Source: Sabellastarte sp. h YS-2021 (taxonomy: Eukaryota > Annelida > Polychaeta > Sabellida > Sabellidae). Taken from it: a DNA stretch of 64,000 nt. Where the stretch lies: NCBI GenBank assembly GCA_964017235.1, contig OZ024930.1, positions 153,326,221 to 153,390,220 on the forward strand. Reading direction: 5' to 3'. Numbering within the stretch: position 1 is the stretch's first letter; each line of letters starts with the position of its first letter. The notes below the pieces were generated by a model. The model saw only the letters and a list, made by a program, of their open reading frames with translations. It was not told the DNA's origin and made no database searches. The position numbers were made by a program, and so were the translations under genes. Below are positions 1-64,000 of the stretch, in pieces.

Positions 1-336
1 AAAATCTACTATCCTATTTAAATCCCTTGAAAGTCTAGCATTGGGCCTAGCAAAAACCAATTTGTATATCATCTTGATTTTAACACATTTTGGTCATTAT
101 AGTGAACACCATTACTAAATAAAAGATATATGTGGCAATAGGGGGGGAGGGGGTTCTGGGATATAATCTTATTTACCCTTAATTATTTTAATTGCATGGC
201 TATACATTGTTATATTACTTGAGTATTTAAAGGGCAAGAATGTTCACTTTTATGGATTTATATCAGTTGTAACCACACTAGTGCTGGCGTAGGGAGTTTA
301 ATGTCATCAATATCAATACTCACAATATATGTTTAT
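1..336. other. No recognised feature
   Basis: AT-rich DNA with one short G-run near 140. I see no coding signal or repeat that I recognise. Confidence 0.5.
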
Positions 337-573
337 AACCTCCACCAGTAGGTTAAGTTCTTGGGTGTATACATTTGTTTGCCTGTTTGTTAGTTGGTTT
401 GTCTGTTTTCATTACAACTCTAAAAGTAATACACAGATTTTTCATAAACTTTTTGCATCAGTAGAGCCTGATCGAAAGAAGAAGTAATTAAATTTTGGGA
501 AAGATCCGGATCGTATTCTGGATACAAAAAAATCCCACTTTTCAGAAATGGGTCCTGCTGGAGGTCTGCACTC
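337..573 (-). repeat. Family G short hairpin-ended element, single core unit
   Basis: A short element of about 237 bp. Its left side has an imperfect hairpin (AACCTCCACCAGTAGGTT) and its right side a single matching arm (GGAGGTCTGC). Read on the minus strand, the interior (GATCCGGATC, then CCCAAAATTTAAT, then a stretch ending in ACAGACAAACC) aligns in the same order with the array monomer of family B at 13.1-13.8 kb. It therefore looks like a one-monomer relative of B. Class is uncertain: non-autonomous Helitron/HINE-like, or a MITE. Confidence 0.5.
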
Positions 574-1119
574 TATAATTGATTTCTAGTTACATTAGTT
601 CATTTGTGGAAGTCAAAATTAATCAGCCATATGTTACAATGGATAAATATCAGTCATTATTTCTCCTTTCTTATAACAGAATTGTTGACCAATTTTTCGC
701 TGGGAAATATAATTCAAACATTCCAAATTTACATTGTCACACTGTGTATAAATTACAATGTTTTACCTATGTTGCGCTATACTTAAGTCAACATTCACTG
801 GTTACCTACTGAAGAGTTTATCCTTTTAAAATACAATCCCTTGTCTTTAAAGCCACCAAAAGGAGTCATCATTCAAATCTTTCTTCACTAATTAAGCTGA
901 GCAAGCAGACTTAGAAAGTAAATTGACATTCTTCAACCAGATCAAAGAAAATAATAAGATGCTGCTTTGCTTTAGCAGTACCTGTGGAATGGAAATAGCT
1001 TCCTGAAATCATCGGGTTACAGTGTACAGTATTGGGTTAGATGTTATTTTGGTTACAACCTATTTTCTGGATTGACTTTTTTTATTGCTTTCAGTCTAAC
1101 GTCAATTTCAACACACTAT
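574..1119. other. No recognised feature
   Basis: AT-rich sequence with short chance reading frames only. No domain, splice pair or repeat was recognised. Confidence 0.5.
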
Positions 1120-1312
1120 ATAGGTGATCCCACAGCATGTCGTTGAGGGAAAGGATGAAAACAGTGACATATTAGACCAAGTCAAATTTCTGCACGGAAA
1201 AGTATGGAGCATCTGCAGACAACTGGCAACTTTCTTGCTCCATGTCAAGACCAGGGTTCAAACCTCAACCTGTGACAAGAGAGTGTTACCCACTACACCA
1301 CTGTCCCACCTA
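1120..1312 (-). mobile_element. tRNA-derived SINE (minus strand)
   Basis: On the minus strand, 1,312 downward reads like a pol III promoter: an A-box-like stretch (GGGACAGTGGTGTAGTGGGT) and then a B-box-like GGTTTGAACCC about 40 bp later. The body that follows, with AAAGTTGCCAGTTGTCTGC, matches the body of the SINE at 38.67 kb. The copy is diverged and looks inactive. Confidence 0.6.
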
Positions 1313-1364
1313 TTTTATTACAATATAAACTTTCCCTTTTTTGAAAATCCATATTTATTCAGAA

Positions 1365-1422
1365 TGTTTCTCAGCACTATTGTACTATATAAATGCCTAT
1401 TATTATTACTATATGTGAACTA
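1365..1422 (+). repeat. SINE-type 3' tail
   Basis: ACTATATAAATGCC followed by a TAT/TTA-rich microsatellite. The same type of tail occurs at 15.7 kb, 16.0 kb and (inverted) inside the DIRS elements. It is probably the end of a truncated SINE. Confidence 0.4.
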
Positions 1423-3184
1423 CTCGTGCATCTACTTTCAGGCATCAGAACAACTGTCTCCCTAATCCACATCTATTCAGGTGCTAAATTACAGAATTTA
1501 GTTTGTCGTGTTAAATATGAACCAAAAATTAATAAATAAGCAATGACAGATCATTGTAACGAATAATAGATTGCAAATCTGCTTTTCACAGCATAATTAT
1601 ACACACAAGTTAACACTTAATTAACAATAAATTAATCATACCATATCTCTGCTGAAGGTTTAATGGGCCAAGTTTTCTGATTAAACCAAACATATTATTA
1701 TATGAGGTAAAGTCTTTGGATAAAACAGTCTTGCATTAAAGTTAAAGTTAGTAAGTGAGAAATCAACAACAAAATGAAACAATTAATCCTAAGGCTTGTA
1801 ACCTTACAATTCTGTGTCATTTATATTTTATATGCTTGTTATTATTTAATTTATTTATATTTAATATCATGTTATTTGATGATATTTTTTCTTAAAAATT
1901 CGTGCATTACTTCAAAATAAACCCAAACAATTTAACAAAATCCTTCGAAAGCATCTTCTCACAGAAAGGTTGGATAAAATTTTGCTTGAAAGCACACATT
2001 TTACTTACAAATCTGCCAAAGTCTATGAATATCATTAACTAAATATTACCACCAAATCACACCAAACAGGACTCAATATATGGAAGTAAGACATGCAATG
2101 ATGCCATTTACTCCACCTAGATTTATCACAATCAGTCCAGTAATTGAGCAGAAAATATGGCAGAGTTCCCAAATGGCTCATCATCGCAGCACACAGAAGT
2201 ACTCTCTCTTGTCCAGATATTCTATAAATAAAACCTCCAGCTTACCCACAAGGTCTTATACTGAAGCTAACAAATCTAAAAATTATGAATAATAATCTAA
2301 AATTATCTAGTGTCAGAAGCAGTTGGCCACAAGCAAAAGTCAGAGTACTATTATTGTAGTTCTTGCAGTTAATTCTCTGAAATTAATTAACCAATTCAGT
2401 TGAATCTGATTTTTAATTTTCAATGGCAATATTTTTTTTCTGGAGAAAACGCAGACACTTCCTCTTGTAGCTTGCCTAACGCATATCTATTGCTCTTAAT
2501 TTGTCAGGGGATTCACAAGGAGAAATAACTACATTTTCACACTCCAAAAGCTGGGGTAATTCAAAAGTACACACTTTTCCAGTTTGATTTATCTGGGAAA
2601 AGGGTCCCACAAGGCTGTCCCTTTGTAAGAAGTAATAGAATTTTTTTGCACTATCAAGGCATCTTCCCTGACACAGAGAGGATGAGGTTTCCTGTCTGTC
2701 AGAGCAGAAATATAATATTATAGCCTTTGTGATAAAGCTAAAGTAGTCAATTTTTTAAAGATTTTCAGGTTATGAAGCAGTCTCAGTTTAAACATGACAA
2801 CTGAATTACCAAAAGCGAAAAGTTTTAAAGATGTACCAGTGACCCTCAGACCCTAGGGATGGCGTGATTTATAAGCAGGTTAAAGGTCAAATAGGAGACT
2901 CAGTACAACTACCATTTGTAGTAGAAATCTATAAAACCCCAAAGTCAAGGACCATTCAAAATCACAGCGTCAAATATGAGTCTAAAATAGATATCCTAAC
3001 ATATCCAGAGCAAGTGCCACATAATTAATACAAAATTAATATTAAAGTTGTAACAATGCTCCAAATATAAGGGTATGGAAGATTTCACTGTCACACAGAT
3101 GGTATGCAGTACATCAGCAGCAGGCCTGTTACTTTATTCTCATGGATAACAAATTATGTGAATATGCTCAAGGTAAAATTTAAG
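1423..3184. other. No recognised feature
   Basis: About 1.8 kb of AT-rich DNA. I looked for exons of the minus-strand transporter (a sugar-porter PESPRW-type motif) and for repeats, and recognised none. Confidence 0.4.
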
Positions 3185-3365
3185 GTTTGTGGTTCTGAAA
3201 CAAAAAAAAACTTTCTTTTAAGTAATTTTTTTTAAAAAAAGTAATAATCTGAACCTTAAAAAGTAATAATCAGATCCTTAAAACTAATTATTTGATCCTA
3301 AAAAGTAATTATCAGATCCTCAAAACTGATTATCAGATCCTTACAAAAGGAATTATTAGATCGTT
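3185..3365. repeat. Minisatellite, about 21-27 bp unit
   Basis: About five imperfect copies of a unit like AAAAGTAATAATCAGATCCT in a row, preceded by an A/T homopolymer stretch. Unit length varies. No coding potential. Confidence 0.7.
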
Positions 3366-3908
3366 AGTAAGTCATGTCCTCTGAAATTCAACCAGTTACC
3401 TGAAATTCCTGGTTAAAGGTCTATTTACACCATTCTGTGTGGTCATACTATTTCAAATTTGAATTTTGGTTCACAACCTTGTCCTTATTGCTCCGTAAAC
3501 AGATCTTGTACATGGATTGTGCATGTTTTAATAGGAGCCGTCCAGCATACCCATTCTGCCCCCGCCCTCCACAACTCCGGCATGCACATTTTGGTCTAGC
3601 ATGTGAGTGCTCATGGCAGCTTTTTCAAACATTTTGAAAAACACTGTCTAGTCCCAGCAATGCTGCTGTGTTAAGTTGACCATGTCCTACTCAAATATGA
3701 ATCCGGACTTCTGATATCTAATGGATACTACACAAATACAACATGCATCGAGCCACAAATGAGCCCAGATGAGTTAAATATGTTTGTAGCTCTTGAGACA
3801 AGCATGTGTGAACTAGGTGTAAATGGAATATTTTTTCTGGTCCCTCTGATGTTTGACAAAGTTTACTTGTATTTGAATTATATGTTAAGTGCTGATAAAT
3901 CTCACAAC
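3366..3908. other. No recognised feature
   Basis: Mixed-composition DNA between the minisatellite and the family E element. No supported gene. The short reading frames have neither splice context nor recognisable motifs. Confidence 0.4.
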
Positions 3909-4940
3909 AAACTAGACCTACGCATCGGAGAACCGATGCAAATTTGTATCCCCCGGAAAGACAACTTACCAAAGCCAGTGAACCAACATTTGACCTTAGA
4001 GGAGGGGGCCCAAGGTCAAATCTGACCACATCAGAAGATTCCCAGCCCATGATTTCCTATAAGTTGGTTTAACATTGCAAGCCTCTAGGACCAATAATGA
4101 GCGAGTTATAAGCACTTTTAAGTTTTGCTATCCTTGTTTGACCTTGAAGGAGGGGCCCAAGATCAAATCTGACCACATCAGAAGATTCCCAGCCCATGAT
4201 TTCCTATAAGTTGGTTCCACATTGCAAGCCTCTAGGACCAAGAATAAGCGAGTTATAACCATTTTTTAAGTTTGGCTGTCCTCATTTGACCTTGAAGGAG
4301 GGGTCCAAGGTTAAATCTGAACACATCAAAAGATTCCCAGCCCATGATTTGCTATAAGTTGATGTCACATTCAAGCCTCTACGGCCAATAATAAGCGAGT
4401 TATAAGCACTTTTAAGTTTGGCTATCCTCGTCTGACCTTGAAGGAGGGTCCAAGGTCAAATCTGACCACATCAAAAGATTCCCAACCCATGATTTCCTAT
4501 AAGTTGGTTTCACATTGCAAACCTCTAGGACCAATAATAAGGGAGATATAGACACTTTTAAAGTCCACTATTTGGGGTACTTGGGTACTCTGTGGATGAC
4601 CCTGAATTAAGAGTTTCAAGGTCAAATATCTGCAAGATGGTAGGGGACATGTATATCTGTTATACATATCACCTTTGAGGAGATTCAACCTTCTACCTAT
4701 GAGAACCAGCCAGCCGAGATATGCTTGCGGTGGCCATCTTGTTTTTCAGAATGAGGCTAATTTCAACCCCAGAGAAGCTTACCTGCCAATGAAGATATCC
4801 TGCAGATTTGGTGAACCTAGCTGGTGTAATTTTCCTCTGAGAGTGTTAACATCAAAAATTTCTCTATGTGCGATAGCGGCGGTGGTGGCGTACCAAATGC
4901 TAAACCAAAGTATCCACCGGATGCCTCTGGTGGATACAAT
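3909..4940 (+). repeat. Family E hairpin-ended element with 4-unit array
   Basis: The left end starts with AACTAGA, as in the two family B copies, and carries a sub-terminal arm TGTATCCCCCGGA. The right end is a hairpin, GTATCCACCGG...GGTGGATAC at about 4,910-4,937, preceded by a GCGGCGGTGGTGGCG stretch. Between them are four units of about 147-149 bp (starting near 3,994, 4,143, 4,290 and 4,437), each with TGACCTTGAAGGAGG, CCCATGATTTCCTATAAG and GCGAGTTATAAGCAC. No reading frame here is a gene. Best guess is a pearl/HINE-like non-autonomous element. Confidence 0.65.
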
Positions 4941-5141
4941 TATTTCAGATAGACATCACTGAAATAGATATATTTATCCAAAACCATCATAATCAAGAAA
5001 TAATGGTGTCACTATGGCAAGGAAGTCTTTTTTAAAAGGGTACCTCAATATTTGATCAATTATTATATTAATATTAATTAATCAGCTCAATCTGCAATGG
5101 ATTTTACACAACCTTATGCAATCAATTTTACAAGTTAATAT

Positions 5142-5384
5142 TTAAAGCTGATGGAACAACCAAATGTACCTCCACGCATGATATTCATTTTTAATATCAC
5201 TTTTTCCCACCAGAGGAGTAGTTATTTTTGAATCAGAACAATTTCCAATCACCTCTGACAGTATGGCCTTGAGTAAGATATTTTGTAATTGAGTCATAGT
5301 GGCAGCCAGTGTTGCACTTGACTTCTCATATTTTGTAACATAGTAAACCTTAACAGGCTGGAGGCAGCCTTCATCCATGTTCAC
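5142..5384 (-). CDS. Candidate exon, product unknown
   Basis: An open stretch on the minus strand preceded by a plausible acceptor (TTATTCAG, then TGAACATGGATG). It reads NMDEGCLQPVKVYYVTKYEK and continues as a fairly balanced sequence with possible helix content to a stop at 5,142. The residue composition is less repetitive than chance frames in this AT-rich region. I do not recognise the family. It could belong with the exon-like piece about 400 bp upstream on the same strand, or be a chance frame in an intron. Confidence 0.25.
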   Translation of the reverse strand: MNMDEGCLQPVKVYYVTKYEKSSATLAATMTQLQNILLKAILSEVIGNCSDSKITTPLVGKSDIKNEYHAWRYIWLFHQL

Positions 5385-5745
5385 TGAATAATTTGCGTTG
5401 TCATGACTGCCATGTCATGTGTAGTTCAAAAACACACAGCTATTATACAGGGACCAACTCAGGAGGTCCTGATGGGAATATTTTTATTCTTCAAACTATA
5501 TAGAAAGCACACATACTTACATACAAATGTTATCAAAATGACTTGGTAATTTACAATATTTACTCACTTATTTAGAAAACAACAATATCTTGTCTTTTGC
5601 ATTGCAACCTTCTAAACCAAAAACATAAAAATTTAAAAAAATACACAAGTATTGAAAATGTATCAGCAAAAAAACTTGGAAAATAAGGTTACAATACTGC
5701 AAAACTAGTGCATCATAAGCCATCCAAAAGAGGACTACATTTTTA

Positions 5746-5845
5746 CCATAACTGACAAATTTAGTTGATCTGACAACAAAAGCAAGAGTTGGATAATAAT
5801 TTGCTTCACGAGATCGCCAATCCCAATCTTTATCAGGCAATATCT
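5746..5845 (-). CDS. Candidate exon, product unknown
   Basis: On the minus strand a TCTCCAG acceptor is followed by about 33 open codons reading PDKDWDWRSREANYYPTLAF and on, then a GGTAAAAATG donor-like sequence. It is close to, and on the same strand as, the piece at 5.14-5.38 kb. I do not recognise the protein. An RNA read across the two junctions would settle whether these are exons. Confidence 0.25.
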
Positions 5846-5849
5846 GGAG

Positions 5850-8680
5850 ACATTAAATTAGAGGCTTTTATGTAAGTTTTACAGCAGATTTGAAGGAAAA
5901 ATGAAGGAAAATCACCTAACATTTTACAATGATTAGACGATAAAATGTGTGATTTCCCACAGTAAGTAAAATTGCCACTGGGGTGCACCAAGTAGGAAAA
6001 AAATAACTTTTTGTATCAAGTTTATCTGTAGAGGTCAGAGGCTTGATGTAGTGACCAAAAAAATCTTAATGTGTAAAGGATTTCCCACAAGTCTAGAAAT
6101 AGAAGGGATATTTATGACTAAGACTTACTCCACTACAAATATAAAATAGTCCAAATTAATTTCTGTAAACCAGCCACAATTTAATTTAGTACAAATTTGG
6201 ACCCTCAGCACATGAGAAAATGTTTTCACTTAACCAGGAAATCCACATAACAGGGAAGAAATCAATGGAGGTGACTCTTTAAGGTAGCAATGTTTACTTT
6301 TACTTAAAAAGAAAAAATTAACTTAAAATGATCTAATAAAAGGACTGTAGTTGCAATTCATGTGAATGTTATGAACTAATGATACTTTGATAGCTATATT
6401 CTTATAATTCATAATTTCTGTAATGATTATAAAACATTAAATAAAGGGCTTTAAAATGTGTCATAAATAATCAATGTCTGGCTAACTAATTGATCGTGCT
6501 TCAAATAATGACTCAAAGCTGCTTCAGAATGTGTTACATCTGACGGCTGATAGACAAATTGTTAAAGCTTCAAATAATGATTCAATCATATGTTGGTGTA
6601 GACTGTCCATTATGAAAGGCTCTAATTGGACGTTTTATTCCACAGCTTTTCTTACTAATAGGTTTTATCTGATTTACTTTGCTGCAATCTTTATTCTGCA
6701 GACTGCAGCTTACACTAATTGACAGAATACTTTAATACCCAGTGTGATGTTGGGAAAAACATTTTTTCTATCCTTAGAATCTGTCCATTGTTACCCTGAA
6801 ATAATTTGGGCAGGAGAAATTTGGAGCAATGCCAATCATATATTTAAATTTAAACAATAACACTAAAATTATATTTAGTTCTTTTTAATCCTTTTCACTA
6901 TTTCTATGCAAAAGAGGAAATTTAAAGCATCCACACTTATTCATGTCTTTCAATCCACAAAATTGGATAATAAAGCATAGTTCTGAAAGTTTAAGCTTTT
7001 TACTGTGACTTTTTGTTTTGCACAGAATTCGAGTGCTCATTAAACCCTGAAAGCCCTTCCTATACCTAAGCTATACCTTCAGATTAATTTCACTATAAAC
7101 CATCCATTGCCAAAGCCTTTATTTGGAATAAATCTTCATCTTTCTGCTTCTCTATATGGCCTTGTAATACTAGTATCTTAAAGAAGATTGGGTTATGTCT
7201 GTGCTGAATCCTATTAGGACCAGACTGAAGCTCCAGGCACCCAGTCTCCTGACCCGTCTTCATCACCCTCTTGATAAGGCTTGCATGATTAATTTCTGTG
7301 ATTTCCGATCCCTAACAAGCAGGATGACATGGCAACGAAATTCGATTCAAACTCTCATTGGCAATTCCTGTCAGGACTCAAGTTTCAATGCACATGCTAT
7401 TACTCTGTGATAATATGAGACAGAGATAAAGCAGTCACGGGAGAAACAATGAAGTCTCATCATATGGCTTATATTTGTATATTTATTTCAAGTATATTTT
7501 GATACATGGCATTGCTCTATTACATTTAATATTGGAATGGGTAATACTTTTTGAGCTAGAGTACCCTTTTATACCATTGGTCTACTCTATTATGAGTATT
7601 CTCTTAAATTTGAAATTAGCCAGATTTTGTCTGACTTTCTTGAAAAAAAAATTAAAAATGACTCGTTTGAAGGCAATTTTAAAAGAATATTTGTCAAGTT
7701 GACAATATTTAACAAGAAAAGAGCATCCTTTTTGTAACTTTGTAACCCAAATAACTAATAACTCCATTCTATTATGAGTAGTTAAGTACTGTTTACAGCT
7801 CTAATTTCATTTTTCTATAAATACATGTTTCAACAAATGAACATCAAACATAACTGGTAAAACAGTATCTGAGTTTTAAAATAGTTAACTAAATTAAAGA
7901 ATGACAGAGGAACAAAGTCTCTTTCCTATGTGAAGGCCTGGTTTAATGATTGAAGAAAATGTGCCTAAAAATGCATAAACTGCCATAAATAGGCAGTGCT
8001 GAAAGAAAAATTCTGGATTCTAGATACAGAATCAGACCATCTTTGAGGTCTGAGCCATGGTTAAACCTAACTTTGTGAGAAAATATGCGACACTTAATTT
8101 AAAACTGAATCAAGAGAATGCTAAACTAAAAGACAGACAACTACAAGACAAACAATCTCTTCTAGGTTTGTGAAGATTGGACTGCACCAATTTTGATTTC
8201 TATACACGACTAGGATATCCCTCTAGTTTTTCTCATTGTTACATTAACATTTAAAAAAAAATGACAGAAATTACTGTAACACACTCTACTAAGTGAGTTA
8301 AAACAAACACACAAATTCTACTGGATTAATATCAAAGATGAGTTTCATTTGTACATGAAATTGGATTACAACTCAGTGTAATCCCCCATGTGGTGCTCAG
8401 TGGCTTTACGGTTACAAAGTTTGGCATCTTATTACAGGCTGTCAGCTCCACAGTGGCTCATCTCTCACAAGTGAAAAGGGCTTAGGACTGGTTCCAATAT
8501 GACCCCAGCTGTTGAACAGGATGTAAAATACAAACTTTGACTGTAATCCCCACTAATTGTATTATGATAGTCCGCTGTCTTGTGTTTTATGGCTTATATA
8601 CTAATCCAATGAATCTCAGTGTCTTTGAGGGAAAAACAACTGTTACTTCACACTACTCTGTCCATAAAAAAATAAATAAA
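5850..8680. other. No recognised feature
   Basis: About 2.8 kb of AT-rich DNA. A short internal duplication (CTTCAAATAATGA near 6,499 and again near 6,569) is the only structure I noticed. No gene supported. Confidence 0.4.
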
Positions 8681-10810
8681 ACAAGAGGGTCAAAGATGCT
8701 CCAAAAGGCGGGTTGCGCAGGCAGCAATAAGGTTAGCGACTGCTGTAATTACATTTAGAAACAAGGAAAGAAATGTTAGGTCACCCAGTTAACTAAAGGT
8801 GAATGTGTTAGACGTGCTAAAAAATGTAAAACTTGTAATCTAGGTTACATAATTGTATCTATGCTATAAACGGACAAACGAAAGGACAGAATTACACCAA
8901 TTTCAAAAGCAACTTAGCTATGATGATGATGTATCTCCCTGTCAAGTTTGAATTCGATTGGGCAAGGCGTTTTAGAGTTAGAGTCCGGAAATGGAATGTT
9001 GATGTTCAAACAAACAGACAGAATTACACCAATTTCGAAAGGAACCTAGCTATGATGGTGATCTATCTTCCTGTCAAGTTTGAATTTGATTGGACAAACC
9101 GTTTTCGAGTTAGAATCCGGAAACAGAAATGTTGACGGACAGACTAACAGACAAGAACAGACAAACGAAGAGACAGAATTATACCAATTTTGACAGGAAC
9201 CTAGCTATGATGGTGATCTATCTCCCTGTGAAGTTTGAATTCGATTGGACAAACTGTTTTCGAGTTAGAGTTCAGAAACAGAAATGTTGATGGACAGACA
9301 AATGGACAAAAAACAGACAAACAAACACACAGAATTACACCAATTTTGAAAGGAACCTAGCCATGATGGTGATGTATCTCCCTGTCAAGTTTGAATTCGA
9401 CTGGACAAACCATTTTTGAGTTAGAGTCCGGAAACGGAAATTTTGACGGACAAACGGACAAATGAACCGACGGAATTACACCAATTTCGAAAGGAACCTA
9501 GCTGTGATGGTGATCTATCTCCCTGTGGAGTTTGAATTTGACTGGACAAACCGTTTTCGAGTTCGAGTCCGGAAACGGAAATTTTGACAGACAAACGGAC
9601 AAAAAACGGACAAACAAACAGACAGAATTACACCAATTTCGAAAGGAACCTAGCTGTGATGGTGATCTATCTCCCTGTCAAGTTTGAATTTGACTGGACA
9701 AACCGTTTCGAGTTAGAGTCCGGAAACAGAAATGTTGACGGACAAACGGACAAAAAACAGACAAACGAACAGACAGAATTACATCAATTTTGACAGGAAT
9801 CTAGCTATGATGGTGATGTATCTCCCTGTCAAGTTTGAATTTGACTGGACAAACCGTTTTTGTGTTAGATACCAGAAACTAAGGCTGCAATGATTCTTCG
9901 GTTACTCGGAAATGAAACGATTCAGTTAAATACTCGAGGCAAGGAAAGTGAACCGGATCTTCGAAAACAACTAAACAAAGACGTAAAATCTACCACAAAA
10001 TTCTATTTTTTCTTCAAATATATGAATATATTTATATATTTTACTAATATAAGGCATTTCCATTTCAATATTTATATATTTTAAGTATTTGCAAGCTTTA
10101 ATTCTTTGTGTAACAACGTTTTATAAGACGGCATTTTAATATAACGTATTTCGAAGACGCCTCAAATCTCGCAATATAAAGATGGTTAAAGTTTCTTATA
10201 TTTTGCAATATAAATGCGTCTTTTCCCCCAAATTCAATAAATTATCAAAATTCCTTCCTGTTGTGTGGTTTGTAACCATTTTATAAGGCGTGATATGTCA
10301 AAATATGAAGCAGTTTATTTCGTGGGCGATAATCAAGCGATTAACCGAGTCCGAATCGATTCTTCTAAAACGAGGAATCGAGGCGCATTTTCGGGCTCGC
10401 TTGCAGCCCTACCAGAAACGGAAATTTTGACTGAAAAACGGACAAAAAACGGACAAACAAACAGACGGAATTACACCAATTTCGAAAGGAACCTAGCTGT
10501 GATGGTGATCTATCTCCCAGTCAAGTTTGAATTCAATTTGACAAACCGTTTTCGAGTTGGAGTTTGGAAACGGAAATTTTGACGGTCAGACAAACGGACA
10601 AAAAACCGGACAAACGAACGGACGTAATTACACCAATTTCGAAAGGAACCTATCTGTGATGGTGATCTATTTCCCTGTCAAGTTTGAATTCGATTGGACA
10701 AAGCCTTTTTGAGTTAGAGTCCGGAAACGAAAATGTGGACGGACAGACAGACAGATGTCGGACACATCAATCTAATAGGTGGGTTGGTAACATGCAACCC
10801 GCCTGATAAA
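8681..10810 (+). repeat. Family C hairpin-ended element, expanded array
   Basis: The left end reads ACAAGAGGGTCAAAGATGC and then the arm GGCGGGTTGCG. The right end has GGACGGACAGACAGACAG, then GGGTTGG...GCAACCCGCC, which folds back on itself and matches the left arm. The interior is a tandem array of roughly 145-150 bp units with TATCTCCCTGTCAAGTTTGA, TTTTCGAGTTAGAGTCCGG and GACGGACAAACGGAC. The array is split by a hAT-type MITE at 9,880-10,411. A one-unit copy of the same family lies at 39.22 kb. Open frames here are array translations, not genes. Confidence 0.7.
9880..10411. mobile_element. Non-autonomous hAT-type MITE
   Basis: 532 bp bounded by terminal inverted repeats TAAGGCTGCAA (left) and TTGCAGCCCTA (right). 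An exact 8-bp target duplication CCAGAAAC lies immediately outside both ends (9,872-9,879 and 10,412-10,419). An 8-bp duplication with TAGGGCTGCAA-type ends is typical of the hAT superfamily. There is no transposase, so it depended on an enzyme in trans. It sits inside one unit of the family C array and is therefore younger than that unit. Confidence 0.85.
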
Positions 10811-12401
10811 AAAAAATTAAATTAAAGCTTGTGTGTGCCTTAGAACATCTACAGTTATATTAAGACAGGCCTACAGCATTACCACTTGCAGGTGTCAAAA
10901 CCACACAGAGATGGCAGCCTGTGATACGATTAAAAACTTGCTAGCCACTAGGACACTCAAAGATCTGTGTAATAAATTCCATTAAGTATGGAATAATTCA
11001 CATAAACAGAAAGTTCCATTTGAGTTATATTTCCTTTTACATTGTCCAGTATATGTAAAATGGAATGGGTGATAAAGTTGTCAAAGTGTACATTTTGTCC
11101 CACATTCTGTCAGCATGAGATTCACCTGTGTTCAACTGTACCTATGTGCATCAAATTGGTTTGAGACAATATGATGTATTCTGATATAAGCCATCATTGT
11201 ACTGAACATGGAGAAAAACTTTTCAAAATCATACTGTACTTGAGGAAGCTGAGACTGGCTGTTTCAATTGGAGCTAAGACTGGTATAGGCTAGCGACACC
11301 TACTGAAAGAAAAATACAATTTCATATCAGATCAAATTCGATAATTTCTAATGGATTTTGATTTGATATATCAATTCCAAGCTGACTGTAAGACTGTTCC
11401 GTAGCCAGTGCATACAGTCTTTAGATTTTCTACTGGGCATATAGAAGATTGCACTGTGAAATAGGGTGAATGGAGAAAAGCCCTTTCCTCTGACACAAGC
11501 CCTGGTGTTGGAGGGCTTATCACAGTGCTAGATTCATCAAACAAATGGTCAGCAACACTAGTAGGCAGCCAGTTGGGTTTGTTTCCTCTTATAGGTAAAA
11601 CTTATAAATACGTCAAAGAAGGAAATTTAATAGGATTTTGTTTCAGAATAAAGAAGAATCCCCTTTTAAAGGAGTGTACACATGATTTTCGCAGGGACAA
11701 AAAAGCAGCACAAACAACATGAAACTTTGAAATAGAAGACAGAACATGTATGGTGGACTACAGGATTTCAGCTTATATTACAATTACTGCATGAATACAG
11801 ATATATTACAGAAATTGAAAGAAACTTAGGAGAACAGAAACCAGATACAATCTGTCTACAAAGAGAAGCAGGATAGCTTAATTCCAGGATTCTCACATTA
11901 CTGATACATAAAAGGCAGTGAAACAAGCAGTATTTGTAACAGGTAGCTACTGTAAAATTAGAAATTTTAGCTGGTAGAAAATTTCACAATTTTCAAGTTC
12001 AAAGAAACTTTATAGAATCAATTTTGTCAGTTTTCTACTAAAAAAGGTTAATATGCATTTCAAATTTTACTGATAATTAATTTCACTACCCAAGCTAATT
12101 GCCTAAGACAGGTAGAATGCCAGGTGAAATGTCCCCTTTTATAGTATTTCTGTTTTTGTGTTTCAATATCTAATATATCAAATGTCATATTACAGTAAAT
12201 AAATCTTATGCGCCCTACAAAGAATTACTTTTGCCATTTAAAAAATATAAACAGAAAAAAATTGGAATTACACTAGCAAAACATGGATGATGACTTGATT
12301 CTATCTGATAAAGATCTTTATCTATTAAAGCTTGTTTCATACATATTAACTGTAATATATTGACTATAACTCTAAATTTCTATAATCTATTTTCTAAAAA
12401 A
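10811..12401. other. No recognised feature
   Basis: About 1.6 kb of intergenic or intronic DNA between two array elements. No exon, RNA gene or repeat recognised. Confidence 0.4.
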
Positions 12402-14592
12402 AACTAGAGATTGCGTCTCGACACAGTGTATCCCCGGACGGGACATAGTTAAGGTGTGAATATGTCGGTCTTGAGCCTGTTTCCTGGACACCAGGTCAGG
12501 ATTCTCCATAGTACCAGATTACTCCAAAAAGCTAATCACTAGTGCTTTCACTTATATCTGTCTTTAAAAATTACATTTCATGGATCCAGAAGATCCATAT
12601 AGTGATCCGGATCACTTCCAAAATTCAATCATTTCATCCTTTTACCTTTTCAGACATATCCTGAAAATTTCATCAAAATCCGTCCATAAGTTTTTGATTT
12701 ATCTTGTACACAAACACATCTGGCAGCCTGGATCCAGATGATCCAGATCACTCCCAAAATCTAATCACTTGTTCCTTGTCCCATTTAGGACATTTCCTGA
12801 AAATTTCATTAAAATCCACCCATGACTTTTTGAGCTATTTGTCTTTAAAATTATATTTCATGGATCCAGAAGATCCAGATAGTGGTCCAGATTACTCGCA
12901 AAATTGAATCATTTCTTCCTTTTACCACTTCTTCCTTTTACCATTTCTAACATATCCTAAAAATATCATCAAAATTCATCCTAAAATTATGTTGCAGCCT
13001 GGATCCAGATGATCCAGATCACTCCAAAAATGTAATCACTTGTTCCTCGCACCATTTAGGTCATTTGCTGAAAATGTCATCACAATCCATCCATAACTTT
13101 TTGAGGTATCTGTCTTTAAAAATTACATTTCATGGATCCAGAAGAGAAGATCCATATAATGATCCGAATCACTTCCAAAATTCAATCATTTCATCCTTTT
13201 ACCTTTTCAGACATATCCTGAAAATTTCATCAAAATCCGTCCATAAGTTTTTGATTTATCTTGTACACAAACACATCTGGCAGCCTGGATCCAGATGATC
13301 CAGATCACTCCCAAAATCTAATCACTTTTTCTTTGTCCCATTTAGGACATTTCTTGTAAATTTCATCAAAATCCACCCATGACTTTTTGAGCTATTTGTC
13401 TTTACAAATTATATTTCATGGATCCAGAAGATCCAGATAGTGGTCCAGATCAATCGCAAAATTGAACCATTTCTTCCTTTTACCACTTCTTCCTTTTACC
13501 ATTTCTAACATATCCTAAAAATATCATCAAAATTCATCCTAAAATTATGTTGCAGCCTGGATCCAGATGATCCAGATCACTACAAAAATGTAATCACTTG
13601 TTCCTTGTACCATTTAGGTCATTTGCTGAAAATGTCATCACAATCCATCAATAACTTTTTGCGGTATCTGTCTTTAAAAATTACATTTCATGGATCCAGA
13701 AGATCGAGACAGTGATCCGGATCACTCCCAAAATTTAATCATATCTTGAAGTTCCTTTTACCATTTTGGACATATCCTGAAAATTTTATGAAAATCCATC
13801 TGTCACTTTTTGAGTCATCTTGTTCACAAACAAACAAACAAATAGATGGCCAAAAATGACCCTCGGTCAGGTACTTTGGCGGTCAGTGGATGACCTTAAA
13901 TGAAGATCTGTACCCAGTAAGCCTGGATGCTGGTACTCCGTCATGCACTCAACCTCCAAAGCCATTTTCAATAGTTTCCATGCAATGTAGTCAGCATTAA
14001 GTGTGAAAATATCTCCAAATTTGCCAAAAATGACCCTGGTCAGGTACTTTGGCGGTCAGTGGATGACCTTAAATGAAGATCTGTAACCAGTAAGCCTGGA
14101 TGGTAGAAGTCCATCATGTACTCAACCTCCAAAGCCATTTTCAATAGTTTCCATGCAATATAGTCAGCATTAAGTGTGAAAATATCTCCAAAAAGGCCAA
14201 AAATGACCCTCAGTCAGGTACTTTGGCGGTCAGTGGATGACCTTCAATGAAGAGCTTCAAGGTCAAATTTCTGCATGCTTACAGAGGACATATATATGTA
14301 TTATATATACCAGCCATAGGATGATCTGACTTTCTGTATAGGAGAACTGGGCCAAAAAGTGAAAAAATGGCCAAAATCTGACCTTTAAGAGGCCACCAGT
14401 GACCATGAGATTGAAGGTCAAGGTCACAAAACAATAGCGTTCGTGGCATTGCCCATATATACCCACATACCAAATTTGAAAGTTCTAACTAAAATATTTT
14501 TAAGTTATCGCGTCCAAAAGGAAATCTCTGCGGCGGCGGCGGCGTGACCATACTGAATCCTAAGTATCCCCGACTTTCGTCCGGGGATACAA
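12402..14592 (+). repeat. Family B hairpin-ended element, copy 1
   Basis: The left end is AACTAGAGATTGCGTCTCG with the sub-terminal arm TGTATCCCCGGACG. The right end is the hairpin GTATCCCCGAC...GTCCGGGGATAC after a GCGGCGGCGGCGTGACC stretch. The interior has two array systems: about three copies of a roughly 550-560 bp period (12,560-13,740; GGATCCAGAAGATCC and GATCCGGATCAC motifs), and about three copies of a roughly 170-180 bp period (13,852-14,230; CAGGTACTTTGGCGGTCAG). Just inside the left end, 12,440-12,520 resembles a DIRS polyprotein segment, as in copy 2. Confidence 0.65.
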
Positions 14593-15599
14593 CAATGCAT
14601 GTACGACGTATGATTATGTTTTATGCATGCAGTGGTCTCAAGAGCTCAGAGCTTTTTATGCAAAAGCCAAGGTATTTAAGGTGAACGCCTACAGACCAAA
14701 ATATGGACTGATCAGATGGAATAAAAACTTGAAAATGTAAAGTTAAATAGATTGTGATAGAATACATGTAGCTATGGTACATATGCCATGGCTGTAATGA
14801 ATAACATACAACCTAAACCTCAATAGGAATATAACAGACTCGTATACTATTATAGAAAACAAGGATGCTTTTTATATTGTTTAACAAATCATTTAGAAAA
14901 AGTTAACATGGTGCATATGGAGGAGAGTATTTTTCACAATGTATATATATTTTTTTGCTTTAAGTATTAAGAAAATACTATATTAAAACTTCCATAAAAT
15001 TCTTTCTAAACTCAGTAACATTTCATTTTCATTTTTCAAGTCTGTGCCAAATGTCTGACAAAACCAGGGTGTGAATATTCCTTTGTGCATTTATTTTTTG
15101 ACACCCAATATCTTCATAAATGTAAATGTCACTACTTCTATCAATTTAGATTATTTTTGACACTAAGAGGAATTGAAATACTCCTTACAATTCTTTTTAT
15201 CAAACCTTTCTGCTAGACCACTAGAAAATCACAGGCTGGCAAATTATTGCATATCATCAACAAAGTAAGCAAACTTTTCTTCATTCTTAGCCAATTTTGT
15301 TGTGGTGTTATGGCATTAACCTCTCCTATTACAGTTTCCTGATCATGCTGATAAATTTATGGACATCTTACCTAACAGGTTTACTAGACCATTAAATCAG
15401 GTCCATTATCACATTAATTACAAAACATTCAGGTTCTCAATGTTAGTGGAAACATGAGCCCTAGATATCATCATTCAGTCAGGTCCCTGGATGTCTATTT
15501 GAGTGAGATCTATTGATTTTTATCAGACCCACAGTTGTTTTATGAGATTTTTCAGTCTCTCCAAATATATGTGTAATTTCTCTGGGAACATTACAAATC
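14593..15599. other. No recognised feature
   Basis: AT-rich, no supported gene or repeat. Confidence 0.4.
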
Positions 15600-16030
15600 A
15601 TGCCAAAGTAGCTCATATTCTCACATCACTACGATCCTTAAAGTTTAAAAAGCAGTGACCTTATTTCATTAAGCGCATTAAAGGATGTTGCATCAATTTT
15701 GTGCTATATAAATATTTCTATTCTATGCTATTCTATTCTATTAATATAATTGACAAATTAATAAAATCTTGTGTAAGCCTTCCTAGGTTTTCAGATTTGA
15801 CATCTGGAAAAGCTTATTGTTTGGTAATCATTGTGAAAACAGCAGACCTATCCCATCAGAAAAGCCTATCTCTCTTTCTAGTCACTCCCACGTAATATCA
15901 GACGCTATCCTGGTTATGACCTATTTTAGGAATATGTCCTTTGTTTTGGACATTTAAGTGCTTTACAGGATGTTTCTCATCCATTTCATGCTTTATAAAT
16001 GTTTCCATTATTATTATATTAACAATCATT
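15600..16030 (+). repeat. Two SINE-type 3' tails
   Basis: Near 15,670-15,740 an AAGCGCATTAAAGGATGTTG segment is followed by GTGCTATATAAATATT and a TTCTA microsatellite. Near 15,955-16,020 a second, similar tail has GTGCTTTACAGGATGTTTCT then TTTATAAATGTTTCC and a TTA microsatellite. These look like 3' ends of truncated SINEs of one family. No promoter boxes were recognised beside them. Confidence 0.45.
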
Positions 16031-16603
16031 TTATGCACTCCCAATCTTTCTTTTTTATTTTGTCTGTGTGTGCAGTCTTAAATATTTCTTTATATTTTTG
16101 CATCATGACTATAATATTTTTTACAATGCGACTAACATTACAATATTTTTAACACCAATCTTTTATAAGAAAATGACGCAAGAAACCTTGATTTTGGGGC
16201 AAAAGACAGGGGAAGACTCTTTCATACGAACTAAATCTGTAACTGGAAATGTTTCTTTAGATTGATACTGTCAAGCAACGTAAATTCAGCATTAACATCC
16301 AAAGTGAGTACTAGTGATCTGCTATATTATGCAAAATGTGGGATTACTTTTGACAAACTATTTCCTTTATACTTCTACAGATGTAAATGTAACTAGTTTA
16401 CCTTGTTCACATGAGTTTTCAGACATTTTACCTATATATATATATATATCTTTGGTGTTCTTGTCTGTGTCATCCTCAGGTACTTAATGCGAAAATACCA
16501 ATACTTGCACTTGATGAACCTTTCATATTTGCTTGTGGACAAAATGACGTCACGGTTGGCGATAGTAATAATTTTTCACAATAAACATTTATTATAATAA
16601 CAA
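16031..16603. other. Unrecognised DNA with a short TA microsatellite
   Basis: Contains an 18-20 bp (TA)n run near 16,433-16,450. Otherwise nothing recognised. Confidence 0.5.
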
Positions 16604-17818
16604 AAATAGCATCAGACATGCCCATACCACACGGCTTGGGGAGTAGTTTTCAACAGCATAAGATATAGAAGAAGTGAAACAGTACAAAGATCAGGAGACT
16701 TTCAGAGCAATGTCAGTTATATAAAGCTCCAAATTATATTTAAGTAGAGAAAATAACGTCTAAGAGAAAGGAACTGTATGTAAAGATAAATTATTAAAGC
16801 AAGACAATTCAATAACAAGATGAAAGCATGAATCAGTAGACTAAAACTTATAAAAATTTATTAATTGGAGAATAGCTGTCAGTGGAAAAAGCACAATTAT
16901 AAAAATGCATATAATAATTAGTTGCAGCAATCCATATATCTTTGTCATAAGACCAACATGTCTCAAATATGGCAGGTGAACACACTTTGGCAAAGCCAAA
17001 GTTAAAGATCACACAAAGATGCACAGTTACACCCTCTAACCAATTTCCCTACCAAGTGTCAACCTTTTACAGCTTATGGAATCAAAGAAATACCCAAAAA
17101 AGATTTTTTAAAACTTATGGTCACTATGACAAGGTCAAAGGTCAAATCAAGGTCACACCATGACACTGCACATCTACAACCCCTAACCAATGTCCCTACC
17201 ACGTATTAACTTCCTACACCTTACGGTTTCCGAAATAGAGCCCAGACAAAATTTTATAGGTCAAGGTCACTACAGCAAGATCAAAGGTCAAATTACGGTC
17301 ACACCATGAAGTTGCACACCTACACCCTTAACCAATGTCCCTACCAAGTAACATCTTCATACACCTTACGGTTTCCGAGATATAGCCCGGATTAGATTTT
17401 ATAGGTCAAGGTCACTTTGGCAAGGTCAAAGGTCAAATCAAGGTCACACCATGACGCTGGAAACCTCCACCCCCTAACCAATGTCCCTACTACGTATCAA
17501 CTTCCTACACCTTATGGTTGCAGAGATATAGCCCGGACAAGATTTTATATGTCAAGGTCACTATAGCAAGAACAAAGGTCAAATCAAAGTCACACTATGA
17601 CAAAACTCAAGGTCACTGCGGCAAGGTCAAATCAAGGTCACACCATGATGTTGCACACCTACACCCCCTAACCAATGTCCCTACCAAGTATCAACTTCCT
17701 ACACCTTACGGCTTCTGAGATACAGCCTGGACAAACTTTTTCCCGGTGCCCGCCCACCCATCCGGACACCATGGGTGAAAACAATACTCCGACAGCCCTT
17801 AAGGGTTGTGGGGTAAAA
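16604..17818 (+). repeat. Family A array-bearing element, copy 1
   Basis: The left end is AATAGCATCAGACATGCCC with an arm resembling ACCCCACAGCC. The right end has CCCGCCCACCCATCCGGAC, then a fold-back AGCCCTTAAGGGTT and GTGGGGTAAAA. The inner array has units of about 147 bp, each with AAGGTCAAAGGTCAAATCA, AAGTATCAACTTCCTACACC, TTTCCGAGATATAGCC and GGACAAGATTTTATA. It carries many AGGTCA half-sites. No protein gene. Confidence 0.75.
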
Positions 17819-19009
17819 AACCATAAAGAAGAAAGATCTTAATCATCAGCACTTATATTTCAATGACCGTGTTTTCCCATGACGCTCTTGGTCAATGGAA
17901 TGAATTTGCACCTTCAATATCTGTAGTGCTTCCTCTTTACCTTTATTCAGAAAAGGCTTCTTAATCTACTTACATGGCAAGGCATTTCTACACTGATTCC
18001 TGCATCTGTGGTTTATGATCCATGTACATGTATATTTAATGGCTTCCTGGAATAGATTTCTATGAATATGTCTCTGCACCTTAAACTCTGTAAGTGCGGA
18101 GATTAAGCACTAGGAAAGTATAATTAGTCAGATTTAATTGCCTTTTTTACTTTTGAAAGATTACCAACCATTCCCACCTTAAAAGCATGAGCACAGATGA
18201 ATCCTGATTTGGAAAAATAAGTTTTCCAATATTTCTACAAAACTGAGTAGATATTAAACAATATGCTCTCTAAGGACATGTATAAATTACTTAGAAGTTC
18301 TACAAATATGGGGTCAACAGTATTATTGTAACACTGGCTTACCATGTGTTTCATATTTTTTCACATAACCCAAAGGACTAATTGATATACAGTAAGAAAT
18401 GTTAAATTCGCCAGATATCTGAAATTCGCCACACATGGAAACACTAATAAAATAAATGAATTGAGGTGAGATTTGTTAAATGTAAAAAAGTAAGGTCTTT
18501 GGACTGAAAAATGCCAAGTTTAAGACAAAACATCTTTATTTAATAGAATTAAATAAGGTTTTTAGAGGTGGCAAAATTTAGATTTCTGGCGAATTTTAGA
18601 TTCCTTACTCTATTGGTGCAAAAAAATTAAAGTAACAGCACTTTCATACTGAAGAGGCTGGTGTTCAAGGTAAAGAAAATTCAGCTGCTCAGCATATATT
18701 GAATTACAATGATCTCACTGCACTGGTCACATGACTGTAAAAAAACCTTTGCATTTGCCAGATTAAAAAAATGGATTGCAAATAAAATTTGACCCAAAAG
18801 ACTAAAATGATGGCAATTTCTGTTCTTTGATATAAAAGTGCTTAATTTTCACAATGTTATGAAGTTGTCTGAGTGGAAAACACCTATCAAGAAAAAATTT
18901 ACTAAGGCTGAATAATCCATCAAAATATTGACAAGTAATCCACCTTTTACAGAAAAAAAAATAGACCCGAGTCTGAGGCAGTAAAGCAGCTCATATACCC
19001 TGGACTCTG
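17819..19009. other. No recognised feature
   Basis: About 1.2 kb, AT-rich. A pair of related stretches near 18,410 and 18,580 (AAATTCGCCA and its complement-like TGGCGAATTT) could form a loose fold-back. No gene. Confidence 0.4.
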
Positions 19010-19850
19010 TACGAGAAAAACAAGATTTTGCATAAAATAAATGGTGGCATGTATTTCAACAACAATTACAAAGACAAGACAATTTACCAGCAAGATGACA
19101 GCATGAATTTGTAAACTAACAGTGATGAAGCTGTTGATGTATTGCTGTCAAATTGAGATGGCAAAATTAGGTAGTAAAAATTATCTATATTCATCAGTGG
19201 AAGCAGTCTATATAGTTTTGTGATAGGAGAAATATGCCTCAAAGATGGCAGTAGAAAATATTCTGGCAAAGCTAAGGCCAAAGGGCATAGCAAAATCACA
19301 CCATGATGTTGCTCACCTACACACTCTAACCAATATACCGACCATATAAACAACTTCCTACACCTAACATTTTCAAACTTAGACCCCACAAGAATTTACA
19401 GGTCAAATTCAAAATGGAAAGATCAAAGGTCAAATCATGACTTTGCACACCCAAAGCCCCCATCCAATATCTCTTCAAAATATAAACTTCCCACACCTTA
19501 TGTTTTCTGAGATATAGCCTGAACAAGATTTTAAAGGTCAAGGCTACTATGACAGGGTCAAAGGTGAAATTAAAGTAACACCATGACAATGCAGACCTAC
19601 ACCCACGACCAATTACTGTGCCGAGTATCAACTTCTTACACCTTATGTTTTCCAAGATATAGTCTGTACAAGATTTTAAAGCTCAAGGTCATTAAGGCAA
19701 AGCCAAAGATCAAATCAAAGGCACACCAGGATATTGCACACCAACATCCCCCCCAATGTCCACACCAAGTATAAAACTTACTATACCTCACGGTGTCTGA
19801 GATACAGCCCAGACCACATTTTCCCACTGCAGATTCCTTAATTATCAGGA
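19010..19850 (+). repeat. Family A element, old truncated copy
   Basis: Diverged units of the 147-bp family A array (CTAACCAATATA, ACTTCCTACACCT, TTTTCTGAGATATAGCCTG), preceded by the family's left inner region (AGCAAGATGACAGCAT). There is no clear terminal hairpin, so its ends are approximate. It lies directly to the left of a younger copy. Confidence 0.55.
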
Positions 19851-19887
19851 AATCTCCAAATGAGAGCATCACTGGTTCAAAACAGCA

Positions 19888-21280
19888 AAAAATAGCATCA
19901 AAGATGCCCATACCCCACAGCCTGGGGAAATAGTTTTCAACACAAAGAGATTTAGAAGTTATGAAATAGTACAAAGATCAGGATACTTTCAGCGCAGTTT
20001 CAGTTATATAAAGGTCCAAATAATGTTTATGTAGAAAGAAAATGTATGTAAAGATAAAGTACTAAAACAAGACAATTCAACAGCAAACTAAAAATATGAA
20101 GCTGTAAAATTTATTAATTGGAGAATAGCTGTCAATGGAAATAGCATAATTATGTAAAACTGCATATAAAAATCAGTTGCAGCAATCCATATATCTTTGT
20201 CATAAGTGAAAGATGTCTCTATGCTATGGCAGATGAACACACTTTCACAGAGCAAAAAAGGTCTTACTATGATGCACATATATATTTACATACACACCCT
20301 AACCAATGTCCCTACCAAGTGTCAACCTTCTACATCTTATGAAATCAAAGAAATAGCCCAGACAAGATTTTAAAACTCATGGTCACTACGACAAGGTCAA
20401 CAGTCAAATCAAGGTCACACCATGATGTTGCACACCTATAACCCATAACCAATATCCCTACCAAGTATCAACTTCCTACATGTTAGTTCCCATGATATAG
20501 CCCAGACAAGATTTTATAGGTCAAGGTCACTACTGCAAGGTTAAACCTCAAATCAAGGTCACACCATGACATTGCCAATGTCAACTTCATACAACTTACG
20601 GTTTCCAAAATATAACCCGGACAAGATTTTATAGGTCAAAGTCACTATGGCAAGGTCAAAGATCAAATCAAGGTCACACCATGACCTTGCACACCTACAA
20701 TCCCCCATCAATGTCCCTAACAGGTATCAACTTCCTGCACCTTACAGATTCTTAGATATGGCCTGGACAACATTTTATAGGTCAAGGTCGCTACAACAAA
20801 GTCAAAGGTCAAATCAAGGTCACATCATGACGTTGCACACCTGCACCTCCTAACCAATGTCCCTACCAAGTAATAACTTCCTACACTTTACGGTTTCCGA
20901 GATATAGCCCGGACAAGATTTTATAGGTCAAGGTCACTTCGGTAACGTCAAAGGTCAAATCAAGGTCATACCATGACCTTGCACACCTAAACCCCTAAAC
21001 AATGTTCCTACCAAGTCTCCACTTCCTATACCTCACGGTTTCCGAGATATAGCCCGGACAAGATTTTATATGTCAAGGTCACTACGGCAATTTCAAAGGT
21101 CAAATCAAGGTCACACCATGATGTTGCATACCTACAACCACTGACTAATGTCCCTACCAAGTATCAACTTCCTACACCGTATGGTTTTTGAGATACAGCC
21201 TGGACAAACTTTTTCCTGCCGCCCGCCCATCCAGACACCGGACAATACCCCGACAGCCTCTATGGGCTGTGGGCTAAAAA
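19888..21280 (+). repeat. Family A array-bearing element, copy 2
   Basis: The left end is AATAGCATCAAAGATGCCC with the arm ACCCCACAGCC. The right end has CGCCCATCCAGACACC and the fold-back ACAGCCTCTATGGGCTGTGG. Between them are about six 147-bp units with paired AGGTCA sites and TTTCCGAGATATAGCCCGG. Well preserved compared with the copy just to its left. Confidence 0.75.
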
Positions 21281-22147
21281 GTTTAGAGCTTAGGGTTTTT
21301 ACAGCTTATTTTACATCGGTGAACTTGTAGGCAAATTATGACAAGTGGCCCTAAAGTAATCATGGATTTAAAGTACAAATGTGCAGAGAAGTTGGAAAAT
21401 AATTGTTACCATATTGACAATGTTATTTATTATGAATACCAAAGTGAACTGCCCATTCAATTAATGCAATGATGACAGATTCCAAAGACCCATTTCATAA
21501 TTTCAGAACCTTATCAGAACTAGGACACCATATCAAAAAAGTGTAAGCATCAGGGTAAATTCTGCATTATGCTTTCAGACATATTGCTTCTAAAGTGTCC
21601 CATTCTGCTTCTAAACATTCTGAGTCTAAAGTCTCTCTTTTATTTGCATCCAAGGGACATTTACCAAGATTTAATGAGTGATGGAAATACTTGAGAGGAT
21701 TCGTTTTAACTAGAAACAGAGGCCCAAAGATAATCATTTACCATTGTTTCCCAATGGAAGAAGAAGAAGAAAACCATTTAAAGATAAATCAGATTTAATT
21801 GATCATCCAAGACTACCTCACCATCTGTACTCATATGGAATTCCTTATGTCTCTGTAGTCAAAAAGGCAAGTACTGCCTCATGATGATTTACTGGAGTGT
21901 CAGAAATATTTTAAACACAGTACAGCATAGGCTCACTTAAAAGAACATCTTGGCAGAGATAACTCAAGTTTGGATAATCACAAGGCATGGATAGCTGGTA
22001 AATTGAAACTACATTGAATTACATAGGACCTACATTTGTTATAGGAACTGCATTTAAGAAACTAGAAATAGGACGCCCTGTTGATAGTAGCTGCGACATA
22101 TGAATAGAAACAGGATAGCATAGAAGAAGACACATTATCATGTGTAA
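21281..22147. other. No recognised feature
   Basis: AT-rich, with a small AAGAAG run near 21,760. No gene or repeat recognised. Confidence 0.4.
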
Positions 22148-23589
22148 TGTCCACCCCATGAACCTTTTGCCAAAATTGTACAAAGGTCTTACAAGACCTT
22201 GTTACATTTGTAACATATATCAATGATGCTTAAATATTTATTAGTGTACATGTAAATTATTTCAGCTTCATGCCTTTTAGCATTGGTTGGGTCGAAAATT
22301 TTGATGAAATCACTCTATCTTGCACGGTTAAGAAGATAGAAGTAAATTTCTGTTTTTCTATTTTTGGCAAAAATTTGAAAATTCAAAATGGCCGCCATTT
22401 TTGGGAAAATTTTTTGAAAATTGCCAAGAGTATATTTCTTAGATACCCTATGGGTCGAAAATTTCAACGAAATAACTCTATTTTGCACTGTTAAGGGAAA
22501 TTTGTGTTTTTCCATTTTGGGCAAAAATTCGAAAATTCAAAATGGCCGCCATATGTGGGGAAGGGAAATTTTTTTGAAAATTGCTAAGAGTGCATTTCTG
22601 AGATAACCTGTGGGTCGAAAATTTCGACGAAATCGCTCTATCTCCGACGGTTAAGGAGATAGCAGCAATTTTGTGTTTTGCCATTTTTGAGAAAAATTCG
22701 AAAATTCAATATGGCCGCCATTTTTGGGGAGGGGAAAATTTTTTTGAAATTGCCAAGAGTACATTGCTTGGATACCCTGTGGCCTAAAATTTCGACGAAA
22801 TCGCTCTGTGTCACACGGTTAAGGAGATAGAAGTAAAATTTGTGTTTTGCCATTTTTGGCAAAAATTCGAAAATTCAAAATGGCCGCCATTTTGGGGAGG
22901 GGAAAATTTTTTGAAAATTGCAAAGAGCACATTCCTTCAATACCCTGTGGGTTGAAAATTTCGACGAAATTGCTCTATCTTGGACGGTTAAGGAGATAGA
23001 AGCAAATTTGTGTTTTGCCATTTTTGGCAAAAATTCGAAAATTCAAAATGGCCGCCATTATTGGGGAGGGGAAAATTTTTTGAAAATTGCAAGGAGTTCA
23101 TTCCTTTTATAGCCTGTGGGTTGAAAATTTCGACGAAATCGCTCTGTATCACACGGTTAAGGAGATAGAAGCAAATTGGTGTTTTGCCATTTTGGGCAAA
23201 AATTCGAAAATTCAAAATGGCTGCCATTTTTGAGGAGGGGAAAATATTTTGAAAAATGCCAAGAGTACAATGCTCAGACACCCTGTGGGTCGAAAATTTC
23301 AACGAAATCGCTCTATCTCGCACGGTTAAGGAGATAGAAGCAAATTTGTGTTTTGCCATTTTTGGCAAAAATTCGAAAATTCAAAATGGCCGCCATTTTT
23401 GGGGAGGGGAAAATTTTTTTAAAATTGCCAAGAGTACAATGCTTAGATACCCTGTGGGTCGAACGCCATTTTTGAGAAGGGGAAAATTTTTTGAAAATTG
23501 CAAAGAGTCCATTCCTTAGATACCCTGTGGGTCAAAAATTTCGACGAAATCACTCTATATCGCACGGTTAAGGAGATAGAAGGAAATTT

Positions 23590-23800
23590 GCAAATTTAAT
23601 AAGTAAATTAAGTTTTTATAAGTTAATACCCTATCCAATGGACAATAGCTTATCCGGTCGGCGCAGACCGGCCCGCCAAACGTCAGAAAAAGACGTCCTG
23701 TGTTTCCACCGGCCAGGCCGGTCCAGTACTGTGCACTCGCCAGATGGCGTGTCGTACTTCCTTCCTGTCTAGACAGCGTGATGTCATAGCATCTTTTTCG
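23590..23800 (-). repeat. DIRS copy 1 3' inverted terminal repeat
   Basis: Partner of the repeat at 29,850-30,041. Its outer end extends about 38 bp further (AAATTTAATAAGTAAATTAA), and this extension reappears inverted in the internal complementary region. Confidence 0.85.
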
Positions 23801-23860
23801 TTGTCTAAACCTATTAGACCCCTAGTAAACTGATAGCGGGGTCAGTGGGAGGGTCTTGTG

Positions 23861-23957
23861 TGTCCATTGGATAGGGTATTAACTTATAAAAATTTAATTT
23901 ACTTATTAAATTTGCAATTTTATTGCGTTTAATACATCCTATCCAATGGACAATAGC
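23861..23957 (-). repeat. DIRS copy 1 internal complementary region
   Basis: About 97 bp that joins complements of both outer ends: one half matches the outer end of the 3' terminal repeat (TTAACTTATAAAAA, AATTTACTTATTAAATTTGC), the other matches the outer end of the 5' terminal repeat (ATACATCCTATCCAATGGAC). In known DIRS elements this region is thought to template circle closure. Confidence 0.85.
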
Positions 23958-24278
23958 TGAATAACTACCGCTTGGTAGGCATGTAAGTTACTAGGGACTT
24001 AGATGAACTCATAAAATAAAACTAATAACTTTAGGCCTGGGTAGACTCTGAGGTCAGGAAACCCTTATGGCTATAGTTGGTCAACAGATACTGGTTAACC
24101 AGTCCAACCGACTTACCCCCCCCACCCCCCTTTTTGACAGACCTGCTCTGAGGTAGGGGAAGAGAGGGCGGAGTTCAGTCCCCTGAGAAGAAATAAACCT
24201 CCCGAAGGAAGCACGTTTTTTTTTTTTTTTTTTTTTACTTAACTGTATGTACACTATTTACATATTTACAAATCTCTT

Positions 24279-26288
24279 CTAGGTCCTAGTTTGTTGGTGG
24301 ATCTGCTGAGCAGCCACTACAGGACCTAAATGGAAGAGCTCTGAATCAGCCCAGGCCACGTCCTTCAGATAGAACTGTGTGAAGGTATTATGGGATTTCC
24401 AGTGACAAGCTGACAAAATCTGCTTTAAGGAAACTCCCGACTGGAAGGCCTTAGAGGCAGCAAAGGCCCTGACATCATGGGCTTTGACCTGATGCAGGGT
24501 GTGGGCTTGATGATCAGAGAGCTCATAGCCTAGGATCACAGTTTGCTTGATCCATGAGGAGATAGTGGCAGGGGAGATGTCTTTGTCGAAGCCTTTCTTG
24601 AAGGAGACAAAGACTAGCCTCTTGCGCTGCCTGAGGTCTGACGTCCTGTCCAAATAGTAGCGCAAGGCTCTGACTGGACAAAGGGATCTGTCAGACTTGA
24701 GGGATTTATCTAGAGTAGGAGCCAGGGCTGGTATGACCACTGGGGCTACACTCTCTGGACCCTCTTTGGCCAGCTGATTCTTGGAAAGAAAGCTGGGAGA
24801 TTGAAACAGGGACACCTTAGACCAATTGGATTGGTGTCTGATGTTCTTGTGCTGCCATGCATGGATCTCACTCCTTCTTTTGCCAGAGCCCAGGGCCAAA
24901 AGGAAGACAGTTTTGAAGGTAAGATGCTTCAGAGATGCCTCCCTAAGAGGTTCGAAAGGAGCCTTTGTCAGCTGGTGTAGTACCAGGGAAAGGTTCCAGG
25001 AGGGTATTCCCCTCCGCCCATTGGGTCTATCTCTGTGGAAACTTTCCAAGAGACGAGTGAGATTATCATCTTTGCTGATATTGACTGTTGTATTACCTAG
25101 TGTATCAGCAATGGCAGACCTGTAGCCATCAATGGTGCTGAGCTGTAACTTCTTGTCCTCAAAGAGGTACATTAGGAAGTCAGCCACCGACTTTACAGGT
25201 GGTGACCTGAAGTCCACCTGATTAGTGACGCACCACTTTGTAAAAATGGTCCACTTTGCCTCATAGACTGATCTGGTTGATCTTCTTTGAGGAGCCTCAA
25301 TTCTTGCTGCCACTGCCTCAGAGAAGCCCTGTTCTTTGATTTTTGTGGCTCTAGGAGCCAGGCATGAAGATTTAGATTTGTCAGATTTCTGTGAGGGATC
25401 TGATTGAAGGGCTGTGTCAGCAGACTGGGCAGGTTGGGCAGGCTGAGGGGGACCTAGCTGGACATGTTCACAAAGTCCCAAAACCAAGGCATGTTGGGCC
25501 ACCCCAGGGCAATCAAAATGAGTCTCTTGCATGGGGAGTCCAGTAGCTTCTCCACCACTTTGCCCAATATGGCGGTTGGTGGGAAGGTGTATGCATCCAG
25601 GTCCTCCCACGGCAGAGTAAGTGCATCCACTGCTACAGCCAGGGAGTCCGGTACTGGAGAGACAAACCGAGGTAATTTGTGGTTGAACCTCGTGGCAAAA
25701 AGATCTATTTGAGGGAGGTGCCATTGGTTGCATATTTGTTGAAAAACTTCCGGAAGGAGGGACCACTCTGTTTGGATGGTCTGACCCAGCCTGGATAGTT
25801 TGTCTGCTATCACATTTAAACGGCCTGGGATGTGTCGGGCTTTTAGTGTCACTTGTCGCTGGGAACACCAGGTCAAGATTCTCCACAGTAGGGCACACAG
25901 TGGGCCCGACCTCATGCCTCCTTCCTTGTTTATGTAAGCTACCACTGTAGTATTGTCGGTTGCCACTAGAACTATTTTGTCTACACAGAGGTCTTGGAAC
26001 TCTTTGAGGGCTAGAAACACTGCTTTGAGTTCCAGATAGTTTATGTGTAGCTTGCTTTCCGGCACCGACCAGGACCCTCTTGCAGTGAACTCGTTTAAGT
26101 GAGCACCCCACCCTTCTTTTGATGCGTCTGTTAATATTTGCAGAGCATGTCTTACTGGGTGTAATGGTTGACCTTGAAGCACAATGTCTTCCTCTAGCCA
26201 CCATTGTAAGTGAGGGTGCAGGGACCTTGGTAGAGGGATAATCTTCTCTAGAGATTCTGGTACCCTCCAATTGTTTTTGAGATGCCAC
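24279..26288 (-). CDS. DIRS copy 1 tyrosine recombinase ORF (fossil part)
   Basis: An open frame of 669 codons. Only its C-terminal half (after about residue 330) is recombinase-like: a core-binding segment (YEAKWTIFTKWC) and a catalytic domain with GSGKRRSEIHAW, KAHDVRAFAAS and FTQFYLKDV, the Arg, His-x-x-Arg and Tyr blocks of tyrosine recombinases. The first half overlaps the RNase H frame and is low in recognisable content, so the true start is unclear. Confidence 0.85.
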   Translation of the reverse strand: MASQKQLEGTRISREDYPSTKVPAPSLTMVARGRHCASRSTITPSKTCSANINRRIKRRVGCSLKRVHCKRVLVGAGKQATHKLSGTQSSVSSPQRVPRPLCRQNSSSGNRQYYSGSLHKQGRRHEVGPTVCPTVENLDLVFPATSDTKSPTHPRPFKCDSRQTIQAGSDHPNRVVPPSGSFSTNMQPMAPPSNRSFCHEVQPQITSVCLSSTGLPGCSSGCTYSAVGGPGCIHLPTNRHIGQSGGEATGLPMQETHFDCPGVAQHALVLGLCEHVQLGPPQPAQPAQSADTALQSDPSQKSDKSKSSCLAPRATKIKEQGFSEAVAARIEAPQRRSTRSVYEAKWTIFTKWCVTNQVDFRSPPVKSVADFLMYLFEDKKLQLSTIDGYRSAIADTLGNTTVNISKDDNLTRLLESFHRDRPNGRRGIPSWNLSLVLHQLTKAPFEPLREASLKHLTFKTVFLLALGSGKRRSEIHAWQHKNIRHQSNWSKVSLFQSPSFLSKNQLAKEGPESVAPVVIPALAPTLDKSLKSDRSLCPVRALRYYLDRTSDLRQRKRLVFVSFKKGFDKDISPATISSWIKQTVILGYELSDHQAHTLHQVKAHDVRAFAASKAFQSGVSLKQILSACHWKSHNTFTQFYLKDVAWADSELFHLGPVVAAQQIHQQTRT

Positions 26289-26302
26289 TGTATGGGTCTC
26301 AT
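25454..26302 (-). other. DIRS copy 1 RNase H region (fossil part)
   Basis: An open frame of 282 codons with RNase H features (LTDASKEGWGAHL, INYLELKAVFLAL, VATDNTTVVAYINKEGG), then a segment of the kind that follows RNase H in DIRS polyproteins (LSRLGQ, QIDLFATRFN). It overlaps the recombinase frame in another phase, an arrangement known for DIRS elements. Confidence 0.85.
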
Positions 26303-26340
26303 GTGCAGTCGGCCGAGGTGAACCTGTTTTTCTGTGGCTG

Positions 26341-27489
26341 TTAGCAGGCTATATCAGGGACATGGACTGTCGGACCGGACAGGCCGGTAGTAACAGGAGT
26401 ACTTGTATCTTGTCCTGAAGGCTTTGCCACCGGTCCGGGGTCGGTCTGACCCGGCCGGACCTGAGATCGAACTGGTAACCTACAAAGTCGAAGACCTGTT
26501 TGGGTTCCAGCTCTGATTTCTCTAAATTCACCAGCCAACCTAGGTCCTGGCACATTTTGATTAGGATTTGGGTGTGTTGGAGACAAGTTTCTTGGGATCT
26601 GGCTCTCACCAACCAGTCGTCTAGGTACTGGTGGATTCTTGTACCCTTGCGTATGGCCATCAGTTTCACCTCCTTTGCTAACACAGTGAACTCCATGGGC
26701 ACTGTGGACAGGCCAAAGGGCAATGCCTTGAATTGGTAAGTCCGGCCCTGGACATGAAATCTTAGGTATTTCCTGGATTGTTTCTGTATTGGTATGTGGA
26801 AGTAGGCATCCTTGAAGTCTACTGAGGTGACCCACTCCCCTTGTTGGAGGGATGTTCTGATGGTTTCTGTTGTCTCCATTTTGAATTTCTCCACCTTGAG
26901 GAAAAGGTTTAGTTTGCTTAGATCCAGTATTGGCCTCCATTTGTTGTTCTATTTTATTCTATTCTATTCTATTCTGTACTTTTATAGCGCTTAATCTCTG
27001 CTAGGCAGACTCTAAGGCGCAACACCAAAAATCAAGTTTAAGAAATCATCTGTCCATAGCCGTTGCCAAGTCCAGTACCACGGAGACGCCGGATAGAGTG
27101 TGAGCTAAGGTGGGAATGCCTTGTGGAAGAGATATGATTTCAATTCTAGGCCAATTCTTGGGTTTTGGGACTAGAAAAAGTCGATTGAAAAACCCCAGAG
27201 ATGTTTGATTGTGGACCAGTTCTACTGCATTTTTGTCCATAAGCTGATGTAATGCCTCCAACAGGTAGCTGTTCCTGTGGGGATTGACATAACGGCTTAC
27301 GACAGTCGGAGACCTTGTAAGATTTGGCCGGATCCGAAAGGGGAGGGTGTAACCCTCTCTCAAGATTTGAACTATTTTCGGACCGGCCCCTAGATCCAGC
27401 CAAGTTTGCCAAAAGTTTTGAAGTCTGGCCCCTACAGGTAGATTTGAGGCAACATTTTTGACACTTGTTACAGGTTGAACACAAGACAA
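26341..27489 (-). other. DIRS copy 1 reverse transcriptase region (fossil part)
   Basis: Minus-strand coding-like sequence with clear reverse transcriptase signatures: SVDFKDAYFHIPI, FKALPFGLSTVP and the YLDDW active-site motif in its DIRS-type form. A truncated SINE 3' end lies within the region. It is followed by the RNase H part. Confidence 0.85.
26941..27045 (-). mobile_element. Truncated SINE tail within DIRS copy 1
   Basis: A TTCTA microsatellite beside TTTTATAGCGCTTAATC. Read on the minus strand it matches the SINE-type tails seen at 15.7 kb (AAGCGC...TATAAA, then the microsatellite). It is present at the same place in DIRS copy 2, so it predates the duplication. Confidence 0.6.
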
Positions 27490-27698
27490 TGGAATGACAC
27501 AAGAAACAAGAAGATTTTAATGTACAATCTTTCTGATAACAGACTGCTGCCCCGGGACTTATTTCTTTCCTTTGTGAAAGCCCGGGCGCAGTATGAACAT
27601 TTGAAACAACAAGAGGTTTTACATTTAAAGAATTGTCTATTGTCTGTGCAGAGCTTCCGACCAGCAGCCTTGCCTATAAAAGTGTTATACAATGACTG

Positions 27699-29723
27699 TC
27701 ATTTATAAGACTGCTGGCCCTTGCCTGGTCGGGTGGAGTACTGGTACTTTCCTTTCCCTCTACGGTGTTGACCATGAGAAGAGATATTCTTCCAAGCCGG
27801 CCTATCTTGTCTTGTACTATCCGGCTTTTTGTCATGTTTCTCATAAGGGTGGTATCTACCCTTCTTGTACACTGAACCTGAACGATTTCTGTCGAAGGCT
27901 GCTATGTCCTCTTCGGCCTGTTTGACAATCTTATCAGGGAAGAGGGTGTCCAGATCCAGAGGGGCTGCCCTAAGTGCATTTAAAGTGTCTGCTTTTACCC
28001 CGGCTTTCAAATAAGACAGGTAGGAGTCTCTTCTCATTAAGGTGGTGTTTGCTACATTTACAAAAACAAAGTCGGTCAAATGTTCCATTGCCCTAGCCAT
28101 TGCGTGGCACACACTAGAATTGAAATCTAGGAGGAACTGTAGTTCATCAGTGGCTGTTGAAACTTTACTGGCCGACTTGCCCTTAGACTCTGTCCGGATG
28201 GTCTTGAGATGGGATTGCATATTTTGCTGGACCTTGAGAAGGCAGCGATTAAATCCGGCAGCCTGGTTGCATATTACAGAGGACTCTCTGGCCGACCTTT
28301 CCCACTTCCTGAGATTCTCTTGAGATATGGGCCTAGACAAGGGTGGGTTAGAGGCGATGCCGGCTTGTCGGGCTATTCTCAGGTAGGTGCTATTCAGTCG
28401 GGAAGAACCCGTATTCCAGGACTTAAGAGAGTCAGAACTGTCCTTCTTTACTTCTGCATGCAAATTATACCATTTTGACTGCGACTTGGCCGTCCGGACA
28501 AACTGGTCCCTTTGTAGAGTGCCTGCCTCAGTGGTACGTGAGGGATAACCTTGCATTAAGGTGAGATTAAGTTTGCTCAGCTTGCTGCACAACCACTCGT
28601 CGGTGGGTAAAGCGACAGAAATCTTCCCTGGTGTCTGCATTTTTGGCCCAGCAAAAGGGTTATCGTCTGATGATTTGGTGCCCGAATCCATGTCAGGGAT
28701 GTGGCCCCACCCCCTGTAGGACCGGATGCCCCTCATTGTTTCCCGGTAAGATTGTTCCTCTGAGAGGGATTGATCCGGGTCGGTGAAGGAAACATCATCT
28801 TCATCAGAGAGCTCACCCTCTTCTGGGAAAAGATCTACTGGAGGTTGGTCTGAAATTCTACTGTCTACATCCGAGTCACTTGAAGAAGTGTCCTTCCTAG
28901 TAATATCCAAGGTACCGGACACATGCTTCTGAACAGTAGGTTGGTCGGACACACTAGAAATTCCTGGTTGCTGAAAAGGCGGAGATACGTCTGATCCGGC
29001 CTGTGAAGCAGTAGCTGAGCTAGCAGGGTCGGTAGCCGGTAGAGTAGAAGTGGGAGGTCGGTGAGGAGGTTGGCCGGCTGGCTTCAGAAAGGGTTCAGTG
29101 CTGACAACACTAGCAGGAGGAGCATGGGTCGGTGTGACCTTGACAGCAGCAAAAACAGGCTCTTGAGGTCGGTCTAAAGATTTGGCAAGAAGGAGAGCCT
29201 CCAACCGGTTGAACCGGTCCGACCACTTCTGCTCCATCACTTCTAACTTCTGGTCGGTACTGGTGGAAGATGAGGGTCGGTGAGATGAAGATTTGACCGA
29301 CTTGTCAGCTTTAACCGACTTGTCAGTGGAAGCCTTCATGTCCTCTTTCTTCTTTTTCTTTTCTACCGGCTGATCACTCAAACCAGGCGACTTAGAGGTG
29401 CTCTGGCCATCCACAATCCCCATTACTGTCACTGAGGACGGGTCCACAAGGGTGGGACTGAGAGTGGAATCTGTAGACGATTTCTTGGCTGGTGTAGAAG
29501 ACTTGGATTCCCTTTTCTCCTTCTTGAGTTGGTAAGACGGGGTAGACAAATGAACTAATTGTTCTGGAGTAAGGGCATTACAGTGACGGCAATCCGCCCC
29601 TTCCTTCTCTACACAAGGGTCCTTCCCTTTTTTCTTATCACGACAGTGTGCACAAACTGTGTGAGACTCATAACCAGCCATCATATGGCCACAACTACCC
29701 CGTCGTTGACTGGGAGAAGACAT
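27699..29723 (-). CDS. DIRS copy 1 gag-like ORF (fossil part)
   Basis: A 674-codon open frame in the 5' part of the element, the position of gag in DIRS elements. The N-terminus (about residues 10-50) is rich in Cys and His with CxxC spacings and looks zinc-binding. Then comes a long Ser/Thr/Lys/Pro-rich, probably disordered region to about residue 380, and a more ordered second half. The C-terminus is basic with Gly/Gln/Tyr. Assignment rests mainly on position, because DIRS gag proteins diverge quickly. Confidence 0.75.
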   Translation of the reverse strand: MSSPSQRRGSCGHMMAGYESHTVCAHCRDKKKGKDPCVEKEGADCRHCNALTPEQLVHLSTPSYQLKKEKRESKSSTPAKKSSTDSTLSPTLVDPSSVTVMGIVDGQSTSKSPGLSDQPVEKKKKKEDMKASTDKSVKADKSVKSSSHRPSSSTSTDQKLEVMEQKWSDRFNRLEALLLAKSLDRPQEPVFAAVKVTPTHAPPASVVSTEPFLKPAGQPPHRPPTSTLPATDPASSATASQAGSDVSPPFQQPGISSVSDQPTVQKHVSGTLDITRKDTSSSDSDVDSRISDQPPVDLFPEEGELSDEDDVSFTDPDQSLSEEQSYRETMRGIRSYRGWGHIPDMDSGTKSSDDNPFAGPKMQTPGKISVALPTDEWLCSKLSKLNLTLMQGYPSRTTEAGTLQRDQFVRTAKSQSKWYNLHAEVKKDSSDSLKSWNTGSSRLNSTYLRIARQAGIASNPPLSRPISQENLRKWERSARESSVICNQAAGFNRCLLKVQQNMQSHLKTIRTESKGKSASKVSTATDELQFLLDFNSSVCHAMARAMEHLTDFVFVNVANTTLMRRDSYLSYLKAGVKADTLNALRAAPLDLDTLFPDKIVKQAEEDIAAFDRNRSGSVYKKGRYHPYEKHDKKPDSTRQDRPAWKNISSHGQHRRGKGKYQYSTRPGKGQQSYK

Positions 29724-29849
29724 AATGATCTATAAGTCTTCTAGAAATCGTTAATATAATAATAAAAGTAAAATAAGTAATAGTTCTCACATAAAACTTG
29801 AAATAAAATTCTACTCAGAAAATCCGTGTCACAAGTACATGCGCCAAAT

Positions 29850-30041
29850 GAAAAAGATGCTATGACGTCACGCTGTCTAGACAGGAAGGAAGTACGACAC
29901 GCCATCTGGCAAGTGCACAGTACTGGACCGGCCTGGCCGGTGGAAACACAAGACGTCTTTTTCTGACTTTTGGCGGGCCGGTCTGCGCCGACCGAATAAG
30001 CTATTGTCCATTGGATAGGATGTATCAACACAATAAAATTG
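29850..30041 (-). repeat. DIRS copy 1 5' inverted terminal repeat
   Basis: About 190 bp, inverted relative to 23,629-23,800. Shared features include CCTATCCAATGGACAATAGC, GGTCGGCGCAGACCGG and CACCGGCCAGGCCGGT. The outermost bases (CAATTTTATTG side) differ from the other terminal repeat, as is usual in DIRS elements. Confidence 0.85.
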
Positions 30042-30620
30042 TGTTTTGCCATTTTGGGCAAAAATTCGAAAATTCAAAATGGCCGCCATTTTTGGGGAGG
30101 GGAAAATTTTTTGAAAATTGCAAAGAGTACATTCCTTAGATACCCTGTGGATTGAAAATTTCGACGAAATCACTCTATCTCGCACGGTTAAGGAGATAGA
30201 AGCAAATTTGTGTTTTTCAATTTTTGGCAAAAATTCAAAAATTCAAAATGGCCGCCATTTTTGAGAAGGGGAGAATTTTTTGAAAATTGCAAAGAGTCCA
30301 TTCCTTAGGTACCCTGTGGGTCGAAAATTTTGACCAAATCGCTCTATCTCGCACAGTTAAGGAGACAGAAGCAAATTTGTGTTTTGCCATTTTTGGGAAA
30401 AATTCGAAAATTCAAAATGGCAGCCATTTTTGGGGAGGGGAAAATTTTTTTAAAATTGCCAAGAGTACAATGCTTAGATACCCTGTGGGTCGAACGCCAT
30501 TTTTGAGAAGGGGAAAATTTTTTGAAAATTGCAAAGAGTCCATTCCTTAGATACCCTGTGGGTCAAAAATTTCGACGAAATCACTCTATCTCGCACGGTT
30601 AAGGAGATAGAAGGAAATTT

Positions 30621-30830
30621 GCAAATTTAATAAGTAAATTAAGTTTTTATAAGTTAATACCCTATCCAATGGACAATAGCTTATCCGGTCGGCGCAGACC
30701 GGCCCGCCAAACGTCAGAAAAAGACGTCCTGTGTTTCCACCGGCCAGGCCGGTCCAGTACTGTGCACTCGCCAGATGGCGTGTCGTACTTCCTTCCTGTC
30801 TAGACAGCGTGATGTCATAGCATCTTTTTC
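30621..30830 (-). repeat. DIRS copy 2 3' inverted terminal repeat
   Basis: Same sequence and position in the element as the 3' terminal repeat of copy 1. Confidence 0.85.
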
Positions 30831-30891
30831 GTTGTCTAAACCTATTAGACCCCTAGTAAACTGATAGCGGGGTCAGTGGGAGGGTCTTGTG

Positions 30892-30988
30892 TGTCCATTG
30901 GATAGGGTATTAACTTATAAAAATTTAATTTACTTATTAAATTTGCAATTTTATTGCGTTAATACATCCTATCCAATGGACAATAGCT
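30892..30988 (-). repeat. DIRS copy 2 internal complementary region
   Basis: Same structure as in copy 1: complements of both outer ends placed side by side. Confidence 0.85.
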
Positions 30989-31311
30989 GAATAACTACCG
31001 CTTGGTAGGCATGTAAGTTACTAGGGACTTAGATGAACTCATAAAATAAAACTAATAACTTTAGGCCTGGGTAGACTCTGAGGTCAGGAAACCCTTATGG
31101 CTATAGTTGGTCAACAGATACTGGTTAACCAGTCCAACCGACTTACCCCCCCACCCCCCTTTTTGACAGACCTGCTCTGAGGTAGGGGAAGAGAGGGCGG
31201 AGTTCAGTCCCCTGAGAAGATATAAACCTCCCGAAGGAAGCACGTTTTTTTTTTTTTTTTTTTTTTTTTACTTAACTGTATGTACACTATTTACATATTT
31301 ACAAATCTCTT

Positions 31312-33321
31312 CTAGGTCCTAGTTTGTTGGTGGATCTGCTGAGCAGCCACTACAGGACCTAAATGGAAGAGCTCTGAATCAGCCCAGGCCACGTCCTTCA
31401 GATAGAACTGTGTGAAGGTATTATGGGATTTCCAGTGACAAGCTGACAAAATCTGCTTTAAGGAAACTCCCGACTGGAAGGCCTTAGAGGCAGCAAAGGC
31501 CCTGACATCATGGGCTTTGACCTGATGCAGGGTGTGGGCTTGATGATCAGAGAGCTCATAGCCTAGGATCACAGTTTGCTTGATCCATGAGGAGATAGTG
31601 GCAGGGGAGATGTCTTTGTCGAAGCCTTTCTTGAAGGAGACAAAGACTAGCCTCTTGCGCTGCCTGAGGTCTGACGTCCTGTCCAAATAGTAGCGCAAGG
31701 CTCTGACTGGACAAAGGGATCTGTCAGACTTGAGGGATTTATCTAGAGTAGGAGCCAGGGCTGGTATGACCACTGGGGCTACACTCTCTGGACCCTCTTT
31801 GGCCAGCTGATTCTTGGAAAGAAAGCTGGGAGATTGAAACAGGGACACCTTAGACCAATTGGATTGGTGTCTGATGTTCTTGTGCTGCCATGCATGGATC
31901 TCACTCCTTCTTTTGCCAGAGCCCAGGGCCAAAAGGAAGACAGTTTTGAAGGTAAGATGCTTCAGAGATGCCTCCCTAAGAGGTTCGAAAGGAGCCTTTG
32001 TCAGCTGGTGTAGTACCAGGGAAAGGTTCCAGGAGGGTATTCCCCTCCGCCCATTGGGTCTATCTCTGTGGAAACTTTCCAAGAGACGAGTGAGATTATC
32101 ATCTTTGCTGATATTGACTGTTGTATTACCTAGTGTATCAGCAATGGCAGACCTGTAGCCATCAATGGTGCTGAGCTGTAACTTCTTGTCCTCAAAGAGG
32201 TACATTAGGAAGTCAGCCACCGACTTTACAGGTGGTGACCTGAAGTCCACCTGATTAGTGACGCACCACTTTGTAAAAATGGTCCACTTTGCCTCATAGA
32301 CTGATCTGGTTGATCTTCTTTGAGGAGCCTCAATTCTTGCTGCCACTGCCTCAGAGAAGCCCTGTTCTTTGATTTTTGTGGCTCTAGGAGCCAGGCATGA
32401 AGATTTAGATTTGTCAGATTTCTGTGAGGGATCTGATTGAAGGGCTGTGTCAGCAGACTGGGCAGGTTGGGCAGGCTGAGGGGGACCTAGCTGGACATGT
32501 TCACCAAGTCCCAAAACCAAGGCATGTTGGGCCACCCCAGGGCAATCAAAATGAGTCTCTTGCATGGGGAGTCCAGTAGCTTCTCCACCACTTTGCCCAA
32601 TATGGCGGTTGGTGGGAAGGTGTATGCATCCAGGTCCTCCCACGGCAGAGTAAGTGCATCCACTGCTACAGCCAGGGAGTCCGGTACTGGAGAGACAAAC
32701 CGAGGTAATTTGTGGTTGAACCTCGTGGCAAAAAGATCTATTTGAGGGAGGTGCCATTGGTTGCATATTTGTTGAAAAACTTCCGGAAGGAGGGACCACT
32801 CTGTTTGGATGGTCTGACCCAGCCTGGATAGTTTGTCTGCTATCACATTTAAACGGCCTGGGATGTGTCGGGCTTTTAGTGTCACTTGTCGCTGGGAACA
32901 CCAGGTCAAGATTCTCCACAGTAGGGCACACAGTGGGCCCGACCTCATGCCTCCTTCCTTGTTTATGTAAGCTACCACTGTAGTATTGTCGGTTGCCACT
33001 AGAACTATTTTGTCTACACAGAGGTCTTGGAACTCTTTGAGGGCTAGAAACACTGCTTTGAGTTCCAGATAGTTTATGTGTAGCTTGCTTTCCGGCACCG
33101 ACCAGGACCCTCTTGCAGTGAACTCGTTTAAGTGAGCACCCCACCCTTCTTTTGATGCGTCTGTTAATATTTGCAGAGCATGTCTTACTGGGTGTAATGG
33201 TTGACCTTGAAGCACAATGTCTTCCTCTAGCCACCATTGTAAGTGAGGGTGCAGGGACCTTGGTAGAGGGATAATCTTCTCTAGAGATTCTGGTACCCTC
33301 CAATTGTTTTTGAGATGCCAC
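31312..33321 (-). CDS. DIRS copy 2 tyrosine recombinase ORF (fossil part)
   Basis: Counterpart of the copy 1 recombinase frame, 669 codons, nearly identical, with the same Arg, His-x-x-Arg and Tyr blocks. Confidence 0.85.
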   Translation of the reverse strand: MASQKQLEGTRISREDYPSTKVPAPSLTMVARGRHCASRSTITPSKTCSANINRRIKRRVGCSLKRVHCKRVLVGAGKQATHKLSGTQSSVSSPQRVPRPLCRQNSSSGNRQYYSGSLHKQGRRHEVGPTVCPTVENLDLVFPATSDTKSPTHPRPFKCDSRQTIQAGSDHPNRVVPPSGSFSTNMQPMAPPSNRSFCHEVQPQITSVCLSSTGLPGCSSGCTYSAVGGPGCIHLPTNRHIGQSGGEATGLPMQETHFDCPGVAQHALVLGLGEHVQLGPPQPAQPAQSADTALQSDPSQKSDKSKSSCLAPRATKIKEQGFSEAVAARIEAPQRRSTRSVYEAKWTIFTKWCVTNQVDFRSPPVKSVADFLMYLFEDKKLQLSTIDGYRSAIADTLGNTTVNISKDDNLTRLLESFHRDRPNGRRGIPSWNLSLVLHQLTKAPFEPLREASLKHLTFKTVFLLALGSGKRRSEIHAWQHKNIRHQSNWSKVSLFQSPSFLSKNQLAKEGPESVAPVVIPALAPTLDKSLKSDRSLCPVRALRYYLDRTSDLRQRKRLVFVSFKKGFDKDISPATISSWIKQTVILGYELSDHQAHTLHQVKAHDVRAFAASKAFQSGVSLKQILSACHWKSHNTFTQFYLKDVAWADSELFHLGPVVAAQQIHQQTRT

Positions 33322-33335
33322 TGTATGGGTCTCAT
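32487..33335 (-). other. DIRS copy 2 RNase H region (fossil part)
   Basis: Counterpart of the copy 1 RNase H frame, 282 codons, nearly identical. Confidence 0.85.
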
Positions 33336-33373
33336 GTGCAGTCGGCCGAGGTGAACCTGTTTTTCTGTGGCTG

Positions 33374-34522
33374 TTAGCAGGCTATATCAGGGACATGGAC
33401 TGTCGGACCGGACAGGCCGGTAGTAACAGGAGTACTTGTATCTTGTCCTGAAGGCTTTGCCACCGGTCCGGGGTCGGTCTGACCCGGCCGGACCTGAGAT
33501 CGAACTGGTAACCTACAAAGTCGAAGACCTGTTTGGGTTCCAGCTCTGATTTCTCTAAATTCACCAGCCAACCTAGGTCCTGGCACATTTTGATTAGGAT
33601 TTGGGTGTGTTGGAGACAAGTTTCTTGGGATCTGGCTCTCACCAACCAGTCGTCTAGGTACTGGTGGATTCTTGTACCCTTGCGTATGGCCATCAGTTTC
33701 ACCTCCTTTGCTAACACAGTGAACTCCATGGGCACTGTGGACAGGCCAAAGGGCAATGCCTTGAATTGGTAAGTCCGGCCCTGGACATGAAATCTTAGGT
33801 ATTTCCTGGATTGTTTCTGTATTGGTATGTGGAAGTAGGCATCCTTGAAGTCTACTGAGGTGACCCACTCCCCTTGTTGGAGGGATGTTCTGATGGTTTC
33901 TGTTGTCTCCATTTTGAATTTCTCCACCTTGAGGAAAAGGTTTAGTTTGCTTAGATCCAGTATTGGCCTCCATTTGTTGTTCTATTTTATTCTATTCTAT
34001 TCTATTCTGTACTTTTATAGCGCTTAATCTCTGCTAGGCAGACTCTAAGGCGCAACACCAAAAATCAAGTTTAAGAAATCATCTGTCCATAGCCGTTGCC
34101 AAGTCCAGTACCACGGAGACGCCGGATAGAGTGTGAGCTAAGGTGGGAATGCCTTGTGGAAGAGATATGATTTCAATTCTAGGCCAATTCTTGGGTTTTG
34201 GGACTAGAAAAAGTCGATTGAAAAACCCCAGAGATGTTTGATTGTGGACCAGTTCTACTGCATTTTTGTCCATAAGCTGATGTAATGCCTCCAACAGGTA
34301 GCTGTTCCTGTGGGGATTGACATAACGGCTTACGACAGTCGGAGACCTTGTAAGATTTGGCCGGATCCGAAAGGGGAGGGTGTAACCCTCTCTCAAGATT
34401 TGAACTATTTTCGGACTGGCCCCTAGATCCAGCCAAGTTTGCCAAAAGTTTTGAAGTCTGGCCCCTACAGGTAGATTTGAGGCAACATTTTTGACACTTG
34501 TTACAGGTTGAACACAAGACAA
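33374..34522 (-). other. DIRS copy 2 reverse transcriptase region (fossil part)
   Basis: Counterpart of the copy 1 region, with the same reverse transcriptase motifs and the same embedded SINE tail. Confidence 0.85.
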
Positions 34523-34731
34523 TGGAATGACACAAGAAACAAGAAGATTTTAATGTACAATCTTTCTGATAACAGACTGCTGCCCCGGGACTTATTTCTT
34601 TCCTTTGTGAAAGCCCGGGCGCAGTATGAACATTTGAAACAACAAGAGGTTTTACATTTAAAGAATTGTCTATTGTCTGTGCAGAGCTTCCGGCCAGCAG
34701 CCTTGCCTATAAAAGTGTTATACAATGACTG

Positions 34732-36756
34732 TCATTTATAAGACTGCTGGCCCTTGCCTGGTCGGGTGGAGTACTGGTACTTTCCTTTCCCTCTACGGTG
34801 TTGACCATGAGAAGAGATATTCTTCCAAGCCGGCCTATCTTGTCTTGTACTATCCGGCTTTTTGTCATGTTTCTCATAAGGGTGGTATCTACCCTTCTTG
34901 TACACTGAACCTGAACGATTTCTGTCGAAGGCTGCTATGTCCTCTTCGGCCTGTTTGACAATCTTATCAGGGAAGAGGGTGTCCAGATCCAGAGGGGCTG
35001 CCCTAAGTGCATTTAAAGTGTCTGCTTTTACCCCGGCTTTCAAATAAGACAGGTAGGAGTCTCTTCTCATTAAGGTGGTGTTTGCTACATTTACAAAAAC
35101 AAAGTCGGTCAAATGTTCCATTGCCCTAGCCATTGCGTGGCACACACTAGAATTGAAATCTAGGAGGAACTGTAGTTCATCAGTGGCTGTTGAAACTTTA
35201 CTGGCCGACTTGCCCTTAGACTCTGTCCGGATGGTCTTGAGATGGGATTGCATATTTTGCTGGACCTTGAGAAGGCAGAGATTAAATCCGGCAGCCTGGT
35301 TGCATATTACAGAGGACTCTCTGGCCGACCTTTCCCACTTCCTGAGATTCTCTTGAGATATGGGCCTAGACAAGGGTGGGTTAGAGGCAATGCCGGCTTG
35401 TCGGGCTATTCTCAGGTAGGTGCTATTCAGTCGGGAAGAACCCGTATTCCAGGACTTAAGAGAGTCAGAACTGTCCTTCTTTACTTCTGCATGCAAATTA
35501 TACCATTTTGACTGCGACTTGGCCGTCCGGACAAACTGGTCCCTTTGTAGAGTGCCTGCCTCAGTGGTACGTGAGGGATAACCTTGCATTAAGGTGAGAT
35601 TAAGTTTGCTCAGCTTGCTGCACAACCACTCGTCGGTGGGTAAAGCGACAGAAATCTTCCCTGGTGTCTGCATTTTTGGCCCAGCAAAAGGGTTATCGTC
35701 TGATGATTTGGTGCCCGAATCCACGTCAGGGATGTGGCCCCACCCCCTGTAGGACCGGATGCCCCTCATTGTTTCCCGGTAAGATTGTTCCTCTGAGAGG
35801 GATTGATCCGGGTCGGTGAAGGAAACATCATCTTCATCAGAGAGCTCACCCTCTTCTGGGAAAAGATCTACTGGAGGTTGGTCTGAAATTCTACTGTCTA
35901 CATCCGAGTCACTTGAAGAAGTGTCCTTCCTAGTAATATCCAAGGTACCGGACACATGCTTCTGAACAGTAGGTTGGTCGGACACACTAGAAATTCCTGG
36001 TTGCTGAAAAGGCGGAGATACGTCTGATCCGGCCTGTGAAGCAGTAGCTGAGCTAGCAGGGTCGGTAGCCGGTAGAGTAGAAGTGGGAGGTCGGTGAGGA
36101 GGTTGGCCGGCTGGCTTCAGAAAGGGTTCAGTGCTGACAACACTAGCAGGAGGAGCATGGGTCGGTGTGACCTTGACAGCAGCAAAAACAGGCTCTTGAG
36201 GTCGGTCTAAAGATTTGGCAAGAAGGAGAGCCTCCAACCGGTTGAACCGGTCCGACCACTTCTGCTCCATCACTTCTAACTTCTGGTCGGTACTGGTGGA
36301 AGATGAGGGTCGGTGAGATGAAGATTTGACCGACTTGTCAGCTTTAACCGACTTGTCAGTGGAAGCCTTCATGTCCTCCTTCTTCTTTTTCTTTTCTACC
36401 GGCTGATCACTCAAACCAGGCGACTTAGAGGTGCTCTGGCCATCCACAATCCCCATTACCGTCACTGAGGACGGGTCCACAAGGGTGGGACTGAGAGTGG
36501 AATCTGTAGACGATTTCTTGGCTGGTGTAGAAGACTTGGATTCCCTTTTCTCCTTCTTGAGTTGGTAAGACGGGGTAGACAAATGAACTAATTGTTCTGG
36601 AGTAAGGGCATTACAGTGACGGCAATCCGCCCCTTCCTTCTCTACACAAGGGTCCTTCCCTTTTTTCTTATCACGACAGTGTGCACAAACTGTGTGAGAC
36701 TCATAACCAGCCATCATATGGCCACAACTACCCCGTCGTTGACTGGGAGAAGACAT
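34732..36756 (-). CDS. DIRS copy 2 gag-like ORF (fossil part)
   Basis: Counterpart of the copy 1 gag-like frame: same length, only a few residue differences, with the Cys/His-rich N-terminus and basic C-terminus retained. Confidence 0.75.
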   Translation of the reverse strand: MSSPSQRRGSCGHMMAGYESHTVCAHCRDKKKGKDPCVEKEGADCRHCNALTPEQLVHLSTPSYQLKKEKRESKSSTPAKKSSTDSTLSPTLVDPSSVTVMGIVDGQSTSKSPGLSDQPVEKKKKKEDMKASTDKSVKADKSVKSSSHRPSSSTSTDQKLEVMEQKWSDRFNRLEALLLAKSLDRPQEPVFAAVKVTPTHAPPASVVSTEPFLKPAGQPPHRPPTSTLPATDPASSATASQAGSDVSPPFQQPGISSVSDQPTVQKHVSGTLDITRKDTSSSDSDVDSRISDQPPVDLFPEEGELSDEDDVSFTDPDQSLSEEQSYRETMRGIRSYRGWGHIPDVDSGTKSSDDNPFAGPKMQTPGKISVALPTDEWLCSKLSKLNLTLMQGYPSRTTEAGTLQRDQFVRTAKSQSKWYNLHAEVKKDSSDSLKSWNTGSSRLNSTYLRIARQAGIASNPPLSRPISQENLRKWERSARESSVICNQAAGFNLCLLKVQQNMQSHLKTIRTESKGKSASKVSTATDELQFLLDFNSSVCHAMARAMEHLTDFVFVNVANTTLMRRDSYLSYLKAGVKADTLNALRAAPLDLDTLFPDKIVKQAEEDIAAFDRNRSGSVYKKGRYHPYEKHDKKPDSTRQDRPAWKNISSHGQHRRGKGKYQYSTRPGKGQQSYK

Positions 36757-36882
36757 AATGATCTATAAGTCTTCTAGAAATCGTTAATATAATAATAAAA
36801 GTAAAATAAGTAATAGTTCTCACATAAAACTTGAAATAAAATTCTACTCAGAAAATCCGTGTCACAAGTACATGCGCCAAAT

Positions 36883-37073
36883 GAAAAAGATGCTATGACG
36901 TCACGCTGTCTAGACAGGAAGGAAGTACGACACGCCATCTGGCAAGTGCACAGTACTGGACCGGCCTGGCCGGTGGAAACACAAGACGTCTTTTTCTGAC
37001 TTTTGGCGGGCCGGTCTGCGCCGACCGAATAAGCTATTGTCCATTGGATAGGATGTATCAACACAATAAAATT
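36883..37073 (-). repeat. DIRS copy 2 5' inverted terminal repeat
   Basis: Same sequence and position in the element as the 5' terminal repeat of copy 1. Confidence 0.85.
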
Positions 37074-37994
37074 GTGTTTTGCCATTTTGGGCAAAAATTC
37101 GAAAATTCAAAATGGCCGCCATTTTTGGGGAGGGGAAAATTTTTTGAAAATTGCAAAGAGTACATTCCTTAGATACCCTGTGGATTGAAAATTTCGACGA
37201 AATCACTTTATCTCGCACGGTTAAGGAGATAGAAGCAAATTTGTGTTTTTCAATTTTTGGCAAAAATTCAAAAATTCAAAATGGCCGCCATTTTTGAGAA
37301 GGGGAGAATTTTTTGAAAATTGCAAAGAGTCCATTCCTTAGGTACCCTGTGGGTCGAAAATTTTGACCAAATCGCTCTATCTCGCACGGTTAAGGAGACA
37401 GAAGCAAATTTGTGTTTTGCCATTTTTGGGAAAAATTCGAAAATTCAAAATGGCAGCCATTTTTGGGGAGGGGAAAATTTTTTATAAATTGCCAAGAGTA
37501 TGATGCTCAGATACCCTATGGGTTGAAAATTTCAACGAAATCGCTCTATCTCGCATGGTTAAGGAGATAGAAGCAAATTTATGTTTTGCCATTTTTGGGA
37601 AATATTCGAAAATTCAAAATGGCCGCCAATTTTTGGGAAGGGAAAATTTTTTGGAAAACTGCAAAGAGTACATTCCTTAGATACCCTGTGGGTCGAAAAT
37701 TTCGACGAAATCGCTCTATCTTGCACGGTTAAGGAGATATGAGCACATTTGCGTTTTTCAGTATTCAAAATAGCCAATTACTCATTTATTTAATTAATTA
37801 CTCACTCATGTATGAAGCAATTCCCCCCAAAAGCAATCCCATACAAGCTATTAACCCAATAAACCTGCATGCCAAATTTGGTAAAGATAGGATAAGAACT
37901 GTTGCCTAAAATGTCTGGAAACCAAGTGGGACGCCGGACGGCAGACGGCGGAAAGAGCAAAAATAATATGTCCACCCCCCAGCGGGGTGGACAT

Positions 37995-38667
37995 AATTAA
38001 CTTCAACATAATTTTCCTAAAATTTGAATAAGTTACGCAGTTGATTTTTTTTACATCAATGCAACTTCTCAGTAATGTTGTAAAATCCAGTATTATAATC
38101 TAATGGAAGGAGTACAGCTTATCCAGTAGAATTAAAGAGGGGTGAAAAAATAAACTTATACAGATAGTTCTCAATTTGCTGCATCCTAATTTTCTGATCA
38201 GCTATATTAAATTATTCAGGTGATGGATCCATACGAGGTGAATATTCATACTTCTTACAGTAATATCTTCCTCTTCACTTCTATACTAAGTGTTATATGT
38301 TTCGTCTGTAAATCAATAATTCAACACCCTTGCTTTAAGTTTCTCCATCCATTTTGCTTATCAGTTGTTGCTTATTAATAAACTCAATTTAATTAAATTA
38401 ATCATGTAACAGTTTCCATTATCAAAATGTATCACACATCTCACAATGGATGTAAATAAGATTTCATTTAATGCCTTACAAAAAAGAAACCTAGAATATA
38501 GTTGCGGTAATACAAATAGAATTAAACTGTACAAATGTTAAGCTAATAATGCAACTGAATCATATTAAGAAGACCTCTATCCAGCAGAATTTATTTTGAA
38601 GAAGCAAACATCTGGTCCCTTAATCAATTGATTTTGAGATTAACATTGCTTTCAAGACATTGTAAGG
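37995..38667. other. No recognised feature
   Basis: AT-rich DNA within the presumed intron downstream of exon 3b. Nothing recognised. Confidence 0.4.
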
Positions 38668-38880
38668 GGTCACGGTGGTGCAGTGGTAACACACTCGCCT
38701 CCCATCTGAGGTAAGTGGTTCAAACCCCAGACCTTATGTGGGAAAGTTGGTAGTTGCTTACGGATGGTCGGCAGTTTACAGTACAGAACCTTGACCAACT
38801 GTATGTACTGGTTTCCTCTGCCCAAATAACTACCTGCTTCATAAAAGTTGATCAAGACTCTGCACTGAAATCCTGATCAA
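38668..38880 (+). mobile_element. tRNA-derived SINE (plus strand)
   Basis: Starts GGGTCACGGTGGTGCAGTGG with a good pol III A box (TGGTGCAGTGGTAACAC) and a B box GGTTCAAACCC about 35 bp later. The tRNA-unrelated body continues with GGAAAGTTGGTAGTTGC and ACTGGTTTCCTCTGCCC. This is the best preserved of the SINE copies here. It is not a functional tRNA: no acceptor-stem closure was seen. Confidence 0.75.
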
Positions 38881-39221
38881 GAATCAAAGCCAAGACTTGA
38901 GAGAAACGAGTCAAGTATATAACACACAACAGTGACTACACCACTGAAAGTTATCCAGTTTTTCTGGAATTCTTGATAGATTTATTTTTTCTTGAACCGT
39001 TATGTTCCTTGAAATGGGCTTCAACTCAATAACACAGAAAACAGTTTTCACATTAAATGTAATTGAAAAATGTCCTCCTGACTTTGGGCTTTAAACATAG
39101 CTTTTAATGTAACTAAAATGAGTAGAAATGCTGAAAAATTCTTTCATAACATCCACTCTCCAAAGTAAGGGGTACGACAAATTATAAATCATGGAAATTG
39201 CCATTGAACATAATTCAACAT
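38881..39221. other. No recognised feature
   Basis: Short AT-rich stretch between the SINE and a family C element. Confidence 0.4.
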
Positions 39222-39596
39222 ACAAGAGGATCAAAGATGCCCCAAAAGGCAGGTTGCGCAGGCAGCAATAAGGTTAGCGACTGCCGTAACTAAATTTAGA
39301 AACAAGGAAAGAAATGTTAGGTCACCCAATTAAGGTGAATGTGCTAAGAAATGTAAAACTTGTAATCTAGGTTACATAATTGTATCTATGCTATAACCGG
39401 ACAAACGAAAGGACGGAATTACATCAATTTCAAAAGCAACTTAGCTATGATGGTGATGTATCTCCCTGTCAAGTTTGAATTCGATTGGACAAACCGTTTT
39501 CGAGTGAGAGTCTGGAAACGAAAATGTGGACGGACAGACGGACGTCGGACACATCAATCTAATAGGCGGGTTGGTTACACGCAACCCGCCTAAAAA
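39222..39596 (+). repeat. Family C element, one-unit copy
   Basis: A 375-bp relative of the 8.7-10.8 kb element with the same left end (ACAAGAGGATCAAAGATGC, then GGCAGGTTGCG) and right end (GGACGGACAGACGGACG, then GGGTTGG...GCAACCCGCC). It has a single core unit (TATCTCCCTGTCAAGTTTGA, TTTTCGAGTGAGAGTCTGG) instead of an array. It ends about 70 bp from exon 3b of the transporter gene. Confidence 0.75.
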
Positions 39597-39666
39597 CTGG
39601 GCCAAAATGCATGAAAAGCTTGACATTTGTACAGTACAATAAGATGAGCTGTATATACATTATTAC

Positions 39667-39826
39667 CTCCAACCACTTCCTGTGCCTCCTGAAAAGAGGC
39701 CATCTACAATAGCACTGACTAGTATTCCTGTTGTAATCTGAAGTTGAAACAAGGTAACAAGGATGCCTCGCTGATGTGGTAAGCAACATTCAGCAATATA
39801 CATTGGTACAGTCATAGAGGTGAGAC
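39667..39826 (-). CDS. SLC2A13: SLC2A13-like transporter, alternative exon 3b
   Basis: A 160-bp exon on the minus strand: acceptor TTCTTTCTCAG, then 52 full codons, then donor AG/GTAATA. It encodes LTSMTVPMYIAECCLPHQRG and then a membrane segment ending VDGLFSGG...GSGWR, the TM4-TM5 part of a sugar porter (PMYIAE and QRG-LVT match the family's PxYxAE and RGxLV motifs). It begins with two bases that complete a codon and ends with two bases, exactly as exon 3a does, so either can follow exon 2 but using both in series would shift the frame. The TM5 part (LQITTGILVS) differs clearly from 3a (VMVAGGQFVA). It appears intact, so alternative use is more likely than decay. Confidence 0.8.
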
Positions 39827-39900
39827 CTGAGAAAGAATTGAGTGAAACAAATAGCTATGAACAGAAATGATAAAAAAATTGCATATCTAACATGTTAACA

Positions 39901-40190
39901 CGGCTGTTCCATATTGGCGATTGAATTGTACACCATGTCCCCGATTGGAGAAATCCGGACTTGGTCAGGATTCGATGGAAGAAGAGAGGATGAATTTCAT
40001 GGTTAAAACTGCCAGCTTTCCCAGGGAAATTGCAAATGGGGGGTAACTCCAACCCTTCCCAGATGCTACGATCGTGGTTTATGAACCGTCCAAGTGAAAA
40101 GATTGTCCTCCTGAATGCTCCCGAATGGCAAACTTTCAGAATTTGCGACCCTATCGGGGAGGTTGATCATCAATATGGAACAGCCCTCTA
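39901..40190. mobile_element. MITE with GGCTGTTCCATATTG ends
   Basis: About 290 bp with terminal inverted repeats: left GGCTGTTCCATATTGGCGAT, right CAATATGGAACAGCC. No coding capacity. The ends resemble a GGGCTGTTCCAT-type MITE group that I recall from several invertebrate genomes. No clear target duplication was seen, so the superfamily is not assigned. Confidence 0.6.
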
Positions 40191-40748
40191 AAGCAGGAGA
40201 CTCTGTGGAAGTGGAACAAGTGTTAGTTAAATTCAGGTGAACATGAAACCAGCAATTTAGTTCTGGGGTCAGAATAATGCATTCTATTTGTGTGTAAAAT
40301 TTGAACTTAACATTAACTAGAACCAAACCAGCTGGGGATAGTGAACATTCTTTTTATATTAAGTAAACTGCATTGCTTTCAGTCTTGCAACATTATGAAA
40401 CAAGGCAGATTATACTTGAAAAACTTAAGCCGCAAAAAAGGATTTGCAAAAAACATTCTGTGAAACTATATTTCTATAAAACAAAACTGCAAAATCAGGA
40501 GCATAGTGAAATATCAATGGTACTTTCAAAGTGAATTTTTTCCAAGTTGAAACAATTATTATATAATTTCTTTCTAGCTTATTGCTTTTTGTTTTCAGCA
40601 TAACTACTTTACCAACACGCAACATAACTAGTCATGCAATAAACAATAAATGTTCCACAGCTCACAGAAAATCCTTCTGGTATTAACAATTACAACAAAG
40701 TATTAGAAATCATTGAAAAACAAACTCAACATCAACAGTGTCTAAATT
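40191..40748. other. No recognised feature
   Basis: AT-rich intronic DNA between exons 3a and 3b. Nothing recognised. Confidence 0.4.
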
Positions 40749-42640
40749 AACTAGATATTGCGTCTCGAGGCAGTGTATCCCCGGACGGGACATGGTTGAA
40801 GCGTGAATGTGTCGGGCTTGAGTCCTTTTCCTGGAGTACCAGCTCAGGATTCTCCATAGTAGGGCACAAAGAGGGCCCAACTTACTGCCCCCCCCCCCCT
40901 CCCTAAATAGGCAACCACCATGGTGTTGTCCGTAGCTATGGTAGCAATAAGGTTCAAGCAGAGGTCTTGGAACTCCTTTAGGGCCAAAAGACCGCCTTGG
41001 TTCCAGATACTTTATCTGTAACTTGCTTCTGGAAGGGACCAGATTTCCCTTGTAATGTGTTCCCCTAAGTGAGCACTCGCCCTTCTTGATGCATCTGTAA
41101 GGATTTGCAGAGCATATTTAAGTAGGTGTAATGGTTGACCTTGAAGCACATTGTCATCCTACAATCACCATTTTAGATGGGGTGGAGTGAGCTGGGATCA
41201 CCTTTTCTAGTGAGTCTGATACCCTTCAGCTGTTCTTTAAGTGCCACTGTATCTGCCTTATATGGAGGTGACCTAGGTGGACTTGCTTCTGTATGGGTGT
41301 CAGTAACCCACACAACCCCACTGTGGAAAACACAAATAGCCATTTATGAGAACTGTGACCCCTGGTCTGATTAACAGATAAATTTACCATTGCCTGAGTT
41401 GTGAAAACCAGCAAATGGGTTATAATCTTGAGGGGAAGGCTGATTTTGGAAACTTAGGCCCCTGGTGTCAGCTGACACTGCTCACAGGCTGGGTAAAAGG
41501 CAAGCTGGGTGGCCAGTCTAGGAGGGTGGATCACTGTATCTCACTGGAACCCATAAGAAAAACTTGATGAACCTCCACAGTAACTGATACAGCAGACTTC
41601 TTGTTGGTGGTAGGTTGACCAGTCCGGTTGAGTTCGGCATCTAACCGGGACCAGTAACTGGTTGGTGTGGGGTCTGATAAGATAAGGCTGACAGGTAGTT
41701 GGACAAATTTTGTTGGGAAAGTCTTCTTATCTATAGTCACTTTTGACCAGCTAGGAGGTCCTGACAGTAGGCTGGCTGACCGGTCTGGTAGGTTGAGACA
41801 GTCATGTCACCGAGACCAATGACTGGTATAAGAATTTCTCCTGTAACCAATTTCCTCGGGCAGTAACTGGTTGATCTGAGACGGCCACTTGGACCCTTAA
41901 AAGGCTACTGCTGGTCTGTTAGCAAGTCTTGTGGACCGGCCCAGTACCAGGGCCTAACCGGCTATAGGTGAAGCAATCCTGTAACCAGTTCCTGTTGGCT
42001 CCACAGTTCTGCGAAAACTCATAGGAGCTGGCAGAACTGGGCGAAATAGACTACATCTCAGCAGGGTTAGGCTTATATGAAACAACTGCCTTCTTCCTGT
42101 CCATAACTGTGGAATCAGCAGCTTTTCTCTGCAAGCAACAATCCTCTGTAACTACTAAGTCTGGATACTGGTACTCCATCATGTACTCAACCTCCAAAAC
42201 CATTTTCAATAGTTTCCATGCAATATAGTCAGCAATAAGTGTGAAAATATCTCCAAAAATGGCCTCGGTCAGGTACCTTGGATGACCTGTGGATGACCTT
42301 CAATGAAGAGCTTCAAGGTCAAATTTCTGCATGCTTATAGAAGACATATATATGTATTATATATACCAGCCATAGGATGATCTAACTTTCTGTATATGAG
42401 AATTGGGCCAAAATGTGAAAAAATGGCCAAAATCTGACATTTAAGAGGCCACCAGTGAACTTGAAGGTCAAGGTCACAAAACAATAGCATTCGTGGCATT
42501 GCCCATATATACCCACATACCAAAATTGAAAGTTCTAACTAAAATATTTTTCAAGTTATCACGTCCAAAGGGAAATCACTGCGGCGGCGGCATGACCGTA
42601 CTGAATCCTAAGTATCCCCGACTTTCATCCGGGGATACAA
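40749..42640 (+). repeat. Family B hairpin-ended element, copy 2
   Basis: Same ends as copy 1: left AACTAGATATTGCGTCTCG and TGTATCCCCGGACG, right GCGGCGGCATGACCG and the hairpin GTATCCCCGAC...ATCCGGGGATAC. It lacks the long 550-bp array of copy 1. Instead the left half holds a decayed DIRS fragment and a stretch of unknown origin (41.4-42.1 kb). The right half keeps one copy of the CAGGTACCTTGGATGACC unit and the common 3' region. Confidence 0.7.
40795..41310 (-). mobile_element. Decayed DIRS fragment inside family B copy 2 (fossil)
   Basis: About 0.5 kb that parallels 25,836-26,340 of DIRS copy 1, with matches such as AGGTCTTGGAACTC, GGTGTAATGGTTGACCTTGA and ATTTGCAGAGCAT. It corresponds to the RNase H part, is heavily decayed with many breaks, and is much older than the two large DIRS elements. 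Confidence 0.75.
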
Positions 42641-43598
42641 TTGATATGCAATACAACTTTTTGTAGTATTTCTGTTCATTGAAAACTTTTATCTTGACAA
42701 AAAACAACTGTTGCATAACACACTAAATGGGCCAACTCTGTACTTAGAATGTACTGGGTTACTGAATCTCCAGACTGGCATGTAAATAATGAGACATTGG
42801 CAACCCAATCAAATACAGATAAGCAGAAATACTACATCAAAACGATGAATCAGTTTTTTTACTCTTGAATGGAATACCTTCCAATGTGTATAATGAAACA
42901 TCAGGAACAGATTATACTATTATTATTATGTTTTTCTTTACTTTGAAATGGCGATACAAAACAGATAGTTGATGTTAAATAAATAAAACAACAATGTACC
43001 ATCCCATCTCAATAAAAATAAAATCTCTGACATAAGAGACAAAAACAAAGAAAAACATTTCACAAAATAATGAAATGTATAAACTATTTACATGAAAATT
43101 GAGAACTCACAATACCATGCACACAATAGAAACAATACAAAGCCAAAGAGCTGTGTTGTAAAGTACAAGTTCATGACACGAGTGCTCTGTCATAAATACA
43201 AATACATGCCAAGAACAGTGAAAGAAATAATGGATGACTGTATACAGTGACAAAAACTAACTACCACTACACGTCCAAAAATAACCTCTTTTATCTGTAC
43301 ATATATTGGGAAAAGAGTGTATGGATTATTAACAGTTTTCAAAAATAAACATACAATACTGCTAAAGCTTGCACGATGCATTAATTTTTGCTGTACAAGG
43401 TAGTGTGTGAAATGTTAAATCAATACAATCTTTATAGTATAAACTGTTACTGAAAATTAAGTCATGTAAATTTTGTGAAAATTTTTCCTGAAATTCTTTT
43501 TTCAAGCTAAAACTTCCACCCATAAAACACTGTGTGGAAGTATGATTGTTTAATAGAATGTTGGATAAAAGAGGTCCTAGTTTGTAACCACCACCAAC
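42641..43598. other. No recognised feature
   Basis: AT-rich intronic DNA directly downstream of exon 3a on the minus strand. No gene or repeat recognised. Confidence 0.4.
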
Positions 43599-43755
43599 CT
43601 CCATCCATCCCGCTCAAAACTGAACAAGCCATCCACAACATTGGCCACAAATTGCCCCCCAGCCACCATGACAATATTTGTGGACACAAGACGTCCTCGG
43701 GCATACACAGGGGAGGACTCTGCTATGTACATAGGGATGGTCGTAGATGTTAGAC
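43599..43755 (-). CDS. SLC2A13: SLC2A13-like transporter, alternative exon 3a
   Basis: A 157-bp exon on the minus strand: acceptor CTTTTAATGTAG, then 51 full codons, then donor AG/GTTGGT. It encodes LTSTTIPMYIAESSPVYARG, then RLVS, GGQFVANVVDGLFS and DGWR, covering TM4 to the loop after TM5 of the sugar porter fold. RGRLVS and GGQF match vertebrate HMIT ([27 protein letters not shown]) better than exon 3b does, so this is probably the ancestral-type exon. Its phases are identical to 3b. A ladder of partial copies of its acceptor and first codons lies just upstream. Confidence 0.85.
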
Positions 43756-43960
43756 CTACATTAAAAGAGTAAAATAATGTTAACAATTAGAGGAACAGCA
43801 TAGGAATTGTTACAGATATTAGACCTACATGAAAACACTGACTACTAATAATGAGTATATAAAATTAGAGGGTCAGCACGGGGAGGGTCACACATGTTAG
43901 ATGTGCAGAAAAATGGTGGAATAATGTTAACAATTAGAAGGTATAATAGGTGTAGTCTTA
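43756..43960 (-). repeat. Two partial tandem copies of the exon 3a acceptor and exon start
   Basis: Upstream of exon 3a the sequence repeats with steps of 69 and 78 bp. Copy at 43,824: TTTTCATGTAG/GTCTAATATC, which in the exon frame would read LISVTIPMLFL and then stop. Copy at 43,902: CTGCAC/ATCTAACATG, which would read LTCVTLPVLTL and then stop. The real exon reads LTSTTIPMYIA. Each copy then runs into the same intron sequence (CTCTAATT and, in two of the three, GTTAACATTATT). The middle copy keeps an AG acceptor. Confidence 0.75.
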
Positions 43961-44009
43961 AATGTTAAAGTTTACGGTGCAGAAAGGTCTTAGCCAAACC
44001 TTGGGCTTA

Positions 44010-44638
44010 TGCCCCTGTGCCACCAAAGGATTAAATTCCTGATTTGTCCTGGCAAGCTTAATCCTTCAGAGTCAGTGAAAGAAACATGAAAAATGGGCGG
44101 GAAAAGGGAATCCTGTTCCAGGTCTGGGATTAAACCCAAATCATCCTCAGGAAGCCCCAGGAAGCCTGAGATGTCAGACAAGTTATGATCATTCCCCAAC
44201 TGTGAAGCAAATAAGCCACGTTTGAGACTGGTTTGAACCCCGATCCTGTTGGGGATAAACAGACTGGGTCTCAGACTGGTCTGAGGCTTTCTATGTCCTC
44301 CTGGGACTAATAACTGACTTCCTCAAACATTAATGGTCGATTTGTGTTGAGGTCTAAGACTAAGTCCAGGCCTACTGGGGCTAAGAGTCCTGGGTTTAAG
44401 ATGTTTAAGATTCCCAGGACACCTCCGACAACATAGGATTGTGTAAATTGGGTCTGAGGAGGCCTCAGGAAGGCTGAGACTGGGACATTAATGGGTAGGG
44501 GGGACTGTGGATCAGTTACAGTCGTGAAAAATATCTAACATGTTTCATTTTTTTTACCCACCGCAACAGACCTTTTTTGGAAACCGATCCCCAAAATACC
44601 TTAATCGGGAGCCTTAGTCGTCTGGTGGAACAGAGGCA
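44010..44638. mobile_element. Non-autonomous PIF/Harbinger element (MITE)
   Basis: About 629 bp. The left end TGCCCCTGTGCCACCAAAGG and right end CTGGTGGAACAGAGGCA are inverted copies of each other, and both are flanked by TA. The subterminal sequences (AAAAATGGGCGGGAA near the left; CTTAATCGGGAGCCTTAGTC near the right) match the 4.9-kb Harbinger element at 47.6-52.6 kb, so its enzyme could probably have moved it. No coding capacity. It sits in the intron upstream of exon 3a, about 255 bp from the exon. Confidence 0.8.
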
Positions 44639-45534
44639 TAAAGTTGGCTGTATTGAAACAAAAGTTAAGCCTATGACTTGTCTAAGACCTTTGGAGAATA
44701 TGGTCCCTGGTAACCAGTGAAAAAATATCAAGAATTAGACCAATAACATAGTGAGGGTTGTAGATGTGATAATTAAAGCAACACAATGATAAGTGATCAA
44801 AGATGATGGCACAACCAGGAAATGAATACACTCGCTGCCAATCTCCCAGGCCACAGATCACAATTACTTTGAGGACATATAGAATAACAGTTCCCTGGGT
44901 TTTTTGAATAGGTTTTAAGGTTCAACCATGATGCAAACTTCACCAGAAGTATTTAAAAGGGAAATTTTAATGTTTAAAAATGGGAGAAATTGATCAGCGA
45001 AAAAGGAAGATTTATGCACAAAAAATAAAGAATCACCTTCGCACTCAACATTCCAAATTACAGTGTATTTTTTTTTGGTCTAATGAGACAAAGACAAAAT
45101 AACTTTCATATAAAAAAGGATAAATAAAGGAAAATAGCAAAATAACTACAAAATTAATTTAATGAAACTGCAGGTCCCCTAGACACGGTTGGATTTCTTT
45201 GAATATCTCAATCCAAAATCTATTGACGCCTATATTTCTGGCTTGTATCCACATCCACTTTGTAAAAATGTTTCAATATGGTGAAAAGGCTTCCGTCTTT
45301 TTGCTGAAATCAGAACCGAGGCACCGAAAGTAGGAACATTTTTGTTATAAAACTTACATTATAGTTTCCCCACAGACAAAGTAGTTTTTCTCATTCATTT
45401 AGTCTGTTGCATGAGAGAGTGAGTAAATCTGATAGCATAAGGCAATTAGTTTTCAAACATTTGCCAAAAAAACCAACCTCGATTAGGATTAAGTAACCAT
45501 CAAAACGCTAATGCATTTACCTCACCGCAAAATT
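44639..45534. other. No recognised feature
   Basis: AT-rich intronic DNA. Nothing recognised. Confidence 0.4.
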
Positions 45535-45679
45535 GAGTGATTCCCTTTCAAGCTTTTCCATTCGGTTGTCCCATTACATATATTTTTGCAGGTTAAACTG
45601 CAGACGCGTATTGAATTTCCACTAGGTGTATTATCTTTTTTCATGCCCTAACCTCTGCACAATAAATATCAATTAGCTT
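45535..45679 (+). repeat. 145-bp segment, inverted partner at 52.78 kb
   Basis: Begins GAGTGATTCCCTTTCAAGC and ends ATATCAATTAGCTTT. Its reverse complement recurs at 52,779-52,925 with only a few differences. No coding frame or terminal repeats recognised. See the paired entry. Confidence 0.8.
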
Positions 45680-46370
45680 TGTAAAACTCAGAATGCTAAA
45701 CACCAAATGCTGATGGATTAATTGTTCATAAAAAAACAAAACGAAAACAAACATTGTTTGCTCTTAATTGAACAGGTCTGGTGAAAACACAGAGTCTTTG
45801 ATATTTATATACATGAGATATACGTAAACTCAACAAATATCACACTGACATATTTTGAAGTTTGAAAATACAATTTTTTACTTCAAATGAATTAATTTTG
45901 TGAGAAATATGATTAAACTTCTATCATAATGTCTTTTTTTTTATTGTTTTGATGAAATATCTGCTTCACTTCAAATAAGCAAAACATATGGTTCCTCGCA
46001 ATTCAAAGCAGTTTTTCTCTTTTCTATGATGAGCAAATGAAAAGTGGAATGCCAGTGTTTCTCTAAATCCTCCCCTGCTGATGATTTTCTGCAAAAATCT
46101 CCCTCCAATGGGACTGGCCACTTCTCCAACATTTATTAAATCTTTTTACAAAGGTTAATAGAAGCAGTTGGTATCTCAGAAACCAAGTTATATACATATA
46201 ACTATAATATAGGTGTGTACATATTTAATGAAATGGTAAATATATAACTTTTTATATATTCATGTTTTACTTTTAGCTATTAAACTATATATTGGAAATA
46301 CATCTGTGACAAGATATCACTGTAAAAGTTTGAATGCTTTAAACCCTCAATTTTGATATGGGTAAAACTA
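45680..46370. other. No recognised feature
   Basis: AT-rich intronic DNA. Nothing recognised. Confidence 0.4.
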
Positions 46371-47689
46371 AAAACAGCATTGGAGATGCCCACACCCCAC
46401 AGCCTGGGACACCATGAGATATGAAGATATAAGATATGAGATAGAAGAAGTGAAACAGAAAAAGATCAGGAGATTTTCAGAGCAAACAGTGTCAGTTATA
46501 TAAAGAATCAAATAATGTTTAAGTAGAGAATCTAATGTCTAAGAGAGACAATGTATGTAAAAATAAAGTATTAAAAGAAGACAATAGCAAGATCATAGCA
46601 TTAATCAGTGAACTGCAAGTTATGAAGCTGTAAGATTTATTAATTGAAGTATAGCTGCCAATACAAATAGCACAATATCCTTATAAATCCCCCCTATTAA
46701 ATCCCCCCCCTCCTCTCTTACCTTTACAAAGGTTATACTTTGGGGATTTACACACCCCCCCCCCAAAAAAAAAAACCACTACCTGTACGATTCCAAGATT
46801 CAGAAAAAAGATGCATTTTAGTACTTCCCTATTCAAATTACCAGGAAATCAAAACAAAACATGGCAGTTTTGATCACAAATGACAGAATCGAGAGTTGTT
46901 TTTTGTGTCTGTAACAGTGCCCCCCGACTTGATAAAAATGCATCTCCCCGGGGTTTTTATATGAATAAATACGGTAATAAGTTACAGCCATCCATATATA
47001 TTTGTGGTAAGAGAAATAGGTCAGCTCTCAAATATCGCAGGTGAAAACACTTCAGCAGAGTCAAGGTTAAAGGTCAAACCATGATTTAGCATCCCTACAC
47101 TCCTTAACCATTGGTTGGAAATTGTACAACTTACTATTTCAGTGATATAGCCTGGACAAGATTTTATAGGTCAAAGTCACTACAGCAAGGTCAAATGTCA
47201 AAGTAAAGGTCACACCATGATGTTGCACACCTGCACTACCTAACCAATGTCCTTACTAAGTATCAACTTCCTGCACCCTACAGTTTCTGTGATATACCCC
47301 GGACAATGTCAAGGTCACTATGGCAAGGTGAAAGGTCAAATCAAGGTAACGCCAGGACACTACATACCTATAGCTTCTTACCAGTGTCCATACCAAATAT
47401 CAACCTTCTACACTTTACAGAGTCTGTGATATTGACAGGACAAGATTTTAAAGGTCAAGGTCACTGCAGCAAGGTCAAAGGTCAAATCAAGGTCACACCA
47501 TGATGTTACACACCTACAACCCCTAACCAATGTCCCTACCAAGTATCAACTTCTACACCTTACGGTTTCTAAGATATAGCCCAGATAAGATTTTAGAAGT
47601 CAAGGTCACTACAGCAAGGTCATAGGTCAAATCTAAATGCCCTGTTCCACCAAAAGATTAAGCCCCGATCCTGTCGGCGACCCTTAATC

Positions 47690-48010
47690 GTGCACAGTCG
47701 GTTGAAAAAAGACAAAAATGGGCGGGAATACTGGGTCGGTACTGAAGTCTGGGATTAAGAACAGATCGTCCCCAGGACGCCTCAGGACACCTCAGGACGC
47801 CTCAGGCGGCCGCAGACAGTCCCCGACTGGTCTGGGACTAAGAACCGACTAAGCCAGTTTTCGGGTCGGTTTCAACCACGATCCTGTCGGACACAAACCG
47901 ACTGGGTCCCAGGACGCCTCAGGCCTCCTGGGACTAAGAGCCGACTAACACACGATTAACTACCGGCGTCCTCAGGCGTCCTCAGGCCTCCTCAGGCCTC
48001 CCCAGACCAC
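47690..48010. repeat. Harbinger left subterminal repeat cluster
   Basis: Closely spaced CAGGACGCCTC, CTGGGACTAAG and CCGACT motifs, mirrored at the other end of the element. Such clusters are the expected binding area of the Harbinger DNA-binding partner; that role is inferred here. Confidence 0.65.
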
Positions 48011-48052
48011 GATCCCCGATTATTGTTTTGCAAAGTTGCTGGATTTTCTGGG

Positions 48053-48066
48053 TATATATATATAAA
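48053..48066 (+). promoter_or_regulatory. TATA-like box of the Harbinger transposase
   Basis: A TATATATATATAAAA-type run about 45 bp before the transposase start codon, the only good core-promoter candidate upstream of it. Confidence 0.5.
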
Positions 48067-48109
48067 ATTTGCGATCTAATCATCATTGCTTTTCTAGGAA
48101 CACACCAGG

Positions 48110-49423
48110 ATGCCACCTTTTAATGGAAGACAGATTCAACAACAACTTAGGGCTTTTTTGGTTTTTATTCAGTTACAAATAATCATGTATTTCCATTTTT
48201 TACGTCAAGCACAGCAACCACCACCACCACCACCAGCACCACCAGCACCCATACAGAGACCTAGAAGAAGGCACAACATGTGGGTCAGGCCATGGCTACT
48301 GCAGAGAGAGGAGAGGGGGGCCTACCACAACATTATGGCTGATCTGTATGCCACAGACATTCCAGGATTCACCAACTACATGAGGATGACCCCAGAATTC
48401 TTTGAAATGATGAAGACCAGACTGGAACCACGTCTAGCCAGGCAGGCCACCAACTACAGAGCTCCTATCAGTGTTGGGGAGAAGTTAGCCCTCACCATCA
48501 GATATCTGGCCACTGGAGAGTCATACACATCATTATCCTGTCAGTTCAGGGTTGGCAGATCCACCATTTCCAAGTTTCTACCAGAGGTCTGCAGGGCCAT
48601 CCAGGATGAGTTCACCAGAGAGTACCTCAAATGTCCTACTACTCCAGATGAGTGGAAAGAACTGGAAAGGGAATTCAGGATCAGGTGGAATGTTCCACAT
48701 GCCCTGGGAGCCCTGGATGGAAAGCATGTGGCCCTGAAGAAACCCAAGAACTCTGGAGCCCTCTACCACAACTACAAGGGGTTCTTTTCCATTGTCATGT
48801 TGGCCTTGGTAGATGGGCAGTACAAATTCAGATGGGTGGATGTGGGTACAGAAGGGTCTTGCTCAGATGCCCAGATATTTAATGCCTCTCAGCTGAAGAG
48901 GAGGATTGAAGATGGCAGGATAGGCTTCCCTGACCCAGCTCCTATAACACAGGGTGGTAGAGATGTCCCCTACTTCATTTTGGCAGATGATGCCTTTGCC
49001 CTGAAGACCTGGCTCATGAAACCCTATGGCAGAAGGCTGTTAACAAGGGAGGAAAGGATTGCCAACTACAGAATATCAAGGGGCAGGAGAGTTGTGGAGA
49101 ACGCTTTTGGCATCCTTGTGTCAAGATTTAGAGTCATGAGGACCACCATTGAACTACCCCCAGAAACAGTTAGAGAAGTGGTCATGACCTGTGTGGTTCT
49201 GCACAATATACTCAGAAGCCAGTATCAAGGTCAACCTGCTGGTCAGCAGCCTGGGGGGGATGATGATGATGATGATGTGCCTGGTGATTGTGGATTGATT
49301 GGTGGTGCTGCTGGTGGTGGCCAAGACAGAAACCCTGCTAGAGAGGCCAAAAGACAGAGGGATTACCTGAAGGACTACTTCAATAATGAGGGAGCAGTGG
49401 CCTGGCAAGATGGCAGAATATAA
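48110..49423 (+). CDS. PIF/Harbinger transposase (HARBI1-like, DDE_Tnp_4)
   Basis: 437 residues, somewhat longer than typical HARBI1-type proteins (about 350) because of a Pro-rich N-terminal stretch (residues 37-47) and an acidic Asp run (384-389) with a basic C-terminus. A helix-turn-helix-like segment lies at about 123-164 (GEKLALTIRYLATGESYTSL). The DDE nuclease domain spans about 195-368: ALDGKHV (D203), GSCSDAQIF (D253), LADDAFALK (D293-294) and VVENAFG (E330), then VVLHNIL as in HARBI1. All acidic blocks expected for catalysis are present and the frame is open throughout. It would cut and paste the element together with the MADF partner encoded on the other strand. Confidence 0.93.
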   Translation: MPPFNGRQIQQQLRAFLVFIQLQIIMYFHFLRQAQQPPPPPPAPPAPIQRPRRRHNMWVRPWLLQREERGAYHNIMADLYATDIPGFTNYMRMTPEFFEMMKTRLEPRLARQATNYRAPISVGEKLALTIRYLATGESYTSLSCQFRVGRSTISKFLPEVCRAIQDEFTREYLKCPTTPDEWKELEREFRIRWNVPHALGALDGKHVALKKPKNSGALYHNYKGFFSIVMLALVDGQYKFRWVDVGTEGSCSDAQIFNASQLKRRIEDGRIGFPDPAPITQGGRDVPYFILADDAFALKTWLMKPYGRRLLTREERIANYRISRGRRVVENAFGILVSRFRVMRTTIELPPETVREVVMTCVVLHNILRSQYQGQPAGQQPGGDDDDDDVPGDCGLIGGAAGGGQDRNPAREAKRQRDYLKDYFNNEGAVAWQDGRI

Positions 49424-49499
49424 GTCCTGTTGCAGTAAACAGTCCTTTTCAGGACTAACTATAACAGTCCTTTTCAGGACTACCAAATATTCCAAAAAC

Positions 49500-49760
49500 A
49501 ATTAATCAGCTATGTGGACAAACAGACAAATCCCATGCCAAGCATAACTTGTCGAGACGGACAAACAGACAAACCCCATGCCAAACATAACTTGTCGAGA
49601 CGGACAAACAGACAAACCCCATGCCAAACATAACTTGTCGAGACGGACAAACAGACAAACCCCATGCCAAACATAACTTGTTCAGACAGACAAACAGACA
49701 AACCCCATGCCAAACATAACTTGTTCAGACAGACAAACAGACAAACACAACTTACTCACC
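49500..49760. repeat. 43-bp minisatellite inside Harbinger
   Basis: About six head-to-tail units of 43 bp (ACAAACAGACAAACCCCATG, then CCAAACATAACTTGT), the last units more diverged. It lies between the two converging genes, just after the transposase stop. The open frame it creates on the minus strand is a repeat translation, not a gene. Confidence 0.85.
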
Positions 49761-50564
49761 CAACAAACAGACAAACCCACTGTTAAACAAAAGCGAAACA
49801 CAAAGTGACACATAATATCCTAAATTGAATAATTATTTTATATATTTTCAAATCCACATCATAATTTAAACATTTTTCTTTTTTCATGGCTGGGAAACTT
49901 ATTTGTAGCAGAAATTTTTTTATGGAAATATTCAATTTTAAATATTCATTTCTAATCACAAAAATTTGGAAAATATAACCATGGAACTAGTTTTGCTTTC
50001 AATAATGGGGGATTGTGTTTGCTAAATAGTTTGTCAGTTCGTTGGCATGGGTTCTATTTACTTTTGGGTTTGGGTGTTTGTTGGTTGGTGGTTACTGGGG
50101 TTGGGTTTTTTTGGGGTAGTTGGGTATTAGGTTTGGTACTGGGTTTGTTATTTGGGGGTTATGTTTGGTATTGGGTTTGTCTGTTTGTGGGTTGGTAAGT
50201 ATGTAATTATGCCTTTTAACTCTAGGGAAGGTGCAAGTGTTGGACTTTTCAATTACAGATTTTAAACTATCCCATGGATTTTAATCTAAAAATGGGCTGA
50301 TTAATGGCCATATTGGGAGTTACTTTTAATATTTTTTTTATGTGGCCTTTTTGGTTATGTGTAGTACCATGGGTTATTTGTTTCATGTTTGGGGTGGTGT
50401 AAGTGTTGGACTTTAATTTTTTTTTTCTTGTGATAAGTATTTGTACTGAACTTTTTTGTTTTGGGAGGGGAATTGGAAGAACACGTAGCTGAATAATTGT
50501 TTTTGGAAGATTTGGTGGCCCTGAAAAGGGCCTGGCAGGTCAAAGACCCGCCCTGACTGGATGG
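49761..50564. other. Harbinger internal spacer
   Basis: Non-coding DNA between the converging genes, with a G/T-rich stretch at 50.04-50.2 kb. No canonical AATAAA poly(A) signal was noticed for the transposase. Confidence 0.5.
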
Positions 50565-50651
50565 CTACTGAGGAGGCTGCTGCTGCTGTTGAGGCGGTGC
50601 TGAAGTGGTGATAGTAAAGAGCTGCTGCTGCGGTTGTTGCTGCTGCTGCTG
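50565..50651 (-). other. In-frame Gln-rich extension after the MADF gene stop
   Basis: Directly after the TAG at 50,652-50,654, 28 codons stay open in the same frame (CAG/CAA runs broken by LFTITTSAPP) to a second TAG at 50,565-50,567. A CAG-to-TAG change in a Gln run is the simplest reading, so the ancestral protein was probably longer. The alternative is that the present stop is original and the CAG repeat is chance. Confidence 0.55.
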
Positions 50652-51788
50652 CTACTGAGGCTGCTCGACGATCTGTGTTGATGTCAGATCTGGTAGCTGG
50701 CTTAAGATTCCACTCAGATTGTGTCTGCTCCCTTCGTCCTGTACAGTTAGAACAGATGTAGGGTTGCTGAAGCCAATGGGGCTTGGTGTATAGTACACAA
50801 AACTGCTGCTAGCTGCTGCTTGAGTGGAACTTGACGCCTGTGGAGTGGTTGTTGGCAGTAGGCCGACCCTCTGGGACTCCGTGGTAACAGTGGCTGATCT
50901 TCTGGGCAATGGCTGACGTCTGCGGTTACTCTTAATATTTTCGATATCTCTGAATATCTTGCCCTTTAATTCTTCAAATTCTTCTTGAGTCATCTTTTCA
51001 GCCTCTGATGCCACGTAGTCAAAGAAGGGCTGCCTGTCTGACTTCTGATGCAGAAAACCTGAGATAAGTGTCCTCATCTGCTCAAAGTGTTCGAGAATCT
51101 TGGAGTCTGTAGTTGAAACGGGTGTTGATGTAATGATGGACTGACTCCTCTCCCTCAGGACACTGGACGCGAGGTGTTCTGTGTCAGTAGTTGACCCACG
51201 TGATTCGTCCTGCTTGCTGGTATTTGGACTGGCCTCAAAACCTGAACTTCTATTGGCCCCCTTTCTTCTGATGTGGGTTTTAAGAAAACCCATCTGTTGG
51301 TAGACCCAGGACTGTCTCTTGGTCATCTCCCTCGGGGCTTGGCCAGATTGGAGCTTAGACAGCTTTCCATAACGGGTTCGCTGGGACTCAAACCACCTTC
51401 TCACATCAAAGGGCTGGAGCTTAAGTTCTGCAGATATTTCTGCCCAGAGAGCCTCTCTTCTGTTCCTGTCGTGGAAACGTGAATGTTCCTTGTCATACAG
51501 TTCAGGGTGCAGCTTGACGAATTCTACAATGGAAACTTCATCACTGTCTGTAAAAGTGGCACACACCCTGGCTCTCTTGGCTGAAGAATGGCACTCCGGA
51601 TCTTCCTCACACCTCTCTTCTTCTTCTGCCACAGCTTCCCCAATAGCTGGATCTTCCTGAATCTCCTCCTCCTCTCTCCTCTCACTTCCTTCTTCTGTAA
51701 TAACTTCACTCCTCTCCTCTACTTGACTTTCCTTCTCCCTCTCATCCATCTTTTTCCTTCCTCTCTTCCCTCCTTTCTCTTTTCTCAT
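50652..51788 (-). CDS. Harbinger-encoded MADF/BESS-like DNA-binding protein
   Basis: 378 residues on the minus strand. The N-terminus (1-75) is highly charged (Lys then Glu-rich). A MADF domain (Myb/SANT-like) lies at about 85-170, with VEFVKLHPELYDKEHSRF, REALWAEISAEL and DVRRWFESQRTRYGKL. After a Ser/Thr-rich linker, residues 254-290 (FFDYVASEAEKMTQEEFEEL) resemble a BESS protein-interaction motif. Harbinger elements carry such a protein to bring the transposase to the DNA ends and the nucleus. The start is the first ATG, with a TATATAAG about 175 bp upstream. The frame is open for a further 28 Gln/Pro-rich codons after the stop. Confidence 0.88.
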   Translation of the reverse strand: MRKEKGGKRGRKKMDEREKESQVEERSEVITEEGSERREEEEIQEDPAIGEAVAEEEERCEEDPECHSSAKRARVCATFTDSDEVSIVEFVKLHPELYDKEHSRFHDRNRREALWAEISAELKLQPFDVRRWFESQRTRYGKLSKLQSGQAPREMTKRQSWVYQQMGFLKTHIRRKGANRSSGFEASPNTSKQDESRGSTTDTEHLASSVLRERSQSIITSTPVSTTDSKILEHFEQMRTLISGFLHQKSDRQPFFDYVASEAEKMTQEEFEELKGKIFRDIENIKSNRRRQPLPRRSATVTTESQRVGLLPTTTPQASSSTQAAASSSFVYYTPSPIGFSNPTSVLTVQDEGSRHNLSGILSQLPDLTSTQIVEQPQ

Positions 51789-51962
51789 GATCCAGTCGAC
51801 AAAATAATAAAAAAATAGTAAAATGTGTCTCCTAACTGTGAAATTTGCCTTAAGCTCAAGTACATAAAATGTAAAATAAAAATTGAAAACCCCTACAAAT
51901 CAGTGACACACGTCTCTCAGTAGCCAAACAGTCAGTAACAATGACAAAGTGTGCGCGGTCGC

Positions 51963-51972
51963 TTATATAGTC
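51963..51972 (-). promoter_or_regulatory. TATA-like box of the MADF gene
   Basis: On the minus strand CTATATAAGC lies about 175 bp upstream of the start codon, just inside the right subterminal repeat cluster. Confidence 0.45.
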
Positions 51973-52009
51973 CCAGACCTGCTCATTGCCTCGTTTTAAT
52001 TTCCAACGC

Positions 52010-52560
52010 GCGGAAAACAGTCGGTTCTTAATCGGTTGTTAGTCCCAGGCCGCCTGGGGCGTCCTCAGGACGCCGCAGACTGAAAATGCGTGGTCCCAGG
52101 CGTCCTGGGGAGGCCGGTTTGGATCGGTTAGGGTCGGTTACCCTTAGTCGGTTCTTAGTCCCAGACCTTGATTTTTGGGTCGCAGGACACCGCAGACGGT
52201 CTGAGGCTTCCGGGGACTAATGAAACCGACTCACTTTCAGACGCATGAAATTCATACGCATCATATTTGAGTCTGGGATTAAGAACCGGCCGCCTGGGAC
52301 TAAGCTACGGAGGTCTGGGACTAAGGGTCGCAGGACGCCTGGGACAACAACCGACTCTGTAAATTTGGGTCTGAGGAGGCCTGAGGACGCCTGGGACTGG
52401 ACATTTTGTTGACGGCGGGAAATAGGAATCGGTTGTAGTCGTGTGAAATATCAAACATGTTTGATTTTTCACACGGCCTCAACCGACCACAACCGATCCT
52501 TACAGGAAGCCTGGGACTAAGCAAATATTTCAAACCGACCCCCCAAAACCCTTAATCGGG
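52010..52560. repeat. Harbinger right subterminal repeat cluster
   Basis: Many copies of CCTGGGACTAAG, GTCCTCAGGACGC and TCGGTT-type motifs in both orientations, mirroring the left cluster. The last 60 bp (CTTAATCGGGAGCCTTAGTC) match the right end of the 44.0-kb MITE. Confidence 0.65.
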
Positions 52561-52778
52561 AGCCTTAGTCGTGTGGTGGAACACCATGATGCTGCACTCC
52601 TACACTCCCTAACCAATGTTCCTACCATGTATCAACTTCCTACACCTTGAGGTTTCTGAGATATAACAGACAAGATTTTCAAACTCAAGGTCACACCATG
52701 ATGTTGCACACCTCCACCCCCAACCGATGTCCCTACCAAGTATTTACTTCCTACACTTTATGGTTTCTGAGATATAGA

Positions 52779-52925
52779 AAAGCTAATTGATATTTATTGT
52801 GCAGAGGTTAGGGCATGAAAAAAGATAATACAATTAGTGGAAATTCAATACGCGTCTGCAGTTTAACCTGCAAAAATATGTGTAATGGGACAACCGAATA
52901 GAAAAGCTTGAAAGGGAATCACTCA
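52779..52925 (-). repeat. 145-bp segment, inverted partner of 45.54 kb
   Basis: Reverse complement of 45,535-45,679 with only a few mismatches, placed inside the family A element between its last array unit and its right end, where family A sequence would be expected. Confidence 0.8.
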
Positions 52926-53001
52926 CTCGCTGCTGCCTGCCCATCCGGACACCATGGGTTAAAACAATAACCGCACAGCCCTTAAAGGCTGTGGGGTGAA
53001 A

Positions 53002-53548
53002 ACACATGCATTAATGAAATTCTTGTTGACTAAAATAACAAGTTATACAAAATAAGTTGTAGGAATAAAAACTGAGTGTAAGGGCATTTGTTACGCTATT
53101 TATGCCCGGCAAAAATTCAAATAATGCCAGAGTGCCATTTTGTAGTCCTGCACATAATTTTATTGGTCATAGTACTTATCTTTTCACTTTGGAGGTATTG
53201 ACACTTGTCAAGAATATAATTCAAACTGCTTTAAAAAACTTACAAGAGTAAGAATTTATCTCCATAGTATTCACCACGGATCTTTTCTGTTGAAAGACAT
53301 TCATACTAATCTTCAAGGTGCAAAGACTAATCTTAAAAATATTATCACCATTGTGTGGTCCCAACATTAATTCTATCATTATAAGTCGATGTTTAAGCCA
53401 TATCCCTGTTAGCCCTATTAATACTGGTTGTTATAAGTACAGAGTTGACTATATAGAATCTAATTAGTATTAACATCATTATCATTCAGTAACTATTGGT
53501 TGTTAGAAGATGCTTGATGACCATTATTTGGGAAACTATGGTACAAAC
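53002..53548. other. No recognised feature
   Basis: AT-rich intron DNA between the family A element and exon 2. Confidence 0.5.
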
Positions 53549-53692
53549 CAATGCCTGCTCCAACAATTATTCTGCCCACAAGTAACACCTCTCTGGTGGG
53601 AGCCATAGCCATACAGAGGGCGCCTGCCATAAATACCATACTCGCCACAACAATGACAGGCTTACGGCCCAGTCGGTCATTCAGGAAACCAC
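53549..53692 (-). CDS. SLC2A13: SLC2A13-like transporter, exon 2
   Basis: A 144-bp exon: acceptor ATTTTGTATAG, then codons for GGFLNDRLGRKPVIVVASMV, FMAGALCMAMAP and TREVLLVGRIIVGAGIG, then donor G/GTTTGT. It covers the end of TM2, the TM2-TM3 loop with the DRLGRK motif typical of sugar porters, TM3 and the start of TM4. Its first two bases complete the Gly codon opened by exon 1, and its last base opens the Gly codon completed by exon 3a or 3b. Identity is clear from alignment by eye with human HMIT (GRRAAILLASALFTAGSAVL...GRLVVGLGIG). Confidence 0.9.
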
Positions 53693-54560
53693 CTATACAA
53701 AATGAGTACAAGACACAAGTAATATCATGGTATTGTATAGGATTGGAACATTGTGCTTGAGTTCTAGAAGAAGAAGCAGCACACACTTGTATTAAAGTGA
53801 AACGTTACAGGTTTAAACAATGTCTTTTGGTAATATTGTAATATCCTATTGTATTGCATACCAGTAGAGGCAACATACAAGTCATACAAGTTACAGTATT
53901 CTGTTGACTGGATCTAGTTTAGAGGTCCAAGAATATATTGAGCATTATTATGATATAAGTGGAAGCTTGTCATAAATAGAACTAAGCCTGAAAGAGCTTT
54001 AGTTTCAAAATATGTGGTCATGCTTATTAAACTGGAAGTGACAGCAGTGGTAAAATCACCACCATCTATGAAATTGGTTTTATAGTGTCTGTTCACACTA
54101 ATGTGTAAATGTGCAAAAAACAAGGTCTCTGTCTTTCCACATAAGAGGTCAATACAACTATAAAATTGCTTTTTTTTTATTTTTACATGGTTAACTTTTT
54201 TACATTTTCATATTTGATCTTTCTTTTTGCTGTTGATAAATAATAACTTACTTTACCTCAGGATAAAATAATGAGCTAGCTAGCTAGCTAGCTGCTTTTT
54301 GGATTTTCCATTAATACATAAAAACCGAACATACATTATGTACAAAGCATTGATATATAACTCTCATCTTTGTATCCGGTATTACAGATGTAACTACATT
54401 ACCTCATAAATAAAATGATGGAAGAGCAAACTAAAGAATACAATTGCCATTCAAATCATGACCTTTTCATCCTTTACCCAAATACCAACAACCTGTGCAC
54501 AAGCCTACAACTCATTCAATACAACTAATTCATGCCTAGTTAAACCGCTTAATTACTTAC
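53693..54560. other. Intron 1 of the transporter gene
   Basis: 868 bp. Contains a short GCTA repeat (about 54,273-54,294) and nothing else recognised. This intron is far shorter than the next (9.8 kb to exon 3a, 13.7 kb to exon 3b). Confidence 0.75.
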
Positions 54561-54973
54561 CAACCAAAGCAAAAACAGCAGCTGCACCTATTGTGACACT
54601 AACAACCATTTCCTGCCACACAGAGTTCAAACGGAACTGGTCCCGCAGTAAAATCATTGCCCCCGAAATCACGCCAGTGTCATAGCCAAACAGGAAGCCA
54701 CCAATGGCCGAGAAGAATGTCAGGAGATACACAAACGGTGGGGTTTTGACTTTATTTCCCAGCTGGTCAAGTCTCAGACTGGAGGTCTCACTGTAGCTAG
54801 AAGCCATGTAAGGATGGCCTGAAGCACTGGTGTGACGATTTGACATCTCGCCAACCTTATCATTTTTATACACTTCCTGTGGCTTCTCCACTTTAGTCTG
54901 CATAAATTCTGCCATGGCAAATTTAGAAATACACTTATAGAACACAGGTGGTGGCTAGGACTTCATATGCGAC
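54561..54973 (-). CDS. SLC2A13: SLC2A13-like H+/myo-inositol co-transporter, start-codon exon
   Basis: A strong acceptor (CTTCTTTTATTGCAG) opens the exon at 54,973, so a non-coding first exon lies further upstream. Coding starts at the ATG at 54,915-54,913 (GCCATGG context) and runs 118 codons plus one base to donor TTG/GTAAGT. The N-terminal 55 residues are cytosolic. TM1 is at about 61-79 ([20 protein letters not shown]) with the GYDTGV sugar-porter motif, and TM2 starts at about 101. It matches human HMIT ([20 protein letters not shown]) closely. The family imports myo-inositol with protons across plasma or internal membranes. A three-codon upstream ORF (ATGAAGTCCTAG) sits in the 5' leader. 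Only the first third of the protein is in this window. Confidence 0.92.
54950..54966 (-). promoter_or_regulatory. Minimal upstream ORF in the transporter leader
   Basis: An ATG AAG TCC TAG in the leader, about 40 bp before the main ATG. It could lower initiation at the main start or have no effect; its ATG context is weak. Confidence 0.4.
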
Positions 54974-55169
54974 CTGCAATAAAAGAAGGAAAATAAAATA
55001 GGAAAACTTCTCAAATTATACAGAAAACATTTATCACAAATGAAGATAACAATATTATACGAGTGCATTGCATGAGCGAATTTATTGTTAATCTTCATGA
55101 GTGATATATTTTTTTTGAACATGTCTAATGTGGGATGTTTTACTTTTATTATCCATCATTTTGTATGCT

Positions 55170-56079
55170 TTATAAATTAAATAAATCAATATGAGAGAAT
55201 GTGAAAAAGGCTGTCAAAAGGCATGGGCCAAAGCGAATATAAAAACTTCAATTTTAGGAGGAGCAACAATAATGGAGATATAAGGTCTTTTTTGAATGAC
55301 AACCCCCATTTGATCTTGCAGCAGGGGTCAAATGTTACATTTGACACTTGCAAAATATCTGCTGGTTCATGATTTGTTATAAGTAGTTTCCTCATTCCGA
55401 ACCCCTAGGACCAATGATAATGGAGATAGAATGCCTCTTTTGTATGATGACCCCACATGACCTTGAAGCAGGGATCAAAGGTAAAATTTGACACTTGTAT
55501 AAGATATGCAAGCCATAATTTCCTATAAGTTGTTTTCTCATTCCGAACCCTTAGGACCAATGATAAGGGAGATATTAGGCCTTTTTGATGTCAAGATGTG
55601 ACATGGCAGGCATTTTGTTTTCAAAACAAAGTCAAACTAGAGGATCGCTCGCAAAAAAAAAAGATAATGTTTTTGCATAGCAAAAACAAAGCGTCCCGAA
55701 AAGGATATAAAGGTGAGTGCTAAAGTATTAAGAAAATTTTCCGTTTCTAGCCTTATACTGTTGTGGCAACCAAAGTCAGCGCAGTCAGTGCTCTATCTGG
55801 CATGGTTTTCAAGATATAAGCATTTTTGTGTTTTGCAAAAAATTAAAAAATTAAAAATGGCCGCTACATTTGGGGAGACAAAAATATTTTGAAAATTGGC
55901 ATGGGTACTCTGCAGAGATATCCAGCAGGTCAAAAATTTTGTTGAATTTGCTCAATCTAGCACAGTTTTCGAGATATAAGCATTTTTGTGTTTTGCAAAA
56001 ACTTCGAAAATTCAAAATCGCCACCATTTTTGGTGAGACAAAAATTTTTGAAAACAAGACCACTGCCACCATGTGTATC
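55170..56079. repeat. Old array with E-like then D-like units
   Basis: 55.2-55.6 kb holds about three diverged units like family E (TGACCTTGAAGCAGGG, CCTAGGACCAATGATAA, GGAGATA). 55.78-56.05 kb holds two units like the family D satellite (TCGAGATATAAGCATTTTTG, TGTTTTGCAAAAACTTCGAAAAT). Both are decayed and the element ends are not visible. They sit side by side, which links two families that otherwise look separate. Confidence 0.55.
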
Positions 56080-57060
56080 TCCCGCTAAGCATTAAAGGAG
56101 AAGAAGTAGCTTTTCCGAGATATTCACAATTTTTCATTTTCGTGTGTGAAAGCTCTTCCAAACGTAGGTGAATGAGTTATTTGAGAAAAATTGGCTATCT
56201 GCAATACTTTTAAGAGATAATTCGCATTTACTCCCAAAAGTAGATGAATGAGTTATTTGATAAAACTTGGGTATCCGCAATACTTTTAGAGATAATTAGC
56301 ATTTACTCATTTTGAGTAGGTGAATAATTAGCTATGGGTCTGAAACTTCACCAAGTGAAAGCTCTCCCAAAAGTAGGTGAATGAATTATTTGAGAAAAAT
56401 TGGCTATCTGCAATACTTTTAGAGATAATTCGCATTTACTCATTTTGAGTCGGTGAGTTATTAGCTATGGGTCTAAAACTTCACCATGTGAAAGCTCTTC
56501 CAAAAGTAGGTGAATGAGTTATTTGAGTAAAATTGGCTATCTGCAATACTTTTAGAGATAATTAGCATTTACTCATTTTGAGTAGGTGAGTAATTATCTA
56601 CGGGTCTGAAACTTCACCATGTGAAAGCTCTCCCACAAGTAGATGAATGAGTTATTTGATAAAAATTGGGTATCCGCAATAGTTTTAGAGATAATTAACA
56701 TTTACTCATTTAGTGTAGGTGAGTAATTATCTACGGGTCTGAAACTTCACCATGTGAAAGCTCTCCCACAAGTAGATGAATGAGTTATTTGATAAAAATT
56801 GGGTATCCGCAATACTTTTAGAGATAATTAGCATTTACTCATTTTGAGTAGGTGAGTAATTAGCTATGGGTCTGAAACTTCACCGAGTGAAAGCTCTCCC
56901 AAAAGTAGGTGAATGAGTTATTTGAGAAAAATTGGCTATGTGCAATACTTTTAAGAGATAATTAGCATTTACTCATTTTGAGTAGGTGAGTAATTATCTA
57001 TGGGTCTGAAACTTCACCATGTGAAAGCTCTTCCAAAAGTAGATGAATGAGTTATTTGAT
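56080..57060. repeat. Family F tandem array, about 137-145 bp unit
   Basis: About seven units with GTGAAAGCTCTCCCAAAAGT, AGGTGAATGAGTTATTTGAG, ACTTTTAGAGATAATTAGCA and TTACTCATTTTGAGTAGGTG. The array stops exactly where family A copy 4 begins and does not resume after it. Confidence 0.8.
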
Positions 57061-58973
57061 AAAAATAGCATCAGAGATGCCCGTACCCCACAGCCTAGGG
57101 AAATATTTTCAACACCATGAGATATAGAAGTACTGTACCAGTACAAACTTCAGGATACTTTCAGAGCACTGTCAGTTATATAAAGGTCCAAACAATGTTT
57201 AAATGGAGAAATAATGTTTAAAAGAAAGATAATGCGTATAAAGATGAAGTATTAAAACAAGATAATTCAATAACAAGATGACAGCATTAATCAGTAAACT
57301 AAAATTCAACACTCTTTATCTACATCTGCATGGCCGAATTATGGTTTAGATGGTTTGAATATTACCATGCATACAGAAGTGGTAATACATTTAATGAATG
57401 CTTATTGTGGTGTTGGAGCAAAATCTGTGGCTCACTTGATGAAATTCTATCTCTTACAACGGGAAGTTATGAAAGTAAAATTCTTAATAAATTCTAATAT
57501 GACTTTTGCTTAATCTGCATCAAAAGACAGACCCAAAGGTCCATGAAGATTTTAAAGGTCAAGGTCACTACGACAAGGTCAAAGGTCAAATTAAGGTCAC
57601 ACCATGATAATACACACCTATAGCCCCTAACCAATGTCCCTACCAAGTATCAACTTCCTACACCTTACGGTTTCTGAGATATAGCCCTGACAAGATTTTA
57701 TAGGTCAAGGTCACTATGGCGAGGTCAAAGGTCAAATCAAGGTCACACCATGATGCTGCACACCTACACCCCCTAACCAATGTCCCTGCCAAATATCAAC
57801 TTCCTACACCTTACAGTTTCCGAGATATAGCCCAGACAAGATTTTATAGGTCAAGGTCACTACGGCAAGGTCAAATCCTGGTCAGACCACGACGTTGCAC
57901 ACCTACACAGCCTAACCAATGTCCCTACCAAGTATCAACTTCCTACACCTTACGGTTTCCGAGATATAGCCCGGACAAGATTTTATAGGTCAAGGTCACT
58001 ACGGCAAGGTCAAAGGTCAAATCCTGGTCACACCACGACGTTGCACACCTACACCCCCTAACCAATGTCCCTGCCAAATATCAACTTCCTGCACCTTACA
58101 GTTTCCGAGATATAGCCCGGACAAGATTTTATAGGTCAAGGTCACTACGGCAAGGTCAAAGGTCAAATCAAGGTCAGATCATGACGTTGCACAACTACAC
58201 CCCCCTAACCAATGTCCCTACCAAGTATCAACTTCCTACACCTTACGGTTTCCGAGATATAGCCCGGACAAGATTTTATAGGTCAAGGTCACTACGGCAA
58301 GGTCAAAGGTCAAATCCTGGTCAGACCACGACGTTGCACACCTACACCTCCTAACCAATGTCCCTGCCAAATATCAACTTCCTACACCTTACAGTTTCCG
58401 AGATATAGCCCGGACAAGATTTTATAGGCCAAGGTCACTACGGCAAGGTCAAAGGTCAAATCCTGGTCAGACCACGACGTTGCACACTTACACAGCCTAA
58501 CCAATGTCCCTACCAAATATCAACTTCCTACACCTTACGGTTTCCGAGATATAGCCCGGACAAGATTTTATAGGTCAAGGTCACTATGGCAAGGTCAAAG
58601 GTCAAATCAAGGTCACACCATGACGTTGCACACCTACACCCCCTAACCAATATCCCTACCAAGTATCAACTTCCTACATCTTACAGTTTCTGAGATATAG
58701 CCCGGACAAGATTTTATAGGTCAAGGCCACTACAGCAAGGTCAAAGGTCAAATTAAGGTCAGACCATGACGCTGCACACCTACACCCCCTAACAAATGTC
58801 CCTACCAAGTATCAACTTCCTACACCTTACCGTTTCTGAGATACAGCCCGGACAAACTTTTTCCCGCCACCCGCCCACCCGTCTGGCCGACAGGACGACC
58901 GCCCACCCGCCCATCCGGACACCATGGGTGAAAACAATACCCCGACAGCCCTTAAGGGCTGTGGGGTAAAAAT
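57061..58973 (+). repeat. Family A array-bearing element, copy 4
   Basis: The best preserved family A copy. The left end is AAAAATAGCATCAGAGATGC with the arm TACCCCACAGCC. The right end has CCCGCCCATCCGGACACC and the fold-back AGCCCTTAAGGGCTGTGGGG. The array of about eight to nine 147-bp units (57.55-58.86 kb) is highly uniform, suggesting recent expansion or homogenisation. Most units contain AGGTCAAAGGTCA and TCAAGGTCAC. Confidence 0.8.
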
Positions 58974-60859
58974 GTATCACAGTCTCCACTAGTCAAAACT
59001 CCAATCGGTATCTCTCCTACGAGAAACACAAATTGCCTAAAATTAGAGTCTCCACTGTGACATACAGGCTACAATACCTCATATAAGGGATTTTATTGTA
59101 AAATCATGCAAAACAAGTTGACAAAAGAAAAATTATCTCATTTTATAACACCAAAGTATCATGATCCTTGGACAACACTACCTGTATTAAACCAAATTAC
59201 CAAAGAGTACAATTTTTTAAGACAAGAGGTTTGTGAAATATCAAAGGCATTTTACAGCTACAAAATTTTCAAGAATGAGAATGGGTTCATAAAATAGAAT
59301 AGTTAAGATAACAGAAGGGTGAAGAAGAAAAATTCTATTTTTTTAATAAATCTACCTCATTCTGAAACCATTCAGTGACAAAACATTTGAGAAAATCGGC
59401 TACAAAATATTCAGAACAGCTTTTAGGTTACATCTAGAGGGTAAATACACCATAAATCTGCAAGAGTGGAAATGGGTTCAGAGTGGAGAAGAGAAGTTTT
59501 ACTGTATATAATAAATCTACCTCATTCTGAAAGTATTCAGTGATAAAACATTAGGGAAATTGACCACAAAATATTCAGAACATCTTCTAAATGCAATGCA
59601 ATGTTCACAAGAGCACTAGGCAAGCGCATATCTCCTCCAACAATAAGTACAGGGAAGAAACTGGATCACTCAAAATTTAACTGGATCTAAGTTTGACCAA
59701 GACTCACCTTATGATTTTACCATGAAGATACAACCAGTAATATTAGCTTAATCCTGCTTACAAATAAACAGAGAAACAATACCTCCTTGGCAGTGGAAAA
59801 TATTTGAACCGACAAAGATGAAAAGGACTTTTTTCAGAATATCTCATTTTGATATGGTTCATGATATCAGCCAAAATGACAACTGTATAGAAATTCATCT
59901 TTTAAGAATAAAATATTTGGAAAAAAATGTGGAAATTGACTATTGTGGTGATGTGAAATTTGTGAAGCGTGTGTGTGATATTTGCCACAGAATGTAACAT
60001 TTGTCATGACAGTGAGTGAAATTTGGTAGAGTAACATGAAACATGCAATCCCTTTTGCTTATATGAGGCTGTTATCAAATTTGTGATTTTAGGCCATACA
60101 CATGTATTGATCTGAAATCTGTTGCAGAATTTTTCCTTGCATCTTCCTTCCTGCTGCAAACTTTAAGTGTAAACCCCTTGTGGCAAATCTCATATATATG
60201 ACAAACACGTCACACCACTTACTTTATTCTCCCTTTTCAAAAATATAGTATACTCTTCATGAAAGATATATCCCTGTTACATAATTCATCAACTCCTCTG
60301 AAAAATCCAATAGTTTACTTTTTTAAATGATAAAAACTGTTTACTTTGGACACAAAAATATACCAGTTAACATGTTGTTGTAACCTTTTACTGGTGGTTC
60401 AGTACAATAACAACAAGTTTTATTATTGTAAACTCCATTACAGGCATATTTTGTTTATTATCCTTGTATGTATTATTCACTGAGAACCAGTACACTGAAA
60501 AACATAAACAGGGCATTCAACCCAGTTTCAATTTGAACACTGCAGCTTTCAAACTAGCAGAACTGATCAATTTCAAATCTCATCTCTTTTGCTTGACGTC
60601 ACTATTTCTGCCAGTTTTTCCCCGGTAAAATCTGCGAACATATCCATTAATTACTTCACTTTTTTACTTTACAAATATTTATAAACATACTGAAGGAGTG
60701 TACCAGTGTGTATACTTAAATACTTTTACCATCTGTTATTTTGACATTTTAATCAATAAACTGACACTTTCTACAGTAGATGTATAGCAGTATTTACACA
60801 CAAAAAAATCAATACAGTAACTGAAACTAAATAATTATACAGTGGCAAGCTAGCATTAC
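58974..60859. other. No recognised feature
   Basis: About 1.9 kb of AT-rich DNA upstream of the transporter's start-codon exon. A related pair of short stretches near 59,340 and 59,515 (AATAAATCTACCTCATTCTG) is a roughly 175-bp-spaced duplication. No gene recognised. Confidence 0.4.
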
Positions 60860-60937
60860 CTCTGTTCATCTCACACTCCAGGCAAATACAGTGTTCTTGC
60901 CAGTTCAATAATTTCCCCTCATCAACAGTGGAGTATC
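60860..60937 (-). CDS. Candidate exon, possibly 5' exon of the transporter
   Basis: On the minus strand an acceptor (GTACTTACCCCACAG) is followed by 78 bp and a donor AGAG/GTAATG. One frame is open throughout and reads YSTVDEGKLLNWQEHCICLE and CEMNR. The spacing of Cys and His is suggestive but matches no family I can name. It lies 5.9 kb upstream of the transporter's start-codon exon on the same strand, so it could equally be a non-coding leader exon of that gene. Splice-site quality is moderate. Confidence 0.25.
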
Positions 60938-61514
60938 CTGTGGGGTAAGTACCCTCTCAACACCAACACAGTAACTAAACCCTTCAGGCATTCTGATCAT
61001 TCAAGGTCAACTGGGGCTCCATATCTCAACACTGATCTGAAATGAATGAGATTGACAATCAATGCAAAAGAAAATGTGTCATTAGGGTGACTTTACAGAC
61101 CATAATACTGCTGAACCTTGTTAAGCCTAATCTCAAAGGAAAAAACTTTTATTTGACAAAAAAAATCATAAAAACAAGTTAAATATCAATGGAATATGCC
61201 TTCAATGGACCAGATGCACTCATCACTTTTATTTAATACACAGATATACTGACAGAGACTGGACTACATTTCCATTTACGGAAAGTCTTGACAACCATTT
61301 GAAAATCTGTGTCATTTCATGGTTACAAAAACTTCAATATTAATTCATGTTACATGCTTGTGATAGTGACTAGTTCATAATGCTGTTAAAAAAAACTTAA
61401 CTCAGAGAACAGATGAACCAGATACCTTTACAAAGGTGTTTCAATGGCTATATATGTCAGCCTTAAGCTTCATTCTTACATTCTTTCTTTTAAAAATATT
61501 TCTACCTACAGACT
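60938..61514. other. No recognised feature
   Basis: AT-rich, nothing recognised. Confidence 0.4.
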
Positions 61515-61740
61515 TACATCATGGTGGGACAGTGAGTGACACACCCACCAACAACATCTGAGATCATAGGTTCAAATCTCCACCCCAACCTTCAGAGGCT
61601 GATAGCTGTTTGCTACTACCTTGTGCTATAGAGTACAGAATCTTGACTAAAAGTATAAACTGCTTTCTCCCATCACCTCAGCTACCAGTCATGATGTGAG
61701 CTGCCACAATATGTTGAAAGCAACATTTAAAAAGCTCAAT
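61515..61740 (+). mobile_element. tRNA-derived SINE, diverged copy
   Basis: Begins CATGGTGGGACAGTGAGTGA with a B-box-like GGTTCAAATCT about 40 bp on. The body (GCTGATAGCTGTTTGCTACT, ACAGAATCTTGACT) matches the SINE at 38.67 kb. More mutated than that copy. Confidence 0.6.
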
Positions 61741-62880
61741 AAATCTTCCGTGATTCTTCCAAGTAAGCTTCTTATGCATCTGCTGAGGAGTTCTTTCAAT
61801 AATCCTCCAAGAACAATTATATAAGCAAGACTAAAAATATAATCATCTGGCAAGAGCAAACTCAATTAGATTCTCGATAACCTGAAGCAAAGTAACAACA
61901 ATTAGTCTGAAATTCTGGAGAAGGAAAAAAACCCATTTTTTTCTGTATATAATTGCAATGGTTAAAAAATCACAGCATAGATATGGTGTGTGAGGACATA
62001 TCGTCTCAACAGAAACAATAGCAGCACATTTATTATGTATAGCTTAATGGCCAAGTAAGTGTCCACTATTTGAAAATAATGGATTGTTAACCAGTTCCTC
62101 AAGGGAACAAATCCACAGTCCACAATTTTCAAATGTTGGACACTTGCTTTGCCATTATACTACTTAAATTACAATCCTTCCTTAATTTGTAATTTTTAAC
62201 ATATTGTTTCAAATCTTTACTTTTCATTTCTATATTCTGTATTCAAGGGTTTTCAGTTTTATTTCAGTTGAAATACAACTAAAAATTTAAAGTCTGTGAA
62301 AATGATTTCCATGGTCATAGTAACCGAGTGGAACAATTGTCCATAAGTAAAAAAATATTGGACACTCTTAGAAAAGATAAACTTTATGAATTCAATTTAT
62401 GGGCACATTTACCACATTAAAACTTTGTGACTTTGTAGGACATGAAATATCTCTTTTTTCATCAAACTTTCAGCATCCAAACTTCACCTTAGGGGGTTTT
62501 CGCATGTGTCCTGATGACAAGATATACAATTATTAACACATCTCCCAACTAAACAAGATAGATTGGTGAATGCATATTGTCTTATTTTAAGCCAAGACAT
62601 CATAATGGGAAAAGAGTTACAGGGACAGCGATGAAGACATCCGGAGTATTTTAAACAATCCACATTTTGTATTTGGAAGCCAAAATGAGTAAGTTTGTGG
62701 CTTACACTCGGAAGCCAGTTAACTCCAAATATTTTTCTGACTCTATTGGCAGGGACTCAGATATATGACTCTTGTGTTACAATTTTTCATAATAAAATAT
62801 ATATATTTGTACAGGGCAAAATTGATAAAAAACTTCTCATGTGCTGGAAGAAACCAGGCAGAGGTCATGATCAAGTAAGC
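61741..62880. other. No recognised feature
   Basis: AT-rich. A short fold-back around 62.06-62.15 kb (GTGTCCACTATTTGAAAAT and ATTTTCAAATGTTGGACAC) suggests a small decayed inverted-repeat element of about 110 bp. No gene. Confidence 0.4.
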
Positions 62881-63330
62881 GCCCACCAGGGAGGGATGAC
62901 TATAAAAGGGTGGGTATGCCAATCTGAACAGGTATGTCTTGACTTAGCTCCTGAAACTGTAGATGGTCAGTTGGAGGTCTAACAACTAGTAAAACCTGTT
63001 CCATTCAACTGGTTCAGCCGAGGCAAAACCATGCCTGCTGATTTAGGAAACTGATTGAGGTAACTGAAAGCCTATTTCCATGAGTGAGAATTTTATTAGC
63101 AAGACTGATTCAATCCTGGGACTCCAGATATGCATGCCTGATTAACCACACTGGAGTTCAATAATATTTCTACCATGCCAGAAAGTGCACAGCAGTAGTT
63201 GGTTAGAATTCTACAATATAAAGCAATTGGGACCTGTAAGCAATTAAAAAGCATTCCATTTTAGATAGGCTTGGAACTGAAACCCAGGGACCCGAGAGGC
63301 AAGTGTGTCACTGATGTAGCCCTAAAGTAC
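62881..63330 (+). repeat. Decayed interspersed repeat of unknown class
   Basis: The stretch with CTGAACAGGTATGTCTTGAC, CCTGTTCCATTCAACTGGTT and CCTATTTCCATGAGTGAGAA resembles a dispersed repeat that I recall from other marine invertebrate genomes. That is recollection, not a database result. The open frame at 62.70-62.98 kb runs into it and is not supported as a gene. Confidence 0.35.
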
Positions 63331-64000
63331 CAGGAGAGTGAACCAAGAAATGTACAGTTCCAGGTTTCTACAACAATAGCTATGCTCATTTAAAAGTGAT
63401 AGTAGCCATTTTAAAATGGATCCAAATCTAGGTTTACGGACTCCGGATTGCATTTAGGGACAAATTCACATTCTTGTACTATGTCTTCAAAAGGCAAGCT
63501 TAAATGTTGGGCTAAAAATAACACAGAGTACTGTGAGACAGGTGTAGTGTGTCACAAAAGAATTCACTTGGCTACATCAGTGGCCATTTACCTAAGTGAC
63601 ACTGTCACATGAATTACACTAATAGGGTTACTGTTTGCTTGGAGATTTCTGTCTGAATGCTAATGTTTTTAAGTTTTTTGGCTTTTTTCTCACTTTTTAA
63701 CCATATGACAATCATTAACACGTCTAGAAGAGAACATTGAAAACAAAACTGTTGGGAATATTAATGTGGGCATATAGACATTTATATATTTATATGGTGA
63801 ATCATAAAACCTGCATTAACCAGCTGTGTAATTCATTACAAGGAGATGATCTGTCCGAAAATGTGCACAAAGTCAGCTGCTTCAAATAAGCTAATCTAAT
63901 CAGAAATATAATTCCTCCAAAAATCAATTCTATATCCTGTTGACATGTATAAGTTTGATGTTTTATCTGGAAGGTTCCTGACTGATAGAAGAATATCAAA
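63331..64000. other. No recognised feature
   Basis: AT-rich to the end of the window. Nothing recognised. Confidence 0.4.

Follow-up and report, generated by a model that had tools for sequence, protein, structure and literature searches.

A putative pair of alternative third exons with contrasting TM5 segments in an HMIT-like sugar porter gene

Introduction

SLC2A13 (HMIT or GLUT13), the proton-myo-inositol cotransporter, appears to be the best fit to exons 1, 2 and 3a of the gene reported here, in a comparison with the human protein sequence as assumed here. In HMIT the loop joining TM9 to TM10 is extended and contains cysteine (PMC2890515); the later exons of the present gene would lie beyond the DNA analysed. 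Residues of TM5 that contribute to the sugar site have been mapped as Q168, I171 and Q175 in XylE and as Q161 and I164 in GLUT1, where Q175 is not conserved and I168 is found instead (PMC3853582). The TM5 Gln is described as strictly conserved and as the sole residue of the N-bundle seen to coordinate glucose (PMC10322154), and coordination of the sugar by a single N-bundle residue is reported elsewhere (PMC10322152). XylE, which has Gln at both 168 and 175, does not transport glucose, and TM5 patterns therefore do not form a simple code. Introduction of Q175I together with L297F allowed XylE to carry glucose, at approximately 10% of wild-type xylose transport in one study and nearly at the wild-type level in another, and neither substitution singly conferred glucose transport (PMC8784342, PMC13095657), the failure of Q175I by itself being stated in the latter (PMC13095657). 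The protonation site of XylE is Asp27, and GLUT1 has Asn29 at this place (PMC5491310).

Mutually exclusive exons have been described in other carrier families, and SLC25A3 and SLC39A14 are named as examples (PMC5740500). In one subset of that human survey, 20 of 28 genes had frames leading to decay on joint inclusion of the exons, and its main text does not mention any SLC2A gene (PMC5740500). Searches of the open-licence literature retrieved no report of a mutually exclusive exon in SLC2A13 and no match for homologous exons in transporters. Judged by title, nothing to the point was found there for a myo-inositol transporter with a mutually exclusive exon or for a cryo-EM structure of SLC2A13 with inositol, nor, among the matches listed, for such exon pairs in sugar transporters or in SLC2A/HMIT. 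Mutually exclusive exons are a known arrangement, solute carriers included, and what is striking at the present locus is the site of exchange. Like the pairs of SLC25A3 and SLC39A14, the two exons described here have equal frames and would exchange part of a folded domain; unlike in those genes, the exchange would fall on mapped substrate contacts.

Results and Discussion

The 5' part of an HMIT-like gene

We analysed a stretch of 64,000 bases (the window; N = 0, G+C 39%), the minus strand of which contains the 5' part of an animal-type, SLC2A13/HMIT-like sugar porter gene, consisting of coding exons 1, 2, 3a and 3b (Table 1). The presence of introns and mobile elements points to an animal. 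The start of exon 1 was placed at 54,973 by a likely acceptor, and a 5' UTR intron would precede it. The human SLC2A13 sequence as assumed here, used as a query against the window, gave four clear stretches (E = 2e-22, 2e-15, 8e-10 and 3e-9; the next match had E = 0.59). Where the sequences could be aligned, exon 1 was 57%, exon 2 48% and exon 3a about 42% identical to this human sequence, the one protein used for the comparison. Exons 2, 3a and 3b matched the Pfam family PF00083 (Sugar_tr) above its cut-off, and exon 1 fell below it (20.3 versus 22.3 bits). All four exons matched TIGR00879 (exon 1, 41.7 bits; 3b, 47.9 bits; 3a, 38.8 bits), but every score fell short of the cut-off set for the whole protein, which is not surprising for exons taken singly.

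Table 1. Coding exons and TM5 codons of the HMIT-like gene in the window
Feature	Position	Strand	Length (nt)	Content	Donor
Coding exon 1	54561..54915	-		ATG to first base of Gly codon; TM1-TM2; FGYDTGV	GTAAGT
Coding exon 2	53549..53692	-	144	TM2-TM4	GTTTGT (weak)
Exon 3a	43599..43755	-	157	end of TM4 and TM5	GTTGGT
Exon 3b	39667..39826	-	160	alternative version of the 3a segment	GTAATA
3a codon ATT (Ile)	43673..43675	-		aligns with XylE Q168 / GLUT1 Q161	
3a codon CAA (Gln)	43652..43654	-		aligns with XylE Q175 / GLUT1 I168	
3b codon CAA (Gln)	39744..39746	-		aligns with XylE Q168 / GLUT1 Q161	
3b codon ATA (Ile)	39723..39725	-		aligns with XylE Q175 / GLUT1 I168	

Separate searches with four segments from further along the protein detected no exon after exon 3 in the window (best E = 0.045, on the opposite strand), and exon 4 is therefore probably located beyond it, more than 39.6 kb from 3b. 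Beyond the exons listed, tblastn revealed no additional complete exon 1, 2 or 3 in the 64-kb window (next best E about 2).

Two versions of exon 3 with equal phases

Exons 3a and 3b found each other by tblastn (E about 2e-10). An earlier note on this DNA had proposed them as a mutually exclusive pair encoding the same TM4-TM5 region, and their coordinates, phases and sequences were as it had given. The two are indeed homologous, with 25 of 52 residues identical and both matching Sugar_tr. In each, a single base from exon 2 completes a Gly codon at entry, and the last two bases of the exon begin an Arg codon; both lengths (157 and 160 nt) are 1 modulo 3. The readings across the junctions from exon 2 to 3a and from exon 2 to 3b are both open, which bears out the proposal that each fits exon 2. 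Joining 3a to 3b shifts the frame, again as proposed, and brings in a stop after 11 codons. If both are skipped, exon 2 contributes a single base of its last codon, whereas any exon 4 in phase with exon 3 would require two. The exit phase, which the note had called the same, is equal in a comparison of 3a with 3b.

All exon ends conform to GT-AG. Splice sites were scored with a rough, textbook-derived weight matrix, and scores were expressed as percentiles of all AGs or all GTs in the window. On this rough scale, the acceptor and donor of 3b were at percentiles 99.7 and 96.1, and those of 3a at 96.7 and 95.3, so that the 3b acceptor scored above that of 3a and the two donors were alike. The splice sites, described as good in the note, are not uniformly so: the exon 2 donor reached a percentile of only 70.0 with this rough matrix. 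Neither this donor nor that of 3a follows the consensus, a point against the reading favoured below.

The pair agrees with the sequence features used to recognise mutually exclusive exons in the human survey (PMC5740500): the exons are neighbouring, similar in sequence and length, in the same frame, free of stops and bounded by GT-AG, an internal position on the 3' side being assumed. We infer from this arrangement that 3a and 3b may be used in a mutually exclusive manner. The exons are 3,772 nt apart, and a steric block is therefore unlikely as the cause of exclusion, which would instead rest on regulated splicing together with loss of the double-inclusion transcripts. Ten inverted repeats of 18-32 nt, a raw count, are present in a 5.2 kb region and are candidate RNA arms for exclusion. 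Residual intron homology around 3a and 3b was taken as none (best E = 0.029).

Age and constraint of the duplication

Nucleotide identity between 3a and 3b was 26/52, 33/52 and 18/52 at codon positions 1, 2 and 3, and the third base agreed in 5 of the 16 shared fourfold codons. The dN was 0.59; dS was not computable (NG86 returned -1), which fits saturation. We simulated neutral divergence from 3a to equal nucleotide identity 20,000 times. No simulation retained at least 25 identical residues (maximum 22, mean 11.7), and 3,113 of the 20,000 were free of stops. Given this result, 3b is neither a chance resemblance nor an unconstrained relic. The duplication is old, and both exons look constrained. 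Identity is unevenly distributed along the segment: within borders that we set ourselves, the last part of TM4 had 11/13 identical residues, the cytosolic link 2/8, TM5 5/20 and the stretch that follows TM5 7/11.

It is also conceivable that a single exon is used, the other (perhaps 3b) being an ancient duplicate that splicing almost never includes. Decayed partial copies of the first part of 3a are located just upstream of that exon, and duplication and decay thus do occur here; no third exon 3 was found, only these short decayed units ahead of 3a. Against a relic, however, 3b is open, its acceptor is stronger than that of 3a on the rough matrix, and the simulations did not reach the observed identity in any of 20,000 runs. 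Exon 3b also scores marginally higher than 3a against the family profile (Sugar_tr, 48.8 versus 44.9 bits). We regard a relic as improbable.

Another origin for 3b would be a different gene or another sugar porter, in which case it would be no alternative for 3a. The resemblance of its TM5 to class I GLUTs and GlcP would be accounted for in this way. Yet the window shows neither another copy of exons 1 and 2 nor any later exon, the phases of 3b fit exon 2, and outside TM5 the exon has VDGLFS and GLTS.T.PMYIAE in common with 3a, which makes a foreign source highly improbable. Both motifs are presumably HMIT-like, going by the assumed human sequence. No relatives of 3b were detected in viral contigs, and the one relative in bacterial and archaeal genome contigs was a sugar porter of Saccharopolyspora (43% identity), which reads Q/I/I at the three TM5 positions described below.

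Homology, equal phases, coding constraint and the single set of exons 1 and 2 together argue for an alternative exon pair in an HMIT-like porter, and on this sequence evidence 3a and 3b are quite likely to be working alternative exons. As an explanation of the locus as a whole, we somewhat favour a scenario in which an internal exon of an SLC2A13-type porter was duplicated in tandem long ago and both copies were kept as a one-at-a-time pair, with an inositol-type and a hexose-type TM5.

Predicted exchange of residues at the TM5 sugar pocket

At the positions equivalent to XylE 168, 171 and 175, 3a reads I/V/Q and 3b reads Q/I/I, the latter being the GLUT1 pattern. HMMER alignments to solved structures placed FQLQITTGI of 3b on NQLAIVIGI of GLUT4, NQLMITIGI of GlcP, PQLFITIGI of GLUT5 and NQFAIIFGQ of XylE, and NIVMVAGGQ of 3a on the XylE and GLUT4 columns. 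The closest solved chains were GLUT4 (4.3e-5) followed by GlcP for 3b, and XylE (1e-4) followed by GLUT4 (0.012) for 3a. A hexose-type TM5, with Gln at 168 and Ile at 175 as in GLUT1, was thus found in 3b and not in 3a, and the proposed inositol-type TM5, with a residue other than Gln at 168 and Gln at 175, in 3a and not in 3b.

We assume that TM5 of human HMIT and of some other inositol carriers likewise reads not-Q/x/Q, in which case 3a resembles HMIT. The gene differs from HMIT in its additional exon 3 variant, whose TM5 is of the GLUT type. That the not-Q/Q pattern denotes inositol would be an extrapolation from few genes. Exon 3b has Q/I/I in common with GLUT1, GLUT4, GLUT5 and GlcP; the gene differs from these hexose porters in that exon 1 has FGYD, as proton symporters do, and in that the TM5 flanks of 3b resemble 3a.

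The earlier note had suggested that the choice of TM5 could alter substrate or coupling. Its substrate part gains weight, since the sites at which 3a and 3b differ include pocket positions known from solved sugar porters, and we consider the chances that exon choice would alter substrate preference or affinity to be about even. A change at pocket sites is in itself unsurprising, since 15 of the 20 TM5 residues differ between 3a and 3b. Against a full switch, the TM5 substitution did not suffice by itself in XylE, and the remaining pocket (TM7, TM10 and TM11) lies outside the window.

The coupling part of the suggestion looks less likely. We take the proton-coupling residues to be an Asp in TM1 and an Arg in TM4, and FGYD of exon 1, as found in proton symporters, presumably matches the XylE Asp27 site. 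Since the residues taken as coupling residues belong to exons 1 and 2, common to both forms, an effect of exon choice on proton coupling is not what we would expect.

Both exons could also be used with the substrate unchanged, the exchange mainly tuning kinetics, folding, targeting or regulation. This is conceivable and has some appeal, in that the cytosolic link between TM4 and TM5 differs too (2/8 identical) and that in sugar porters the contacts of TM5 with TM8 and TM1 depend on the state of the carrier (PMC10322152). Tuning without a change of substrate sits less well with the swap at two of the three TM5 pocket positions listed, where 3a and 3b place Gln oppositely, and with the fit of each form to a recurring TM5 pattern; we hold it to be a minority possibility.

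A model for exon choice

Under the alternative-exon reading, the spliceosome would join exon 2 to either 3a or 3b, and the choice would differ between tissues or states. Transcripts with both exons or with neither would be unproductive, and nonsense-mediated decay would probably remove them. Because the parts taken as proton-coupling are in the shared exons, proton coupling is expected of both forms. The 3a form, with an inositol-type TM5, would be a myo-inositol-type carrier, and in the 3b form the hexose-type Gln and Ile would be supplied to TM5. The strongest version of this model, in which one gene would provide a myo-inositol carrier and a hexose carrier by exchange of a single exon, with shared coupling parts and the TM5 Gln effectively moved from 175 to 168, is speculative and rather doubtful.

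If true, the model would describe a substrate-class switch by splicing and, as a new observation, a sugar porter with two evolutionarily kept TM5 pockets on one scaffold, the choice being left to splicing. It would amount to a natural experiment on substrate choice in a family with nearly invariant sugar contacts: the two forms differ in the exon 3 segment only, and the exchanged sites are among those point-mutated in XylE and GLUT5.

The TM5 pattern in porters near bacterial iolD

Were a residue other than Gln at 168, combined with Gln at 175, a mark of inositol-type porters, this pattern would be expected in porters that neighbour inositol genes. We used 60 of the 62 loci above the TIGR04377 (iolD) cut-off, leaving out G029:C435 and G380:C60; many of the last 20 loci were short contigs. 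Sugar porters near iolD were called by phmmer at E = 1e-15 with two queries. A porter was present at four of the 60 loci, 3.4-5.1 kb from iolD, and the other 56 yielded none at this threshold. All four read E/I/Q, with Glu rather than Ile at 168. A first pass over 40 loci at 1e-8 had additionally yielded two weak ORFs without the motif (L091 and L082).

The 19 background porters comprised 16 of the 17 porters of one set (L140 was left out as an iolD neighbour already counted as L105) and L131-L133. By pattern, 15 were Q/not-Q, two were not-Q/Q and two were unmatched (L002 and L139); inspection of the unmatched porters by eye gave Q/V/I and Q/I/I, bringing the totals to 17/19 with Q/x/not-Q and 2/19 with E/I/Q. 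Eight of the 19 came from the genome reached via similarity to 3b (L004 being that very gene), and without this genome the proportion was 10/11. The difference between porters near iolD (4/4) and the background (2/19) gave a Fisher p of 0.0017, which serves as a guide only, the sample being small and the genomes related. Searches for iolE (a match in 62 of 149 genomes, none above the cut-off) and for xylose isomerase (6 of 60) did not enter this comparison.

Repeats and mobile elements around the probable alternative exons

Exon 3a, one of the two probable alternative exons encoding the TM4-TM5 segment of the SLC2A13/HMIT-like porter, was found to be preceded directly upstream by decayed tandem units that copy its acceptor and first codons (see table). 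The unit nearer to exon 3a has retained its AG, which lies at acceptor percentile 91 among all AGs in the window when scored with a rough, textbook-based weight matrix, and reads GLISVTIPM, next LFL and then a stop. This unit could be a decoy acceptor.

Coordinates of repeats and related features in the window
Feature	Position	Strand	Location or remark
Tandem array	57,546-58,855		step ~146 bases
Stretches similar to the array	near 16,600-21,200; 47,125-47,636		
MADF (Myb/SANT-like) frame	50,652-51,899	-	intron 2
Histone 3' UTR stem-loop, predicted	50,492-50,537	-	Rfam, 35.2 bits (cut-off 34)
DDE_Tnp_4 transposase frame	48,098-49,423	+	intron 2
Decayed tandem units	43,785-43,835; 43,863-43,913	-	
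Retroelement-like stretches	40,710-41,158	-	between 3a and 3b; by eye
Direct repeat, 7.5 kb, two copies	23,004-30,494; 30,035-37,527		intron after 3b; 99.2% identity

The second copy of the 7.5 kb repeat gave Pfam matches to reverse transcriptase and an RNase H-like domain, together with a tyrosine-recombinase match under the Pfam cut-off; as read from sequence, the two copies are a DIRS-like retroelement pair. By eye, the stretches between exons 3a and 3b look like decayed pieces of this element, and a Pfam search of them was without match.

The transposase and MADF frames of intron 2 resemble the two-gene set of a PIF/Harbinger element. The stem-loop adjoining the MADF frame was the sole Rfam match in the window. 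Stretches related to the tandem array, in other parts of the window, were about 80-92% identical.

Bacterial porters of the background set

E/I/Q (XylE TM5 pocket positions 168/171/175) was also present in L006 and L141, both bacterial sugar porters not counted as iolD neighbours, which may be inositol-type carriers located away from iolD.
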